Positions 1-64,000 of a stretch of DNA of 64,000 nucleotides are shown piece after piece. Every line of letters begins with the position of its first letter. Position 1 is the stretch's first letter. The notes under the pieces were generated by a model. That model did no database searches, had not been told where the DNA came from, and saw only the letters and a program-made list of their open reading frames with translations. The position numbers and the translations under genes were made by a program. The DNA lies in assembly GCF_000214375.1 (NCBI RefSeq), contig NC_015578.1, positions 1-64,000 on the forward strand, given 5' to 3'. The stretch comes from Treponema primitia ZAS-2. Lineage in GTDB: Bacteria; Spirochaetota; Spirochaetia; Treponematales; Breznakiellaceae.

Positions 1-300
1 AGTAAAATCACTTTCTATAGATAGGGCTGTTATATTTCCCTGTTTTCTTGTGGGTAACTTGTGTATATCTTGTCTGTAATCTGTAGATACTGGGACAGTA
101 AAAAATGTCTCGGAGGTGCTTTTTCGTAAATTGTATTTTTATCAATACTAATTATATACAATACAATGAATTACAAACCTTATACTATTCATGTTTTAAG
201 GTACTCCCATAATGTAACATAAATATATCTTTTTTTTTCATTTTGATATATGATTATCTCCTGTGGATAATATGTTAATAAATTTCATATAAAGGGAACC
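1..300. other. AT-rich region upstream of dnaA
   Basis: About 300 bases with no convincing gene. The stretch is strongly AT-rich and ends in a weak ribosome binding site (AAAGGG) just before the dnaA start. One perfect DnaA box lies at 262-270. It probably holds the dnaA promoter and may be part of the origin. I could not single out a clean -35/-10 pair. Confidence 0.6.
262..270 (-). promoter_or_regulatory. DnaA box upstream of dnaA
   Basis: TGTGGATAA on the plus strand is the exact reverse complement of the consensus DnaA box TTATCCACA. It is 30 bases before the dnaA start codon, where it could serve both origin function and dnaA autoregulation. Confidence 0.7.
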
Positions 301-1740
301 ATGGCTGACGGGGATTACGATTTAATCTGGAAAGAGACAATGAGCCAGATCCAGGAAGAACTGGGGGAGCAAGAATTTGCCATGTGGTTCAACCTGGAGT
401 ATCTGGGCGCCTCAGAAAATGAATTAACCATAGGGGTTCCCTCTTTATTTTACCTGGATCAGGTTAAAACCCGATATCAGCTCTATATCGAAGGCAAAAT
501 TCGAGAACTTATCGGTAAAAATATATCCATTGTCTTTATTATCAAGACCAGAACAAAAGAGGATCCTGTCCTGCCACCGGCTGAGGGAAAACCTGTTCCG
601 GAATTTGCCCCTACGCGGGGAACTTCGTTGCAAGTGTCGCGAGGAACTTCGCAAGTTACGCCAAAGCCCATCCAGGGCGTTACTATGGCACATAAAAAAC
701 GCCATCCCCAGCTGCGGGAGGACTATACCTTTGATAAGTACGTCATCGGCGACGACAACAACTTTGCCGCCAATGCCGCCCAGGCCGTTGCAAAAAATCC
801 GGGAACCGCTTACAACCCCTGCCTTATCTACGGCAGCGTTGGTTTGGGCAAAACCCACCTCATGCAGGCTATTGGAAACTATATCCACGAAGGTACGGAT
901 AATAAAATCATCTATATCACCGCTGAAGGCTTTATGAATGAGTTTATCCAGTACCTTGGGGAAGGCAAAATGCCGGCTTTTAAGAACAAGTACCGGTATG
1001 TGGATGTGCTTCTGATTGACGATATCCATACCCTGGGGGCCAAGGGCAATCAAACTCAGGAAGAACTGTTCCATACCTTTAACGCCCTTTACAATGACAA
1101 AAAACAGATCGTATTTACCTGTGACCGGCCTGTTTCGGAACTGAAAAATTTGACTGACCGGCTAAAATCCCGGTTTTCCCAGGGCTTGAACGTGGATCTG
1201 CAACCCCCTAATTATGAAACCCGGTGCGCCATTCTGAAAAAGAAGGTCGAATTCCAGGGCATTTCCATCCCCGATGAGGTAATCACCTTTGTAAGTAAGA
1301 ATATATCCACCAATGTCCGGGATTTAGAGGGCGCCCTGAATAAATTAATCGCCTATACGGTACTTGGGAAAAAGACCCTGACCCTGGAAATTGCCCAGCA
1401 GCAGCTTAAGGACATAATCCATTCCTCTAAAACAAGCCAAATGTCTATCGATATAATACAAAGGGTCATCGCCGAGCACTATCATTTATCGCCAAATGAC
1501 CTAAAGGGAAGAAAAAAGACCCAAAATATCGTCACCCCTCGGCAGCTTGCTATGTATATAACCCGGGAGCTGACTGAAAATTCAACTACCGAAATTGGGC
1601 AGTTCTTTGGGGGCCGGGATCATACCACGGTAATGCATTCCTGCCAAAAAATAGAAGAAAAGATCCGTTCTGATCCCCAGACCGAATCTTTGATACAGAC
1701 CCTTATCAGGCTGATAAAGGACAGTAGCGTCAAATCTTAA
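301..1740 (+). CDS. dnaA: Chromosomal replication initiator DnaA
   Basis: Initiator ATPase that binds DnaA boxes and opens oriC. The 479-residue protein has the usual four parts: an N-terminal helicase-interaction domain (about 1-80), a variable linker, an AAA+ core with Walker A GSVGLGKT near residue 178 and Walker B LLIDDIH, and a C-terminal helix-turn-helix with the DnaA signature (GGRDHTTVMHSCQKI). The linker carries an in-frame insertion of a dispersed repeat at about residues 105-120 (two copies of an RGTS...QV unit), in the part of DnaA that tolerates length change. It is the first gene of the dnaA-dnaN-recF-dciA group. Confidence 0.98.
   Translation: MADGDYDLIWKETMSQIQEELGEQEFAMWFNLEYLGASENELTIGVPSLFYLDQVKTRYQLYIEGKIRELIGKNISIVFIIKTRTKEDPVLPPAEGKPVPEFAPTRGTSLQVSRGTSQVTPKPIQGVTMAHKKRHPQLREDYTFDKYVIGDDNNFAANAAQAVAKNPGTAYNPCLIYGSVGLGKTHLMQAIGNYIHEGTDNKIIYITAEGFMNEFIQYLGEGKMPAFKNKYRYVDVLLIDDIHTLGAKGNQTQEELFHTFNALYNDKKQIVFTCDRPVSELKNLTDRLKSRFSQGLNVDLQPPNYETRCAILKKKVEFQGISIPDEVITFVSKNISTNVRDLEGALNKLIAYTVLGKKTLTLEIAQQQLKDIIHSSKTSQMSIDIIQRVIAEHYHLSPNDLKGRKKTQNIVTPRQLAMYITRELTENSTTEIGQFFGGRDHTTVMHSCQKIEEKIRSDPQTESLIQTLIRLIKDSSVKS
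615..658 (+). repeat. Dispersed repeat, short form, two tandem units inside dnaA
   Basis: Two adjacent copies of a unit built on GGAACTTCGTTGCAAGT. The first is about 24 bases; the second is 21 bases and lacks TTG. Both lengths are multiples of three, so the dnaA frame is kept. The same unit recurs in rsmE (7041-7088) and, inverted, at the end of the MscS-type gene (15250-15271). Confidence 0.85.
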
Positions 1741-1786
1741 TAAAGTGTTATTATATGGAGCATAAACGGTGGATTATTTTGGCATA

Positions 1787-1923
1787 TGTGGAAACTGTGG
1801 AAAAACAGGGTAACTTTTCCAGAAAATGTGGAAAGCATAATTCTTTATTTTATAAGGAATTAAATGATTTTTCCACATTCCTGGGCCCTCTACTAATACT
1901 ACTATTAGTTTATATATATAAAT
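1787..1923 (+). other. oriC: Probable oriC unwinding region (DnaA boxes, GC block, DnaA-trio, AT-rich tract)
   Basis: The dnaA-dnaN gap holds TGTGGAAAC (1787-1795), TGTGGAAAA (1796-1804), TGTGGAAAG (1827-1835) and the inverted TTTTCCACA (1869-1877), all one or two bases off the DnaA-box consensus. Right after the last box come a GC-rich block (1881-1890), a run of TAC/TAT triplets (1891-1908), which reads as TAG-type trios on the other strand, and a TATATATA tract (1910-1923). This order (box, GC cluster, DnaA-trio, AT-rich) is the basal unwinding module described for Bacillus subtilis oriC. Confidence 0.75.
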
Positions 1924-1937
1924 AGGAGAAATAGAAT

Positions 1938-3041
1938 ATGAAGTTTACATGTGAACGAAGCATATTACTCAAGGAAATTGCCATAGCCCAGGAAATCATT
2001 TCCTCCAAGAATGCAATTTCAATTCTTTCCAATATTTACCTGGAAGCGGAGAATGATTCCCTTATCATCAAGGCTACGAATATAAAGGTCAATTTTGAGA
2101 CCCGGGTCCCGGTTATGGTCGAGGAAGCGGGATCTACCACGGTATTTGGAGAGAAATTTCTTGGGATCCTCAATTCCATACCCGATGGGGAGTTGGAATT
2201 TGACCAGAAGGATATGAGGATCATCATAAAGCCGACCCAGAGAAAGATAAAATTCCAGCTGAAAAGCATTGCATCGGATAAATTTCCCGAATTTCCCGTG
2301 CCAAATAATAATGATGCTTTTGATTTGCCGGTTAAAGACTTCAAGGAGATGATACAGCAGACTGTTTTTGCGGTCTCTGATGATGAAACCCGGTATTTTA
2401 TGAACGGCGTGTTTTTTGAAAAACAGACGGACAAGCTTATCATGGTTGCTACCGATGGTCGGCGCCTGGCCTATATCGATAAACCTGTTGGCGCAAATAT
2501 AAAGGACTTTGCCGGCATTATAGTACCTCCAAAGATTCTCAATACCATTATGAGGTGGGCCGGGGATGAAGGGTTTGTAAGCATTTCTATCACGGATAAG
2601 ATAATTTTTATCCAGTTTGGTTCCTATCAGCTTTCTTCAGTGTTAATTGAAGGCCAGTTCCCCAATTATCACCGGGTTATTCCTGAAAGCCAGAGCTATT
2701 CCTTTTCCATGAACCGGCTTGAAATGCTGGATGCCCTGAAGCGGGTTTCCCTTCTAGTGGAACAAAAATCCCGGCGGGTATACCTTGGGGTTTCCCCGGG
2801 GCTTATGTCTATTTCTTCAGAGGAAAGCGATATAGGGACCGCCAAGGAAGAGATACCCTGTAAGTACGAAGGGGAGGATGTGTCCATGGCCCTTAATTAT
2901 CGGTACATTGAAGAGCCCCTTAAGGTTATGAGCGAGGTAGAGATTAGTGTCCACTTTACGGAGCCAAACAAGGTGATAACCATAAAGCCGGCGCCGGAAA
3001 AGGACTTCTTCCATATCCTTATGCCCATGCAGCTCGATTAA
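1938..3041 (+). CDS. dnaN: DNA polymerase III beta subunit (sliding clamp)
   Basis: Ring-shaped clamp that tethers the replicative polymerase to DNA. The 367 residues match the usual bacterial length and three-domain repeat; the C-terminal end (ILMPMQLD) is typical of the family. The start is set by AGGAG at 1924-1928. It follows dnaA after the origin-like gap and precedes recF by 23 bases, as in many bacteria. Confidence 0.98.
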   Translation: MKFTCERSILLKEIAIAQEIISSKNAISILSNIYLEAENDSLIIKATNIKVNFETRVPVMVEEAGSTTVFGEKFLGILNSIPDGELEFDQKDMRIIIKPTQRKIKFQLKSIASDKFPEFPVPNNNDAFDLPVKDFKEMIQQTVFAVSDDETRYFMNGVFFEKQTDKLIMVATDGRRLAYIDKPVGANIKDFAGIIVPPKILNTIMRWAGDEGFVSISITDKIIFIQFGSYQLSSVLIEGQFPNYHRVIPESQSYSFSMNRLEMLDALKRVSLLVEQKSRRVYLGVSPGLMSISSEESDIGTAKEEIPCKYEGEDVSMALNYRYIEEPLKVMSEVEISVHFTEPNKVITIKPAPEKDFFHILMPMQLD

Positions 3042-3064
3042 TCCGGCTCTTAAACGGCTGAACC

Positions 3065-4174
3065 ATGCCCTTTGAAACCCTGCGAACCGCTGCTTTCCGG
3101 AACCTTGAGGATATTGAAGTAGATGTGCGGGGAAAGGACATATTTCTGGTCGGTGAAAACGGTCAGGGAAAAACCAATTTTTTGGAAGCCCTCTATTTTT
3201 GTTCCTATGCCGCTTCTTTCAGGGGAGTACGGGATAACGAAGTTGTCTGTACCGGAGAAAAGGATTTTTCTGCAGCAGTAAAACTATCCGGTTCACTCTA
3301 CAACCGGATACTGGTAAAATTTGAAAAAGGAAAAAAATCGGTTACCATTGACGGGAAACCCCTGGAGGACCGGAAGGATCTTCTGGAGATAAGCCCCTGC
3401 ATTGTGTTCTGTCATGAGGACATGGAATTTGTTGCCGGCGCTCCGGAACGGCGGCGATGGTTTTTTGATCAGTGTTTAAGCCTCTATGATCCGGTGTATC
3501 TGGATGACCTCAGAAGGTACCGTAAAATTTTAAAAACCCGGAATGCCGTGCTGAGGGAAGCCCAGGGAAATGCAAACCGCAGTCAGGTCTATTCTGTTCT
3601 TGATGCCCTGGACTCCCAGATGGCAGTCTACGGCTTACGTCTCATGGAAAAAAGGGAAGAGGCAGCCAAGCTCTTTTCTGAAACCTTTGGGCCCCTCTAC
3701 GAAACAGTGGCGGAAATAGAGGGGATTGAAGTACGGTACACTCCTTCCTGGAACAGAAAAACTGCGGGCCTCGAATCCCTTACAGCATACCTGGAGGAAC
3801 GGCGGGATATGGATCTTTCCGCAGGGCTTTGCCTGTCCGGGCCCCACCGGGACCGTTACGGCTTTACCTGCGCCGGCGCCGATTTTTCCGCCAAGGCCTC
3901 CACAGGCCAGCGGCGCCTTCTGGCCCTGCTTCTGCGCATTGCCCAGGCCCGCCGCTTCTCCGAAATGACGGGCCGTAATCCGGTGCTGCTTCTGGACGAC
4001 GTGCTCCTGGAACTGGACCCGGAAAAGCGGCGGCGCCTCCTTTCGGTGATGCCCGGTTATGATCAGGCCTTCTATACCTTTCTCCCCGAGGAACCCTATG
4101 AGCGGTATCGTAAATCCGATACCCTGGTGTATTATATGCAGGGCGGTCGGGCATCCGCCCGGGGAGATGCATGA
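3065..4174 (+). CDS. recF: DNA replication and repair protein RecF
   Basis: SMC-like ATPase that helps load RecA at gaps. The 369 residues show Walker A GENGQGKT (about 30-37), the signature segment STGQRRLLALLLRIAQA, a Walker B in PVLLLDDVLLELD, and the RecF-typical LSGPHRDRY motif. It overlaps the next gene by four bases (ATGA), which suggests translational coupling. Confidence 0.97.
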   Translation: MPFETLRTAAFRNLEDIEVDVRGKDIFLVGENGQGKTNFLEALYFCSYAASFRGVRDNEVVCTGEKDFSAAVKLSGSLYNRILVKFEKGKKSVTIDGKPLEDRKDLLEISPCIVFCHEDMEFVAGAPERRRWFFDQCLSLYDPVYLDDLRRYRKILKTRNAVLREAQGNANRSQVYSVLDALDSQMAVYGLRLMEKREEAAKLFSETFGPLYETVAEIEGIEVRYTPSWNRKTAGLESLTAYLEERRDMDLSAGLCLSGPHRDRYGFTCAGADFSAKASTGQRRLLALLLRIAQARRFSEMTGRNPVLLLDDVLLELDPEKRRRLLSVMPGYDQAFYTFLPEEPYERYRKSDTLVYYMQGGRASARGDA

Positions 4175-4749
4175 AAAGAGCAGGTGAACTTCTTTCCTCA
4201 TTTTTTGACGAAGGTTTTCTGAAAACCGCCCGGGAATATTCGGACTTATTTTCCTCCTGGCAGTCCATTGCGGGGGACAAGATCGCTGCCCACTCCTGGG
4301 TCCGGGAGCTGGAACGCTCTGTCCTGCTAGTGGAGGCGGACCACCCCGGGTGGATACAGATTTTGCAGACAAAAGAGAAGTATCTCCTGGACACCCTGCG
4401 CCGCCGTTTCCCGGAACAGAACATTACCGGCATTGCCTTCCGTTTGAGCCGGGAGCCGCCAGGGCCGGGCCAATTACGGGCCGGTATGGAGCCGGGAGGC
4501 ACTGCGCCGGAGACGCGCCCAGCGGGTTCGGGGGATGGTTCCGGTGTGGAACTTCACCCGGCGAGTCCGGAGGAGGGGTCCGGGGGAGATGTGGGCTTAG
4601 CAGAAAGCTCCGGGGAAGCCCTTGGGGAACAGGCCGGCGCCATAGAATCGGACGGCGGCGACCCTTACGGGAAAATAAGCGACGAGAATTTCAGGGAAAC
4701 TCTGAAACGGTTGGAAGAAGGGATTATTTCCAGGAATAAATTGGGGTAA
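4171..4749 (+). CDS. dciA: DUF721 / DciA-like protein
   Basis: The N-terminal ~90 residues match the DUF721 (DciA) family, a DnaA- and helicase-interacting factor thought to help load replicative helicase in bacteria without DnaC/DnaI. The position directly after recF, with an ATGA overlap, is the classic one and is shared with other treponemes. The C-terminal half (about 95-165) is a low-complexity Gly/Glu/Ser/Pro-rich tail without a recognised domain. Family assignment is good; the role is inferred from family and context. Confidence 0.82.
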   Translation: MKRAGELLSSFFDEGFLKTAREYSDLFSSWQSIAGDKIAAHSWVRELERSVLLVEADHPGWIQILQTKEKYLLDTLRRRFPEQNITGIAFRLSREPPGPGQLRAGMEPGGTAPETRPAGSGDGSGVELHPASPEEGSGGDVGLAESSGEALGEQAGAIESDGGDPYGKISDENFRETLKRLEEGIISRNKLG

Positions 4750-4752
4750 AAA

Positions 4753-5961
4753 ATGACGAAGAATGTTTTTCGGTCGTTAATTATAACAATGTTGGTGTTG
4801 GAAATGGGTATTATTTCGTGCGCTACAGATGTTCCAATCAAGTCGGTGAGGCTACCCACAATAGACACAACCGGAATACAGCGGCTGGGTATTAAGCCAT
4901 TCGAAAATGTAAGCGGGATTGACGGCTCTGATACTGCACAGCTTACACGGTATCTAACGGACAAAGCGACAGCGCTGATTACGGGTACCCGAAAGTTTAC
5001 CATGGTAGCCCCTGGGGATCCAAATGCAGATGGGATATTTTCAGGTGAACTCACAATCATTACATCGAAAGATTCACAGGAAACACAGGAAGTTAAAGAT
5101 AAAGATGGGAAACCTTATACCCTAATCACGTATAAACGTGATGCCTCCATAGAATTCTCGTATAGCATAATTAGTTCAAGGACTGATATGCCGGTTGGAA
5201 AGGTTGTAAAAAAAGGTTCGACCTATTCTACCAGCTCATCGCCTGGTGAGCTTTCTGATACATTGACACTTGCCAAGAGTATAGTTGATTCCCAAATGCG
5301 CGGCTTCTCCAACGATATAGTTCCCTATATTGTCAGTGAGAATCGTAAGCTGATGAATGAAATTTCAAAAGACAAAGTTTTGAAAGGGAAGATGAAAGCG
5401 GTTTTGGCTCTCGTTAAGAATGGCAATTATGAGGAAGCTATAAAGCAATACGATATAATTAGCAGCGAAAACGGCAGTGTTGCCGCCCAAATAAATGCCG
5501 ACATTCTAAGGCAATCTATTGCAAGTGATAACGCTGCTAATGCCAGACTGTCAGAACTTCTCAACGATAAAAGCGGATTGACTGAGAAGGCGATCAAGCA
5601 GGCAGTTGACGCGCTACATTCAAAACTGCCATCCGGGACAAACATATCAATTATGAAAACACGATCCACAGAGCGCGATATGATTGATTATGTTGTTAAC
5701 CAGTTGACAAAGACCATTATTCAGACGGGGAAGCTTACGATAATTGAGCGTTCAGATCAGGCTTTGATTGATGCCGAGCAGCAATTCCAGTTGTCCGGCG
5801 CTGTAAGCGATGAATCGGCAGTCTCTATAGGCAAACAGCTTGGCGTTAAATACATAGTGCTCTGCTGGATAGGCGGCGAGAAAAGCCTTCGCCGATTTTA
5901 TACAGAAGTGCTAAATATAGAAACAGCACAGATCGAGTATCAAGATGATGTTGAGATATAA
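4753..5961 (+). CDS. CsgG/LpoB-like lipoprotein
   Basis: 402 residues with a lipoprotein signal: a hydrophobic stretch followed by IISC, giving lipidated Cys23. The C-terminal ~130 residues (IIQTGKLTIIERSDQALIDAE, then a GKQLGVKYIVLCWI strand) resemble the CsgG/LpoB fold used by outer-membrane lipoproteins that activate peptidoglycan synthases or assemble secretion pores. The middle part is helical and TPR-like in look (VKNGNYEEAIKQYDII). The gene appears less GC-rich than its neighbours. It stands alone between the replication genes and a minus-strand gene. The exact role is unknown. Confidence 0.65.
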   Translation: MTKNVFRSLIITMLVLEMGIISCATDVPIKSVRLPTIDTTGIQRLGIKPFENVSGIDGSDTAQLTRYLTDKATALITGTRKFTMVAPGDPNADGIFSGELTIITSKDSQETQEVKDKDGKPYTLITYKRDASIEFSYSIISSRTDMPVGKVVKKGSTYSTSSSPGELSDTLTLAKSIVDSQMRGFSNDIVPYIVSENRKLMNEISKDKVLKGKMKAVLALVKNGNYEEAIKQYDIISSENGSVAAQINADILRQSIASDNAANARLSELLNDKSGLTEKAIKQAVDALHSKLPSGTNISIMKTRSTERDMIDYVVNQLTKTIIQTGKLTIIERSDQALIDAEQQFQLSGAVSDESAVSIGKQLGVKYIVLCWIGGEKSLRRFYTEVLNIETAQIEYQDDVEI

Positions 5962-6002
5962 ACGCTAAGAGTCCGTTTTCGTGGGGGGTTCTTGGCTGGG
6001 TG

Positions 6003-6791
6003 CTACTCCCCCGCATCCAGCTCCCGTTCAACCTCATCCAGCCGCTTGGTGAGGGACGCGATGGTCCGCTCCAGCCGTATTTTCTCCTTCTCCAGCTTGT
6101 GCCGGGGATCCTCATCGTCAGGTTTTTTCTTAGCTTCCAGTTTTACTGCGTCCGGGCTCTTTCCCGCAAGCAGGGATTTTTCCGCCGTCATCCGGTCATC
6201 TTCGTTTTTGATTCCCGCCAGGAAGCGCATGTTATCGGCGCCGACTGCGGGGTCCAGGTCGTATTCGAACATCTTCATGGACATCTTGGCTGCGGCCCGG
6301 GGTATGCAGAGGACCCGGTCTATATAATCCTCAAACCGGGCGCCGATGGCGTTACAGAGTTCACCGGCTTTAAGGAGCAGCATTCCCAATTCCTTCACCA
6401 GGCTGCCGTTTTGCAGGAGGCACTTTTGCCGGATGGTCTCGGTCAGCTCCGCCAGTTCTGGGGATTCGGTAAAGACGTTTTTGTAGACACCCCGGGCTTC
6501 GGCTTTTTCCAGAAGAGCGTGGAGTATGGCCCAGAATTCCGTCGAATGGGCCCGGGAAGGGAGCGTGCCTCCCTGGGAACAGGCGTGAAGATGGTGGGCG
6601 TATTCATGGATGGCGGTGTACAGGAGCAGGTTGTCGTCATCAAAATTTTTGTTGTGGATGATGATTTCCCGAGTGTCCGGTTTATAGAGGCCGTTTACCT
6701 TCACGCTTTTTTTGCCCGAAAGGATAACCGTGAAATCCATGGGGGCGTCCTCTATTGAAAGGAGCGTGGCCTTTATCTGATCCTGATTCAT
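6003..6791 (-). CDS. Predicted HExxH metallopeptidase-like protein
   Basis: 262 residues, no signal peptide, probably cytoplasmic. An HEYAHH motif (HExxH zinc-binding type) follows a strand-rich start at about residue 63, as in SprT-like or minigluzincin folds; no clear third ligand was identified. The C-terminal ~35 residues (KLEKEKIRLERTIASLTKRL) look like a coiled coil. Its stop is 9 bases into the interval before the rsmE stop side, and both genes read leftwards, so it may be cotranscribed downstream of rsmE. I do not recognise a named family. Confidence 0.6.
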   Translation of the reverse strand: MNQDQIKATLLSIEDAPMDFTVILSGKKSVKVNGLYKPDTREIIIHNKNFDDDNLLLYTAIHEYAHHLHACSQGGTLPSRAHSTEFWAILHALLEKAEARGVYKNVFTESPELAELTETIRQKCLLQNGSLVKELGMLLLKAGELCNAIGARFEDYIDRVLCIPRAAAKMSMKMFEYDLDPAVGADNMRFLAGIKNEDDRMTAEKSLLAGKSPDAVKLEAKKKPDDEDPRHKLEKEKIRLERTIASLTKRLDEVERELDAGE

Positions 6792-6800
6792 GGGGACAGT

Positions 6801-7661
6801 TTACCAAAGCGCCCCGATTTTTTCCATAGCCAGTACTGCCGCTGTTATACAGGCGGTTTCGGTGCGCAGTGCCCGGTTCCCTAGGGAGAGCCGGGCAAAG
6901 CCGGCTTTGTCCAGCAGGTCCCGTTCCCGGTCAGACCAGCCCCGTTCCGGGCCTATGGCCAGGACTATCGGCCCCCCGTGGGGGGGAAGGCTCGCCATGG
7001 CGCCTGAGGGGCGGACATTGTCCGGGGCAATCAGCAGTGCACGGGGGACTTCGTTGCAAGTTGCGCGGGAAACTTCGTTACAAGTGGCGCTTTCCTGCCC
7101 GGCGCCCCTTGCAACATCGGCTTTAGCCGGAGAGTTCCCCGCGTCCGGGGCTTTATCCCAGGGCCGTTTTTCCAGCCACTCTATCAGGCTGGGATAGAGT
7201 GAAAGTTCCGGGATGGTGGTATCCCGGGCCTGGACCGCCCCTTCAATAAGAGCGGCCCGGGCGCCGCCATCGGTAAACAGTTTGGTATCCCGGTAGCTCT
7301 TTTCGCCCAGCTCGGTCCCTATAAAGTCCACCGCTTCCAGGCCCAGGTTGGAAAGGTCCCGCAGGATACGGCGTATCTGTATGGGCCGGGGAAAACCCAC
7401 GGCTATCCGTATGGGCAAGCGGGGGGGCGGGATTTCGTCCAGGTCCAGGGAATAGGCTAAGGCCCCGTCCGGCTCTATCGCTTCGATTTTTCCGGCGCCC
7501 CGGGAGGCTTCTCCGGGAATGCCCGGCTTGTCCCTGAGGATTCCCGCGTCAAAGGTATCGCCGGGTTTTTTGTGCAGCACCTTGAGCAGGTGTATGGTCC
7601 GTTCGTCCCGCTTGGGAAGGGGCTTTCCCAGCTCCGGGGGTTCAAAGAGGATGATGTTCAC
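6801..7661 (-). CDS. rsmE: 16S rRNA (uracil-1498-N3)-methyltransferase RsmE
   Basis: SPOUT-class methyltransferase that modifies U1498 of 16S rRNA with S-adenosylmethionine. The C-terminal knot is clear: LAIGPERGWSDRE, then LSLGNRALRTETA. At 286 residues it is about 35-40 longer than usual, because the middle (about residues 174-207) is an insertion made of three copies of the dispersed repeat (two short, one long and inverted), all in frame. It starts with GTG. The insertion lies just before the AdoMet-binding knot, probably in a surface loop. Confidence 0.92.
   Translation of the reverse strand: MNIILFEPPELGKPLPKRDERTIHLLKVLHKKPGDTFDAGILRDKPGIPGEASRGAGKIEAIEPDGALAYSLDLDEIPPPRLPIRIAVGFPRPIQIRRILRDLSNLGLEAVDFIGTELGEKSYRDTKLFTDGGARAALIEGAVQARDTTIPELSLYPSLIEWLEKRPWDKAPDAGNSPAKADVARGAGQESATCNEVSRATCNEVPRALLIAPDNVRPSGAMASLPPHGGPIVLAIGPERGWSDRERDLLDKAGFARLSLGNRALRTETACITAAVLAMEKIGALW
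7041..7142 (+). repeat. Dispersed repeat cluster inside rsmE (two short units, one inverted long unit)
   Basis: Two short units 24 bases apart (ACTTCGTTGCAAGT at about 7048 and ACTTCGTTACAAGT at about 7072) are followed by a long unit in the opposite orientation (7108-7142). Read on the minus strand, that unit is GGGAACTCTCC, a CGGCT-AA-AGCCG hairpin, then GTTGCAAG. All are translated in frame within rsmE. Confidence 0.85.
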
Positions 7662-7703
7662 GGTATAGGTATATCATACAAGAGAATATTTGTAAAATTT
7701 TGT

Positions 7704-7732
7704 TTGACAAACTGGAAAACCCCGGATATCAT
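7704..7732 (+). promoter_or_regulatory. Sigma-70-type promoter of the sugar ABC operon
   Basis: TTGACA (7704-7709), a 17-base spacer, then TATCAT (7727-7732). It lies upstream of the ABC genes. The expected transcription start (about 7739) is followed by a perfect 20-base palindrome. Confidence 0.75.
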
Positions 7733-7762
7733 TTTAATAAAGAAACTTTTTTTGATAGAGAA

Positions 7763-7782
7763 AAATGAAACCGGTTTCATTT
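7763..7782. promoter_or_regulatory. Palindromic operator, probably for the LacI-family regulator
   Basis: AAATGAAACCGGTTTCATTT is a perfect 20-base palindrome with the central CG typical of LacI-family operators. It lies between the predicted transcription start and the first gene of the operon, the position expected for roadblock repression. A LacI-type regulator is encoded at the other end of the cluster. Confidence 0.7.
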
Positions 7783-7818
7783 CCCGGTTTGCTGTTTAAG
7801 GGGGGTGCTGAATACAAT

Positions 7819-9312
7819 ATGGCGGTCGATTTAGTTACGGTTGAGCACATATCGAAGTCATTTTCCGGCGTTGCGGCCCTGAGGGATGTCAAATTTGATC
7901 TTCGGCCCGGTGAGGTTCATGCCCTGCTGGGTGAAAACGGGGCGGGAAAATCTACTTTGATGAAGATCATTTCCGGGGTCTACACCCGGGATGCGGGGGA
8001 TTTTTATGTTAACGGGGATAAGATAAGCGGTGACTTGAGCCCCCAGACCGCCCAGAACCTGGGCATAGGGATCATTCACCAGGAATTGAACCTCTGCCCC
8101 CACCTGACGGTGGCGGAAAATATTTTTTTGAACCGGGAATTTACGGTTACGGGGTTTCTTAATACAAAAAAGCAGAACGAAGAATCAAAGGGCTATTTAC
8201 AGCAGCTTAACCTGGACATTGATCCCAATACCCGGGTGAGCGAACTGCCGGTTTCCAAACGGCAGATGGTGGAGATATGCAAGACCCTGTCCATGAACGC
8301 CCGGATAATTATCATGGATGAACCCACTTCGGCGCTGACAGAAAAGGAGATAGAGGATCTTTTTAAGGTAATTGCCCTGCTGAAAAGCGAAGGCCGGGGG
8401 ATCATCTATATATCCCACCGCCTGGAGGAGCTGTCCCGCATTGTGGACAGGGTTACTATTCTGCGGGATGGACAGTACGTTAAGACCCTTAACTTTGCCG
8501 AAACGGGTCTTCCGGAAATTATCAGCCTTATGGTGGGCCGGGACCTGACAGAAAAATTCCCCCGGATAGAAGTAAGCCGGGGAGAAAAGGTGCTGGAGGT
8601 AAAGGGCCTGTCCTCCCCCCATGGCGCGGGGGTAAAAAACGTTTCCTTCAATTTGTACAAGGGAGAGATCCTCGCCTTTGCGGGACTCATGGGTGCCGGC
8701 CGGACTGAAACGGTTCGGGCAATTTCCGGCGCCGACCGGATGAGCGGCGGGGAAGTAATAATCAACGGGAAACCCGTGGCTATCCGCAGCCCCAGGGACG
8801 CCATCCGCAACGGGCTTTTCTGCGCCCCTGAGGATCGCAAACAGGACGGCCTCTGTGTCAAGATGACCCTTGCAGAAAACATCACCCTGCCGAGTCTGGA
8901 TATCATATCCAGGTTCGGGATTATCAGCAAAAATCTGGAAGCGAAAAAATCCAAAGAGATGATGCAGAGCCTCAAAATAAAGTCTCCCAGCGTCGAACAG
9001 TATGTGCGGAATTTGTCCGGGGGAAATCAGCAGAAGGTAGTGGTGGGAAAATGGCTCATGCGAGATGCCCAGGTGGTGATCTTTGATGAGCCGACCCGGG
9101 GCATTGACGTGGCTTCAAAAATAGAGATCTACAATATTATCAATGAACTGAAAAAGAACGGCATCGGCGTGATGTTTGTGTCGTCCGAATTGCCTGAGGT
9201 GCTGGGCATGTCTGACAGGATTATTGTTATGTGCAACGGCAAGATTACTGCGGAACTGGTGACGAAAGATACTAACCAGGAAGAAATCCTCCATTATGCA
9301 ACCCAATATTAA
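7819..9312 (+). CDS. Sugar ABC transporter ATPase (RbsA/MglA type)
   Basis: Double-ATPase subunit of a carbohydrate importer. The 497 residues hold two ABC domains: the first with Walker A GENGAGKST (about 38-46) and DEPTSAL, the second with LSGGNQQKVVVGKWL and DEPTRGIDV. I place the start at the ATG at 7819, behind a GGGGGG-rich ribosome binding site. The in-frame ATG at 7765 falls inside the operator palindrome and has no ribosome site. It is followed by a permease and a binding protein. The exact sugar (ribose, galactose or other) cannot be told from sequence alone. Confidence 0.93.
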   Translation: MAVDLVTVEHISKSFSGVAALRDVKFDLRPGEVHALLGENGAGKSTLMKIISGVYTRDAGDFYVNGDKISGDLSPQTAQNLGIGIIHQELNLCPHLTVAENIFLNREFTVTGFLNTKKQNEESKGYLQQLNLDIDPNTRVSELPVSKRQMVEICKTLSMNARIIIMDEPTSALTEKEIEDLFKVIALLKSEGRGIIYISHRLEELSRIVDRVTILRDGQYVKTLNFAETGLPEIISLMVGRDLTEKFPRIEVSRGEKVLEVKGLSSPHGAGVKNVSFNLYKGEILAFAGLMGAGRTETVRAISGADRMSGGEVIINGKPVAIRSPRDAIRNGLFCAPEDRKQDGLCVKMTLAENITLPSLDIISRFGIISKNLEAKKSKEMMQSLKIKSPSVEQYVRNLSGGNQQKVVVGKWLMRDAQVVIFDEPTRGIDVASKIEIYNIINELKKNGIGVMFVSSELPEVLGMSDRIIVMCNGKITAELVTKDTNQEEILHYATQY

Positions 9313-9327
9313 GGACAGGAGATATTT

Positions 9328-10293
9328 ATGAGCGATAGTGCGGCAAAAAGCGGTTTGAAAATACAGGTGTCCCGGTCACAGAAACAATTGCTGTCAACCT
9401 TCAGCGGCTTGTTCATCCTTGGGGTGGTTTTTTCCATATTAAGCCCCTACTTCTTTTCGGTGAACAACCTCCTGACCGTGGCTACCCAGACGGCGGTGAT
9501 CGCCATCATCGCCATTGGGCAGACTTATGTGCTTATCACCGGGGGCATTGACCTGTCCATCGGTTCCAACATCGCCCTGTCTGCCATGGTGGCCGGGCTG
9601 GTCATGCGGGCCCAGCTGCCGGTACCCCTGGCAATTTGCGCCGGGCTGGTCACCGGGGCGATCTCCGGGGCGGTCGGCGGCATACTGGTCGCCATTGCCA
9701 ATATCCCGCCCTTTATCGCAACCCTGGGAACCATGACCATAGCCCGGGGTTTGGCTTTGACCTTGACCCAGGCTATTCCCATCAGCGGCCTGCCGAAAAG
9801 CTTTACGGTGTTGGGAACCGGAAGTACCCTGGGCATACCGAACCCGGTTATTGTAATGGTGCTTCTGGTGGTTGTTTTTGGATTTATCCTGGCAAAGACG
9901 AAGCTGGGCAGGCATGTCTACGCCACGGGAAGCAACTTCGAAGCGGCGCGACTTTCCGGGGTAAACACCAAAAAAGTTCTGATCACGGTGTATGTTTTTT
10001 CAGGGCTTCTGGCGGCTTTTGCAGGGCTTATCATGGCGGCGCGGATCATCTCCGCCCAGCCTGCAGGAGGGGACGGGTATGAGCTGGACGCGGTGGCCTC
10101 TTCGGTCATTGGCGGCACCAGCACCATGGGCGGTGAGGGAACTGCGGCGGGGACGTTTATCGGCGCCTTCGTCATCGGAGTTCTCAGGAATGGCCTTAAC
10201 CTGATCGGGGTATCTCCCTTTATTCAGAAAATTGTTATCGGCATCGTGATTGTGGCTTCCGTATTCCTGGATAGGATGCGGAAGAAGGATTAA
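9328..10293 (+). CDS. Sugar ABC transporter permease (RbsC type)
   Basis: 321 residues with about eight to ten hydrophobic segments and the RbsC/AraH-family signatures (ITGGIDLSIGSNIALSAMVAG; GRHVYATGSNFEAARLSGV). It forms the membrane channel of the importer together with the preceding ATPase. It starts 15 bases after that gene with a good GGAG site. The C-terminal GGTSTMGGEGTAAGTFIGA loop is characteristic of the family. Confidence 0.93.
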   Translation: MSDSAAKSGLKIQVSRSQKQLLSTFSGLFILGVVFSILSPYFFSVNNLLTVATQTAVIAIIAIGQTYVLITGGIDLSIGSNIALSAMVAGLVMRAQLPVPLAICAGLVTGAISGAVGGILVAIANIPPFIATLGTMTIARGLALTLTQAIPISGLPKSFTVLGTGSTLGIPNPVIVMVLLVVVFGFILAKTKLGRHVYATGSNFEAARLSGVNTKKVLITVYVFSGLLAAFAGLIMAARIISAQPAGGDGYELDAVASSVIGGTSTMGGEGTAAGTFIGAFVIGVLRNGLNLIGVSPFIQKIVIGIVIVASVFLDRMRKKD

Positions 10294-10348
10294 ATTTGCA
10301 ACATGGTCCTCTTATGGGGATCATAAAATATGCAGGAGGATAGGAAAG

Positions 10349-11290
10349 ATGAAAAAGAAAATTTTATTACTCGCGGTATGTTTTGCCGCGCTGGTTGGTG
10401 TTCTGCCAATCTGGGCCGGTGGTAAAGCTGACGACAGTGGAAAGGTTAAAGCTATTTTCATAGCCATGGATGCCATGGATGAATATTGGCTGAACATTCA
10501 GAACGGCGCCAAAGCCAAGGCTGCGGAACTGGGTAATATTGACCTTACCTTCAATGCACCGGCTGGGAAAAATGATCCCGCCACACAGCTCCAGATGGTG
10601 GAAGATGCCATCACCCAGAAAATACAGATACTGCTGATTGCGCCGAACCATGCAGATGCTCTGGTTCCGGGAATTGAGAAGGCCAAGAAAGCAGGGCTCA
10701 AGGTAATTTTTGTAGACTCTGGTGCCAATACCGAGGACTATGATTCCTTCCTGTTCACCGACAACGCCGCCGCCGCACGGCTCGCTGCGGACACCCTTGC
10801 CGCGCAAATCGGCGGAAGCGGTAAAATCGCCATCATCAATGCCCAGGCGGGCGCCGGGACCACCATGACCCGGGAGAATGAGTTTAAGGATCAGATTAAA
10901 ACCAAATATCCTAACATCACCGTGGTGGGGACCCAGTATTCCGACGGGGATCGGACTAGGGCACTCAATATCGCCACGGACTTCATGACTGCCAACCCCG
11001 ACCTTGTCGGCATCTACGCCTGTAATGAAGGCGCCACCATTGGCGCCGGCAATGGTATTGAGCAGGCCGGGAAAGCGGGTAAGGTAAAACTTGTTGGGTT
11101 TGACTCCTCTGCGGATACCACTGCGCTGATCAAGCGTGATGTTCTCCAGGCCACCATGGTGCAGAATCCCTACAAGATGGGTTACCAGGGACTGCAGCTT
11201 GGGGTGGATGTGCTCCAGGGCAAAGCGGTTCAGAAAAGGTTTGATACCGGCGTAACTGTGGCTACCAAGGAAAATGTTGATAGCCTTTAG
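10349..11290 (+). CDS. Periplasmic sugar-binding protein (RbsB type)
   Basis: Solute-binding component of the importer. 313 residues with a Sec signal peptide (MKKKILLLAVCFAALVGVLPIWAGG) and no lipobox, so it is a free periplasmic protein. The body has the two-lobed type-1 periplasmic binding fold (AIFIAMDAMDEYWLNIQNG at the start; VGFDSSADT late). The start is fixed by AGGAGGA at 10334-10340. A hairpin terminator directly follows the gene. Confidence 0.92.
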   Translation: MKKKILLLAVCFAALVGVLPIWAGGKADDSGKVKAIFIAMDAMDEYWLNIQNGAKAKAAELGNIDLTFNAPAGKNDPATQLQMVEDAITQKIQILLIAPNHADALVPGIEKAKKAGLKVIFVDSGANTEDYDSFLFTDNAAAARLAADTLAAQIGGSGKIAIINAQAGAGTTMTRENEFKDQIKTKYPNITVVGTQYSDGDRTRALNIATDFMTANPDLVGIYACNEGATIGAGNGIEQAGKAGKVKLVGFDSSADTTALIKRDVLQATMVQNPYKMGYQGLQLGVDVLQGKAVQKRFDTGVTVATKENVDSL

Positions 11291-11314
11291 TTAAAAGTTT
11301 TTTATGAAACAGAG

Positions 11315-11346
11315 AGAGGGCATCCTAAAGGGCGCCCTCTTTTTTT
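11315..11346 (+). terminator. Rho-independent terminator at the end of the sugar ABC operon
   Basis: AGAGGGC (11315-11321) pairs with GCCCTCT (11334-11340), followed by a run of T. The lacI-type gene on the other strand ends at 11325, inside this hairpin, so the structure overlaps its last codons. Confidence 0.8.
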
Positions 11347-12350
11347 GGCACCGGAGGGCAGGTTGAATCCCGGACTACGAGACGGGGTTCGATGGTGTGC
11401 TTGAAGGGCGCCTGGCCGTCTTTTTTGATAAGATGCATCAGGGATGCCGCCGCAATCCGCCCCATATCAAAGACCGACTGGGAAACCGTGGTAAGGGGCA
11501 CCTTGCAGAAGGCGGAAATACGGATATCATCAAAGCCCGCTACCGCAACCTGGGCGGGAATGGGGATGCCCATTTCCATGAGCCGGACCACAATCCCCAT
11601 GGCTACATAGTCGTTTGCCACAAAGAGGGTGGTTTTTTTTGTCCTGATGGAATCGTGTTCCACCAGGTCCGGGGCGAGTTTATAGCCGTCCTGGTAGGTC
11701 TTAGCGTTGAAGTACCGGGTTACCCGGTTGGTTTCGGCGTGAAGATGGTCCTCAAAACCCGCAAGCCGATCCTGTACCGACTGATGGTCCGCCACAGAGA
11801 TGATTATCACCTGTTCCCGGCCCAGGGAATTGATATGTTCCGCCATGAGGCTTCCGCCCTTGTAATTATCGCAGCAGACATAGGATATATCGGGATCCGG
11901 GGAGTTGCAGTTCATCAGCACAAAGGGGAGGCCGGATTTTTTAAGCAGGTCCACCGCCAGGGACTCCGGGGAAATCGGGGCAATTAATATGCCGTCAACC
12001 CGGTTCATGAGCATGGAGCGGATCCCCTGGGCTTCCCGTTCTGGCAGCCAATGGGAACTCATGACCTGAAAAAAGTAATTATTAGCTGAAATTACGCTGT
12101 CAATGCCCTCTGCCAGCTCTATATAAAAAGTATTGGGAAATTCATCAACGATTACACCGATGTTTTTGGTGGGCAGCCCGGCGAGCCCCTGGGCAAGGAC
12201 ATTTGGGGTATAGGAATATTTATCAATGATGGAGAGTATCTTTTTCGTAGTTTTTTCGCTTACCAGCTGGGGGTTGGACAATACCCGCGATACCGTGGCC
12301 TTGGAAACTCCGGCCTCCCTGGCAATATCGGTGATGGTAATTTGCTTCAT
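11325..12350 (-). CDS. LacI-family transcriptional regulator
   Basis: 341 residues: an N-terminal helix-turn-helix with the LacI signature (ITITDIAREAGVSKATVSRVLSN) and hinge, then a sugar-sensing periplasmic-binding-like domain (IGVIVDEFPNTFYIELAEG; VAVAGFDDIRISAF). It is convergent with the RbsABC-type operon and very probably controls it through the palindrome at 7763-7782. The inducer is probably the transported sugar; this is inference from context. Confidence 0.92.
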   Translation of the reverse strand: MKQITITDIAREAGVSKATVSRVLSNPQLVSEKTTKKILSIIDKYSYTPNVLAQGLAGLPTKNIGVIVDEFPNTFYIELAEGIDSVISANNYFFQVMSSHWLPEREAQGIRSMLMNRVDGILIAPISPESLAVDLLKKSGLPFVLMNCNSPDPDISYVCCDNYKGGSLMAEHINSLGREQVIIISVADHQSVQDRLAGFEDHLHAETNRVTRYFNAKTYQDGYKLAPDLVEHDSIRTKKTTLFVANDYVAMGIVVRLMEMGIPIPAQVAVAGFDDIRISAFCKVPLTTVSQSVFDMGRIAAASLMHLIKKDGQAPFKHTIEPRLVVRDSTCPPVPKKEGAL

Positions 12351-12438
12351 TCTGAGTATTATACTTGCCCATACGCCCTTTGGGGAGTACTATAGAAAGT
12401 ATAAGTAAATACGGATAATTAATAAAACAGAGGATATA

Positions 12439-13743
12439 ATGCAATTTAGGTCTACACGGTCACAAAGTCCACTTGTTTCTTTTAAGGATGTGATCCTGCG
12501 CTGTTTGCCCTCAGACGGTGGGCTCTATGTTCCCGCAACAGTGCCTGATATGCGGCAGTATTTTCTTTATATGGATACGGATACCAGCTTTCCCGAACTG
12601 GTAGCCACCGTGGCTCCGGCCTTGCTACAGGGGGAGCTGAATCCTTTTTCCGCAGCCCGGGTAGCCGAAAGCGCCTTTGACTTTGAGCCGGAACTGATAC
12701 AGCTGGATGATAATTTTTCAGTATTAAGTCTTTATAACGGACCTACCGGTGTGTTTAAAGATTTTGGTGTTGCTTTCCTGGCAGCGGTTATGGAGGAACT
12801 CCTCAAAAATGAGGGTCAGGCCATGATACTTTCTGCAGCCCGGGAAGATACGGGGTTCAGCATAGCCCATGCCTTTTCCGGACGCAAAGGCATAACTTCG
12901 GTTATACTCTACCCTTCCGGGCCTGTCCGGGGCTTGGATCCAAAGTCCTATAGTACCAATGGGGGCAATGTTATTCCCATACAGCTTCGGGGTACCTTTG
13001 ACGATTGCCAGCGTATTATCATCGAAGCCATAAAGGACCTGCCCTTTGCGGATCGCTACAGTATTACCACGGCCAATGCAATAAACATAGGCCGACTCCT
13101 TCCCCAGGTTTTTTATTACCTTTATGCTTTTATTAAACTGAAAAAGAAATTGTCCGGGGATCTTCTTTTCAGTGTACCGGCGGGAAATTTCGGCAATTTG
13201 ATAGCCGGTCTCTATGCCTGGAAGATGGGGATGCCCGTAAACGGTTTTATTGCCGCCATGAACGCCAATAATGCTTTTGGGGACTATATTAGGGGGGGAG
13301 AATTTAAACCGGGAAAATTGATTCAAACCAATTCTCCGGCCCTGGATGTGAGTGCGCCGTCAAATTATGAACGGCTGGCGTCATTCTATGGTGAAGCGCC
13401 GGCGGTGATGCGGAATATGGTATATCCCGATGCTATCGATGATAAGACTACCCTGCTGGCCATAGAAAAGGCCTGGAAAAAATACCATATTATGCTGGAT
13501 CCCCACGGCGCAGTGGCCTTTGCTGCTGCCCAGCGTTTATCCCAATCCAAAGGGTTTAACGGCCATGTGGTGGTCCTTGCCACCGGGCACCCGGCTAAAC
13601 ATGCCGACCTGGTCACGCAAGCCACCGGACAGCCGGTTGATATTCCGGAAAAATTTACCAATCTTTGGAAAAAGACCGATCCCATGGCGGATATTCCGCC
13701 TCAACTTGATGCCCTTGAAGGAGCCATAGCCAGCTGTAGTTAA
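12439..13743 (+). CDS. thrC: Threonine synthase
   Basis: PLP enzyme converting O-phosphohomoserine to threonine. The 434 residues follow the E. coli/yeast-type ThrC pattern: an N-terminal SDGGLYVP segment, the PLP lysine in GPTGVFKDFG (Lys107) and the SVPAGNFGNLIAGLYA phosphate-binding loop. A second, structurally different threonine-synthase-like gene lies at 20160, so this one is the likely housekeeping enzyme. Confidence 0.92.
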   Translation: MQFRSTRSQSPLVSFKDVILRCLPSDGGLYVPATVPDMRQYFLYMDTDTSFPELVATVAPALLQGELNPFSAARVAESAFDFEPELIQLDDNFSVLSLYNGPTGVFKDFGVAFLAAVMEELLKNEGQAMILSAAREDTGFSIAHAFSGRKGITSVILYPSGPVRGLDPKSYSTNGGNVIPIQLRGTFDDCQRIIIEAIKDLPFADRYSITTANAINIGRLLPQVFYYLYAFIKLKKKLSGDLLFSVPAGNFGNLIAGLYAWKMGMPVNGFIAAMNANNAFGDYIRGGEFKPGKLIQTNSPALDVSAPSNYERLASFYGEAPAVMRNMVYPDAIDDKTTLLAIEKAWKKYHIMLDPHGAVAFAAAQRLSQSKGFNGHVVVLATGHPAKHADLVTQATGQPVDIPEKFTNLWKKTDPMADIPPQLDALEGAIASCS

Positions 13744-13764
13744 ACTATCGGAAAGGAGGCGACG

Positions 13765-15291
13765 ATGAAGATTCGGAAATTTGTGTCCTCTGTTTTGTTC
13801 ATAGAATTGATATGTTTATTCCTTCCCGGCAGTACAACTGCTCAGGAAGGCGGCAGCGAGGAGCTAATCTCCCCAACCTTGCAGCAAGTTCCGGCGCTAC
13901 CCTCCCCGGAATTGGATGGTAGCGCCGGCGCAAATGCGGCTGAACCTTTTCTTCCTTCCTCGGCCCTACAAGTTCCGACGCCGGATTTAACCGGAGAGCT
14001 TCCTGCGCAGGAAATCATAGAAAACGCTCAGGGTTTGGGCGAAGAAATAAAACTCGCCGTTGAAAAAGAGCCGTTCAACTTGAATATCTTTATACGCTTA
14101 GGGATCGCGGCAGCAATCATCCTTTTCCAGATTTTGTTAATCCGGTTCGTGTGGTATCTTTTTAAAGTGTTTCAGGAAAAGCTTTCCGCATATGGGTCAA
14201 AACATTTCAAGTCCCTGACCATAAAAAAATTCCACATAATGGATACCAAGCAGATCCTCAGCATACTTTTTTCATTATTAAAAATAGCAAAATATATTGT
14301 TACCGTGTTTCAGTTGTTTCTCACCATTCCTATTGTATTCAGTCTGTTTACCCTGACAAAAAACCTTGCCTCGGTTCTGTTCGGGTATATTCTGAATCCC
14401 CTTAAAAGTATTGCCCTGGGGATAATCGGTTATATTCCCAATATATTTACCATTGCGATTATAGTTATCATAACCCGATATGTGATACAGTCCCTTAAAT
14501 TTTTCACCGTCCGTATTGAAAAAGAAAGGCTGGTGATACCGGGGTTCTACCCCGACTGGGCCCGGCCGACCTTTAATATTTTGCGGATACTCCTGTATGC
14601 CTTCATGATAGCGATTATATTTCCTTACCTTCCCGGTTCAGAATCAAAATTCTTTCAGGGAGTTTCGGTATTTGTGGGTATCATCATTTCCCTGGGGTCC
14701 AGTACTGCCATAGGAAACCTGGTGGCCGGGATGGTGATCACCTATATGCGGCCTTTTAAAATTGGCGACCGGATAAAGCTTAACGATACTGTGGGATTTG
14801 TGGTTGAGAAGTCCCCTATTGTCACCAGAATAGTTACCCATAAAAATGAATATGTTACCGTTCCTAATCTCATGGTTCTCACTTCAAAGATTGTTAATTA
14901 TCATACCTCAACGGAGAATGAAGAAGGGCTGATACTTTATGCGGATGTAACCATGGGATATGCGGTTCCCTGGCGGCAGGTACACGAGATTCTTATTAAT
15001 GCTGCAAAAAAGACTTCCCATACGGAAGCGAAGCCCGGCCCCTATGTATTACAAACTGCCCTGGATGATTATTACGCCCGGTATCAGATCAACGTGTATA
15101 CCAGGGAAGTGGAACTGGTGCCCGCCATCTATTCGGAACTGTATCAAAATTTGCAGGACGGTTTCAGGGAAGCGGGCATAAGCCTGACGGCGCCGGCTTA
15201 CCAGATCCGGCTGCCCCCTGACAATGGGACGACGCTGCCTTCAGGATCTACTCGCAACGAAGTTCCCCGGGCCACGCCGGAGAAGGGGTGA
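13765..15291 (+). CDS. MscS-family mechanosensitive channel
   Basis: 508 residues. A signal peptide (ending near TTAQ, residue 27) and a Pro/Ala-rich periplasmic linker (28-90) precede several membrane helices and the MscS core (GVSVFVGIIISLGSSTAIGNLVAGMVI, then MRPFKIGDRI). It releases solutes on osmotic downshock. The start is set by a strong AAAGGAGG site. The linker carries diverged copies of the dispersed repeat, and the C-terminal tail (about 491-504, GSTRNEVPRATPE) is made by another inverted copy. So both ends of the gene are repeat-extended while the channel core is intact. Confidence 0.88.
   Translation: MKIRKFVSSVLFIELICLFLPGSTTAQEGGSEELISPTLQQVPALPSPELDGSAGANAAEPFLPSSALQVPTPDLTGELPAQEIIENAQGLGEEIKLAVEKEPFNLNIFIRLGIAAAIILFQILLIRFVWYLFKVFQEKLSAYGSKHFKSLTIKKFHIMDTKQILSILFSLLKIAKYIVTVFQLFLTIPIVFSLFTLTKNLASVLFGYILNPLKSIALGIIGYIPNIFTIAIIVIITRYVIQSLKFFTVRIEKERLVIPGFYPDWARPTFNILRILLYAFMIAIIFPYLPGSESKFFQGVSVFVGIIISLGSSTAIGNLVAGMVITYMRPFKIGDRIKLNDTVGFVVEKSPIVTRIVTHKNEYVTVPNLMVLTSKIVNYHTSTENEEGLILYADVTMGYAVPWRQVHEILINAAKKTSHTEAKPGPYVLQTALDDYYARYQINVYTREVELVPAIYSELYQNLQDGFREAGISLTAPAYQIRLPPDNGTTLPSGSTRNEVPRATPEKG
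13878..14008 (-). repeat. Diverged dispersed-repeat copies in the MscS linker
   Basis: CTTGCAGCAAGTTCC (13878-13892) resembles the inverted short form. The stretch around 13974-14008 (CGCC, a CCGG...CCGG hairpin, GAGAGCTTCCTGCG) matches the inverted long form with roughly seven mismatches in 29 bases. Both are in frame and encode the Pro-rich linker. These copies are older and less certain than the ones in dnaA and rsmE. Confidence 0.5.
15250..15271 (-). repeat. Dispersed repeat, short form, at the 3' end of the MscS gene
   Basis: CTCGCAACGAAGTTCCCCGGG is the reverse complement of the short unit seen in dnaA (one mismatch in GGAACTTCGTTGCAAGT). It is translated as the last part of the channel tail. 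Confidence 0.75.
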
Positions 15292-15316
15292 TCGGGCAGT
15301 GAGGCTGATCGGTAAT

Positions 15317-16303
15317 TTACCGGTCAAGCCTGCCTTCATCGATCCATCGGGCCAGTTGGGGGGCGTAATAGGTGATCAGTATCCGTGCGCCGGCCCGGAA
15401 GATGCTAATTGTTGCTTCGGATACTACACGGGGTTCATCCAAAAGGCCCGCCTTGGCGGCGGCGCGCAGCATGGCGTATTCACCGCTTACGCTATAGGCG
15501 GCTACAGGCAGCAGGGAATCTGACGCGACCCGGTACAGAATATCCAGGTAGGGTAAAGCAGGTTTCACAATCAGGATGTCGGCGCCTTCTTCCGTATCAA
15601 GCCGGGCTTCTCGCAGGGCTTCCTTGGCGTTGTGGGGGTCCATCTGGTACCCCTTCCGATCCCCAAAGGCTGGGGCTGAACCCGCTGCGTCCCGGAAGGG
15701 GCCGTAAAAGGCGGAGGCATATTTTACCGCATAGGACATGATCGCCCGTTGCTCGAACCCTTCGCTGTCCAGGGCGGAGCGGATTGCACCGACTCTCCCG
15801 TCCATCATATCCGAAGGGGCGACTATATCGGCCCCTGAGCGGACATGGGACAGGGCGGTTTTGGCCAGAAGGGGCAGGGTTTCGTCGTTTTGAACAATGC
15901 CGTCCTTTATCACCCCGCAGTGGCCGTGGCTGGTGTATTCGCAGAGACAGACGTCGGTAATAACCGTAAGTTCGGGAAAAGCCCGCTTTGCTTCTCTAAC
16001 CGCCCTTTGAACCGGGCCGTTTTCGTCCCAGGCGGAACTTCCGGTTTCGTCCTTATGATCCGGAAGGCCAAAGAGCAGGATGCTCCGTACCCCTGCGGAT
16101 ACCGGTTCTTCCAGCAAAAAGGGCAGCTTGTCCGGGGTGCAGCGTTTCTGTCCATCCAGGGAGGGGATGTCCTCTACAATGCCCTGTCCCTCCCGGATGA
16201 AGAGGGGATAGACCAGGGCGTTTTTGGAAACCCGGGTTTCCATGACCATAGACCTGAGCCCTTCGTTTGCACGCAGCCTGCGCGGACGCTCTGTTAAATC
16301 CAT
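15317..16303 (-). CDS. hemB: Delta-aminolevulinic acid dehydratase (porphobilinogen synthase)
   Basis: Condenses two 5-aminolevulinate molecules to porphobilinogen. The 328 residues show the metal-binding cysteine cluster DVCLCEYTSHGHCG and the two active-site lysines in SYAVKYASAFYGPFRD and LIVKPALPYLD. It is the last gene of a six-gene minus-strand operon (carrier protein, JAMM peptidase, Met8-like, hemC, cobA-hemD, hemB) and abuts cobA-hemD directly. With its neighbours it supplies tetrapyrrole for siroheme. No hemA or hemL is present in the window. Confidence 0.96.
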   Translation of the reverse strand: MDLTERPRRLRANEGLRSMVMETRVSKNALVYPLFIREGQGIVEDIPSLDGQKRCTPDKLPFLLEEPVSAGVRSILLFGLPDHKDETGSSAWDENGPVQRAVREAKRAFPELTVITDVCLCEYTSHGHCGVIKDGIVQNDETLPLLAKTALSHVRSGADIVAPSDMMDGRVGAIRSALDSEGFEQRAIMSYAVKYASAFYGPFRDAAGSAPAFGDRKGYQMDPHNAKEALREARLDTEEGADILIVKPALPYLDILYRVASDSLLPVAAYSVSGEYAMLRAAAKAGLLDEPRVVSEATISIFRAGARILITYYAPQLARWIDEGRLDR

Positions 16304-17884
16304 TTAATTATTTCCTTTTTTGTTGTGGATTAAATCACAGAGAAGCTGCACCATGGCGTTGGTACTTGCTTCTGCCGGAACATAGGTTTCCATGCCGTAT
16401 TCCTGGGCTTTTTTTGCCGTACCTTCGCCGATACAGACTGCCTTGACCGGTTTCTGCAGGAAGTCTCCACGGTTTTTTCCAAAGGTTTCCCTAAAGGTGC
16501 TTACTGCCGAAGGGCTGGTGAAGAACAGATAATCAAAACGCCCCTCCCCAATGACCTGCCGGGCATAATCCCCTATTACCGCAGGAACCGTATCGTAGAC
16601 CGTTAACTCCCGAAAGGAGGCGCCGCTATTAGAGAGGATTTCTCCCAGGTCCGGTGCGCCCTGCCGGGGACGGATTAGGAGGATTTGTTCTTTGGGATTT
16701 ATTTTCTTTACCAGTTCTTCACCCAAACTCCGTCCATTATAGACCTGGGGAACATGGTCAGCAATAAATCCACGCCATTTCAGGGCTTCCGCTGTAGCGG
16801 GTCCTATCGCAGCAAAGCGACAGGCAGAAAAACTGCGGAGATCGCCTCCTCCGCAGAGATACTGATCAAAGAACATATCTACCCCGGTTGAACTAGTAAA
16901 TACTATCCACCCGGTGAATCTCTCTGAAAAAAGGGGGCCGGCGTCATTCTCCAGGGGTATGGTTTTGATGCACGGGATAGGGAGGGCTTCTCCGCCGAGT
17001 TCCCGTATCCGCCGGCAGAGGTCGGCATTTCCCGGTTCGGGTCGGGTTACCACAATGCGAATTCCCTCTAGGGTCCGGTTCCCGCAGTCCGGCGAGTTCT
17101 TCTCCTGAAGGCGAGCTTCCTGTGCTTGGGCTTCTACCGGCTGGATTTGGCTGGGCGCTGTTGGTTTTCCTAAAGAGCAGACATGGCCGATCACTATTAA
17201 CGCCGGAGAAACGAGACCTTCAAAGTCTGCGGTTTCTCCCATCCTGTTCAGGGCGGTAATCCAGGTCCGTTGCTGGGGGCTTGAGCCTTGTGAAATAATT
17301 GCAGCGGGAAGATCCGGGTTAAATCCCGCTTTTATCAGGCGGACACTTATGTCTTTCAACGCTGCGGATCCCATGAGGATAACCAGGGAGCCTCCTGCCT
17401 GGGAAAGACCGGTCAGGGCTTCATCGGTGGGGGTCCCCTCTTTTCTTTGCCAGGTAATGATGTGAACCGAGGAACTCAGGTCCCGGTGGGTCAGGGGAAT
17501 ACACGCATTCGCCGGAACCGCAAGGGCGGAGCTAATACCACTTATCACTTCAACAGGAATTTTCTTTGCAGTAAGGATTTGGACTTCCTCACCGCCCCGG
17601 CCAAAAAGATAGGGGTCTCCTCCCTTGAGCCGGACAACCTGTTCTCCCCGGAGTGCCTCTTCAAGCAATATGCGGTTTATTTCTTCCTGAGGAACAGGAT
17701 GGTTTCCCGAAGATTTTCCAACGTTGATAAGCCGGGCTTCCGGGGGAATGGTCCAAAGTATGGCTTCAGAAACCAGTCGGTCATAAACAACCACAGTGGC
17801 TTGCTGTAAGGTTTCTTTTCCCTTCAAAGTTAATAGTCCCGGATCTCCCGGCCCGGCGCCCACAAGCCAAACTTTACCCTTCAT
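16304..17884 (-). CDS. cobA-hemD: Fused uroporphyrinogen-III methyltransferase and uroporphyrinogen-III synthase
   Basis: 526 residues with two enzymes. Residues 1-245 are the SAM-dependent methyltransferase making precorrin-2 (VWLVGAGPGDPGLLTLKG; LKGGDPYLFGRGGEE). After a Gln/Glu-rich linker, residues 270-520 form the HemD synthase (IRIVVTRPEPGNADL; a VFTSSTGVDMFF loop). Such fusions are known from clostridia and other anaerobes. The gene overlaps hemC by four bases. It commits uroporphyrinogen to siroheme or corrinoids rather than haem. Confidence 0.95.
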   Translation of the reverse strand: MKGKVWLVGAGPGDPGLLTLKGKETLQQATVVVYDRLVSEAILWTIPPEARLINVGKSSGNHPVPQEEINRILLEEALRGEQVVRLKGGDPYLFGRGGEEVQILTAKKIPVEVISGISSALAVPANACIPLTHRDLSSSVHIITWQRKEGTPTDEALTGLSQAGGSLVILMGSAALKDISVRLIKAGFNPDLPAAIISQGSSPQQRTWITALNRMGETADFEGLVSPALIVIGHVCSLGKPTAPSQIQPVEAQAQEARLQEKNSPDCGNRTLEGIRIVVTRPEPGNADLCRRIRELGGEALPIPCIKTIPLENDAGPLFSERFTGWIVFTSSTGVDMFFDQYLCGGGDLRSFSACRFAAIGPATAEALKWRGFIADHVPQVYNGRSLGEELVKKINPKEQILLIRPRQGAPDLGEILSNSGASFRELTVYDTVPAVIGDYARQVIGEGRFDYLFFTSPSAVSTFRETFGKNRGDFLQKPVKAVCIGEGTAKKAQEYGMETYVPAEASTNAMVQLLCDLIHNKKGNN

Positions 17885-18882
17885 CGACGGCCGCCTTCCG
17901 GCGCGTCTCGCTGCGGAGTCCTGCCGGGATCCCGGCTTGCAGCTTGGATGAGCCGACGGGCTAATTCTTCCGCCAACTGAAGGGCGTGTCGCCGATCACC
18001 GGAAATTTCCTCCCGGGCGAAGGGTATTTCATCTATATTAGTAACATTGGCTAGGCCGATTCCTTCGGTTTCCAGGGGAGTATACATACCGGTAATAAAA
18101 ATTTCATTTCCCGAGATTTTTGCATAGGCGGCAGCGGGGGATGAGCAGCCGCATCCCAGGGTTCTGATAAGAGCCCGTTCAGCTAGCGCCTCCTCTTCGG
18201 AAATCGGGTCACGTAAAAGCTCCAGGAAGGGGTAGTCTTCACCACGCCGGCCTTGAATCGCAAGGGTACCCTGGCCTGCGGCGGGGATCATTTCCTGTAG
18301 GGAAAAAAGACGTCCACCCTGACGGGTAATGCCTAACCGTTCCAGCCCTGCAGCCGCAAGGATCAGTGCCCCGTATTGACCACTGTCAAGTTTGGACAGG
18401 CGGGTGGGAACATTGCCCCGGATCGGGGCGCTATGCAGCTCGGGGGCAAGTGCCTGGAGTTGAATACGCCGCCGGAGACTGGAACAGCCGATGGGGAGAG
18501 CCTTTTCAAGGGCTGTAAAAATATCTTTTTCATCTTTGCCCTGGAAAAAATCCTGGGGTGGAATTAGCATATCCCAGGGATTACCCCGTTTTGGTATTGC
18601 CAGGATGGGCAGATCCTCTGGCTGGGTTTCCGCCATATCCTTAAGGCTGTGAACGCAGAGGTCCAGTTCCCCCGCAACTAGGGCCCGCTCTAAAGTACCG
18701 GTAAAAAGGGCCTTCCCAGTGAAGCCCAGGGGCAGGTCCGGGTTAAGATCCCCTTCGGATTTCATGGTAACCAACCGCAGGGATAGTTCAGGATGGGCCC
18801 GCATAATGGGGTCCATGATTAGGCGGGTTTGAGCTATGGCCAATACGCTTTCCCTGCTGCCTATACGAATTTCACGAATCAA
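17881..18882 (-). CDS. hemC: Porphobilinogen deaminase (hydroxymethylbilane synthase)
   Basis: Joins four porphobilinogens into hydroxymethylbilane. It contains the expected GSRESVLAIAQT start, the HSLKDM and SSLRRRIQL motifs, and the dipyrromethane-binding cysteine in LGCGCSSPAAAYA. The C-terminal ~18 residues (RDPGRTPQRDAPEGGRR) are a charged extension outside the usual fold. It overlaps both neighbours by four bases, which indicates tight operon coupling. Confidence 0.95.
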   Translation of the reverse strand: MIREIRIGSRESVLAIAQTRLIMDPIMRAHPELSLRLVTMKSEGDLNPDLPLGFTGKALFTGTLERALVAGELDLCVHSLKDMAETQPEDLPILAIPKRGNPWDMLIPPQDFFQGKDEKDIFTALEKALPIGCSSLRRRIQLQALAPELHSAPIRGNVPTRLSKLDSGQYGALILAAAGLERLGITRQGGRLFSLQEMIPAAGQGTLAIQGRRGEDYPFLELLRDPISEEEALAERALIRTLGCGCSSPAAAYAKISGNEIFITGMYTPLETEGIGLANVTNIDEIPFAREEISGDRRHALQLAEELARRLIQAASRDPGRTPQRDAPEGGRR

Positions 18883-19457
18883 TGCGTTTGCTCCTCAAGT
18901 ATTTCGGAGATCAGACGGTCCAGTTCCTCAACTATAGAAGCAGTATTCTTCGTTTTCTTGAGACGGTGGCGCTGTTCTTTGAGTAATTCCAGGGACTTCC
19001 CAAGATCAGGAGACCAGGCTTCATCAAGACGTTCTCGAAGCCGCGCTGCCAGACGGGGACAGGCTCCGGAGGTGGAAATACCTGCGATCAGATCTCCCCG
19101 CCGTACTAGAGCAGGGAAGAAAAAGGTACACAACTCCGGGTCATCCGCAATATTTACGGGTATCCCCGCATCTTTGGCGTCCTGGGCTATCCGGGCGTTC
19201 AGTTCCCGGTTATCGGTAGCGGAGATTACCAAGCTTGCCCCGGCTAAATCTTCCGGGCCGCCATAGGGGCGCTCTTTCAGGATGATGCGGGCCAGCCGGG
19301 AAAGGGAGTGGACTTCCTCTGAGGCCTTTGTTGTTAGGACAAGGACCTTTGCCCCAAAATCGCTTAGGGCCTGCATTTTTCGGGCTGCCACCGGACCGCC
19401 GCCCACCACCACACAATGCTGACCATTCAAGTCCACGAATAGGGGAAAAAAGGGCAT
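18879..19457 (-). CDS. Precorrin-2 dehydrogenase / ferrochelatase-like protein (Met8, CysG N-terminal type)
   Basis: 192 residues with a Rossmann dinucleotide site (VVVGGGPVAARKMQAL) and the family signature STSGACPRLAARLRERLD. It oxidises precorrin-2 to sirohydrochlorin with NAD and may insert iron to give siroheme. It starts one base after the JAMM peptidase stop. Together with hemC, cobA-hemD and hemB it completes the route from aminolevulinate to siroheme, the cofactor needed by the sulfite reductase at 33290. Confidence 0.92.
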   Translation of the reverse strand: MPFFPLFVDLNGQHCVVVGGGPVAARKMQALSDFGAKVLVLTTKASEEVHSLSRLARIILKERPYGGPEDLAGASLVISATDNRELNARIAQDAKDAGIPVNIADDPELCTFFFPALVRRGDLIAGISTSGACPRLAARLRERLDEAWSPDLGKSLELLKEQRHRLKKTKNTASIVEELDRLISEILEEQTH

Positions 19458-19458
19458 G

Positions 19459-19863
19459 CTATACCTGAACCGGTTCTTCTGAAGCGGCGCCGTTCCGGAT
19501 GATAAAACTTTTCAGTGCCGGGTCCGGGTCTTTTAAGGAGATGATAATGTAGCTTAAGGAGGGATCGAAGGCGAGACGTATATCCTCTTCCGAAGGCCGG
19601 GCGGGAGTAGCAGGGTGGCTGTGGAAGTTGCCCAGCAGGGTGTAGCCCTTTTTTCGTATATCCGCGATAGCCTTAAACTGTTCTTCCGGGGCCATGGAAA
19701 AATGTTCTGCGCTTTTGTCTGTATTGGTAAGGCAGTATACCGCCTTGACGGTTTTTTCGTTCCCTACAGTTTCGCCCGCAAAGAGACCGCAGGCTTCGTT
19801 GGGAAGCCCCTGGACCGCATGGGCTATCATGAGGTCAAAATGCTCCTTGGGCAGGATCAGCAT
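19459..19863 (-). CDS. JAMM/MPN+ metallopeptidase, probable sulfur-carrier processing enzyme
   Basis: 134 residues with a complete JAMM zinc site: Glu23, the HSHP pair (His81, His83), Ser91 and Asp94 in the exact H-x-H-x7-S-x2-D spacing. Small bacterial members such as Mec+ of Mycobacterium and HcyD of Wolinella act on ThiS-like sulfur carriers. Mec+ releases cysteine from the carrier and HcyD trims its C-terminus. The gene overlaps the carrier gene by seven bases. The carrier ends in Gly-Gly-Arg-Cys, so trimming of the last two residues is the likely job (inference). Confidence 0.85.
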   Translation of the reverse strand: MLILPKEHFDLMIAHAVQGLPNEACGLFAGETVGNEKTVKAVYCLTNTDKSAEHFSMAPEEQFKAIADIRKKGYTLLGNFHSHPATPARPSEEDIRLAFDPSLSYIIISLKDPDPALKSFIIRNGAASEEPVQV

Positions 19864-20069
19864 CTTCCACCGCCGCCCATATAGTAGAGAAATTCAACAA
19901 CAGCGCCTTCTTTCACCAGGGTGGTGTCAAAGTTGGCCCGCAAAATCATTTCATCGTTTAGCTGGACACTGACATATTCGGGCATTTCAACCTTGGCTTC
20001 TTCAAGCAGCTTGCTGACGCTGATTTCCCCGGAAACTTCAATTTTTTTTCCATTTGTTGTAACTGTCAC
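19857..20069 (-). CDS. ThiS/MoaD-like sulfur carrier protein with C-terminal Arg-Cys extension
   Basis: 70 residues, ubiquitin-like (TVTTNGKKIEV start; LNDEMILRANFDTTLVKEGAVVEFLYYMGGGG end), the usual ThiS size. Activation requires a free C-terminal Gly-Gly, but this protein ends GGGG-Arg69-Cys70, so it must be clipped first; the adjacent JAMM peptidase is the obvious candidate. I choose the GTG at 20069 because GGAGG lies 8 bases upstream. The longer reading from 20129 has an N-terminus unlike the family and no such site. First gene of the siroheme operon. Confidence 0.82.
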   Translation of the reverse strand: MTVTTNGKKIEVSGEISVSKLLEEAKVEMPEYVSVQLNDEMILRANFDTTLVKEGAVVEFLYYMGGGGRC

Positions 20070-20122
20070 CGCGGCTTCCTCCAGGGTTTTTATTACATGT
20101 TTACATCTTTTTTGCAAGCCCC

Positions 20123-20155
20123 TTGACATAAATCATCATACTATTTACCTATAAT
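20123..20155 (+). promoter_or_regulatory. Possible promoter before the threonine-synthase-like gene
   Basis: TTGACA (20123-20128) and TATAAT (20150-20155) are perfect hexamers, but the 21-base spacing is longer than usual. Transcription from this -10 would start at about the ATG at 20160, giving a leaderless message; no ribosome binding site is visible there. The divergent carrier-protein operon begins 91 bases away. Confidence 0.4.
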
Positions 20156-20159
20156 TAAT

Positions 20160-21362
20160 ATGAAAAGTTCTATAACTGGACTGATATGTCCCAAGTGTCA
20201 CGCGCATTATGATCACCGGGAATTGCAGGGCCTTTGCCGGTGCGGTTCTCCCCTGCTGGTCGAATATGATCTGATCAGTGTGGGTAAAAAGGTAAACCCG
20301 GACAAACTTCGGCACCGTCCTGCCACGCTCTGGCGCTATGGAGAACTGTTGCCGGTTCTGGATGAAAGCAATATTGTGTCCCTGGGCGAAGGTTTTACGC
20401 CCCTTACCCTACTTCCAAAAATTACCGCTAAATATGATTTTGGCAATCTGCTTATGAAGGACGAAGGAGTGATCCCTACCGGGACCTTCAAAGCCCGGGG
20501 CGCAGCGGTAGGGGTGTCCAAGGCTAAAGAATTGGGTGTGACCCATGTAGCTATGCCGACTAACGGTAACGCCGGAGCCGCCTGGGCAGTATACGCCGCC
20601 AGGGCTGGTATTTCGGCCCACATCCTCATGCCCGAGGATGCGCCCCGGATCACCAGAAATGAAAGCATAGCCGCCGGGGCAGAAGTGTACCTTGTCCAGG
20701 GGCTTATCAGCGACTGCGGCAAAATTCTGGCCCGGTCCATCCCTGCCCACGGCTGGTATGATGTCAGTACCCTCAAGGAGCCTTACCGTATTGAAGGCAA
20801 AAAGACCATGGGTTATGAAATTGTTGAACAATTAGGCTGGCAGGTTCCGGACGTCATTGCCTACCCCACAGGTGGCGGTGTGGGGATTATCGGGATTTAT
20901 AAGGCCTTAAAGGAGATGCAGGGATTGGGCTGGATCGGGGAGAAATTGCCCCGGCTGGTGGCGGTCCAGGCTTCCGGCTGCGCTCCCATTGTGGAGGCTT
21001 ACCGTAAAAAGGCAAAAGAAAGTGAATTTTTCCCCAATTCAAAGACAATCGCCTTCGGCATTAACGTTCCAAAGGCGCTGGGGGATTTTTTGGTCCTGGA
21101 AGCCCTGTATGAAACCGGCGGCTGTGCGGTCGCGGTGGAGGATCGGGAAATACTGGAATCCCTTGCGGAACTGGCTTCGACGGAGGGCGCCTTTGTCTGT
21201 CCGGAAGGCGCGGCGGTTCTGGCGGCCTTGAAAAGACTAAGGGCCGAAAACTGGCTCAAGGCGGACGAAACGGCGGTTTTGCTGAATACCGGCGCGGGTA
21301 TTAAATATCCCGATACCCTGCAATTTAAACTAAACTATTGCCCAGTGGATGGGACTATTTGA
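20160..21362 (+). CDS. Threonine-synthase-like PLP enzyme with N-terminal zinc ribbon
   Basis: 400 residues. An N-terminal zinc ribbon (Cys10, Cys13, Cys26, Cys28) precedes a fold-type II PLP domain with the PLP lysine in GTFKARG (Lys111) and a PTGGGVGIIGIYKA phosphate loop. This is the archaeal/plant-type threonine synthase architecture, which also gave rise to cysteate synthase. A regular thrC exists at 12439, and this gene lies between a sulfur-carrier operon and the sulfate operon, so a role in sulfur amino-acid synthesis is worth considering. Threonine synthase remains the default assignment. Confidence 0.75.
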   Translation: MKSSITGLICPKCHAHYDHRELQGLCRCGSPLLVEYDLISVGKKVNPDKLRHRPATLWRYGELLPVLDESNIVSLGEGFTPLTLLPKITAKYDFGNLLMKDEGVIPTGTFKARGAAVGVSKAKELGVTHVAMPTNGNAGAAWAVYAARAGISAHILMPEDAPRITRNESIAAGAEVYLVQGLISDCGKILARSIPAHGWYDVSTLKEPYRIEGKKTMGYEIVEQLGWQVPDVIAYPTGGGVGIIGIYKALKEMQGLGWIGEKLPRLVAVQASGCAPIVEAYRKKAKESEFFPNSKTIAFGINVPKALGDFLVLEALYETGGCAVAVEDREILESLAELASTEGAFVCPEGAAVLAALKRLRAENWLKADETAVLLNTGAGIKYPDTLQFKLNYCPVDGTI

Positions 21363-21403
21363 TCTTATCGATACTTAATTTTTTTAGGCTGTTCTAAATT
21401 CGC

Positions 21404-21432
21404 TTGACAGGAAATTCTCGATACAATATGAT
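21404..21432 (+). promoter_or_regulatory. Promoter of the sulfate assimilation operon
   Basis: TTGACA (21404-21409), a 17-base spacer and TATGAT (21427-21432), followed about 35 bases later by a strong AAAGGAGG site and the sbp start at 21474. No riboswitch-like structure is apparent in the short leader. Confidence 0.75.
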
Positions 21433-21473
21433 ATTAAATATCTATATTTAGTAGGATATAAAAGGAGGAAAAA

Positions 21474-22541
21474 ATGAAAAGAGAAGGTTTTGGTAAAATA
21501 GTACCCTATGCATTAGTGGTTTCCCTGTTTTTTGCAGCGATAGGCGGGGTCAGTGCGGGCGGACAAAGCGCCTCCGCTGGTGGGACAGAACAGAAGGGCA
21601 GCGTTGAGTTGCTCAATGTTTCTTATGATCCCACCCGGGAGTTATACCGGGAGTATAACGATGCCTTTGCAAAGTATTACAAGGATAAGACCGGGGTTGA
21701 GGTAACCATCCGGCAGTCCCATGGCGGTTCCGGGGGACAGGCTCGGGGCGTTATTGAAGGTAACGAAGCGGATGTGGTTACCCTGGCATTGGCCTACGAT
21801 GTGATGCAGATAGGCGATAAGGCCGGCATCATTGACTCAAACTGGCAGACGAGGCTCCCAAACAACAGTTCCCCCTATACCTCGACCATCGTGTTTCTGG
21901 TGCGGGCGGGAAATCCCAAAAATATTAAGGATTGGGATGATTTGGTAAAGAGCGGCGTTCAGATCATAACCCCGGACCCCAAGACTTCCGGCGGGGCCCA
22001 GTGGAATTACCTTGCGGCCTATGCCTTTGCCAAGGAAAAATACGGCAGCGATGCCCAGGCCAGGGAATTTGTGAAACAGCTTTACAATAATGTCCCGGTC
22101 CTGGATTCCGGTGCCCGGGGGGCCACCAATACCTTTGTACAGAGGGGCCTGGGGGATGTGCTCCTGGCTTGGGAAAATGAGGCCTTCCTTTCTATCAATG
22201 AGCTTGGGAAGGATCAGTTTGAGATTGTGGTTCCTTCCCTGAGTATCCTGGCGGAACCCACGGTTTCCTGGGTGGACGGAATTACCTCCAGGCACGGAAC
22301 CCTTGAGGTGGCCAAGGAATACCTGAGCTACCTGTATTCCGATGAGGGCCAGAGGATAGCCGGGAGGAACTACTACCGTCCTTCAAACCCGCAGATAGCC
22401 CAGGAATTTGTGACCCAGTTCCCCAATTTGAAGCTGGTTCATATTGATGATTACTTCGGCGGCTGGAGAAAGGTTCACGATTACTATTTTTCTGACGGTG
22501 GGGAATTTGACACTATCATAGCGGAACTGAAGAAGAAATAG
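21474..22541 (+). CDS. sbp: Sulfate/thiosulfate-binding protein
   Basis: Periplasmic receptor for sulfate. The 355 residues begin with a signal peptide (about 1-29, hydrophobic, ending near SAGG) and match the Sbp/CysP family throughout: [17 protein letters not shown] at the start of the mature part, [16 protein letters not shown] in the ligand cleft and [11 protein letters not shown]. First gene of an operon that continues into cysT, cysW, cysA, cysH, cysD and cysN, which fixes the substrate as sulfate. Confidence 0.95.
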
Positions 22542-22550
22542 GGACGTAGT

Positions 22551-23396
22551 ATGGGAATAAGGATATTCGGACCGAAAAAGAACAGGGCCAAGCTCCCGGG
22601 TTTTGGATTAACCCTGGGTTTGTCCATGCTCTATATGACCATCCTTATCTTTATTCCCTTGAGCGCCCTCATCTTGTATTCCGCTAAGCTGCCGATTAAG
22701 GAATTCTGGGCCCTCATCTCGGATGAACGGGTTGTTACGGCTTTTAAAATTTCATTTTCATCAACTTTCTATGCGGCGGTTTTTAATTTTTTCTTCGGCC
22801 TCATCCTGGCCTGGGTTTTGACCAGGTATAATTTTTTTGGCAAGCGGGTTCTGGATGCCCTGATCGATCTGCCCTTTGCCATACCAACCGCAGTGGCAGG
22901 TATTTCCCTGGCCACCCTGTTTTCCAAAAACGGAATCCTGGGGGTCTTTCTGCATAAGTTCGGCATAGAGATTGCCTATTCAAAAGCAGGGATAGTAATA
23001 GCCTTGATCTTTATCGGGCTACCCTTTGTGGTACGGACCGTGCAGCCGGTTATCCAGGAACTGGACAAGGAGCTGGAAGAAGCCGCCAGCAGCCTGGGGG
23101 CGAATTTCTACCAGATTTTTTTTAGGGTACTTTTTCCCGCTATTTTTCCCGCCCTGCTTACGGGCTTTGCCCTGGCCTTTGCCCGGGGCCTGGGAGAGTA
23201 CGGTTCCATCATATTCATTTCCAGCAACATGCCCTACGAAACGGAAATCGTACCATTGTTGATAGTAAAGAAACTGTTACAGTTTGATTACCGGGGCGCC
23301 AGCGCCATCGGTGTAACCATGCTTGTTTGCGCCTTTGTACTTTTGCTTTTAATCAACCTTCTGCAGAGTTTTGCCCGGAGGAGGAAAATTAATTGA
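22551..23396 (+). CDS. cysT: Sulfate ABC transporter permease CysT (CysU)
   Basis: 281 residues with six predicted membrane helices and the ABC-permease coupling loop EEAASSLGANFYQIFFRVLFPAI. The family-specific LPFAIPTAVAGISLATLF stretch is present. It pairs with CysW to form the channel and overlaps cysW by four bases. Confidence 0.95.
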   Translation: MGIRIFGPKKNRAKLPGFGLTLGLSMLYMTILIFIPLSALILYSAKLPIKEFWALISDERVVTAFKISFSSTFYAAVFNFFFGLILAWVLTRYNFFGKRVLDALIDLPFAIPTAVAGISLATLFSKNGILGVFLHKFGIEIAYSKAGIVIALIFIGLPFVVRTVQPVIQELDKELEEAASSLGANFYQIFFRVLFPAIFPALLTGFALAFARGLGEYGSIIFISSNMPYETEIVPLLIVKKLLQFDYRGASAIGVTMLVCAFVLLLLINLLQSFARRRKIN

Positions 23397-24238
23397 GCGC
23401 CTATCATCGGCTCAACAAGGAGCCCCGCTGGATTAAACCGGTTTTAATAGCTATTTCCCTGATTTTTATGGCGGTATTTATTTTTATACCCCTCATAACC
23501 ATCTTCTCCCAGGCCTTTGACTCCGGGGTGGGCGCCTATTTTAAGGCTCTGGGCAACAAGGATATTTTTGCCGCCATACGGCTCACCCTGGTTACCGCCT
23601 TGGTCTGCGTTCCCCTCAATACATTCTTTGGCATTTTGCTTGCCTGGGCTATCACTAAATTTGATTTCAGGGGTAAAAATATTCTTATTACCCTTATTGA
23701 AGTACCCTTTGCCATTTCTCCGGTTATTGCGGGGCTGCTTTTTATTTTTCTCTTTGGTTCCTTTGGCTGGTTCGGACACTGGCTTATGGCCCATCATGTA
23801 AAAATTGTTTTCGCTGTTCCGGGTATTTTTATTGCCACCGCCTTTGTCACCTTCCCCTTTGTGGCCCGGGAACTGATTCCCCTGATGCAGGAGATGGGCA
23901 AGGATGATGAGGAGGCGGCCATGACCTTGGGTGCAAACGGCCTGCAAACCTTTTTCAGGATTACCCTGCCCAATATTAAGTGGGGGCTCCTGTACGGGGT
24001 GGTCCTGACCAACGCCCGGGCCATGGGTGAATTCGGCGCAGTGGCGGTGGTCTCCGGGCTTATCCGGGGGGTAACTACCACCATGCCGCTATACATTGAT
24101 ATCCTCTACGGAGAGTATCTGTTCCGGGCGGCCTTCGCGGTGGCCTCCCTCTTAACCCTCCTTGCCCTGGTAACACTTATTGCCAAAACTATCATTGAAC
24201 ATTTTATTGCGGAGCAGCGGAAATCCGCTGAAGTTTAA
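23393..24238 (+). CDS. cysW: Sulfate ABC transporter permease CysW
   Basis: 281 residues, six predicted helices, and the coupling loop [23 protein letters not shown]. It starts with TTG; the overlap with the cysT stop (TTGA) and the GGAGG site at about 23378 support this start. It completes the membrane channel with CysT. Confidence 0.95.
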
Positions 24239-24249
24239 GGAAGCGCCTT

Positions 24250-25317
24250 ATGAGTATAGAAATCGCGGGGATACATAAAAAATTCGGGGACTTTACTGCT
24301 CTGGAAAACGTCAACCTTTCTATTCCCACCGGGGAGATTACCGCCCTTCTGGGGCCCTCGGGCTCGGGGAAGACAACGTTACTGCGGATCATCGCCGGGC
24401 TTGAAACTCCCGATGCGGGAACCATCAGTCTATTCGGCGAGGATTCCACCAACAAGCAGACCAAGGATCGGAAGGTGGGCTTCGTCTTTCAGCACTACGC
24501 CCTGTTTAAACACATGAGCGTTTTTGAGAATATTGCCTTCGGTCTGCGGATTCGCCCCCGGAAGCTGCGGCCCTCTAAGGCGGAGATTCGCGATAAGGTC
24601 TTTAAGCTGCTTTCCCTGGTTCAACTGGAGTCCCTGGCGAACAGGCTGCCTTCCGAGTTAAGCGGCGGCCAGAAACAGCGGGTTGCCCTGGCCCGGGCCT
24701 TGGCCATTGAGCCCCGGGTACTGCTTTTGGACGAACCCTTCGGCGCCCTGGACGCCAAGGTGCGGCAGGAACTGCGGCGCTGGCTCCGGTTCCTCCACGA
24801 CGAAATCCACATTACCAGCGTGTTTGTGACCCATGACCAGGAAGAGGCTTTGGAGGTTTCGGATAATATTGTTATTCTGAATAAGGGAAAGGTTGAACAG
24901 GTCGGGTCCCCTGAAGACGTGTATGATCATCCGGCGAATCCCTTTGTATATGGATTCCTGGGTAATGTAAATCTCTTTCACGCCCGGCTGGACAAGGGGG
25001 TTCTTAACCTGGAACACCGGGAAGACGATCCCCAGGATGCGGATGTTTCATTCTTTGTCCGGCCTCAGGATGTTGCCATCAGCCTTACGAACGGGGATGG
25101 GCGGGGCATTGAAGCGCAAATTCTTACCCATAGAATTCTGGGGGGCAGGGTACGGGTGAACCTAAAAACTCTGGTGGGGGATAAAGAAATCGAAGCAGAT
25201 ATTGAAAAGAAACAGTGGAACCTTATAAAAGAAGAAAACAGGGATAGGGTGTATATCATTTTTTCCGGGGCTAAAATATACTCAAAGGATGAAGTTTGGA
25301 GCGACTATGCCATCTAA
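24250..25317 (+). CDS. cysA: Sulfate ABC transporter ATPase CysA
   Basis: 355 residues. The ABC domain has Walker [10 protein letters not shown], signature [14 protein letters not shown] and Walker [14 protein letters not shown], followed by a TOBE-like C-terminal regulatory domain (about 240-355, [11 protein letters not shown]). It powers the CysTW channel. The next gene, cysH, starts within its last codons. Confidence 0.95.
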
Positions 25318-26017
25318 CCGGATACTGGCCTCTATATTGGATAAGATCAGTGGCCCCATGGCCCTTGCGTTCAGCCATCAGGCGGAGGACGCCGCTGTAT
25401 TGCACCTGGTATTACAGTCCTTTCCGGAATTCGCTTCCGGGGGCTTAGAAGGATCGGGCCGGACTCTGGAAGTTTTTACCCTGGACACAGAAAAACTATT
25501 CCCCGAGACCCTCGCGTACCACGAAGAGGTGGAACGGTTTTTTAAAGTTCCCATTAAAAAGTACCGCCCCGATGGGGGTGAAGTCAAAAAACTGGAAGAA
25601 GAGCTTGGTGATGAATGGGGCATGCGGGGGAGCCTGGAAAAACGGCACCTCTGCTGCAAGGTAAGAAAGGTGGATGTCCTGGGCAAAGTCCTGGCGGGCA
25701 AGAGTGCCTGGATCACGGGCCTTCGGGCTGCCCAGTCGGTTACCCGGACGGGCCTTCAGGTTTTAGAATACGATGAACAGAACGGGCTTATCAAAATAAA
25801 CCCCCTGGCCGCCTGGAGCGACGATGACCTGGCTGCCTATATTAAAGAACATCAGATACCTCTTAACCCCCTGTATAGTGAGGGTTTTAAAAGTATAGGC
25901 TGCGCTCCCTGCACCCGGGCGGTGAAGGAAGGGGAGGATATACGGGCCGGCAGATGGTGGTGGGAAAACCCGGACCACAAGGAATGCGGCTTGCATAATA
26001 GAAGGAAAACAGGGTGA
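25307..26017 (+). CDS. cysH: Adenylylsulfate (APS) reductase, Fe-S type
   Basis: 236 residues. The cysteine pattern Cys116-Cys117 plus Cys199-x2-Cys202 is that of assimilatory APS reductases, which carry a [4Fe-4S] cluster and reduce APS directly; PAPS reductases lack it. The catalytic cysteine is Cys227 in the ECGLH tail. An APS kinase is therefore not required, and none is present here. I prefer the ATG at 25307 (GGAG five bases upstream) to the in-frame ATG at 25289; both overlap cysA. Confidence 0.93.
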
Positions 26018-26910
26018 GTGAAGAAACCGGATTGACAAAACTGGACAGGCTGGAATCCCAAAGTATTTTTATTATCCGGGAAGCCTATAAATCATTCAAG
26101 AACATCGGTATGCTCTGGTCCATTGGCAAGGATAGTACGGTGCTGTTATGGCTCGCCAAAAAAGCCTTCTTCGGCCATATCCCCTTTGAACTGATCCACA
26201 TCGATACTAATTATAAGATCCCCGAAATGATAGCCTACCGGGACCGGTTGGCAAAGGAACTGAAGCTGCGGCTTGTGGTGGGGCAGAACAAAAAAGCCCT
26301 GGCGGAAAAGCGGACCTTTGTGGATGGCCTGGACCGGATATCCTGTTGCAAGGAACTCAAAACCATACCCCTCAGGCAAACCCTGGACGGCGTTGGCGCC
26401 CGGCGGGTCTACGATCCTAACCGGGATGTATGGGAAGAGTTTGAGACCGCCGAACCCTACAACGCGGTGATCGTGGGGGTACGGAGTGATGAAGAGGGGA
26501 GCCGTTCCAAGGAGCGGGTTTTTTCCGCCAGGGACGAAAAGAGCGAGTGGGACGCCAGTGCCCAGCCTCCTGAATTGTGGAATCTTTACAAAACCGAGTT
26601 CGCCCCCAAGACCCATGTGAGGGTCCACCCCCTGCTGGACTGGACCGAGCTTAATATTTGGGAATACATTGAGCGGGAAAAGATACCCACCATTTCTATT
26701 TATTATAACCAGGGTGAAGGCAAACGCTACCGTTCCCTGGGCTGTTACCCCTGCACCAGCCCGGTGGATTCCGATGCCCGGAACCCCGGGGAAATTATTG
26801 AGGAACTTATCAGTGGCAAATTCCGTAATATCGCTGAACGGTCCGGCCGGGCCCAGGATATAGACGGGGGCGGTACCCTGGAAACCCTGCGGAAAGAGGG
26901 GTATATGTGA
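26014..26910 (+). CDS. cysD: Sulfate adenylyltransferase subunit 2
   Basis: The ATP-sulfurylase subunit that adenylates sulfate to APS together with the GTPase CysN. The 298 residues contain the PP-loop type motif ([18 protein letters not shown]) and family blocks such as [20 protein letters not shown] and [14 protein letters not shown]. It starts with GTG overlapping the cysH stop (GTGA). Confidence 0.96.
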
Positions 26911-28295
26911 TGGCTATAACAACGACGGTGGAAGCTGCCAACCGGGAGCGGATGGACATCGTTATTACCGGTCATGTGGACCACGGCAAGAGCACCCTGG
27001 TAGGCCGGCTTCTGGCGGATACCCAGTCCCTGCCGGAGGGTAAATTACAAGCCGTGAAAGATTCCTGTAAAAAAAACGGCCGGGTTTTTGAATACGCCTT
27101 TCTCCTGGACGCCCTGGAGGATGAACAGAAACAGGGCATTACCATCGACAGCGCCCGTATATTTTTTAAGAGCAAGGTCCGGGAGTATATTATCATCGAC
27201 GCTCCGGGGCATATCGAATTTTTGCGGAACATGCTGAGCGGTGCGTCCCGGGCAGTGGCGGCGGTGCTGGTAATCGACGCCGTTGAAGGGGTGGCGGAAA
27301 ATTCCAAACGTCACGGCCTCCTCCTCTCCCTCCTGGGGATATCCCAGGTCCTGGTAGTGGTGAATAAGCTCGACGCCTTGAACTATGATCGGCAGGTATT
27401 TGAGGATATTAAAAAAGAATATGTGGCCTACCTGGAAACCCTTAAGGTAAAGCCCCTGGCCTTTGTGCCGGTGAGCGCACGGGAGGGCAAGAACATTACC
27501 GAAGCTGCGTCGGAGATGCCCTGGTATACTGGAAAAACGGTTCTGGAGATCCTCGATAGTTTTCGTAATCTCCCCTCCAACGAGGATTCCTTTTTTGCCA
27601 TGCCGGTTCAGGATGTATACCGGTTCAGCAATGACAATGATGAACGGCGGATCTACGCCGGCACCATTGTAAGTGGGGAAATCAGCGTGGGGGAGTCCGT
27701 AACCTTTCTGCCTTCCCGCAAGGAAGCGCATATTAAAAACATTGAGGTTTGGAACGCGCCTTCTAAGACCAGGGCCATTACCGCTGAAGCATCAGGCTTT
27801 ACCCTGGAAGAGGAAATCTACGTGAAGCGGGGGGAGGTGATGGTCAAATCCGCCGAGAAAGCCCCGGTGCAGACCGCCGAACGGATTCGGGCCAATGTAA
27901 TTTGGCTTGGCGTCCGGCCCTTTAGTTTCAATAAGTCCTATCTGTTAAAATTGGGAAGCGCCCGGGCGGAAGTCCGGCTTGAAAAGATAGAAAGTTTCCT
28001 TGGCGAAGGCGAGCGGGAAGAGTACAGCGAACTCCGCCGTAACGACTGCGGCAGCGTGATCCTGAGCCTTTCCCGTCCCATGGCGGTTTCCGCTTTTTTT
28101 GACAACCCCGTTTTGGGGCGCTTTGTTATCGTGGACGGCTATGACGCCGCCGGCGGGGGCATAGTGCTGGAAAACCTGGATGCCAAAAAGACCTGGCAGA
28201 GCTTGAACAGCTTTGAGGGGGTCAACACCGGCGGGGGGTTTGAGGAAGAGCTTTTTGCGCTGCTGAAGAAGTATTTTCCCCATAGGTTCGAATGA
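26910..28295 (+). CDS. cysN: Sulfate adenylyltransferase subunit 1 (GTPase)
   Basis: 461 residues of an EF-Tu-like GTPase: G1 [10 protein letters not shown]3 DAPGH and G4 NKLD are intact. GTP hydrolysis drives APS formation by CysD. There is no C-terminal CysC (APS kinase) domain, which fits the APS-reducing type of CysH upstream. I use the ATG at 26910, overlapping the cysD stop by one base (TGATG); a GTG one codon earlier is also possible. Last gene of the sulfate operon. Confidence 0.95.
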
Positions 28296-28501
28296 TGCTG
28301 TTGAATTTGACCTTTATCGGTTGGAACAGGGAATCCGGATTAATGAAGCGGGAAAATTGAAATATACCGCGGGGAAGCGGTTTGAAAATAGTTTTGTTGG
28401 ATATTATTGGGATTGAAACGGAAATAGCGGTGTTTTAGCCGTGAACCCTAGTAATAACCTATAAATAATAATATACTGAGTGAAAATTGGAGATCAAAAC
28501 C
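28296..28501. other. Intergenic gap between cysN and the nitrogenase-like operon
   Basis: 206 bases. A weak hairpin (ACCGC/GCGGT at 28366-28381) lacks a proper T-run, so read-through from the sulfate operon is possible. An AT-rich stretch at 28450-28480 could hold a promoter, but no good hexamer pair was found. GGAG at 28489-28492 serves the NifH-like gene. Confidence 0.4.
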
Positions 28502-29380
28502 ATGGGTAATCAGAAAGGAAAACACATTGCCATTTACGGCAAAGGCGGTATCGGGAAATCGACCACTACCTCCAATATCAGCGCCTCCCTGGCCGAGGCG
28601 GGATTTAAGGTAATACAGATAGGCTGTGACCCGAAAAGCGATTCCACTAATGTCCTACGGGGGAATGAATATCTGCCCACCGTGCTGGACAGTATGCGGG
28701 ATGGCGGAAAGGTCCACCTGGATGATATTTCCAGGGCCGGATTTGGAGGGGTGCTGTGCATCGAATCCGGCGGGCCGGTGCCGGGTGTTGGCTGCGCGGG
28801 TCGGGGGATCAATGCCGCAGTAACTTTGCTGCAGGAACTGCATCTTTTTGACGAATTCAAGCCTGATTATGTGCTCTACGATGTGCTGGGGGACGTGGTA
28901 TGCGGAGGCTTTGCCGTACCCATCCGGGACGGGATCACCGACCGGGCCTATGTGGTCAGTTCCTCGGATTTTATGGCCATCTATGCTGCAAATAATCTTT
29001 TTAAGGCCATCAGCAAATATGCCCCTTCAGGGGGAGCAAAGCTGGGGGGCATCATCGGCAATGGCCTTTCGGCGGGATATTCCCAAAGCATCATCGACGA
29101 TTTTGCCCAAAAGACCGGTACAAAAGTGACGGGCTATATTCCCCGGTCTCTGGTTGTTTCCCAGAGCGAGCTCTACGGAAAAACGGTAATTGAGGCAAGT
29201 CCTGAATCGGAACATGCAAAACTGTACCGCGCTCTGGCAAAGACTGTAGCGGAAAATGAGGATTTGATGGTACCCAACCCCTTGGCGACCACAGAGCTGC
29301 GTTCCTGGGCAAAGGACTGGGGCGACAAGGTCTTTAAACTAGAGGAAGGGATAGTTGTAGGCAGCAGGGAAGCAATTTAA
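28502..29380 (+). CDS. NifH-like ATPase / reductase component of a nitrogenase-like enzyme
   Basis: 292 residues. All NifH hallmarks are present: P-loop GKGGIGKST (13-21), the two [4Fe-4S] cysteines Cys98 (GVGCAGRG) and Cys134 (DVVCGG), and Arg101 at the site ADP-ribosylated in true NifH. It should form a Fe-S-bridged homodimer passing electrons to the DK-like partner. The ATG at 28502 is chosen because GGAG lies nine bases upstream. It is followed by D-like and K-like genes only; no nifE, nifN or nifB is in the window. It stands directly downstream of the sulfate operon. Confidence 0.92.
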   Translation: MGNQKGKHIAIYGKGGIGKSTTTSNISASLAEAGFKVIQIGCDPKSDSTNVLRGNEYLPTVLDSMRDGGKVHLDDISRAGFGGVLCIESGGPVPGVGCAGRGINAAVTLLQELHLFDEFKPDYVLYDVLGDVVCGGFAVPIRDGITDRAYVVSSSDFMAIYAANNLFKAISKYAPSGGAKLGGIIGNGLSAGYSQSIIDDFAQKTGTKVTGYIPRSLVVSQSELYGKTVIEASPESEHAKLYRALAKTVAENEDLMVPNPLATTELRSWAKDWGDKVFKLEEGIVVGSREAI

Positions 29381-29389
29381 GAAAAACCA

Positions 29390-30799
29390 ATGGCATTACT
29401 TGAAAGCAGAAAAGCGCTGACTAGAGAGAAACGAAACGGCGCGATCAGTCATTATCACGGGACCCTGGCGTCCATCTTGGAAGATAGTTCGGGGAAAGAA
29501 CTTCAGTCCCGGGTCCGTACCTTAACCCAGAGCTCCCCGGGTGAAATAATATACGCCCTGCAGGCGGTAAGCGGCATTCATGATGCGGTGGTGATTATCC
29601 ATGGCGCTTTGGGATGCGCCGCATCGGGGGTATGGTTTAATTCGGGCGAAAATCGCTCCTGGTATACCACCAACCTGAATGAAAGCGATACTATTCTTGG
29701 GGGTGACGAAAAACTGCGGGCTGCTATTCTGCGGGCTTATAATGAAAATCATCCTGAAGCAATTTTTATCATCGGAACCCCCATCATAGCAATCAATAAT
29801 GATGATGTGGATTCGGTGGTCATTGAGCTGAGCGACGAACTTGGATGTAAAATTATTTATATAGATGTAAACGGCTTTAAAACAAAAAATGCCCTTTCCG
29901 GGTATGATGTGATTTTTCATGGGTTCCTGAAACATCTGGTGGAACCAAAGCAAAATCCGGTCAAGCCCTTTCTCAATCTTTTTACTGTATCGGAAAGTCC
30001 TGATAACGTGGCCGCAATCGTAGAACTGCTTCAGGTTCTTGATATTCCCTGCAACATTGTACCCCGGTTTTCCGGCCTTAATGGGATACGCCGTGCTTCC
30101 GGGGCCCTTTGCAGTGTTTCTCTGGACGATGCGGAAAATGAATATATAATGACCGGGCTTGAAGAACAGTATGGGGTTCCTGTGGTAAAAACAAATCCGC
30201 CTATAGGCACCGCAGGGGTTTATGATTTTATTAAAAAAATTGCCGCCCACTTTGACCGGAATGCACAGGCGGAGACGCTGATAAAAGACGAGGAACAGAA
30301 GATCAGCGGCCGACGCAGTAAGAAACCATTCGCAGGTAAAAAGATTCTACTGGAGGCGGATTTGCACCGAGTCGTGAGTTTTTCCTCATTGATTGAAGAA
30401 TTGGGGGGAGAAATATCCGGCATTGTAATCCCTCATTTGGATATTCAGAATGCGGGTAAATTAAAAGACCTTTCGATACTGCCCAGAACCGTACCTTTTA
30501 TAGTGGCCCAGGGGCAGCAGTTTGAAATTGCCAATGTTCTGAATAGATATCCGGCGGATTTTTATATAGGGCGATCCGAAACTGCGGCTGCGGCAGCCCG
30601 GTTTGGCGCAATTCCTCTTCCCCTTGATGGGATTACCTATTATGGGTATCGGGGGATCGGCGAAGTGGTAAAGCGGGCTTTGAAGCTGGGGACGAATAAT
30701 AACTATGTTTCTTTGCTGGGCCAGAAATTGGGGGCACCCTATTCTGAATCATGGCTCAAGCGAAGCGGAAACTGGTATGTCAAATTTGAGGTAAAGTAG
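29390..30799 (+). CDS. NifD-like subunit of a nitrogenase-like enzyme (degenerate cluster ligands)
   Basis: 469 residues of the nitrogenase component 1 family. Only one of the three NifD P-cluster cysteines is clear: Cys76 in HGALGCAAS. By position, the first is replaced in TQSSPGE (Ser48/Ser49) and the third by Thr130 in GTPIIAINNDD. Cys241 could stand where NifD holds its cofactor cysteine, but the spacing differs. The histidine that binds FeMo-co has no counterpart near DGITYYGYRGIGE. It therefore should not bind a standard P-cluster or FeMo-co. Located 9 bases after the NifH-like gene. Confidence 0.82.
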   Translation: MALLESRKALTREKRNGAISHYHGTLASILEDSSGKELQSRVRTLTQSSPGEIIYALQAVSGIHDAVVIIHGALGCAASGVWFNSGENRSWYTTNLNESDTILGGDEKLRAAILRAYNENHPEAIFIIGTPIIAINNDDVDSVVIELSDELGCKIIYIDVNGFKTKNALSGYDVIFHGFLKHLVEPKQNPVKPFLNLFTVSESPDNVAAIVELLQVLDIPCNIVPRFSGLNGIRRASGALCSVSLDDAENEYIMTGLEEQYGVPVVKTNPPIGTAGVYDFIKKIAAHFDRNAQAETLIKDEEQKISGRRSKKPFAGKKILLEADLHRVVSFSSLIEELGGEISGIVIPHLDIQNAGKLKDLSILPRTVPFIVAQGQQFEIANVLNRYPADFYIGRSETAAAAARFGAIPLPLDGITYYGYRGIGEVVKRALKLGTNNNYVSLLGQKLGAPYSESWLKRSGNWYVKFEVK

Positions 30800-30801
30800 C
30801 C

Positions 30802-32160
30802 ATGCATGAAGTACTGAAGAATTCCCGTCATGGGTGCGATCTGCACGGCGCCCTGCAAACCCTGGAAGAACTTTCCGGCGTAGCGGCGGTGGTACATGCC
30901 AACGCCGGCTGTGTGTATCAGCATTATTTGGCGGACCGGGCTGGCCATCTGGCTGGCGGGAGTGTTTATGGGCCGGAGATACCCTCTACTGAGGTTATTG
31001 AAAAGCAAATCGTTTTCGGCGGGGCATCCCGTCTGCGGGAAGAACTCAAAAATGCGGCTAAGGTAATTGACGGATCATTGTATATCATCCTGGGAAGCTG
31101 TGAAGCTGCCATGGTGGGGGATGATCTGGCGGCCATGACCAAGGAAGCTACCGATATTGCTCTGCCGGTTATTTTTTATTTTTCCGCAGGATTTAAGGGA
31201 GGCAGCCACTGGGGTTATGCTAATATTATGCGCGTCATTATACAGCAGCTGCCCTCGGTGAGAAAATTTAGCTCGGAAAAAATACCTGGTTTGGTTAATG
31301 TCTTAGGTATACTGCCTAAGGCGGATATCTTTTATAAAGGGGATATCCGGGAGATAAAACGACTCCTGGAAACTGCGGGATTGACGGCCAACACTTTTTT
31401 TGGGCCCCGGGACGGCGTAGCAGAACTGGAACGGAGCGCCCTGGCGGAGCATAGCCTGGTGTTTTCCCATTGGGGGCTTGCCGCTGCAGAACAGTTGAAA
31501 GAACAATACGGCATTCCCTATACGTTTTTTGAAAGTCTGCCCTTGGGAATCGAAGGAACAGCGGCATTTTATAAACAGCTTTCATCGGTGATTAAAATTG
31601 ACGAGACGAGAACCACTGCTTTTCTGGGACAGGAAGAAGAACAATACCGCTATTACCTAAAATCCCTGACCGATGTCTATTTTGGAGAAACCCTGCAGAA
31701 AAACACAGCCCTGGTGGGGGACATCAGTACCGTAAAACGAATAAGCCCCTTTTTGGAACATTCCCTGGGCACGGTGATTCATACAGCAGTACTAACCGAT
31801 GTATATACCCACGGTAAGGAAGAAGCCCGGCCTCCGGTTCCTGAGGGATTGGCCGGAGAAGTTTTTAAGACCGATGACAGCGCGGAAATTGATCAGATCC
31901 TGAGTGATGCGGATGTGGAGATGGTCCTGGGAAGTGCTCTGGAAGAGGATGCTGCGAAGCGCCTCAAAATTCCCCACCTTACCATTTCGACCCCTAATGG
32001 AAACCAGGTTCTGCTCCACAAGACCTACGCGGGGATCACGGGCGCGTATTTTCTTCTGGAAGACTATGCAAGCGCAGTCTTGCGGAACAATGCAGAACAG
32101 CGGGAGGAAAAACGGCGTTTTTTAAAAAGCCTGGACGTTTTCCAAGAGCCTTTATCTTAA
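30802..32160 (+). CDS. NifK-like subunit of a nitrogenase-like enzyme
   Basis: 452 residues of the component 1 family. Three cysteines lie where NifK has its P-cluster ligands: Cys12 (SRHGCDLHG), Cys37 (ANAGCVYQ) and Cys100 (ILGSCEAAMVGDD). With Cys76 of the D-like partner they could hold one [4Fe-4S] cluster in a three-plus-one manner, as in protochlorophyllide reductase-type relatives. The start is two bases after the D-like stop. The substrate is unknown; the sulfur-gene neighbourhood suggests reduction of a sulfur compound (inference). Confidence 0.82.
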   Translation: MHEVLKNSRHGCDLHGALQTLEELSGVAAVVHANAGCVYQHYLADRAGHLAGGSVYGPEIPSTEVIEKQIVFGGASRLREELKNAAKVIDGSLYIILGSCEAAMVGDDLAAMTKEATDIALPVIFYFSAGFKGGSHWGYANIMRVIIQQLPSVRKFSSEKIPGLVNVLGILPKADIFYKGDIREIKRLLETAGLTANTFFGPRDGVAELERSALAEHSLVFSHWGLAAAEQLKEQYGIPYTFFESLPLGIEGTAAFYKQLSSVIKIDETRTTAFLGQEEEQYRYYLKSLTDVYFGETLQKNTALVGDISTVKRISPFLEHSLGTVIHTAVLTDVYTHGKEEARPPVPEGLAGEVFKTDDSAEIDQILSDADVEMVLGSALEEDAAKRLKIPHLTISTPNGNQVLLHKTYAGITGAYFLLEDYASAVLRNNAEQREEKRRFLKSLDVFQEPLS

Positions 32161-32179
32161 TAGCCGTTTTCGCCCCTGT

Positions 32180-33028
32180 TTAAGAAATACTAACTTCTGC
32201 TTCTTTCTCGTTATGATAGTCTTTCAGGCTGCACACCGCCTGTTCGTAATCGATCAGTGTAGTGATGCTGGGATGCTCACCACAGACCTGGCAATCATGA
32301 TTTGGGGCAAGCTTGATCTTGCGAAACTCCATGGTCATAGCGTTGTAGGTTAAAAGGTAGCCGTTAAGAAGGCCCTCCATGCCCATGAGATACTTCAACG
32401 CTTCTGTGGCCTGGAGGGTTCCGATGACCCCGCCCATGACGCCGATGACCCCCGCTTCACGGCAGGTGGGTACCGCATCAGCCGGGGGCGGCTCTTTGAA
32501 CACACAGCGGTAGCAGGGGCCTTTGCCGGGGATGTAGGTCATAAGCTGGCCCTGGAAGCGTATGATCCCCGCATGGGAGAAGGGTTTGCCCTGCATGACG
32601 CAGGCGTCGTTGATCAGGAACTTTATCGGGAAGTTGTCGGTCCCGTCGATGATAAAATCGTAGTCCCGGTCTTTGATAATGTCGACAATATTGGTGGAGT
32701 TGATCCATTCCCGGTAGGTCACCACTTCTACGTCGGGGTTCATGGCGTTCATGGTTTCCTTCGCAGAGATGACCTTGTGTTTCCCCACATCCGGGGTTGA
32801 ATGGATGATCTGCCGCTGAAGGTTGGAAAGATCCACCGAGTCGGCATCGGCGATGCCAATGGTTCCCACCCCGGCTGCGGCCAGGTACATTGCGGCGGGC
32901 GCCCCCAGGCCGCCGGCACCGATGATCAGGACCTTGCCTCCCATGATCTTTTTTTGTCCCTTGACGCCGACTTCCTTTAAAATGATGTGGCGGGAATACC
33001 GCTCCAGTTGTTCATCTGAAAAAGCCAT
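32180..33028 (-). CDS. ThiF/MoeB-like E1 enzyme (sulfur carrier adenylyltransferase)
   Basis: 282 residues. Nucleotide site GAGGLGAPAA (about 37-46), zinc cysteines Cys172/Cys175 and Cys246/Cys249, and the family cysteine Cys189 in PTCREAGVIG. Such enzymes adenylate the C-terminal Gly of ThiS/MoaD-like carriers so that sulfide can form a thiocarboxylate; HcyF of Wolinella is one example. The ~25-residue acidic tail after the last zinc pair is extra. It is third in an operon with sulfite reductase and a TusA-like protein, and it probably serves the carrier at 19857 (inference). Confidence 0.85.
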   Translation of the reverse strand: MAFSDEQLERYSRHIILKEVGVKGQKKIMGGKVLIIGAGGLGAPAAMYLAAAGVGTIGIADADSVDLSNLQRQIIHSTPDVGKHKVISAKETMNAMNPDVEVVTYREWINSTNIVDIIKDRDYDFIIDGTDNFPIKFLINDACVMQGKPFSHAGIIRFQGQLMTYIPGKGPCYRCVFKEPPPADAVPTCREAGVIGVMGGVIGTLQATEALKYLMGMEGLLNGYLLTYNAMTMEFRKIKLAPNHDCQVCGEHPSITTLIDYEQAVCSLKDYHNEKEAEVSIS

Positions 33029-33038
33029 GATTGCTCCT

Positions 33039-33293
33039 TTAAGAGGACAGCCCGCCCTTGACTACGGTGAGAAGCCAGGTTCCGTCCTCAGTTTTAGTAA
33101 CATTGGTTACCTTATGTCCTTCGTCCTTGAGGCTTCGGGGTACGTTTTGAATGGGTTCTCCGTCGTTGAGCCGGACTTCCAGTACCTGGCCGTCCTCCAG
33201 CTCTTCCAGTGCTACCTTGGTTTTAACAAAGGTCACTGGGCATACCACGGTAGTGATGTCTACCCGGGCGTCAATTTGCAGGGCATCGCTCAT
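33039..33293 (-). CDS. TusA-like sulfur transfer protein
   Basis: 84 residues of the TusA/SirA fold with the conserved cysteine in TTVVCPVTFVKTKVAL; the classical CPxP is CPVT here, so the second proline is missing. TusA proteins pass persulfide sulfur between partners. It overlaps the sulfite reductase gene by four bases, which suggests it handles the sulfide product or relays sulfur to the E1/carrier pair. Confidence 0.82.
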   Translation of the reverse strand: MSDALQIDARVDITTVVCPVTFVKTKVALEELEDGQVLEVRLNDGEPIQNVPRSLKDEGHKVTNVTKTEDGTWLLTVVKGGLSS

Positions 33294-34156
33294 TGTACTG
33301 CCTCCTCAACTTCTTTTTTTAAGCCCCCAGATCCCACCCGGATAAGGGTTCGGCCCAGACGTTCCCCGCCTTTGCCGTTGTTCTGGTAGAATTTGACCGT
33401 GGCGTCCACGGCTTTAAAGACCTTTTCCTTGTCAAAAAGCAGGGGCAGGAGGTGGAGGCCCTCTTTTATTTCATTGCCGAACATTCCTCCGAATGAGAGG
33501 AAGTAGCCGTTTTTTCCCTGCCATGCGCTGGAGGGGCAGCTCTTAACGCATTTACCGCAGTAGACACAGGCGGACTCAGTAAAGCTGAGCTCCGATTTAT
33601 CCTTATCAACCTTTACCGCATTTACCGGGCATACCGCTTCGCAGACCCCGCAGTAGGTACAATCCTGCTTGTTCCATTCAGGGGAGATGCCCCCCTTGAT
33701 ACCCAGATCGTTTTCCTCCGCCTTGAGGCAGTTGTTCTTACAGCCCGTGATGCCTATTTTGAACTTGTGGGGCAGCTCCCGGCCAAAATACCGGGTGTCC
33801 AATTCTTCCGCCAGGGCGCTGGTTTCAATGGCGCCGGAAGGGCAGATTGTCGAGCCCTGGCAGGCGGTGACGGTCCGCACCCGGGGCCCGCAGACGCCGA
33901 TGCTGACCCCTGCAGAGGAAAGTTCCTTCTTCACCTCCTCAATATCCTTGAGGGAGATGAAGGGAATCTCCACCCCCTGGCGGCTGGTCAGGTGAATATA
34001 GCCTTTGCCGTATTTTTTTGCGACCTCGCTGATCTTTTGCAGATGCTCCGCTTTGAGCTGGCCACCTATTACTTTTAGACGCATGGAAAACTGATCCGTC
34101 TGGATTTGCCGCATGAAACCACCCTTCTTTAGGGTGGCGTAATCAACTTCCGCCAT
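33290..34156 (-). CDS. Siroheme-type sulfite reductase with two added [4Fe-4S] ferredoxin motifs
   Basis: 288 residues. The siroheme/[4Fe-4S] signature appears as ACQGSTIC (C-x5-C) followed by GCKNNC (C-x3-C). Two ferredoxin motifs follow in the second half, CTYCGVCEAVCP and CVYCGKCVKSCP. This compact layout is typical of the small anaerobic sulfite reductases (AsrC-like) rather than of CysI. It should reduce sulfite made by the APS reductase to sulfide with ferredoxin-level electrons. The start has a clear AGGAGG. First gene of a three-gene operon with TusA- and ThiF-like proteins. Confidence 0.88.
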   Translation of the reverse strand: MAEVDYATLKKGGFMRQIQTDQFSMRLKVIGGQLKAEHLQKISEVAKKYGKGYIHLTSRQGVEIPFISLKDIEEVKKELSSAGVSIGVCGPRVRTVTACQGSTICPSGAIETSALAEELDTRYFGRELPHKFKIGITGCKNNCLKAEENDLGIKGGISPEWNKQDCTYCGVCEAVCPVNAVKVDKDKSELSFTESACVYCGKCVKSCPSSAWQGKNGYFLSFGGMFGNEIKEGLHLLPLLFDKEKVFKAVDATVKFYQNNGKGGERLGRTLIRVGSGGLKKEVEEAVQ

Positions 34157-34256
34157 TGTTGCCTCCTACTTTTCTATAAAGCATATGGGTTTTCTATGTT
34201 ATCGATTCTGTGAGTTTTTAACAAGACCCATTGACCGCCGTCGGCGCCAAACATAG

Positions 34257-35549
34257 CTAGTATTTCCGGGTACCTTGTTTCCCGAGTTTTTTTCCATCCG
34301 CAGACCGGTAGGGGTTGCGGCGGTTACGCAGGTAGCTCTGATAGGCAGCGCTGCTTTCATAGTACCCGTCCAATCCTTTGAAGGATGATGACTCGTCACA
34401 ACGGTAGAGTTCCAGCAGGGTGGGAAACAGGGGGGATTCCAGGATTTCCTGGGTACGGATCAAGGGAAGCCGTGGAAGAGCCGCAGGGAGCATATGGTTC
34501 TTTACCAGATAATAAATATCTTCAATAAGGGAAGATTTGAATTCCATGCGTTCCAGAAATTTTCGTGCTGCTTGGGCGCCTAGTTCGGCATGGCCGTTGA
34601 AACGGCGGCTTCCGGAAGATGCCGACAGGGGTTTACCCACATCGTGGAGCAGGAGCCCCAGGGAAAGCCGAAAATCGTAGGCGGCCCGGTTATGTGTTGT
34701 GGTTTTCCGGTATCGTAAGGTTTCCAGGGTGTGTTTCCAAACGTTGCCCTCGGGGTGGAATTCCTTAGAGTGATCCACATCGTCCAGTAGATCTAGTTCC
34801 GGCCAGAATTCGCGGATGAACCCGGCGGCTTTTAGGAGTTCCAGCCCTCTGCCGGGGTTGGGGGATACCAGGATGCCCATCAGGAGGAGCCGCTGGGCTT
34901 CGGATTTTGGGGGGAGTCCCGGAGAAAGGGTATCCAGGGACCGCAGGATTTCTTTAAGCGGCTGGGTGTTGCGCCCGATGATGGAATCGCCGGGTTCATC
35001 GTAGCGGGCCAGGATAAGGGCTGCATCCATGAGCGCCTGGAAATGGTCCGCCCTGGGGTTGAGGCCGGATTGCCAGGATAGGTACTCACTGGTCGGTAGG
35101 GCGAATTCTTTCTGATTACCGGGATCGAGGCGTAGGGGATCTTTTTTGCTGCCAGGAATTTTCCGGGGGTCTCCGGTAAAACGAAGCGCCCGGATCAGGG
35201 GGTACATATCAAGGGGGTCCCGGAAACGTTTGGTGTTCCAGTTCTGGTAGAAAGACAACAGGGTATAGGAAGGGGAACTTGGATTTGAATTATGGAAAAA
35301 GTCCTCGGGATCAATACAGCGAAAATAGTAACTATGCTCACCAGCATCTACTGCCCCATCGGCAATATCCGTGCCTGGAAAGCGGAGACCCTCCAGGAGC
35401 CGGGCCAGGGCGGGAATGTCGGCATTGGTATCTACCCGGGTAAAGGGCAGGGGGGTAAACCCCATGTAGCAATCCAGGGCGCTGAACCCGCAGAGGCTCA
35501 CCGAATGACCGGCGGAAACAAGGGGCCCGAAGATCGCTGAATGGTCCAT
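34257..35549 (-). CDS. HD-domain protein related to tRNA nucleotidyltransferases
   Basis: 430 residues. The C-terminal half has an HD phosphohydrolase-like region: EGNVWKHTLETL, then LLLHDVGKP, then NGHAELGAQAARKFLERM, as in CCA-adding enzymes of the poly(A) polymerase family. The N-terminal nucleotidyltransferase part is weak; I do not see the G[SG]xxR and DxD motifs, so activity on tRNA is doubtful. It is the last gene downstream of malQ and the GH13 gene on the minus strand. Confidence 0.7.
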   Translation of the reverse strand: MDHSAIFGPLVSAGHSVSLCGFSALDCYMGFTPLPFTRVDTNADIPALARLLEGLRFPGTDIADGAVDAGEHSYYFRCIDPEDFFHNSNPSSPSYTLLSFYQNWNTKRFRDPLDMYPLIRALRFTGDPRKIPGSKKDPLRLDPGNQKEFALPTSEYLSWQSGLNPRADHFQALMDAALILARYDEPGDSIIGRNTQPLKEILRSLDTLSPGLPPKSEAQRLLLMGILVSPNPGRGLELLKAAGFIREFWPELDLLDDVDHSKEFHPEGNVWKHTLETLRYRKTTTHNRAAYDFRLSLGLLLHDVGKPLSASSGSRRFNGHAELGAQAARKFLERMEFKSSLIEDIYYLVKNHMLPAALPRLPLIRTQEILESPLFPTLLELYRCDESSSFKGLDGYYESSAAYQSYLRNRRNPYRSADGKKLGKQGTRKY

Positions 35550-35627
35550 GAGTCAGTTTAGCACATTAGCTACCGTTGTAAAACCGGCTGTTATTTCCCG
35601 AATGAGTATAAGATTATACCAGCCCGA

Positions 35628-38600
35628 TTATTTTTTTCTTTTAGGCTTTTCTGGCAGGGCCTGGGGTCCTAAGGCTTCCAGAAGCCCATCAAGCCGGTAC
35701 CCGGATTTTGCCTCCGCTGTGGCGATTGCCTCGGTGATTGCTCCAATCTTTGCAACCCGGTTAAGCCAGTCATCGCCGGTTAAAGCCGACGCTGGAAGCT
35801 TCGCGGTGTCCTTCACTTTAGATGCGGTCTTTTTCGGCGGACGAGGGACCCCTTCCAGGGCGGCGGCGCTATCCAGTGCTATGAACAGGGGTGCGTAGAA
35901 AAGCGCTTCCTCAAAGGCTTCCTTGTTGAACCATACTACGTCCTCGAAAAGGTTCACCCCCAGAAGTTTGCGGAAGTCTTCGGCGTGATAATTTTTCAGG
36001 ATTAGTGTTTCTGCGGGAGACAGGGACTGGGCGGCGGCCTTTGGGGTCGGTGTCTCAATGACCGGGCTGGTTCGGGCAAGTACAGCCTTCATGATTTCCG
36101 TAACCCGTCCAGCTTCATCCCCAGCTATGCCGAGGCCGGTAAAACATTCCCGCAGTTTCCGGTCCAGGCTCCAGTGTTCGGCCAGCGCTCTGGCCTCCGC
36201 CCCGGAAGCGCCGGCACCGAGTATATCCCGCAACAAGGTGAGTGCCCCATAGGCGGTAGCGTAAATAGCGATACTCGGCTTGGCAATAATTTTGGCGCCC
36301 TGTTCCTGCAGAAAGCGGTCCGCAGGTTTAGCGCCTTTTTTCCCTGCGGCGTGTCCATAGTCTATCAGCGCTATCAGGCGCTCAAAATAGGCGGTGAGTC
36401 CCTTCCGGATTTGTTCATGCGGGACCCGGGGGTATGACCACTGGACGGTGAAGGGATCGTACTGGCCTTCGGCACCGTCCAGGAATTTCTCTGCGGCGGC
36501 GATAAAGTTCAAGGCAGGGGTCTTCAGGGCCGCGAAAAGTTCCTCTGCGGACCCAGCGCCGTTTCCGGCTGGAGCAGACGCTGATTGAGCCACTGTAGCT
36601 TGGGTCAGTTTTTCTGCGGACCGGGCATCGTCTCTGATCGGTACAGATATTGATTTATCTGTCGTAGCCTGGGTCGTCTTTTTTGCAGACTTAGCCCCAG
36701 AGGCTTTACCCGACGCCGCGCTTTGCGCAGGACCTTTGGTAATAATACTGAGCAGGTTATCGATAATGTCCTGCTTAAAGAGTTCCGTAAATCGGTAGTA
36801 AAGCTCTCCCAGGTAAGTATCCTGAATCGCGGCTTGAACATCCTTGACGCCCCGGCCGTTAAGTTCCGCGTGCAGCCGGGCAAAGCGGCCCCTGCTATCG
36901 TCCTCTACCTCTTGAATATCGATAAAGACCTGGGCCTCGTAACCCCGCAGAGAAACGAAGAGGCCCCGTTCGGCAATTTCCTTGGAGGAACGGATATACC
37001 AGAGATCCTGCCGCTGTTCCTTGAGCAGGGCGAAGAATTTGTCCGTCCCGTGGAACCCCAGAGCCTGGGAGAGGCTGTCCTGACGGGAACTGCCGTCTTT
37101 CTGGGGGATAGCCACTGCGCCCCGGTGGATCCAGCCTGAGGCTTCGGAGTAGGCGTTGTTGTAGAGTACCAGGCTCCGGTCATCCCCGGCGCGGTTCGAG
37201 TAGGCAAAAACGTTTTCGTTTACCGATTTCTGGGGGGTGAAGAGATCGTAGAGACAAAAATCGACGCTGCCGGAATAGATGTGCCGCTTTTTCATCAGGG
37301 GGAAAATTTCGTGTTCGTGGCGGTCTACCAGATGGCGGTCCGGCTGTTCGTCCCGGTAGGCCCGGCGGTATTCCATGCCGTACTTTTCCTCGTAGCCCTC
37401 AACTTGGCCGTGGCCGAACATGGGGAGCCCCGGCATGGTTACTAAAAGTGTGGCAATGCCGAAGTACTTGTCCCCCTTGCCGAACTGGGCAACCGCCGTG
37501 TCCTCGTCAGGGTTGTTCATAAAGTTGACGAAGCGTTTGAGTATTTCCGGGTCAAATTCCAGGGTGTTCTTGATGGTGGCCCGGTATTTGGCGTTTTCTT
37601 CGTTTTTGAGCATGTTCATGAAGGCTGAATTGTACACCCGGTGCATACCCAAGGTACGTACAAAGTAGCTCTCCATCATCCAGAACGCCTCTGCCAGAAG
37701 CAGGGTGTGGGGCGCCTCTGCGGCGCAGCGGTCCACTACTTCCCGCCAGAATTCGTTGGGAATGCGGCGGTTGAATTCCGCAGAATCGATGGCGTGTTCA
37801 GAACGGCTGGCAATGTCCCCGCCGTGGCCCGGCTCGGGGTACCAAAGCCGCTGTATGTGCCGCTTGGCCAGGGTCATGGCCGCGTCGAAACGCACGATGG
37901 AGAATTGCTGGCAGACTCCGATGATGGTACGGATCACCGCTTCCCGCGCTTCGGGGTTCAGAAAGTCTATCTGTGCGGTATCGTTCCAGGGCATGGAGGT
38001 GCCGTCATTGCCGTGGTAGATGTAGCGCACATCCCCGGTATGGTGATCGATACGCTTAAAAACTACCGCAGCATCACTGCGGTTGTAGTAATGGTCTTCA
38101 ATCTGAACAGTAATCCCGTCCCGGTTAGAAAGATTGCCGCCGTTAAAGGTATAGGTCGGGAAGGGGGGATAGCTCAGTTGCAGGAAACGGTCCGGGTGTT
38201 CCATGACCCACCGGGAGTCGATGCCCGTGTGGTTGGGGACCATGTCCGAACCAAGCCGTATGCCCCGCTTGAAACAGCGTTCCCGGAGATTGGTCAGAGC
38301 CCCCCAGCCCCCCAGTTCCCCGGCTATGTCGTAGTCGTGGAGACTGTAGGCGCTGGCTGCAGCTTCGGGGTTGCCGGTCCACTGCTTGATGGTTTTGGAG
38401 GCATTGCTCCGTTCCCAGAGGCCGATGAGCCAAAGCCCGGTAAAACCACGGCGGGCCAGTTCGTCCAGTTCTTCATCGGGGATTTGGTCCAGCCGTTCTA
38501 TGGGGTGGGCGTATTTTTTTGAAAGCTGGAAGAGCCAGACCAGGGTGCTTTTTGCCATAAGTACCGTCCGGGGCATCCATTCCTGGTCCGGGCTGAAGCG

Positions 38601-39512
38601 CTCGTACTCATCCAGGCCATCGTAGGTATAGACCTGGGTTGGGCCGGGGCCGAAAAATGAGGGCTTTTCTTCTTCTTTAATAACATCCAGGCCCAGAAGA
38701 AGCCGGGCTATAAATTTGCTTAACAGGAGCCCCCAGCGGCTTCGCATATAATCAAGCTGGCCGCTCAGGGTATCAGAGGCCAGGGCCGGCGCCCGGAGCA
38801 GGTCCCAGAGGTTCATGCCGTCCGGGCCAAAGGGGGGCAGTTCCGCCAAATAGGTCCGCAGTTCTGAAATCGCTTCATTATAAACAGTTGCGGTTTCCAG
38901 GTCCTTATCATCAAAGAGGAAGACAAAGGGTTTAAAGGCGGGGTTGAGGTTTGCCAGGGCCAGGAGCATTAGTTCTTCCAGAGCCAGGGATTTGCAGCTT
39001 TCTCCCTCGTCGGAACTCTCAAGGTATTCGGTTACCGTCTGTTCCTGAGTATAGACTTTCTGGGGCGGGAATTGGGCGCCGAAGGATTCCAGAAGCTGGG
39101 CGGTTTTGTCCTCTCCCAGGGAATTGTTCAGCCGTTCCAGGGCGGTTTCAAAGATATCCCGCTGGATCTCCTGACGGTAGAGGGCCACCATGTAATGCAG
39201 TATTTCGTCGATAAGCCCCATGGCATTAAGCTGGCTTGCTTTGATAATGCTTTCAGGGTGGGCAGCGCCATCAACTTTGGCGTTGAATTGGTTGGTAAGT
39301 TTCCGGACCTGCTGAAAATCTGCAAGGACAACATTCCCCCGCAGGGAGAAGAGCGCTGTTTCCAGCCCATGCTCAAGCCGGACATCCTGGCGTATATGAA
39401 ATTCCATGGTGGCTCGGCGTTTGTCCGCCCAGCCTTCAGTCGCAGATTGCAACGCCGACTTCAATCGGAGAGTTCCCTGCGCTGCCGGAAATTGTATGGC
39501 AAATTTTTTCAC
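35628..39512 (-). CDS. Very large alpha-amylase-family (GH13) glycosidase
   Basis: 1294 residues, about twice the usual size. The GH13 barrel has its conserved regions: DMVPNHTG (I), VRFDAAMTL with the Asp nucleophile (II), LLLAEAFW with the acid/base Glu (III) and MNNPDEDT (IV). An all-helical N-terminal ~300 residues and a ~350-residue C-terminal helical part flank it; the two are joined by an Ala/Lys/Thr-rich linker with tandem repeats. No signal peptide, so it acts in the cytoplasm on glycogen or maltodextrin. GTG start with AGGGGA. The dispersed repeat is inserted at about residues 11-22. Downstream of malQ by 12 bases. Confidence 0.88.
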   Translation of the reverse strand: MKKFAIQFPAAQGTLRLKSALQSATEGWADKRRATMEFHIRQDVRLEHGLETALFSLRGNVVLADFQQVRKLTNQFNAKVDGAAHPESIIKASQLNAMGLIDEILHYMVALYRQEIQRDIFETALERLNNSLGEDKTAQLLESFGAQFPPQKVYTQEQTVTEYLESSDEGESCKSLALEELMLLALANLNPAFKPFVFLFDDKDLETATVYNEAISELRTYLAELPPFGPDGMNLWDLLRAPALASDTLSGQLDYMRSRWGLLLSKFIARLLLGLDVIKEEEKPSFFGPGPTQVYTYDGLDEYERFSPDQEWMPRTVLMAKSTLVWLFQLSKKYAHPIERLDQIPDEELDELARRGFTGLWLIGLWERSNASKTIKQWTGNPEAAASAYSLHDYDIAGELGGWGALTNLRERCFKRGIRLGSDMVPNHTGIDSRWVMEHPDRFLQLSYPPFPTYTFNGGNLSNRDGITVQIEDHYYNRSDAAVVFKRIDHHTGDVRYIYHGNDGTSMPWNDTAQIDFLNPEAREAVIRTIIGVCQQFSIVRFDAAMTLAKRHIQRLWYPEPGHGGDIASRSEHAIDSAEFNRRIPNEFWREVVDRCAAEAPHTLLLAEAFWMMESYFVRTLGMHRVYNSAFMNMLKNEENAKYRATIKNTLEFDPEILKRFVNFMNNPDEDTAVAQFGKGDKYFGIATLLVTMPGLPMFGHGQVEGYEEKYGMEYRRAYRDEQPDRHLVDRHEHEIFPLMKKRHIYSGSVDFCLYDLFTPQKSVNENVFAYSNRAGDDRSLVLYNNAYSEASGWIHRGAVAIPQKDGSSRQDSLSQALGFHGTDKFFALLKEQRQDLWYIRSSKEIAERGLFVSLRGYEAQVFIDIQEVEDDSRGRFARLHAELNGRGVKDVQAAIQDTYLGELYYRFTELFKQDIIDNLLSIITKGPAQSAASGKASGAKSAKKTTQATTDKSISVPIRDDARSAEKLTQATVAQSASAPAGNGAGSAEELFAALKTPALNFIAAAEKFLDGAEGQYDPFTVQWSYPRVPHEQIRKGLTAYFERLIALIDYGHAAGKKGAKPADRFLQEQGAKIIAKPSIAIYATAYGALTLLRDILGAGASGAEARALAEHWSLDRKLRECFTGLGIAGDEAGRVTEIMKAVLARTSPVIETPTPKAAAQSLSPAETLILKNYHAEDFRKLLGVNLFEDVVWFNKEAFEEALFYAPLFIALDSAAALEGVPRPPKKTASKVKDTAKLPASALTGDDWLNRVAKIGAITEAIATAEAKSGYRLDGLLEALGPQALPEKPKRKK
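36544..36695 (-). repeat. 69-base tandem repeat in the GH13 linker
   Basis: A unit beginning at the codons for SAKKTTQAT, SAEKLTQAT and SAEEL recurs every 69 bases (TCTGCGGA or TTGCAGAC at about 36544, 36613 and 36682), giving two full and one partial 23-residue unit. It encodes a flexible Ala/Ser/Thr linker. Confidence 0.65.
39448..39480 (-). repeat. Dispersed repeat, long form, inside the GH13 gene
   Basis: Read on the minus strand: GGGAACTCTCC, then a CCGATT-GA-AGTCGG hairpin, then CGTTGCAA. It lies in frame near the N-terminus and encodes residues around GTLRLKSALQS. It differs from the copy at 49834 by only a few bases. Confidence 0.85.
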
Positions 39513-39524
39513 TGTTTATTTCCC

Positions 39525-41555
39525 CTATCTGCTCTTTTTTTTCGGCGTAACTGCGGCCAACTCCTGTATTGATTTGATAAGAGCCTCGTCTTTCCGTATC
39601 TCCTTAATGGCCGCCGGAAGACGGTAGGTCCAGTTAAATTCGTTGACAAAGCCGGGCACGTTGATCCGTTCAGACGCGGGATCCTCGGCGTACCATTTGG
39701 TGGAAAGGTGGAGCAGGTCCTGGATCTGGAAGACCCGGAACCGGGAGGCCGCCGCCGCCGCATGGCTCAGGATGGTTTTGGCTGTTCCGGGATTATAGAC
39801 CTTGGGCAGGGAGGGAACCCCCAGGAATGCGCTGAATTGCCCCTGGTCCGCTTCCTTGTCCCACCATTCCCGCAGGGTGGAGCTGTCGTGGACCGAGGGG
39901 GTGCATACGCTCAGCTCAGGATAATCCTCAAAGGCGTAATAGGGCTGACCCGGCTTGTCCCATTCCCGGTGCCAGCGGATAACCCGGAGCCCCAGTATCT
40001 TCAGCTTTGCCAAGACCTTGGGAACGCAGTCCGGGACCGCCCCCAGATCCTCCGCGCAGGGCAGCATCTTGGAACTTTCAACCAGAATGGAGAGAAGCTT
40101 TTTCCCCTGGGTTTCCCAGGTCTTTTCAGATTCCTCCAGCCGCTTTGCCAGCAGCGCATCCAGGGCGTTTCGTTCATCCCCGGAAAAAGACTGGTAAGCC
40201 CGGGATTCCCGGTAAAGCCAGACCGGGAAGAACTTGCCCTTTTCGTATTCCAGGAAAAGCCGGTTCCGCCAGGCTTTGCGGAGATAGGCGGTCGGCGCCG
40301 GGTGGAGACCCAGGGCAGTTATGTCCTGTTCCCCTTTGATGGATTTCTTGAAAAGCCAGAGCTCCTCATTGCCGATACGGTCCAAAACCTGGGAAAAGAT
40401 TTTTTCCGCTTCCTTGGCAGCGGCGCCTGTGTCCTGTATTTCGTTCAGAGCGCCCCAGACTTCACTGGTGGGCACATGGGGCTGGGAAATCCAGCGTATC
40501 CGGCCTTCGTCAAAGTGAAGCTCATCCAGGTCCTTTTTCGTGATCGGCGAATAGGGCACATAGCGGCCCAGAATTGCATTATCGTAATTGTTTTCCCGCA
40601 GGGAGGACCAGATGCGGAAAAAGCCCAGTACATGGTCAATGCGGTAGGCGTTGTAGTACTTTTCCGCGATACTCAGGCGCTGCCGCCACCAGGCGTAATC
40701 GTCCTTGGCTTGGGCCTGCCAGTTGTAGGTAGGGAAGCCCCAGTTCTGGCCTTCGGAATTGTACATATCCGGGGGGGCCCCGGCGGAAAGTTCCGGGTAA
40801 AAATACTCAGGGTGGGCCCAGACATCGCAGGAATCCTCGTTCATCAGAATGGGCAGGTCCCCTTCCAGGAGTATCCCCATCTTGTTCAGGGCCTTGGCGG
40901 CCTTGCTGAACTGGGTGTCCAGGGCTTCCTGGAGCCAGGCCCAGAACAGGTGTTCTTTTTGCTGCTTCTGGTCCTTCCAGAGCACCTGGATATCCTCAGG
41001 GTTAACGGTCCGGTGGGTTTTCCATTCCTTCCAGCTCTTTTCCCCGTTAATTTCCTTGAGCCGGCGGTACACCGCATATTCCTTTACCCAGGGATTTTTA
41101 TCAATCCAGGTGGCCAGGGAGCCCCCGGACTTAGCCTTGGCAGTAATATCTTTTTCGTTAGCTGCAAATATTTCTCTGAGCAGATCAATTTTTGCCCGGA
41201 GAATCTTGTAGTAAGGGAACCGGGTTTCCCCGTCGAACTGTTTTTTCAGGGCGATAAGTTTGTCCGTAAAGCCGGCGGCTTCTCCCAGATCCCCGATTCT
41301 CAGGTAGAGGGGATTCAGGGCAAAGGCGGTCAATGAGCCGTAGGGGGAGCTTTCGTACCCCGTATCGTTTACCGGCAGGATCTGGATCAGCTCCACCCCC
41401 ATGGTTATGCAAAGCTCGGCGAATTCCACCAGATCCGGGAATTCCCCCACCCCAATACTCTGTTCTCCCCGGAGGGCCCCCACCGGGACAGCCACGCCAA
41501 TCAGGCGTTCGGTGGAAATTCCGGCGGCATTCTGTTCTTTCTGCGTTTTAGCCAT
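39525..41555 (-). CDS. malQ: 4-alpha-glucanotransferase (GH77)
   Basis: 676 residues. Transfers glucan chains between maltodextrins. The GH77 blocks are present: SPYGSLTAFALNPLYL, the YRIDHVLGFFRIW segment with the Asp nucleophile, CAEDLGAVPD with the acid/base Glu, and a HDSSTLREWW end motif. The start at 41555 is set by CTGGAGG seven bases before ATG; a reading from 41591 lacks a good site. It heads a minus-strand group with the GH13 protein and the HD protein. A second, shorter MalQ lies at 58517. Confidence 0.92.
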   Translation of the reverse strand: MAKTQKEQNAAGISTERLIGVAVPVGALRGEQSIGVGEFPDLVEFAELCITMGVELIQILPVNDTGYESSPYGSLTAFALNPLYLRIGDLGEAAGFTDKLIALKKQFDGETRFPYYKILRAKIDLLREIFAANEKDITAKAKSGGSLATWIDKNPWVKEYAVYRRLKEINGEKSWKEWKTHRTVNPEDIQVLWKDQKQQKEHLFWAWLQEALDTQFSKAAKALNKMGILLEGDLPILMNEDSCDVWAHPEYFYPELSAGAPPDMYNSEGQNWGFPTYNWQAQAKDDYAWWRQRLSIAEKYYNAYRIDHVLGFFRIWSSLRENNYDNAILGRYVPYSPITKKDLDELHFDEGRIRWISQPHVPTSEVWGALNEIQDTGAAAKEAEKIFSQVLDRIGNEELWLFKKSIKGEQDITALGLHPAPTAYLRKAWRNRLFLEYEKGKFFPVWLYRESRAYQSFSGDERNALDALLAKRLEESEKTWETQGKKLLSILVESSKMLPCAEDLGAVPDCVPKVLAKLKILGLRVIRWHREWDKPGQPYYAFEDYPELSVCTPSVHDSSTLREWWDKEADQGQFSAFLGVPSLPKVYNPGTAKTILSHAAAAASRFRVFQIQDLLHLSTKWYAEDPASERINVPGFVNEFNWTYRLPAAIKEIRKDEALIKSIQELAAVTPKKKSR

Positions 41556-41721
41556 ATTTGTCCTCCAGAGAATAACGTACTTTCGTTTCAATTTTAAATA
41601 TAAATATAGTATTACCCATAAATACGTAAAATGAAAGGGTCTAAGCGGGGTATCGCCGAGATTTAAAGGGACTACTGGTTAAACCATCGGAATTGGGGTA
41701 GCCTGTTACCAGAGCCGTATT

Positions 41722-43269
41722 ATGAACAAAATACTTAAAGAAAAAATTCGGGAAGCCTATACATCGGTGCTTCCAATTTCCGTGATAGTTCTTGTGGCAA
41801 GCGTGGTATTGGTACCCATGCCTACGGGTACTATCCTGATGTTCATCGTCGGCGCCGCCCTGCTTATTGTGGGGATGGGGTTTTTCACCCTGGGGGCGGA
41901 TATGGCCATGATGCCCATGGGGGAAGGCATCGGGATACAGCTCACCAAAACCACAAAGTTGGTGTTGACCCTGGTTATCAGTTTTTTTATGGGGGTCATT
42001 ATCACCATTGCCGAGCCGGACCTCCAGGTTTTGGCTGCCCAGGTGCCTTCGGTTCCTCCGGTTACGCTGATTTTAACCATCGCCCTTGGGGTAGGTCTGT
42101 TCCTGTCTCTGGCAATACTCCGTATCCTCTTTAAGATACGGCTTTCCATATTGCTTCTGATTTTTTACGGTGTGGTGTTTGGGGTTACGCTTTTTACCCC
42201 GGTTAATTTCATCCCCGTGGCCTTCGATTCCGGGGGCGTTACCACCGGCCCTATTACGGTGCCCTTTATCCTGGCCATGGGAGTCGGCGTCGCTTCCATC
42301 CGGTCCGACAAGGACTCCCAGGATGACAGTTTCGGCCTGGTCGCCCTGTGCAGTATCGGCCCTATATTGGCGGTCCTTATTTTGGGGATGTTTTTTAAAC
42401 CCACCGGGGCGGAGGTGGGGGCTTTTGCCATTCCTTCGGTTGAAACTACCCGGGATGTGATTGAACATTTTGCCATTGAATTCCCCGAGTATACCAAGGA
42501 TGTGTTTCTGGCCCTGGCGGCAATTGTGGTGTTCTTTATCATCTTCCAGGTCGTTTCCAGACGTTACCAAAAACATCAGCTGGGCCGTATTTTCATAGGT
42601 TTCCTGTATACCTTTATTGGCCTGGTAGTTTTTTTAACCGGGGTCAATGTGGGCTTTATCCCTGTAGGGCATTTCCTGGGAGAACAACTAGGAGCTTCCC
42701 CTTATAAGTGGATACTGGTTCCTCTAGGCATTTTGATCGGTTACTTTATCGTGGCTGCGGAGCCGGCGGTTCATGTGTTGAATAAACAGGTCGAGGAAAT
42801 TTCCCGAGGCACCATTCCCCAGAAGGCCATGAAGCGGGGGCTTTCCATCGGCATGGCCGCTGCCCTGGCGATCACCATGGTTCGTATTCTGCTGGGTATA
42901 CCCATCATGTGGATACTGATCCCCGGCTATGCCTTTGCGCTGATCCTGACCTTTTTTGTTCCCAGAATATTTACCGGCATTGCCTTTGACTCAGGGGGCG
43001 TTTGCTCCGGGCCCATGACCTCCACCTTCCTGCTGCCCCTGGCCATGGGGGTCTGCCAGGGTGTTGGGGGCAACCTGATGACCGACGCTTTCGGTATTGT
43101 AGCCATGGTTGCCATGACCCCCCTTATTGTTATACAGATCATGGGGCTGCTCTATGGTCATAAGATCAAGACTGCGACGAAACTCGCCGAGGAACAGGTT
43201 ATGGATACCACCGGCGCCGGAGAAATTGTTGAATACCGAGTGGAGGATTCCTCTGATGACAAACAGTGA
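41722..43269 (+). CDS. DUF1538 membrane protein (duplicated, transporter-like)
   Basis: 515 residues, about twelve hydrophobic segments, two homologous halves. Each half carries a near-identical motif: AFDSGGVTTGPITVPFILAMGVG in the first and AFDSGGVCSGPMTSTFLLPLAMGV in the second, diagnostic for DUF1538. An inverted-repeat transporter with a re-entrant Gly-rich loop is the likely fold. The next gene, a PII-like protein, overlaps it by 14 bases, so the transport activity is probably under PII-type control. The substrate is unknown. Confidence 0.85.
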   Translation: MNKILKEKIREAYTSVLPISVIVLVASVVLVPMPTGTILMFIVGAALLIVGMGFFTLGADMAMMPMGEGIGIQLTKTTKLVLTLVISFFMGVIITIAEPDLQVLAAQVPSVPPVTLILTIALGVGLFLSLAILRILFKIRLSILLLIFYGVVFGVTLFTPVNFIPVAFDSGGVTTGPITVPFILAMGVGVASIRSDKDSQDDSFGLVALCSIGPILAVLILGMFFKPTGAEVGAFAIPSVETTRDVIEHFAIEFPEYTKDVFLALAAIVVFFIIFQVVSRRYQKHQLGRIFIGFLYTFIGLVVFLTGVNVGFIPVGHFLGEQLGASPYKWILVPLGILIGYFIVAAEPAVHVLNKQVEEISRGTIPQKAMKRGLSIGMAAALAITMVRILLGIPIMWILIPGYAFALILTFFVPRIFTGIAFDSGGVCSGPMTSTFLLPLAMGVCQGVGGNLMTDAFGIVAMVAMTPLIVIQIMGLLYGHKIKTATKLAEEQVMDTTGAGEIVEYRVEDSSDDKQ

Positions 43270-43966
43270 TGGAATAAAAATACCCCTGTTAAAATGCGTG
43301 ATCTTTATTGTTGACTGGACGAAAGCCCAGGTGGTTACGGATATTTTTGAACAGGAAAAGGTCCGGTTTCACTTTATCAGTAAAGGCCGGGGTACCGCCC
43401 GTTCGGATATTCTGGATATTCTGGGCATAGGGAGTACCGAAAAAGCGGTGATCATCTGTCTGGAGCAGGACATAGGGGTGCCGGTGCTTTTAAAGGAGGT
43501 TGCCAAGAAACTGGGCCTCCATAACCCCGGCGCGGGGATTGCCTTTACCCTCCCCCTTTCGGGGATCAACCAGCCCATATTACAGGTGTTTAAGACCAGC
43601 ATAGAGAAAAATTTTAATATTTCAATTGAGAAGGAAGTAGAAAAAGTGAGCACCGAAACCAAATTTGATTTGATAGTATCAGTGGTGAACCAGGGATACA
43701 GCGATGAATTTATGACCGTTGCCCGTGAGGCGGGGGCTACCGGGGGAACCGTGATCAATGCCCGGGGTATCGCTCACCAGGGGCCGGTAAAATTTTTCGG
43801 TATTTCTGTCCAGGACGAAAAAGAAATCATCACTATCCTGGCAACCCGGGAGAAGAAGGCGCTTATCATGCAGGCTGTAAGCCAGGCCTTCGGTATAAAC
43901 ACCAAGGCGGGGGGGATCATCTTTTCCCTGCCCGTGGACGGAGTGGCCGGGTTGGATTTGAAGTAA
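43256..43966 (+). CDS. PII-like signalling protein, two tandem domains
   Basis: 236 residues. Two ferredoxin-like PII repeats are visible: one at about 10-95 (KCVIFIVDWTKAQVVTDIF...GKGRGTA region) and one at about 135-225 with the PII C-terminal-like signature AREAGATGGTVINARG. Such proteins regulate membrane transporters encoded beside them in response to nucleotides. The ATG at 43256 has GGAGG nine bases upstream and overlaps the DUF1538 gene; an upstream in-frame start would be read inside that gene. Confidence 0.8.
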   Translation: MTNSDGIKIPLLKCVIFIVDWTKAQVVTDIFEQEKVRFHFISKGRGTARSDILDILGIGSTEKAVIICLEQDIGVPVLLKEVAKKLGLHNPGAGIAFTLPLSGINQPILQVFKTSIEKNFNISIEKEVEKVSTETKFDLIVSVVNQGYSDEFMTVAREAGATGGTVINARGIAHQGPVKFFGISVQDEKEIITILATREKKALIMQAVSQAFGINTKAGGIIFSLPVDGVAGLDLK

Positions 43967-43967
43967 T

Positions 43968-44837
43968 ATGAGGGAAGAAGCAGAAATCCGCACCATCGCT
44001 CTGGGGATCCAGCGTGAAGAAATAACCGAATATCATGTGTATACCCAACTGGCAAAGATTTGTAAGGACCCTCATAACGCCGGGACGCTTCGTAAGGTTG
44101 GGGAAGCGGAAAAAAAACACGCCGCCTTTTGGCAGTCCAAGACCGGCGTCCGGATAAAGCCGGACAGGTTTAGGGTTTTTACCACCGTCCTCACCGCCCG
44201 GGTTCTGGGGCTTTCCTTTACCCTGAAACAGATGGAAAAAAACGAAGGCACTGCCTCTAAACGCTACCTGGCCCTGACGGAACAGTTTCCGGAGCTGCTG
44301 TCCATAAGCCTTGAAGAGGCGGAGCATGAAAAGGAACTGCTGTCCATGCTGAATGAAGAGCGGCTCCAATACGCCGGTTCCATCGTGCTGGGCCTGAACG
44401 ATGCCCTGGTGGAACTGACCGGCGCCCTGGCGGGGTTCACCCTGGCCCTGGGGGAAACCCGTACCATAAGCATGGCCGGCTTGGTAACGGGAATATCCGC
44501 CGCCTTTTCCATGGGCGCCTCGGAATACCTTTCCTGCAAGGCCGATAATGACCCCCGGGCAGTGAAATCCGCCCTCTATACCGGGACCGCCTACATCATC
44601 ACGGTGATGCTCCTGATTCTCCCCTTCCTGCTTATCCCGAATAAATATGCCGCCCTGGGAATAACCCTGGCCGCCGCAGTGTTTATCATTTTTCTTTTTA
44701 ATTACTACTTGGCCATCGCCAAGGATCTGGACTTTAAACGGCGCTTCGGGGAGATGACCCTTATCAGCCTTGCGGTGGCGGCCCTATCTTTCGCCGTGGG
44801 TTGGGCGCTGAAGAATGTCCTTGGAGTAGACGGGTAG
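43968..44837 (+). CDS. Ferritin-like / VIT1-CCC1 iron-manganese transporter
   Basis: 289 residues. The N-terminal ~140 form a rubrerythrin/ferritin-like helical domain with metal-ligand type motifs (EITEYHVY, EAEKKHAAFW, EEAEHEKELL). Residues 145-289 are the VIT1 membrane domain (GLNDALVELTGALAGFTLAL, about five helices). Related MbfA-type proteins export iron. It follows the PII-like gene by one base, so the three genes form one operon, which is an unusual association of a DUF1538/PII pair with a metal transporter. Confidence 0.88.
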   Translation: MREEAEIRTIALGIQREEITEYHVYTQLAKICKDPHNAGTLRKVGEAEKKHAAFWQSKTGVRIKPDRFRVFTTVLTARVLGLSFTLKQMEKNEGTASKRYLALTEQFPELLSISLEEAEHEKELLSMLNEERLQYAGSIVLGLNDALVELTGALAGFTLALGETRTISMAGLVTGISAAFSMGASEYLSCKADNDPRAVKSALYTGTAYIITVMLLILPFLLIPNKYAALGITLAAAVFIIFLFNYYLAIAKDLDFKRRFGEMTLISLAVAALSFAVGWALKNVLGVDG

Positions 44838-44858
44838 TTTCATGGCGCTGATGCGCCT

Positions 44859-44896
44859 CTTGCAACGCAGCTCCCCACAATTATACGCCGATTGGA
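44859..44896 (-). repeat. Decayed dispersed-repeat relic between the VIT1 and rfu genes
   Basis: CTTGCAACGCAGCTCCCC (44859-44876) matches the inverted short form with two mismatches, and GCCGATTGGAACTCCGG follows closely. It lies in the short gap between two convergent genes. Confidence 0.5.
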
Positions 44897-44905
44897 ACTC
44901 CGGTG

Positions 44906-45814
44906 CTAAACTTTTTTCCTCCCCTTAACCCTGCCGACAACATTAGACAGCGTATACAGCACCAGCGCCAGTGCCGACGGCAACCCCAGGACCACCGTGG
45001 CGGGTAATGCGCCAAAGCTCTGCACCCCCAGTCCTATCCGCTCCGCCAGGGCGAACACTAACGCTGCTATAAGGGTCCCCCAAACCCGGCGGAACCCCAG
45101 GAATACTGCGGCCAGGCAAATCCAGCCCCTGCCGGCAACCCCGCCGGGGGCATAGACCCCCACACGAAAGCTAAGGGCGGCGCCGGCCAGTGCAGCAAGA
45201 AAGGCGGCGGCGGCCCAGGCCCCTTCCCGATACCGTTCCGGCCGTATGCCCCGTTCCGAGGCGGCCTCCGCCGACAGGCCCGCAGCCCGCAGCCGCAGCC
45301 CAAGGCGGGTTTTGCCCACCACAAACGCTGCCAGTATCGTTAAGCCCCAGGCAAGATACACCGAAGGCTGATTGCCCGAAAGTATATTTCCTATGAAGGG
45401 GATGTTTTCAACCAGAGGAATGTGCAGTGGTTTCGGGAGGGAGATGGCCGGGTTCCGCAAAACCCCCTTGGTACCAAACCAGAGTATCGAAAGGGTTTCG
45501 GTGATCCCCCCGGCGGCGAGGTTCATGGCCAGGGCGGCGATAAAGGGGTTTGCCCCGGTAAGGTGGACGAACCGGGCCAAAGCCCAGCCGATCAGGGCGG
45601 CCAGGAGGGCGGTGAAGAAGATGCCCCAGAAGGCGGAATGCATCCACCCGGTAAATATCCAGGAAAAGAAGGAACCCAGGGACATGAAGCCTTCAATAAA
45701 GATTCCCAGGGAACCGGAAATTTCCGTAAAGAGGGCCCCCAGGCTGCCCAGCATCAGGGGGGCGGCGGATTGGAGGAGGCTCCGGATTGCTTCTGAAGAA
45801 AAGAGGGCGCTCAT
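44906..45814 (-). CDS. rfuD: Riboflavin ABC transporter permease RfuD
   Basis: 302 residues with about eight hydrophobic segments; a branched-chain/BMP-type permease (NPFIAALAMNLAAGGITETLS; GRGWICLAAVFLGFRRVWG). It is the last gene of a minus-strand operon of lipoprotein, double ATPase and two permeases led by an FMN riboswitch, the same layout as Treponema pallidum rfuABCD. It overlaps rfuC by four bases. Confidence 0.88.
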   Translation of the reverse strand: MSALFSSEAIRSLLQSAAPLMLGSLGALFTEISGSLGIFIEGFMSLGSFFSWIFTGWMHSAFWGIFFTALLAALIGWALARFVHLTGANPFIAALAMNLAAGGITETLSILWFGTKGVLRNPAISLPKPLHIPLVENIPFIGNILSGNQPSVYLAWGLTILAAFVVGKTRLGLRLRAAGLSAEAASERGIRPERYREGAWAAAAFLAALAGAALSFRVGVYAPGGVAGRGWICLAAVFLGFRRVWGTLIAALVFALAERIGLGVQSFGALPATVVLGLPSALALVLYTLSNVVGRVKGRKKV

Positions 45815-46926
45815 GCTTCATTCCTCCCCGAAGTGTCCGGGGCTTTCCGCGGTAATTTGCGGGGCTTCAGGATAATCGGCGCAGTAAACCGGATGGTCGC
45901 CAGGATGAGTACCACCGCCTGGATGAAGGAGGTGGTTTCAAAACTGAGGCCCCGGGACAGCAACGCTGCGTCGGACCCAGCCTTGAGCCAGCCGAAGATC
46001 AGGGCTGCGGGGATCAATGCCAGGGGACGGTTCCGGGCGATAAGGGACACTGCTACGGCGTTCCAGCCGAGGCCCCCGGGGAAGCCCAGGTGGCAGAGTC
46101 CGTAGGTACCGGCCACGGCGAAAAAACCTGTCAAGCCATTCAGGGCTCCCGAAACGGTCATGGCCGGTACTATGCATCGTTCGGGGTTGATGCCGCCGTA
46201 GCGGGCGAAATCCGGGGCGGACCCGGATATCTTGTACCGGTAGCCCCAGACGGTGTGGTATAGGAAGATGCGCCCCAGGCAAACAAGGGCCAGGGCGAAA
46301 ATAAAGGAGAGCGAAAGATTTGATGGGGGCATGATTCGGGGAAGTAGGACGGTGAAGCGCCTTGTAGCCATGAGGCTTCCCTCGGGATTCCGAAAAGGCC
46401 CAGAAATAATATAGTCCGCCACCGGGGACAGGGCCGAGGAGATGAGAAAGGAGGTGATCAGCTCGTTTGCCCCGAAGCGGCGTTTGAGTATCCCCGAAAG
46501 GCCGCCCATGGCGCTCCCGATCAGGATCGCCGCCAGGGCTGCCAGGGCGAGTATGCCAAAGGCTGCCAGGGTCGGCGGGGTGTTTTGGGGGGACGCCTTC
46601 AGGAGCACCACCGATGCAGCCAAGCCGCCCAGGTAGATTTGCCCCTCCCCTCCTAAATTGAAGCAGCCCCCCCGAAACGCCAGTGCTATGCCTAGGGATG
46701 CAGTCAGCAGTAATGCTATGCTGTCCAGGGTATTTCCCAAAAACCAGGAGGATTTCCAGGGGCCGGTAAAAAATGCCCGGAGCGTAAAACCGGGATCGGA
46801 AGAGGTGAACAAAATGATGAGCGTTGCCAGGAATACTGCGCAGACTACCGAAATGATGGCCCCCATCAGGGCGCCGGGTATGGTAAGGTTTTTCCGGTTT
46901 GTTTCAGACATTGTTCGCTTCTCCAA
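45811..46926 (-). CDS. rfuC: Riboflavin ABC transporter permease RfuC
   Basis: 371 residues, about eight to nine membrane helices, with the YufP/RfuC-type block GGCFNLGGEGQIYLGGLAA and FGANELITSFLIS. It forms the heteromeric channel with RfuD. The start overlaps the end of rfuB by 23 bases. Riboflavin specificity is inferred from the FMN riboswitch and operon layout. Confidence 0.88.
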   Translation of the reverse strand: MEKRTMSETNRKNLTIPGALMGAIISVVCAVFLATLIILFTSSDPGFTLRAFFTGPWKSSWFLGNTLDSIALLLTASLGIALAFRGGCFNLGGEGQIYLGGLAASVVLLKASPQNTPPTLAAFGILALAALAAILIGSAMGGLSGILKRRFGANELITSFLISSALSPVADYIISGPFRNPEGSLMATRRFTVLLPRIMPPSNLSLSFIFALALVCLGRIFLYHTVWGYRYKISGSAPDFARYGGINPERCIVPAMTVSGALNGLTGFFAVAGTYGLCHLGFPGGLGWNAVAVSLIARNRPLALIPAALIFGWLKAGSDAALLSRGLSFETTSFIQAVVLILATIRFTAPIILKPRKLPRKAPDTSGRNEA

Positions 46927-48457
46927 TCATGGCCCGGCCTATGCGCTCCTTAAGCCCCCGTACCGTATCAGGGTCCCCGGGAACTCCCGCTAAGGAAATG
47001 CGGTCGGAAAATTCACCATTCCGTAATACCAGGATTTCATCTGAGACAGAGAGAAGTTCATCCACGTCGGTGGAAAAAACCAGGACCCCGGTCCCTTTTT
47101 CGGCCTGGGCCTCGATTTCCCGGATAAGCCTGGCCCTACCTGCATAGTCCAGCCCCCAGCCCGGGTCCGCCAGCACCAGGAAAGCCGCGTCCTCGGCAAA
47201 TTCCCGCATCAGGATTATCCGCTGCTGCATACCGCCGGAAAGGGAATCTGCTTTTTGCATGGGGTTTGCCGTGATCCCCGCATTGCTCAGGATAGTTTTT
47301 ACCCAAGACTTTAAAAGCCCCGTATCCATGATCCCCAAAGCACCAAGCAAACCCATCCGGGACCGACGGTGCACATGGATAATCAGGTTATCCCTGATCC
47401 GCAAGCCCGGCGCCAGGGCGGTCCCGGATCGGTCTGCCCCAATGTAGGCGCCCCGGGCATCTCGAAACGCCCGGGGCCCCTTCCCGGTAATGTCCCGCCC
47501 GCCCAGGCTCACCGTCCCCCCGGCGGGTGGCAAAAACCCCGTAAGCCCTAATTCCAGGGTTTCCAGGCCGCTGTCCCGGACCCCGGCGATTCCCAGCACC
47601 TTCCCGGGCGGCAGGTCCAGGTCCACCTTGCGTATAAAGGGCTTGCCCGGAACCTCCACCGAAAAGCCCCGGACCGAAAAAAGGGTGCCAGGCACCGTTT
47701 TGGCAAAAGGGTACTTGGCACCCTTTTGACCGGTGCCAATTGCAGCGCCGAACATGAGGGCGCCGGCTTTTTCGCTGTCCAGGGATGAAGCGGGCATGGT
47801 TGCGATGGTTTTCCCTTTCCGCAGAATACTTACCCGGTCGGCGAGCCCCAGGGTCTCTTCCAGTTTGTGGGAGATGATGACAATGCCCTTTCCATCGGCA
47901 CTGAGCTGCCTGAACAGGCTGAAGAGACCTTCAGTTTCTCCGGGGCTTAAAACCGCAGTTACTTCGTCAAAGATGAGGTACCGTTCCCCCCGGAGCAGCA
48001 GGGCGAGGATCGCAGCTTTTTGGCCCTGACTTACGGTTAGTGTTTCTGTTGGTTTATCTAGGGGCAAATCAAAGCCCCAGCGATCCGAAAGGGCCTGGAC
48101 CTGGGCGCGGGCTTTGACCCGGTTTACCAGGCCCGCTGAAAGGGGTTCTGCGCCGAGTATGCAGTCCTCCCAGACCGTAAAGCCCGGTACCAGGTGGGGG
48201 TGCTGGCGGACCATGCCTATGCCCGCTTTGAGGGCGGCTCCCGGGGCGGGGAAATGATGTTCCGTTCCGTCGACCAGTATCCGCCCCGAAACGGGTTTGA
48301 GGTACCCTGCCATGACATGCATGAGGGTAGATTTCCCCGCGCCGTTTTCTCCCAGGAGGGCATGGATTTCCCCGGGCCGGAGATCGAATTCCGCATGGTC
48401 CAGGGCAATAACCCCGTTGGAGGAAAAGTGTTTCTGTATACCCCGCAGCTCAACCAC
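46904..48457 (-). CDS. rfuB: Riboflavin ABC transporter ATPase RfuB
   Basis: 517 residues with two ABC domains. The first is complete (LGENGAGKSTLMHVMAG; FDEVTAVLSP). The second is degenerate: its Walker A position reads GVRDSGLETLELGL without the GKS/T, and the Walker B region reads VLADPGWGLD, though LSGGMQQRIILMREFAED is kept. Loss of the second Walker A is common in this BMP-type subfamily. It energises uptake through RfuCD. Confidence 0.88.
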   Translation of the reverse strand: MVELRGIQKHFSSNGVIALDHAEFDLRPGEIHALLGENGAGKSTLMHVMAGYLKPVSGRILVDGTEHHFPAPGAALKAGIGMVRQHPHLVPGFTVWEDCILGAEPLSAGLVNRVKARAQVQALSDRWGFDLPLDKPTETLTVSQGQKAAILALLLRGERYLIFDEVTAVLSPGETEGLFSLFRQLSADGKGIVIISHKLEETLGLADRVSILRKGKTIATMPASSLDSEKAGALMFGAAIGTGQKGAKYPFAKTVPGTLFSVRGFSVEVPGKPFIRKVDLDLPPGKVLGIAGVRDSGLETLELGLTGFLPPAGGTVSLGGRDITGKGPRAFRDARGAYIGADRSGTALAPGLRIRDNLIIHVHRRSRMGLLGALGIMDTGLLKSWVKTILSNAGITANPMQKADSLSGGMQQRIILMREFAEDAAFLVLADPGWGLDYAGRARLIREIEAQAEKGTGVLVFSTDVDELLSVSDEILVLRNGEFSDRISLAGVPGDPDTVRGLKERIGRAMIGEANNV

Positions 48458-48490
48458 CGATCATTGCTCCCACATCCCAACCGGGACGAA

Positions 48491-49513
48491 TCATTCCAAG
48501 ACTAAATCCCGTGAACGGATGCGTTTAATAAGAGCCGCCTGTTTTTCCCGCAAATCCGCAGATACCGCCGCGATATAATCGGGATCATCTTCTATAAAGT
48601 CCACGTAGCCATCGGCAACCCCCACCATTTCTGCGCTGCCAAAGGGGAGGCTCCCTTCCAAAAAACGCCTGGTCTGTTCGTAAGCGGCCCGTTCCTGGTG
48701 GAGAATAGCGCTCCCCACCACGACACCCGGCCGCAGGGCATACCCGTTGATGTCGAACCAGACCACCTTGGCCCCCGCTTCGGAAGCCGCCTGGAGCACC
48801 CCCTCGTTGGCCCCGCCGGCGATGCCGAGAATAACCTTAACCCCGCCGAGGATCATGTCCTGGGCGATTTCCGCGCCCCGCTCGGCGTCAAACCAGTTCC
48901 CCACCAGCCGAAAGTCTACGGTATAGCCGGGGTTCACCGCCCGGCCCCCTTCCCCGAAACCGGGCAGGATGACCTTGTTCATGGCCGGATACTCCTGGGC
49001 AGCCACCAGGCCGATCTTCCGCACCTGGGGCCCGGCGGCTTCGGTGATCAGGGCGGCGATATAACCTGCCATATAGGCCTGTTCCCGCTGATTATAACGC
49101 AGGGTATAGATCATGGGGTTTCCGGAAAGTTCGCCATCCAGGAGCAGAAAGCGCTGCTGGGGAAACTTAGCGGATACCGCCTCTGCGATAGTCGGCAGGG
49201 AGGGGTTTGAAGACACGATAAGATCGTAATCCCCCGAGGCGGCCATGGAAGTTACCCGGCTTTCCCACTCAGCCTGATTGTACCCGCCTTCGATTACTGT
49301 GGCTTCAGTCCCGGCTTTGTCCGCCGCCGCCCGTTGCACCCCCTGGGCCAGCATCTCGTAAATGGGACTGCCGGACATTACCCCGGGAATGAAAATACCT
49401 ATGGACACTGTTTTTGTGTCCCCGCCGCTTTTTGCTCCGTCTTTTGTTCCTCCGCAGCCCCCAAGCAATAAACCTGCAAGGGTAAGGGAGAGGATCAGCC
49501 GCACATGATTCAT
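48491..49513 (-). CDS. rfuA: Riboflavin-binding lipoprotein RfuA (BMP/PnrA family)
   Basis: 340 residues. Signal with lipobox LLGGC gives lipidated Cys20. The body is the basic membrane protein (BMP) fold of PnrA/RfuA (VSIGIFIPGVMSGSPIYEML; GIAGGANEGVLQAASEAGAKVVWFDIN). I choose the ATG at 49513, which has CGGAGG eight bases upstream; the SD is part of a switch hairpin below the FMN riboswitch. Most BMP proteins bind nucleosides, but the riboswitch argues for riboflavin, as shown for T. pallidum TP0298. Confidence 0.9.
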   Translation of the reverse strand: MNHVRLILSLTLAGLLLGGCGGTKDGAKSGGDTKTVSIGIFIPGVMSGSPIYEMLAQGVQRAAADKAGTEATVIEGGYNQAEWESRVTSMAASGDYDLIVSSNPSLPTIAEAVSAKFPQQRFLLLDGELSGNPMIYTLRYNQREQAYMAGYIAALITEAAGPQVRKIGLVAAQEYPAMNKVILPGFGEGGRAVNPGYTVDFRLVGNWFDAERGAEIAQDMILGGVKVILGIAGGANEGVLQAASEAGAKVVWFDINGYALRPGVVVGSAILHQERAAYEQTRRFLEGSLPFGSAEMVGVADGYVDFIEDDPDYIAAVSADLREKQAALIKRIRSRDLVLE

Positions 49514-49636
49514 AAAGGCCTCCGATGGATTGTTCAATCGGGGCAAAAAAATGCCCCGGATGAAATCCAGGGCTTGCATTCATGGGAAATTCGGGCGTTG
49601 AACGTATATATTTTGTATATACAAATTCGGGCTCGA
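49514..49636 (-). promoter_or_regulatory. Expression platform of the FMN riboswitch
   Basis: Two mutually exclusive hairpins. One pairs 49539-49545 with 49552-49558 (CGGGGCA/TGCCCCG around a T loop). The other pairs 49522-49526 with 49537-49541 (CCGAT/ATCGG) and covers the first bases of the rfuA ribosome site CGGAGG (49519-49524). They share 49539-49541. No terminator-like T-run follows either stem, so control of translation is more likely than of termination. Confidence 0.6.
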
Positions 49637-49773
49637 GATTTTCTTCCATCCGGACTATACCGTCGGCACCGGAATCTCACCGGTTCGATCTGGGGTTTTT
49701 TACCCCCGATTCGCGGGCTATACCGCCGGTTGGGAATCATGAAGTCGCCTTCAATCACCCGACCCTGAAAATC
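49637..49773 (-). promoter_or_regulatory. FMN riboswitch (RFN element)
   Basis: On the minus strand the element begins with an AGGGTCGGG-type segment, continues with CCCAACCGGCGGT, then CCGGTGAGATTCCGGTGCC, then GACGGTATAGTCCGGATGG and GAAGAAAATC. These are the conserved blocks of the RFN element in the correct order. The P1 stem is GATTTTC (49767-49773) with GAAAATC (49637-49643). It controls the rfu transporter, so FMN sufficiency should shut riboflavin import. Confidence 0.93.
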
Positions 49774-49786
49774 TTAATTCATATAT

Positions 49787-49815
49787 AGAATAATCAGTAT
49801 GGTTTAGAAGGTCAA
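49787..49815 (-). promoter_or_regulatory. Promoter of the rfu operon
   Basis: On the minus strand: TTGACC (49815-49810), a 17-base spacer, TATTCT (49792-49787). The predicted start, near 49780, is just before the riboswitch P1 stem at 49773, as expected for an RNA leader. Confidence 0.75.
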
Positions 49816-49833
49816 TAGGTGCCAGGGCACTCC

Positions 49834-49867
49834 GGGAACTCTCCGACTGAAGTCGGCGTTGCAAGTG
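49834..49867 (+). repeat. Dispersed repeat, long form, intergenic
   Basis: GGGAACTCTCC, then the perfect hairpin CCGACT-GA-AGTCGG, then CGTTGCAAGTGG. It lies between the tlpA-like stop (49877) and the -35 box of the rfu promoter. This copy has the best-formed inner stem of the family. Confidence 0.85.
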
Positions 49868-49876
49868 GCGCTTGCC

Positions 49877-50491
49877 CTAAGCTTTCAGCAGTATTTCAAA
49901 GAGCTCAATCAGTTCCGGAACATCCCAGTTAATCGCCCCTACCAGCCTGGTAATGATCCCCCCGTTCCGGTCTATGATATAGGTTGTCGGAAAGGCCTCA
50001 ATCGCGTAGTTCGCGGCAATATCTCCATTTGTATCCAGGGCTGCGGGGAAACTGAGCTTATACTCGTCCATAAAGGCCTTCACATCCTTTTGGCTTTCCC
50101 GGACATTTACCGCGAGAATCTCAAGCCCATCTTCCTTAAAACGCTGATACAGGGCTTCCATAGAGGGCATTTCCATCCGGCAGGGACCGCACCAGGTGGC
50201 CCAAAAATTCAGGAAGATCAGCTTCCCGGTCAGATCCCTTAGATTTATGGTTGTTCCATCCGCAAGGGTTACAGAGAAATCCAGCATGGGTATGGGCTGT
50301 TGTAGCACAGGGATCCCCAATTCCTCAAAGGCCAGTTGAATTTCCGGGGTTATTTCTGGCAGGGTTTCCCAGTTTACATCCTGGGCTTCCGTATTTCCGG
50401 ATTCAGGCTCAGCGGACTTCTCTGTCCGGTTGCATTGGGGAAATAAGAAGAAAGCTGCGAGGATAATAAAAAGGCCAAAAGACTTTTTCAT
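49877..50491 (-). CDS. TlpA/ResA-like thioredoxin lipoprotein
   Basis: 204 residues. Lipobox LFPQC gives lipidated Cys20. A thioredoxin fold with the redox site WATWCGPCRMEMPS follows, and the cis-Pro loop is seen in EAFPTTYIIDR. It reduces disulfides outside the cytoplasmic membrane. CcdA, its likely electron supplier, is encoded 34 bases upstream on the same strand. Confidence 0.92.
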   Translation of the reverse strand: MKKSFGLFIILAAFFLFPQCNRTEKSAEPESGNTEAQDVNWETLPEITPEIQLAFEELGIPVLQQPIPMLDFSVTLADGTTINLRDLTGKLIFLNFWATWCGPCRMEMPSMEALYQRFKEDGLEILAVNVRESQKDVKAFMDEYKLSFPAALDTNGDIAANYAIEAFPTTYIIDRNGGIITRLVGAINWDVPELIELFEILLKA

Positions 50492-50525
50492 ATTATTAAC
50501 TCCCTATCTGTTCATAATAACCGAT

Positions 50526-51473
50526 TTATATGGTCTGCCGGTAGAGAAGCCACTGTGCAAGAAGGCCCGCGCTGTCCAGGATTCCTGCGGCCTGAACAAT
50601 GCCCAGGATAAAAAAAATTCCGGAAAAGATAATCGGGGGCAATGAACGCAGGGGCCGTTTTCTGAGCAGACGAAAGACCGGGGGCAGTGCGGCAATAATG
50701 AAAAAAAGTATTGTCGGTATAAGCCGGACCAGGCTGCTCCCGCTTTTCGTCCAGGTGGAGAAGGCGTATTCGCTTTTCATGAGAAAGATATTCAGCCGCT
50801 GATATTGTCCCAATAGGATGAAGATACCGATGCCGATGAGGAAGATTCCGCTGATTCGTCTTATCAGGGGCAGGTACGGGCGGAGTTTTGCAGTCCCTCT
50901 GAAAAAGCGGTTAAAAAAGACCGCCCCTGCCAGAAAGGGCAGCCCCAGCCCGGCGGAATAGGCCGTCAGGTACAGGGCAGCCTGTCCCGCTTTGCCGCTT
51001 TGCCCTGCTAAAAGGAGTATGCTCCCCAGGATAGGCCCTACGCAGGGGCTCCACCCGGCTCCAAAAGCGATCCCTGCCAGGAAGCCCCCAACCAGGCCTT
51101 TGGGGCGCCTGGTGAGCTGAACCCGTTTTTCATAGTTCAGGATTCGGAGAAAATCAAAGAGAACGTTCAGCCCCAGGATGATGACGATGAGCCCCGCAGC
51201 TATATTGATATACCGGGCTGCCCCGCCTAAAAGGAAAAAGGTCCCCGAAAGAAGTATGCTCAGAACCACAAAGACGGCGCTGAACCCCAGGATAAAGCTT
51301 ATCGTTACCGCAACCAAGTGGGGGTTGAATGCTGGGTTGCCGCGGTTTGCCGAAGTCCCGCCTACGCCACCAAGAAAGGCCAGGTAGGAGGGGATCAGGG
51401 GTAATACACAGGGTGACAGGAACGAAAGCAAGCCTGCCCCAAGGGCTAAGAAGACAGATATATCTTGGGCCAT
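50526..51473 (-). CDS. ccdA: CcdA-type transmembrane thiol-disulfide electron carrier
   Basis: 315 residues, eight or nine membrane helices. The CcdA/DsbD-beta signatures are the N-terminal LLSFLSPCVLPLIPSY and the later GIAFGAGWSPCVGPILGSIL, each with one redox cysteine. It moves reducing power from cytoplasmic thioredoxin to extracytoplasmic thioredoxins such as the neighbouring TlpA-like lipoprotein. The ATG at 51473 is preferred (GGAGC upstream); a reading from 51497 would add eight residues. The C-terminal extra helices are longer than in minimal CcdA. Confidence 0.9.
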   Translation of the reverse strand: MAQDISVFLALGAGLLSFLSPCVLPLIPSYLAFLGGVGGTSANRGNPAFNPHLVAVTISFILGFSAVFVVLSILLSGTFFLLGGAARYINIAAGLIVIILGLNVLFDFLRILNYEKRVQLTRRPKGLVGGFLAGIAFGAGWSPCVGPILGSILLLAGQSGKAGQAALYLTAYSAGLGLPFLAGAVFFNRFFRGTAKLRPYLPLIRRISGIFLIGIGIFILLGQYQRLNIFLMKSEYAFSTWTKSGSSLVRLIPTILFFIIAALPPVFRLLRKRPLRSLPPIIFSGIFFILGIVQAAGILDSAGLLAQWLLYRQTI

Positions 51474-51514
51474 AAGCTCCTCATAAACAAAGTTCAAATC
51501 GGCAAAAGATCCGG

Positions 51515-51713
51515 TTGACAGATTTAAATATAGGGTATAAATTGGTTTATGTAAAGCATACTAATCCTATGGTATTTATATAATATAAATTCAATGGGAA
51601 TAGGGCTTATAAATTCACTTAATAAGGAGAATAATGGAATAAAGTTATATCTGAGATGATGGGGGTGCCCTCAGGGCTGGGTTATCTGGTAATCTACTCG
51701 GGTCCGGGGAATA
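51515..51713 (+). promoter_or_regulatory. Promoter and leader of the Fe-S/MetY gene
   Basis: TTGACA (51515-51520) and TATAAA (51536-51541) have a short 15-base spacing. The ~165-base leader contains an unused-looking AAGGAG followed by ATG-GAA-TAA, and a 23-codon open frame (51656-51727) that overlaps the main start. I recognise no known riboswitch class in it. Confidence 0.35.
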
Positions 51714-53819
51714 ATGATGAGCGATAACAATGAACTGAAAGAAAGAATTGTCTCTTATGCGGATCAGCTGGGCTTAAGCCTTTTGGGGTTTGCGCCGGTA
51801 GAGCGGTGGCAGGAGACGGGGAATCAGCACCGGGAATATTTCCCCCAAAGTATTTGGCCCTGGAGCAAAACAGTTATTGTGGCGGGGGTGCCGATCTTTC
51901 TGCCCATGGTGGAAACCACTCCGTCTAATCTGTACTCCGAGCTGTACAACACTACCAACCGTTTGCTGGACGATGCGGCCTATAGGATGGCGAGCCTGCT
52001 TTTCTCCCTGGGCCATAGGGCCCACTTCTTTCCCCGGGACGGGTATGGGGAGATTTCTGCCCTGGTAAAAAAACCGGAAGCGGCTTTCTCCCAGGTTATG
52101 GCGGCCAAGTATGCCGGGCTGGGGACCATAGGGGCCAACCACTGTCTCCTTACGCCGGAGTACGGGCCCCGGGTACGCTGGGTCTCGGTGATCACCGATG
52201 TGGAATTTGCCGGGAGCCCTTTACAGGAGAAGGAGCTTTGCATCAGCTGCGGACGTTGCCAAAAGGGCTGCCCCATCGGCGCCTTTACACCCCGGCCGGA
52301 TTCTATCATCAACGATATGGAAAAGTATAAGTGCGCCCAGTACCACCAGTTTTTGCGCCAGGAATTGCGTTATCCCTGTGGAGTCTGCACCGTGGTGTGC
52401 CCCGTGGGGAATGATAAGAAACTCTACGGGGATAAGGCCATCTCCGAAGAGGGATTTTACCATGTTCAGAATTTTGGTTCCAAAGAAAGGAACGCTACCG
52501 AATTTTATAAAGCCAGAAGGAGATACATTATGGCTAACAAGAATTACAAGTTCGAAACCCTCCAGGTCCATGCAGGACAGGAGAAGCCGGATTCCGCCAC
52601 CGATGCGCGTGCGGTACCTATCTATCAGACATCCTCGTATGTTTTCCCTTCATCAAAGTCGGCGGCAGATCGTTTTGCCCTTACTGAATCGGGGAACATC
52701 TACACACGGATCATGAACCCCACATGGGATGCCTTTGAGCAGCGGATCGCCGCCCTGGAAAAGGGTGTCGCCGCTCTGGCCACTGCGTCCGGGGCTGCCG
52801 CCACCACCTACGCCATCCAGAATATCACCAAGGCGGGGGATCACATCGTTTCTGATTTCCAGATCTACGGCGGTACCTTCAACCTTTTTGCCAACACCTT
52901 TAAGGATCTCGGCGTGGAGACCACCTTTGTGGACGGCAGCAAGCCTGAAAACTTTGAGAAGGCCATTAAGCCCAACACCAAAGCTATTTTCTTTGAAACT
53001 CTGGGTAACCCCAACTCATCGGTGGTTGATATTGAAGCGGTGGCGAAGATCGCCCACGGCCACGGTATCCCGGTAATTGTGGACAACACCTTTGCCACGC
53101 CCTATCTTTTAACCCCCATTGAGCACGGCGCCGACATCGTGGTCCATTCGGCTACTAAGTTTATCGGCGGGCACGGAACCTCCATCGGCGGTGTCATCGT
53201 GGACGGTGGTAAATTCGACTGGGCGCAGAATGATAAGTTCCCCGGCCTCAGCAAGCCCAACCCCAGCTACCACGGCGTGGTCTTTACCGATGCGGTGGGC
53301 CCCGTGGCCTTTATCATCAAAGCCCGGGTCACCCTGCTTCGGGACACCGGCGCTGCCCTCTCCCCCTTCAACGCCTTCCTCTTCCTCCAGGGCCTGGAAA
53401 CACTATCCCTGCGGGTGGAGCGTCACGTGTCCAACACCATCAAGGTATTGGACTTCCTCAAGACCCATCCCCAGGTGGAAAAGGTGAACCACCCGCTTCT
53501 GGCGGATCACCGGGACCACAATCTCTTTGTGCGCTACTTCCCCCGGGGCGGCGGCTCCATCTTCACCATTGAAATCAAGGGCGGCGCGGAAAAAGCCAAG
53601 CGCTTTACCGAAGAACTGCACCTCTTTTCCCTTCTGGCCAACGTGGCGGACGTGAAATCCCTGGTGATCCACCCGGCATCCACCACCCACTCCCAGGTTG
53701 AAGAAAAAGACTTGCTGGTCCAGGGCATCAAACCCAACACCGTGCGGCTGTCCATCGGAACAGAGCATATTGATGATATCATCGATGATCTGAAGCAGGG
53801 CTTTGAAGCAATAAAGTAA
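51714..53819 (+). CDS. metY: Fusion: QueG-like 4Fe-4S domain plus O-acetylhomoserine sulfhydrylase (MetY)
   Basis: 701 residues. Residues 1-270 resemble epoxyqueuosine-reductase-type proteins and carry two ferredoxin motifs: CISCGRCQKGCP from residue 176 and CGVCTVVCP from 222. Residues 273-701 are a full MetY that makes homocysteine from O-acetylhomoserine and a sulfur donor: FETLQVHAGQEKPD start, PLP lysine at 482 in SATKFIGGHGT. At the junction a strong AAGGAG (52517-52522) lies seven bases before ATG 52530, so MetY may also be made alone. MetY is the known acceptor enzyme in thiocarboxylate-based homocysteine synthesis (Wolinella). Confidence 0.9.
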   Translation: MMSDNNELKERIVSYADQLGLSLLGFAPVERWQETGNQHREYFPQSIWPWSKTVIVAGVPIFLPMVETTPSNLYSELYNTTNRLLDDAAYRMASLLFSLGHRAHFFPRDGYGEISALVKKPEAAFSQVMAAKYAGLGTIGANHCLLTPEYGPRVRWVSVITDVEFAGSPLQEKELCISCGRCQKGCPIGAFTPRPDSIINDMEKYKCAQYHQFLRQELRYPCGVCTVVCPVGNDKKLYGDKAISEEGFYHVQNFGSKERNATEFYKARRRYIMANKNYKFETLQVHAGQEKPDSATDARAVPIYQTSSYVFPSSKSAADRFALTESGNIYTRIMNPTWDAFEQRIAALEKGVAALATASGAAATTYAIQNITKAGDHIVSDFQIYGGTFNLFANTFKDLGVETTFVDGSKPENFEKAIKPNTKAIFFETLGNPNSSVVDIEAVAKIAHGHGIPVIVDNTFATPYLLTPIEHGADIVVHSATKFIGGHGTSIGGVIVDGGKFDWAQNDKFPGLSKPNPSYHGVVFTDAVGPVAFIIKARVTLLRDTGAALSPFNAFLFLQGLETLSLRVERHVSNTIKVLDFLKTHPQVEKVNHPLLADHRDHNLFVRYFPRGGGSIFTIEIKGGAEKAKRFTEELHLFSLLANVADVKSLVIHPASTTHSQVEEKDLLVQGIKPNTVRLSIGTEHIDDIIDDLKQGFEAIK

Positions 53820-54021
53820 AAAAGGCGCCTGCGGACCTTTGAAGAAGGTCGGTCACCTTTATGTAAATTCGGACCTATCCGTACACGATTAAAAATTGTG
53901 TGCAGATAGGTCTTTTTTATGCTAAAGCAAAGCCCAATGTTGCCGCCGGCTTATTCCGTAAACTTATTCCGCCGAATAGAGCCTGATTATTTGCAATAGC
54001 AGATCGTCCAGGGATTCATCG
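53820..54021. other. Gap after metY
   Basis: About 200 bases holding a strong terminator (53871-53917) and otherwise no recognised element. If the weak open frame at 54022 is not a gene, the gene-free stretch extends to purB at 54448. Confidence 0.5.
53871..53918 (+). terminator. Rho-independent terminator after metY
   Basis: GACCTATC...GTACAC pairs with GTGTGC...GATAGGTC around an AT-rich loop, followed by TTTTTT (to 53918). A long, near-perfect stem. Confidence 0.88.
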
Positions 54022-54408
54022 GTGGTATTTTGGGTTCATTATAAGAAGAAAAAGGATCTTTTCTATGACGGTTCGGAGGGCTGGGAGGAACTTTCTTCCG
54101 GCTTTGAAGGGATAGGCGCTGCCTTTTTGCTTATCGATATCAGTATACCTTCCCTCCGTATAGGCCGTGGGAAATCCCTGTATTTTGGAATAGGCAAAGT
54201 CCTCGCAATACCCTGGGGATATGAAATTTTTTCCCTGGATAATGAAGAGAATACCGGTGGTACCGACAGCAGCGGGGGTGGTGGCAGCGGAGGAAGCGGG
54301 GGCAGTATCGGCGGCGGCGGGGACAGCGGCAGCGGGGATCAAAGCCAATGGCTCCGAACAATATTTTTATCAGGCTTATCCTTGAATATTAAGCTTATCA
54401 TAAATTAA
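54022..54408 (+). CDS. Possible small Gly-rich protein or gene remnant
   Basis: 128 residues from a GTG; the frame is open back to 53980 without a better start or ribosome site. Residues 20-75 look protein-like (GIGAAFLLIDISIPSLRIGRG, then GKVLAIPWGYEIFSLDNEE), followed by a Gly/Ser-rich tail (about 80-106). I recognise no family. It may be the end of a broken gene. Confidence 0.3.
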   Translation: MVFWVHYKKKKDLFYDGSEGWEELSSGFEGIGAAFLLIDISIPSLRIGRGKSLYFGIGKVLAIPWGYEIFSLDNEENTGGTDSSGGGGSGGSGGSIGGGGDSGSGDQSQWLRTIFLSGLSLNIKLIIN

Positions 54409-54447
54409 GATATGGACAAAATTCCCCATTCTATGCCATAGTCTGGT

Positions 54448-55920
54448 ATGGAAGCCCGTAACATTTTCCAAAACATTTCCCCCATTGATCACCGTTATTC
54501 TATTTCTGAGAAAGCCCTCTTTGACTCCCTGGGCGCCTGGATTTCCGAGGAAGCCTCGGTCTCCTCCGAGGTAAAGGCGGAAATTGCCCTGGTTATTGCC
54601 CATCTGACTGTCCGGGACGGTCTGACGCCGGCCCTGAAGGCTGCCTTGGAGGCTGCTGGAGCAAAGATAGACCCGGCGGAGGTGTACGCCGAGGAAGAAA
54701 AGACCAGGCACAATATTCGGGCCCTGGTAAATGTCCTCAAGGCCAAGGTTCCACCTGAGACGGCGCCCCTGGTTCACCTGGGGGCCACCAGCGTGGATAT
54801 ATTGGATACTGCCCTTTCCTACAGGATGCGGGGGGTTACTGAGGGGGTGGTTTTGCCCCAACTGAAAAAACTGGAACTCCTGCTCTGCGACTTTGTTGAG
54901 CGGGAGGCGGAAACCCCCCAGGTGGGGCGTACCCACGGTCAGCACGCGGTGCCCATCACCGTGGGCTTTGCCCTGGCGGAATACGTTTCCCGGTTGGGGA
55001 AGTCCATCCTGGAAATACAGCGCCTGGCAGGGCAGCTCAAGGGCAAACTGGCCGGCGCGGTGGGGGCCTACAACGCCACCGCCATGATCGTCAGGGACCC
55101 GGAGGAACTGGAGCGGATTTACCTGGCTGAGCTTGGGCTTGAGCCGTCTGAACATTCCACCCAACTGGTGGAGCCCGAATACCTTCTGCGGCTCCTTCTG
55201 GAATTCAACGTGGCCTTTGGTATCATCGCCAATCTGGCGGATGATCTCCGGAACCTCCAGCGCACCGAAATTGGCGAACTCAAGGAAGGCTTTTCCGCCG
55301 ACCAGGTGGGCTCCTCCACCATGCCCCAAAAGCGCAACCCCTGGAATTCCGAACACGTTAAAAGCCTTTGGAAGGCCTTCATGCCCAGGGTTACTAGCTT
55401 TTTCATGGACCAGATAAGCGAGCATCAGCGGGATCTGTCCAATTCCGCAAGCCAGCGTTTTGTGGCGGATTATACCGCAGGGTTCTGCATGGCGGTGAGC
55501 CGCATGGCCTCGGTCATAGAAGGGCTGGGCGCGGACCGAGAGCGGCTGCTCTACAACCTCCGGGGCGCTGCGGGAAGCGAAAGCGGCAAAGGTCCCGGCA
55601 TACCCGGGGGCGGTATTCCCGGCGGAATCATGGCGGAACCGGCTTACATACTGCTGGCGGAAACCGGAGTTTCCGATGCCCACGAGGTGATACGGAAGAT
55701 CACCCTGGCCGCAGAAAAAGAGCACAGCAGTTTTGCTGCGGCCCTGGCAAAGGAAGGGGACGTACTCCCCCGCATCGGGGCCAAAATGTCGGAGCTGGGA
55801 CTGGTCGGCACAGCCGCAGAAGCCCTGACTTTTTTTGAAAAGCCGGAACGCTACTGCGGCCTGGCAGTGAAAAAAGCCCGATCCCTTGCCGCAAAATATA
55901 GAAAGTTAATAAATAATTAG
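54448..55920 (+). CDS. purB: Adenylosuccinate lyase
   Basis: 490 residues of the fumarase/aspartase superfamily with the signature SSTMPQKRNPWNSEH and GRTHGQHAVPIT. It cleaves SAICAR and adenylosuccinate in purine synthesis. A Gly-rich stretch (about 375-392, SGKGPGIPGGGIPGG) is an unusual loop for the family. It is followed 23 bases later by guaB; purA lies at the right edge, so three IMP-branch genes are in this region. Confidence 0.93.
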   Translation: MEARNIFQNISPIDHRYSISEKALFDSLGAWISEEASVSSEVKAEIALVIAHLTVRDGLTPALKAALEAAGAKIDPAEVYAEEEKTRHNIRALVNVLKAKVPPETAPLVHLGATSVDILDTALSYRMRGVTEGVVLPQLKKLELLLCDFVEREAETPQVGRTHGQHAVPITVGFALAEYVSRLGKSILEIQRLAGQLKGKLAGAVGAYNATAMIVRDPEELERIYLAELGLEPSEHSTQLVEPEYLLRLLLEFNVAFGIIANLADDLRNLQRTEIGELKEGFSADQVGSSTMPQKRNPWNSEHVKSLWKAFMPRVTSFFMDQISEHQRDLSNSASQRFVADYTAGFCMAVSRMASVIEGLGADRERLLYNLRGAAGSESGKGPGIPGGGIPGGIMAEPAYILLAETGVSDAHEVIRKITLAAEKEHSSFAAALAKEGDVLPRIGAKMSELGLVGTAAEALTFFEKPERYCGLAVKKARSLAAKYRKLINN

Positions 55921-55943
55921 CAATACTATTCTAGGAGTTAACC

Positions 55944-57380
55944 ATGTTTGAAGAAGCTTTATCCTACGATGATGTCCTCCTTTTGCCGGGGTATTCAGAT
56001 ATCCTGCCCAAGGATTGTGATGTGCGGACCCTGTTATGCGCTGATGTGAGCCTGAATGTCCCCATCGTTTCTTCCGCCATGGATACGGTTACTGAAGAAA
56101 AGCTGGCCATTGCCATTGCTCTGGAAGGGGGCGCCGGGGTGATACACCGAAATCTGGGGCCCGATGAGCAGGCCCAGCAGGTGTCCAACGTGAAGCGTTA
56201 CCTCAACTGGGTGATTGATTCCCCGATTACAGTCATGGAGAATGCCCTGATCCGGGACGTAAAAACCCTGCGGGACAAGTTCCGTGTTTCCGGTATGCCG
56301 GTGCTGAACAAGGAAGGCGTGCTTGTGGGGATCATCACCAGCCGGGATCTGCGCTTCTGCCAGGATGATACCCTGGCGGTGACCGATGTGATGACCAGGG
56401 ACGTGGTGGCGGAACAGGGTGACCCTTCGGTTTCCAGCGCCCGGGAAAAGTTTGACAAGCACCGCATAGAAAAACTGCCTGTTGTTGATGACCAGGGACG
56501 GCTCACGGGGCTCATTACGGTGAAGGACATGGAAAAACACGCCCGTTACCCCCGGGCCGCCACTGATAAAAGCGGCCGGCTCATCGTCGGCGCTGCAGTG
56601 TCCCCCCAGGATTACTTGGTACGTATGCCCCTTCTTAAAAACGCCAAGGTTGATTTTGTGGTTCTGGACACCGCCCACGGGGACTCCAAAAACGTGATGG
56701 ACGCGGTGCGGGGCATCAAGGAACAGTTCGGCGTCCCGGTTATCGGTGGAAACGTGGCTTCCAAGGAGGGAACCCGCAGGCTTATTGAAGCCGGGGCAGA
56801 CGCAATAAAAGTGGGCATAGGCCCCGGCTCGATCTGCACCACCCGCATTGTGGCCGGCGTGGGGGTACCCCAGTTTACCGCCGTTTGGGACTGCGCCGAA
56901 GAAGCCGCTAAATCAAACATCCCGGTCATCGCCGACGGGGGCATCAAGTTTTCCGGGGATATCACCAAAGCCATAGGCGCTGGCGCCGGTGTGGTAATGA
57001 TAGGAAACCTGTTCGCCGGCCTCAAGGAAGCCCCGGGCAGTGAAATTATCTACGACGGCAGGATATACAAGGAGTACCGGGGCATGGGCAGCCTCGCGGC
57101 CATTGCGGGTGGCTCAGGAGATCGCTATCAAATCACTAAAGACGAATCCCCGGTGCCCGAAGGCATCGAAGGCCGGGTTCCCTACAAGGGGGAGTTGCGG
57201 AACTTCCTGCATCAGCTGGTGTCGGGCCTCCGCAAGGGAATGGGCTACTGCGGCTGCAAAACCATCGATGAACTCAAAAGCTACCGCAAGTTTGTGCGGA
57301 TCACCGCAGCAGGCCTGAAGGAAAGCCATGCCCACGATGTGACCATCACCCAGGAAGCGCCGAATTATAGCAGGGTGTAG
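55944..57380 (+). CDS. guaB: IMP dehydrogenase
   Basis: Oxidises IMP to XMP with NAD. The 478 residues include the (beta/alpha)8 barrel with two CBS domains inserted (about 90-200) and the catalytic Cys298 in [18 protein letters not shown]. The flap and C-terminal [12 protein letters not shown] block are present. AGGAG precedes the ATG. It directly follows purB. Confidence 0.97.
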
Positions 57381-57400
57381 ATTCTTTACTGATTGCCCCT

Positions 57401-58033
57401 CTAAATTTTCTTTACCGGTATTCTTAATACCGTTTTCAGTTTCGATGGTTCCACTTTCCGCGGATCCGACAGATAGATTTCATGATGCCATCTTTTTTTG
57501 TTTATATCATTCAGCAAATTATTCTCTTCAATATAGCTATCAATCAGTTTCATTGTTTTCGGCTCTTCGTCAAACGGCCCAAGGTGCATACATTGAACGC
57601 ATAAACCTTCCTTGGTTTTCAGATATTTCGCTTTTTCCGTATTCAGATTTTTTTTCTGTTTGACAGTATCGCAAGCCCTTTTAAATATTTTGTCATTAAC
57701 AAATTCGGGCAGCCGTATGATAGAATTCCAAATATATTGAGACTTGTTTTTTATATTATCTTTGTTATCAACCCACCAGAGACCCTCAAGGGGCGGAACT
57801 ACATAGTCAAAATAGCCTTCCGGTATATGATCGCCCATTTTGCTCATTTTTATTGTGTATTGTATGGCATACAGTAATTCTATCGCTTTAGCGTATTCGC
57901 CATCCTTATCATTAGGATCGCCTTTTCCTTCAATTGCAACAAAATGTATTTCCGGAATTTCTATTAGCATAGGCTGGGTTTTGAGGGAATAGAAATCTTT
58001 ATATTCCTTTTTGTAATCCAATACGTCCGCCAT
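57401..58033 (-). CDS. GyrI-like small-molecule-binding protein
   Basis: 210 residues of the GyrI/SOUL-like family (PMLIEIPEIHFVAIEGKGDPND; HHEIYLSDPRKVEPSKLKTVLRIPVKK). Such proteins bind hydrophobic small molecules, some inhibit DNA gyrase, and others are effector domains. No DNA-binding part is attached. The ATG at 58033 has GGAG upstream. The gene is visibly more AT-rich than guaB and ends one base after the VOC gene stop. Confidence 0.8.
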   Translation of the reverse strand: MADVLDYKKEYKDFYSLKTQPMLIEIPEIHFVAIEGKGDPNDKDGEYAKAIELLYAIQYTIKMSKMGDHIPEGYFDYVVPPLEGLWWVDNKDNIKNKSQYIWNSIIRLPEFVNDKIFKRACDTVKQKKNLNTEKAKYLKTKEGLCVQCMHLGPFDEEPKTMKLIDSYIEENNLLNDINKKRWHHEIYLSDPRKVEPSKLKTVLRIPVKKI

Positions 58034-58034
58034 A

Positions 58035-58421
58035 TTACGCTCCAAATGAACCTATTTCCAGTAAATTTCCTTCCGGATCGGCTATATAACAGGTATGCTG
58101 TCCCCAAGGCATTGTTGTCGGTGGGAAAAGACTTTCAGCGCCTAATTCTATAAGGCGCTTATATTTTTTATCAACAGCATCATAGGTTTTCAGGTTAAAG
58201 GCTATTTCCATTGTTCCGTTTAATCCCCTGGGATACACAAATGATTTTGAAACCATGTTTTCAAAATCATTCCTGCCGAACATTATTAAGCGGCAGTTTC
58301 CCGCCTCAAGGTCGGCATTTGGCTCGCCATTCCAGTTTGTGTTTAAGCCAATAATATCGCGGTAAAATTTTACCATAATTTCCATATTTTTTACAAAAAG
58401 TCCGATGCACGCTATTTCCAT
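58035..58421 (-). CDS. VOC/glyoxalase-family protein
   Basis: 128 residues with the paired beta-alpha-beta-beta-beta units of the vicinal oxygen chelate superfamily (FVKNMEIMVKFYRDIIGL start; HTCYIADPEGNLLEIG end). The specific reaction cannot be told; glyoxalase, bleomycin-binding and dioxygenase relatives share this fold. AT-rich like its partner, so the pair may have been acquired together. Confidence 0.82.
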   Translation of the reverse strand: MEIACIGLFVKNMEIMVKFYRDIIGLNTNWNGEPNADLEAGNCRLIMFGRNDFENMVSKSFVYPRGLNGTMEIAFNLKTYDAVDKKYKRLIELGAESLFPPTTMPWGQHTCYIADPEGNLLEIGSFGA

Positions 58422-58516
58422 AGCTTGGTATTATGGATATTTTATTTTTTTTGTCAAGTATCTATATAGCCAAAGAAATTCACATTATTCCTAACAACAG
58501 TGATATAAACGCAGTT

Positions 58517-60043
58517 CTATGTCCGCCCGTAAATCCGCGTAAGCCGCTCAATCTTTTTCGCCAGCCCGCTGTCCAAGGCATCACTCTGTAATCGCCAGCG
58601 CCAGTTATTGCCCCCTGTGGTGGATGGTGTGTTCATCCGGGCATTGACGCCCAGGCCCAGATAGTCCTGCATGGGGATGACCGCCAGGTTGGCGACGCTG
58701 GACAGGGCTGCGCGGATAAAAGCCCAGTGGCCTTCCCGTATATCCTTGAGGCCCAGGTATTCCCTTGCCAGGACCACGTCCTCGAAGCGGGCGGTTTTCA
58801 TCCAGCCCAGGGTGGTGGGGTTGTCGTGGGTGCCGGTGTATACCACGCAGTGGCGTTCAAAGGTGTGGGGCATATAGTCGCTGGATTCCCGTGAGTCGAA
58901 GGCGAATTGCAGTATCTTCATGCCGGGGTAACCGGAAGCGCGAAGGAGTTCCCGCACCTCCGGGGTAAGGTAGCCCAGGTCCTCAGCAATGATGTTGGCC
59001 CCGGGCAGTTCCCGGTTCAGGGCGTTAATAAAACTGAGCCCCGGCCCCTTTACCCATTCGCCCCCGCTGGCATCCCTGTCGGCGGCGGGAATGGAATAGT
59101 AGCTTTCAAAACCCCGGAAGTGATCGATGCGGGTAACGTCGTAGAGGGCCATGCAGGCGCGGAGCCGGGAGATCCACCAGGCAAAGCCGCTTTGTTCCAG
59201 CAGGTCCCAGCGGTACAGGGGGTTTCCCCAGAGCTGCCCGGTGGCGGAAAAGGGATCCGGGGGGCAGCCGGCGACCCGGATTGGCCTGCGCTGTTCGTCC
59301 AACTGGAACAGATCGCTGTTTGCCCAGGTATCGGCGCTGTCCATGGCAACGTAGATGGGAATGTCCCCGATGATCGAAACACCGTTACTGTTCGCGTAGG
59401 CTTTGAGGCTTTCCCACTGGGTATAGGCCTGGTACTGTACGAATGAATGGTATTCGATATCCCCGGCGAGTTTGTCCCGAAAGCGGGAAAGGGTTTTCTC
59501 GTCCCGGAACCGCAGCGCATCCTCCCAATCCAGCCAGGAAGCGCCTTTACTGCGGCGTTTCAGGGCCATGAAGAGGCTGTAATCCTTGAGCCAGTGGGCG
59601 TGTTTCTCCTGAAACGCGGTGAAGGCGGGATCCCCCCGTGCGGAAGAATTTTCCCTGAACCGGGCAAAGGCTTCCCGCAACACCTTCTCCCGGTGGAAGT
59701 ACTGGGCGGCGTAATACACCCGGTTTGGCTTTTGTCCCCAAGGTAGGGTCTCAATCTCCTCACTGGTAAGCAGTCCCTGATCGCGGAGTATATCCAAATC
59801 AACATAATAGCTGCTCAGGGCAAAGGCGGAAAAACTCTGGTAGGGACTGTCCCCCCAACCGGTGGTTCCCAGAGGCAGGATCTGCCAGTACTTCTGCCCG
59901 GCCTCTTTCAGAAAATCTACCCATTGCCGGGCGGTCTGCCCAAAGGTCCCGATGCCATACCGGGAGGGCAGACTGCTCACCGCCAACAGTATTCCTGCGG
60001 CCCGTTGGTTCTGAACCGCAGGGGAAACAGCCGTTGTTGACAT
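58517..60043 (-). CDS. malQ: 4-alpha-glucanotransferase (GH77), second copy
   Basis: 508 residues, the standard bacterial MalQ length. It keeps YDVTRIDHFRGFESYY (nucleophile Asp), IAEDLGYLTPEVRELL (acid/base Glu) and YTGTHDNPTTLGW. It is four bases downstream of a MalG-type permease, so imported maltodextrins are probably processed directly. It differs strongly from the 676-residue MalQ at 39525, which has a different, longer architecture. Confidence 0.95.
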   Translation of the reverse strand: MSTTAVSPAVQNQRAAGILLAVSSLPSRYGIGTFGQTARQWVDFLKEAGQKYWQILPLGTTGWGDSPYQSFSAFALSSYYVDLDILRDQGLLTSEEIETLPWGQKPNRVYYAAQYFHREKVLREAFARFRENSSARGDPAFTAFQEKHAHWLKDYSLFMALKRRSKGASWLDWEDALRFRDEKTLSRFRDKLAGDIEYHSFVQYQAYTQWESLKAYANSNGVSIIGDIPIYVAMDSADTWANSDLFQLDEQRRPIRVAGCPPDPFSATGQLWGNPLYRWDLLEQSGFAWWISRLRACMALYDVTRIDHFRGFESYYSIPAADRDASGGEWVKGPGLSFINALNRELPGANIIAEDLGYLTPEVRELLRASGYPGMKILQFAFDSRESSDYMPHTFERHCVVYTGTHDNPTTLGWMKTARFEDVVLAREYLGLKDIREGHWAFIRAALSSVANLAVIPMQDYLGLGVNARMNTPSTTGGNNWRWRLQSDALDSGLAKKIERLTRIYGRT

Positions 60044-60047
60044 GGCC

Positions 60048-60902
60048 TTAACCCTTTACAGAGCCGGCGGTGACGCCCTGAATAATGTGTTTCTGGCAGA
60101 CAAAGTAGAAGATGATGATCGGGATTACCGCCAGCACTATCATGGCCATCATATAGCCCCAGTCGATGGAACCGTAACCGCCCCGCAGGTATTGTACCGC
60201 CACCGGGATGGTCCGGTATTCGGAGCCGATGATCAGATTGGGCAGGAGGAAGTCGTTCCATATCCACATGGCGTTGAGGATCGCCACGGTGATGGCAATG
60301 GGACTCAGCATGGGGAATATGACCGCGAAAAAAGCCGTGATGGGGTTGCAGCCGTCAATAACCGCCGCTTCTTCCACCGCAATGGGAACGGACTTGACGA
60401 AGCCACTGAACAGAAACACTGACTGGGCCGCGCCGAATCCCAGGTAGAGTACCAGAATTCCCAGGGGGTTATCCAGGTGGAGCAGGTTTGCTACCTTGGT
60501 CAGGGGGAACATCACCATCTGGAAAGGGACTATCATGGCGAATACAAAGGCAAAGTAGAGAACCTTGCAGAAAAGGCTGGTGCAGCGGGTGATGTACCAG
60601 GCGGTCATGGCGGAGAAAAGCACGATGATCCCCACGGAGAACACCGTGATGAACAGGGACCAGCCGAAGGCAGAGGGAAATCCCGTAGCGGTGATACCGC
60701 TGACATAGTTGTTGATCCCCGTAAAGGTTTCTGCATTGGGAAAAGCAAATGGGGTGTTGATTACATAGAGTTTTCCCTTAAAGGAATTCAGGAACACCAG
60801 CAGGATGGGAGTGATGAAGAGCAGGGAAATGACGCAGAGTAGTAGGATTAACACTATCCCGCCTGCATTCAGGGGTTTCTTTTGTTGTTGTATACCGCTC
60901 AA
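60048..60902 (-). CDS. Carbohydrate ABC transporter permease (MalG type)
   Basis: 284 residues, six membrane helices, and the EAA loop EEAAVIDGCNPITAFFAVIFPML. Partner of the MalF-type permease, which it overlaps by four bases. No ATPase gene is in the cluster, so a shared MsmX/MalK-type ATPase elsewhere is expected. Confidence 0.93.
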   Translation of the reverse strand: MSGIQQQKKPLNAGGIVLILLLCVISLLFITPILLVFLNSFKGKLYVINTPFAFPNAETFTGINNYVSGITATGFPSAFGWSLFITVFSVGIIVLFSAMTAWYITRCTSLFCKVLYFAFVFAMIVPFQMVMFPLTKVANLLHLDNPLGILVLYLGFGAAQSVFLFSGFVKSVPIAVEEAAVIDGCNPITAFFAVIFPMLSPIAITVAILNAMWIWNDFLLPNLIIGSEYRTIPVAVQYLRGGYGSIDWGYMMAMIVLAVIPIIIFYFVCQKHIIQGVTAGSVKG

Positions 60903-61741
60903 TTTACTATCTCCTTTCGTCGGGTAATGGAAAGCTGTACCAGGGTGATGACCACCACTACCAGGAAGAACATCAGTGCCTTGGCCTGGCCCACCCCTTC
61001 CCAGCCCACGCGGCTGTAGAAGGTATTGTAGATGTCCAGGGCAACCATGGTAGTTTCCTTACCCGGAGCGCCTGCGGTAAGGGCCAGGTTCTGGTCGAAC
61101 ATCTTGAACGAGTTGGCCACGGTCATGAAAAGGGTGATGGTTATCGAAGGCATCACCAGGGGCACGATAATTTTTCTGAGGGTCATAATGGGCCCTGCGC
61201 CATCGATGGTGGCGGCTTCAAGAATCTCCTGGGGCACGTTCTGTATACCCGCAATAAAGATAATCATCATATACCCGATAAATTGCCAGTTGCTCAGTAT
61301 TACCAAGCCCCAGAACCCGTATTTGGCGTCCACCGTGATGGTTACCCCAAAGACGCTGAGAAAGCCGTTGATGATAAACTGCCAGATGTACCCCAGCACA
61401 ATGCCCCCGATAAGGTTGGGCATGAAAATCATGGTACGGAAAACATTGGTGCCCCGTATGCCCCGGGTAAGGAGCAGGGCCAAGGCAAAGGCGATAACGT
61501 TGATGAAGATCACCGAAACGATGGTGAAGGACGCGGAAAACTTCAGGGCGTTCAGGAAGTCGCTGTTTGAAAAGGCCCGGACATAGTTGCTGAATCCAAC
61601 CCAGCTTATATCCGTCATGGTGGTAAACCTGGCAAAGGACAGGACAATCCCCGCAATAAAGGGAATCACAAAGGCGATCAAAAAGGCAAGCAGGGTTGGT
61701 CCTACAAAGAACAGAAAGTATTTCTTCAGGGATTTTTCCAT
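60899..61741 (-). CDS. Carbohydrate ABC transporter permease (MalF type)
   Basis: 280 residues, six membrane helices, EAA loop EILEAATIDGAGPIMTLRKIIVPLV. It forms the channel with the next permease. It is separated from the binding protein gene by 78 bases, in which no clear terminator is seen. Confidence 0.93.
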   Translation of the reverse strand: MEKSLKKYFLFFVGPTLLAFLIAFVIPFIAGIVLSFARFTTMTDISWVGFSNYVRAFSNSDFLNALKFSASFTIVSVIFINVIAFALALLLTRGIRGTNVFRTMIFMPNLIGGIVLGYIWQFIINGFLSVFGVTITVDAKYGFWGLVILSNWQFIGYMMIIFIAGIQNVPQEILEAATIDGAGPIMTLRKIIVPLVMPSITITLFMTVANSFKMFDQNLALTAGAPGKETTMVALDIYNTFYSRVGWEGVGQAKALMFFLVVVVITLVQLSITRRKEIVN

Positions 61742-61819
61742 CTCATCTCCTTTAACTATTTATCTATAAACAAGTGGCGGAACGGAACGCGCCCCGCCGC
61801 TTTTCCTAACGAAACACTA

Positions 61820-63142
61820 TTACTGTATAGCAGCTTTTTCCGAAGCCCAGCTCGCGATAGTCTTTTTGGTAAGATCATCCCAGGACTTATTGCCCAGGGC
61901 GTACTGATACAGGTCCGCTCCCAGCTCGTTTTTGAATTCCTGGCTGGGGAAGGTGGGGAAGTTCCAGGCCACCGAATTAAGGCCCGGATTATCCAGGTAC
62001 CGGAACATCTCTGCAACTAGGGGGTCCGCAGGCCGTTCCGTGGGCCCAAAGGTACTGAAGGGCGCCACAAAGCCCAGCTTTTCGATAACGTTCTTCTTCC
62101 CGGCCGGGGTATTGAAGAGCCATTCCAACAGTTTTAGTGACGCTTCCTGGTCCGCCTGAGAAGCCCGGGCGTTCACGCAGATAAAGTTTTCCGTCCCCGT
62201 GCAAAGCCCCTGGGTTTCTTCCCCGCTTACACCGGTATAGATAGGCAGAAACTTTACGTCCTCAGGCCGCACCACATTCCCGGCCTCATTGGCGATTTGC
62301 CCCCAGCCCCAGTTCCCGTTCTGCACCATGGCCACCTTCCCCAGGGCGAATTCCGACATGGAGTCCCCCACAGTTTTGGAACCAATCATCTTGCGGTCCG
62401 TGACAGAGTTGTTGATATAGAGGTCGAAAATGTTCTGATAGTCCTTAGTATAGGTAAGATCGATTTTCTCAAGGTCCCCCACCCCCTTGGCCTTGTACTC
62501 ATAGTAGATGGGCAAATTGGCCAGGTGGGTCTGCCATCGCCAGTCCTCCCCGGGGCTGAACGAGGTGGAGGCAAAGACCCCGCCGATTCCCAGGGCAGCC
62601 CTGTTTTTCGTCATATCCTCCACCACTGCCTTCAGGGTGGCGAAGTTTTTGATCTCCCCGGCGCTGGAAACATTCACCGCCTTGTTAGGCAGGGCAAAGT
62701 ACTTCCGCAGAATGGCATCGTTGTAGATGATGCCGTAGGTCTCCACCGCGTAGGGGATGCCGTACACCCCGTCCCCAGAGCTGACCGCCATGCTCTTGTC
62801 CAAGAGCCAGCTATAGAGCCGGGAATCCTTCAGGTCCGCGCAATAGCTGGCCCAAGTTTTATACCCCACCGGCCCGTTGATGTTAAACACCGTAGGGGGT
62901 GCGGATTTTGCGATTTCAGAGCGCAGGGTCTGTTCGTAGCCCCCGCTGGCTGCGGTAACCACCTTCATGGGGATCCCGGTTTCGGCGGTAAACTGGGCCG
63001 CCACCTCCTCCCACTGGGTCTGGATTTCCGCCTTAAAGTTGAGCAGGTAGACCGATGGGGCGGTATTCTTTTTCGCGCAGCCTGAGACCAGGACCGCCAG
63101 GACAAGAATGGGTAAGTATCGGAACCCTTTGTTCCTTTTCAT
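61820..63142 (-). CDS. Carbohydrate-binding lipoprotein (extracellular solute-binding family 1)
   Basis: 440 residues. Lipobox VLVSGC gives lipidated Cys22. MalE-like fold with the WEEVAAQFTAETGIPMKVV segment and ALGKVAMVQNGNWGWGQIAN. It is the receptor of the MalFG-type system; the neighbouring malQ points to maltooligosaccharides. CTGGAGG precedes the start. Confidence 0.93.
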   Translation of the reverse strand: MKRNKGFRYLPILVLAVLVSGCAKKNTAPSVYLLNFKAEIQTQWEEVAAQFTAETGIPMKVVTAASGGYEQTLRSEIAKSAPPTVFNINGPVGYKTWASYCADLKDSRLYSWLLDKSMAVSSGDGVYGIPYAVETYGIIYNDAILRKYFALPNKAVNVSSAGEIKNFATLKAVVEDMTKNRAALGIGGVFASTSFSPGEDWRWQTHLANLPIYYEYKAKGVGDLEKIDLTYTKDYQNIFDLYINNSVTDRKMIGSKTVGDSMSEFALGKVAMVQNGNWGWGQIANEAGNVVRPEDVKFLPIYTGVSGEETQGLCTGTENFICVNARASQADQEASLKLLEWLFNTPAGKKNVIEKLGFVAPFSTFGPTERPADPLVAEMFRYLDNPGLNSVAWNFPTFPSQEFKNELGADLYQYALGNKSWDDLTKKTIASWASEKAAIQ

Positions 63143-63169
63143 ATAATTCCTCCAGAATATATTATTTAT

Positions 63170-63224
63170 AGTATAATCATCTTACTTAGGGCTTAATTTG
63201 TCAATGAAAGGGTAAATATGTCAA
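63170..63224 (-). promoter_or_regulatory. Possible promoter/operator of the MalE-type operon
   Basis: On the minus strand, two TTGACA sites (63224-63219 and 63204-63199) lie 20 bases apart, and TATACT is at 63175-63170. The spacing from the nearer TTGACA to TATACT (23 bases) is too long for an ordinary sigma-70 promoter, so one site may be an operator half or the arrangement is coincidental. Confidence 0.25.
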
Positions 63225-63339
63225 ATGAAACTTCGTATTTTTACGATATGTAAGAAGGGCTAAGCTTCCAGATCGACAGCCCCGCAAGATTTTCCCCAGC
63301 CCCTAGCTTCAAGCCGCGCCCTCATGCTACCCTTTGCCT

Positions 63340-64000
63340 ATGAATGTAGTCGTTATGGGCGCCCAGTGGGGTGATGAGGGAAAGGGTAAAATCGTGGATT
63401 ATCTGGCCAATGAGGCCCAGATAATCGTCCGTTTTGCCGGCGGAGCCAATGCCGGGCATACTATCGTCATTGGACAGGAGCAATATGCGCTCCATTTGAT
63501 CCCCTCGGGTATATTGTACCCGGATAAAATGGTGATCCTTGGCGCGGGGATGGTTATCGACCCGGTGGCCCTGTTTAGCGAGCTTAAAATGCTCCGGGAT
63601 CGGGGAATTGATACCACCGGGCGGGTTTTTATTTCCGACCGGGCCCACCTGGTGCTGCCCCGGTACATTCAGATTGATAAGGACCGGGATTTGGCCCGGA
63701 AAAAGCCTATCGGCACCACCGGGCGGGGTATCGGGATCACCTATTCCATGAAGAGCGACCGAGACGGCATTCGCATTGCCGACCTGGAGTGGAAAGAAAA
63801 GATGGAGGAACTGGAGCCGGCGGACCGGAATTTCCTGGCCCCCTATGTAGAACAGCTCAAGGGTATGTCCATCGATCTTTCCGCCTACATGGTACACCAC
63901 AAAAATGCCCAGATTTTGTTTGAAGGCGCCCAGGGTGCCCTTTTGGACCTGGACCTGGGAACCTACCCCTACGTGTCTAGCGGCATGTCCTCTGCCGCCG
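63340..64000 (+). CDS. purA: Adenylosuccinate synthetase (partial, runs off the window)
   Basis: First 220 residues only. GTP-dependent enzyme joining IMP and aspartate. The N-terminal signature VVMGAQWGDEGKGKIVD, the GGANAGHT motif and KKPIGTTGRGIG are all present. Complements purB and guaB nearby. It is divergent from the carbohydrate ABC operon. Confidence 0.96.
   Translation, partial: MNVVVMGAQWGDEGKGKIVDYLANEAQIIVRFAGGANAGHTIVIGQEQYALHLIPSGILYPDKMVILGAGMVIDPVALFSELKMLRDRGIDTTGRVFISDRAHLVLPRYIQIDKDRDLARKKPIGTTGRGIGITYSMKSDRDGIRIADLEWKEKMEELEPADRNFLAPYVEQLKGMSIDLSAYMVHHKNAQILFEGAQGALLDLDLGTYPYVSSGMSSAA

Follow-up and report, generated by a model that had tools for sequence, protein, structure and literature searches.

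The window analysed here, a 64-kb stretch of DNA (positions 1 to 64,000 of contig NC_015578.1 of Treponema primitia ZAS-2), contains a small ThiS-like sulfur carrier gene overlapping a JAMM peptidase gene, with genes for siroheme synthesis and for sulfate uptake and reduction around them. The features are as follows.

15317-18882, minus strand: hemB, cobA-hemD, and hemC (siroheme synthesis), by profile matches
18879-19457, minus strand: precorrin-2 dehydrogenase (siroheme synthesis), by profile matches
19459-19863, minus strand: HcyD-like JAMM/Prok-JAB peptidase, 134 aa, with HSHPATPARPSEED at residue 81, by PF14464 match and zinc-site residues
19857-19863, minus strand: ATGCTGA, the carrier stop overlapping the JAMM gene start, by sequence and the overlap shared in relatives
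19857-20069, minus strand: HcyS-like sulfur carrier, 70 aa, GTG start, end EFLYYM-GGG-GRC, by ThiS fold and profile matches
19860-19868, minus strand: predicted tail codons GGA AGA TGC (Gly-Arg-Cys) 3' of the conserved Gly-Gly-Gly, with the register taken from GGG-A in L153 and an alignment of nine spirochaete carriers
21474-25317, plus strand: sulfate ABC transporter, the binding protein by profile, the two permeases and the ATPase from sequence and order only
25289-28295, plus strand: cysH, cysD, and cysN (sulfate activation and reduction), by profile matches
32180-33028, minus strand: HcyF-like E1 of the MoeB/ThiF family, without a rhodanese domain, by profile and homology
33290-34156, minus strand: siroheme sulfite reductase of AsrC/Dsr-like type, by TIGR02912, below its cut-off
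51714-53819, plus strand: MetY (O-acetylhomoserine sulfhydrylase), fused in frame with an N-terminal QueG-like Fe-S protein, by profile matches

The carrier starts with GTG at position 20069, 3' of GGAGGA, and its C-terminal end is EFLYYMGGGGRC (19857-20069, minus strand), the last codons being GGC GGC GGT GGA AGA TGC TGA. It matches TIGR01683 thiS at 51.3 bits (cut-off, 37.45) and PF02597 at 36.4 bits, and combines, as expected of HcyS, a ThiS fold with a C-terminal Gly-Gly(-Gly) followed by a tail. The peptidase matches PF14464 (Prok-JAB) at 90.3 bits and carries an intact zinc site consisting of Glu23 and an HxHx7SxxD motif (H81-S-H83-x7-S91-x2-D94), the latter kept in 122 of 123 distinct relatives. 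Its ATG start lies within AGATGCTGA, so that the two genes share 7 bases (19857-19863). The initial annotation, which described a 70-residue ThiS-like carrier with two extra residues overlapping by seven bases a peptidase with a complete JAMM site, thus holds for the carrier, the ATGCTGA overlap, and the zinc site, but not for the length of the tail, for which homology gives three residues. Among solved structures, PDB 2K5P aligns with the HcyS family through EFLYFMGGG (91.9 bits), and PDB 2KKS is the closest relative of the peptidase (E 1.8e-46); 2K5P/3CWI were deposited as ThiS, with no homocysteine-route function assigned, and 2KKS as an uncharacterized protein, without the function considered here. 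The JAMM protein had no match among the viral contigs searched.

Genes for HcyD, HcyF, MetY, and the enzymes leading from sulfate to sulfide all occur within the window, although hcyF, sir, and metY lie outside the hcyS operon, 12 to 32 kb away, which weighs against the assignment that follows. This gene set (sulfate uptake and reduction, siroheme synthesis, HcyF-like E1, sulfite reductase, and MetY) points to a HcyS/HcyD/HcyF/MetY system of the Wolinella type, the comparison that had been drawn at the outset and that is further backed by identities of 57% (HcyF), 54% (MetY), 51% (JAMM), and 47% (HcyS) to the proteins of genome G583, which we take to be Wolinella succinogenes. The two genes very probably encode the carrier (HcyS) and the peptidase (HcyD) with which homocysteine is made by the protein-thiocarboxylate route, with the content of the tail set mainly by the gene overlap.

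The 701-aa fusion of a QueG-like protein with MetY recurs in the sister genome G310, presumably T. azotonutricium, where residues 6-701 match at 72%, and G764 has it in two fragments. Within the sulfate-assimilation block, a NifH-like and two NifD/K/E-like genes (28487-32160, plus strand) score below all NCBIfam cut-offs for nitrogenase, Bch, and CfbC, and possibly encode a sulfur-related nitrogenase-like reductase of the methylthio-alkane or isethionate type. A PRK08197-type threonine synthase gene (20160-21362, plus strand) is transcribed divergently from the carrier gene, and a further ThrC is encoded at 12439-13743. The synthase gene does not adjoin the carrier in the sister genome; at L242, a homologous PLP enzyme is flanked by a CysO-like carrier on one side and a JAMM gene on the other. 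In addition, the same genome holds a second carrier locus (L001; G000:C1:459745-463002) with CysM, JAMM, a CysO/SAMP1-like carrier, and a MoeZ-like E1. The L001 carrier ends AIAGG-TSRG, and related carriers end AGG-IQG (G310) and AGG-RE (G415).

Tails were compared across 95 distinct HcyS carriers, comprising sequences from a species-genome scan (query, the alignment of nine spirochaete carriers; more than 500 relatives, 80 kept) and carriers from further searches. This survey of C-terminal tails in homologues, proposed in the initial annotation, finds [END]FLY[FY]MGGG common to all 95 and a variable tail after the invariant FLY[FY]MGGG in 94. One carrier has no tail, 34 have one residue, 33 two, 10 three, and 16 between 4 and 28, while one runs on into HcyF, so that no more than three residues follow the glycines in 78 of the 95. 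The tails seen most often are A, AR, R, Q, and SR, with SC and SLW among the further examples; no sequence is conserved among the 95, which rules out the tail as a conserved signal. Since Gly-Gly-Gly is the conserved block, the fourth Gly of the T. primitia carrier probably belongs to the tail, which on this alignment is probably Gly-Arg-Cys rather than Arg-Cys. HcyS of G583 ends GGG-A, and Wolinella HcyS reportedly loses a single C-terminal Ala; the homologous cut would therefore fall after the third Gly, leaving Gly-Arg-Cys here, and a cut after the fourth Gly instead is possible.

Two variants were seen alongside these carriers. In a metagenome assembly (L069, near match at 6001-6201), HcyS and HcyF are encoded in a single 395-aa frame with the junction GGG-SMNLTESQIERY. 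Selenomonadales loci L070, L071, L073-L075, L079, and L104 encode, approximately 3 kb from the tailed carrier, another HcyS-like one (VEIVCFMGGG) that has either no tail or a tail of a single residue.

Where hcyF or hcyD comes next, the carrier stop overlaps or abuts the start of that gene in 79 of 88 cases (ATGA, GTGA, TAATG, or ATGCTGA), and in the termite-gut treponeme group the gene after the carrier is hcyD. The sister genome G310 has the identical ATGCTGA overlap with tail GGG-SC, and tails extend over the JAMM start in 12 further metagenome relatives; a sequencing error at the gene end, considered earlier as a possible source of the Arg-Cys codons, is thereby ruled out. The overlap (A/G)TGCTGA, with a JAMM start of (A/G)TG CTG, always gives TGC (Cys) as the last carrier codon (8/8), and ATGGTGA, with a JAMM start of ATG GTG, always gives TGG (Trp; 4/4), which ties the terminal Cys to the gene overlap and not to product chemistry. 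Sister carriers end in Trp, Pro, Ser, or other residues. The tail residues are set largely by the overlap of the two genes, rather than by special chemistry.

These patterns bear on two other ways of reading the pair. The initial annotation had raised the possibility that the last Cys marks a product, in the manner of CysO-cysteine; HcyS-Arg-Cys would then be a conjugate or template that releases cysteine. A C-terminal Cys is indeed present here and in the seven relatives sharing the overlap. However, in CysO-cysteine the Cys is added posttranslationally to a Gly-Gly end by a CysM-type enzyme, whereas here it is encoded by a TGC that overlaps the JAMM start codon in 8/8 cases and gives way to Trp in the ATGGTGA relatives; that role also has a locus of its own in this genome, CysO-like/JAMM/CysM/MoeZ. 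A CysO-cysteine mimic was accordingly rejected, and we give the product reading almost no credence. It is also very unlikely, if somewhat less so, that the carrier serves thiamine synthesis or another ThiS role and not homocysteine. NCBIfam assigns it to ThiS above cut-off, but the model does not discriminate HcyS from ThiS, and the carrier belongs to the FLYFMGGG clade found with hcyF, JAMM, sir, and metY. Moreover, no thiamine genes were noted adjoining it, and the window holds sulfate assimilation genes and MetY.

The link between tails and JAMM genes extends to ThiS-type carriers, which in JAMM-less genomes end directly after the glycines and are tailed only alongside a JAMM gene. Across 200 genomes of Campylobacteria, a Prok-JAB gene above the family cut-off is found in 17/17 tailed versus 2/121 untailed-only genomes (Fisher p 7e-20, ignoring descent), and across 148 genomes of Clostridia, JAMM is found in 6/6 tailed versus 3/46 untailed genomes (Fisher p 4e-6, ignoring descent). 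In the latter, all 6 tailed genomes have JAMM matches of at least 70 bits, and the 3 in untailed genomes are weaker, longer relatives. Most untailed states were taken from the stop position given by the search, with which fetched DNA agreed where checked. A tree of 51 ThiS-type carriers contains at least 8 tail changes, and independent pairs never go in the wrong direction; 4 of them have branch support, too few for significance (p 0.125-0.5). The converse does not hold, as untailed ThiS in the JAMM-positive genomes G412, G423, G446, G447, and G611 indicates that JAMM does not force a tail. Taken together, a tail predicts JAMM, but JAMM does not require a tail. ThiS-type carriers encoded far away from the JAMM gene can be tailed as well, and G583 has a single JAMM gene and two tailed carriers, HcyS (GGG-A) and a ThiS-type carrier (GGG-ER). 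In L235 (1880-3466, minus strand) and L236 (3-803, plus strand), ThiS-type carriers with tails R and RS are in frame with an upstream gene, GlmU-like in L235.

From the genes, tail, overlap, and tail-JAMM association observed here we infer the following course, cleavage bond and chemistry included. HcyS would be synthesized as a precursor ending Gly-Gly-Gly-(Gly-Arg-Cys), and HcyD, given the association of tails with JAMM genes, would most likely remove the tail by cleaving after the third glycine. The glycine thus exposed would be adenylated by the HcyF-like E1 (32180-33028) and then converted to a thiocarboxylate with sulfide that the sulfate-reduction enzymes supply; MetY would couple it to O-acetylhomoserine, after which HcyD would free homocysteine from the adduct. 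A peptidase required anyway for product release would tolerate, and hence permit, tails.

The tail may instead be needed in itself, as a pro-peptide that holds HcyS inactive until HcyD acts, with selection keeping some tail. The tailed state of 94 of the 95 HcyS carriers and the shortness of the tails (at most three residues in 78/95, below random read-through lengths) would fit this, but short tails also follow from the gene overlap, the tail sequence is unconstrained, and L083 has no tail yet has HcyF and JAMM nearby. In addition, a neutral single-base model expects approximately 4.7% untailed carriers, from which 1/95 is not clearly lower (P = 0.06, ignoring descent). We therefore consider a pro-peptide rather unlikely; neutral tolerance suffices to explain the tails, given a peptidase that is retained to release the product. 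A broader proposal, which falls slightly short of an even chance in our judgment, is that JAMM peptidases are general, sequence-tolerant maturases for several carriers and let tails spread, including to ThiS-type carriers. With one JAMM facing two tailed carriers in G583, both thiamine and methionine would there depend on HcyD.

The carrier and JAMM peptidase thus represent a typical case of a bacterial sulfur-delivery system already known from homocysteine synthesis, and the odd Arg-Cys end, corrected by homology to a probable Gly-Arg-Cys, needs no new chemistry. What is new in the literature searched is the family-wide picture, namely, the variety of tails, their origin in gene overlap, and a tail-JAMM rule extending to ThiS-type carriers. 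For annotation, a ThiS-like carrier with residues past its glycines would lead one to expect a JAMM maturase somewhere in the genome, and the rule predicts that a single JAMM protease would serve several carriers as maturase, ThiS among them in Wolinella-like bacteria.

Among known systems, CysO/Mec+/CysM of Mycobacterium likewise joins a carrier and JAMM in a cysteine route and has its counterpart here in the CysO/SAMP1-like locus at 461 kb, but its carrier is of a clade unlike that of the HcyS-like carrier. Mycobacterium CysO ends in a free Gly-Gly, in contrast to the AGG-TSRG of the T. primitia CysO-like carrier. QbsE/QbsD (thioquinolobactin; Godert 2007, described in PMC6006322) and PtmS1/PtmS2/PtmS3 (thioplatensimycin) share a one- or two-residue cap after the glycines and a JAMM protease partner, yet belong to siderophore or antibiotic thioacid pathways rather than to homocysteine. 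The caps are MV in PtmS2 and C in PtmS3, capped carriers require a protease, as with QbsD, and product was abolished on deleting the JAMM gene ptmS1, not on deleting ptmS2 (PMC6006322). Two-residue and Cys caps processed by JAMM enzymes are thus already known from QbsE, PtmS2, and PtmS3, and with tails of 1 to 28 residues of almost any sequence usual in HcyS, the earlier view of Arg-Cys removal as a variant activation step is not sustained. The gene cluster is type 4e of Iyer, Burroughs and Aravind 2006 (PMC1779556), whose Table 1 lists Wolinella under this operon type; the portion of that account available here contains no analysis of tails. The closest match is the Wolinella succinogenes HcyS/HcyD/HcyF/MetY system (Krishnamoorthy and Begley 2011, JACS 133:379, as cited in PMC5764234), with which the T. 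primitia locus shares the carrier family, JAMM, E1, MetY, sulfate-reduction genes, and a tail after Gly-Gly-Gly. It differs in that the Wolinella tail is one Ala arising from overlap with hcyF, whereas here a probable Gly-Arg-Cys arises from overlap with hcyD, the genes are scattered over 38 kb, and the sulfite reductase is of another type.
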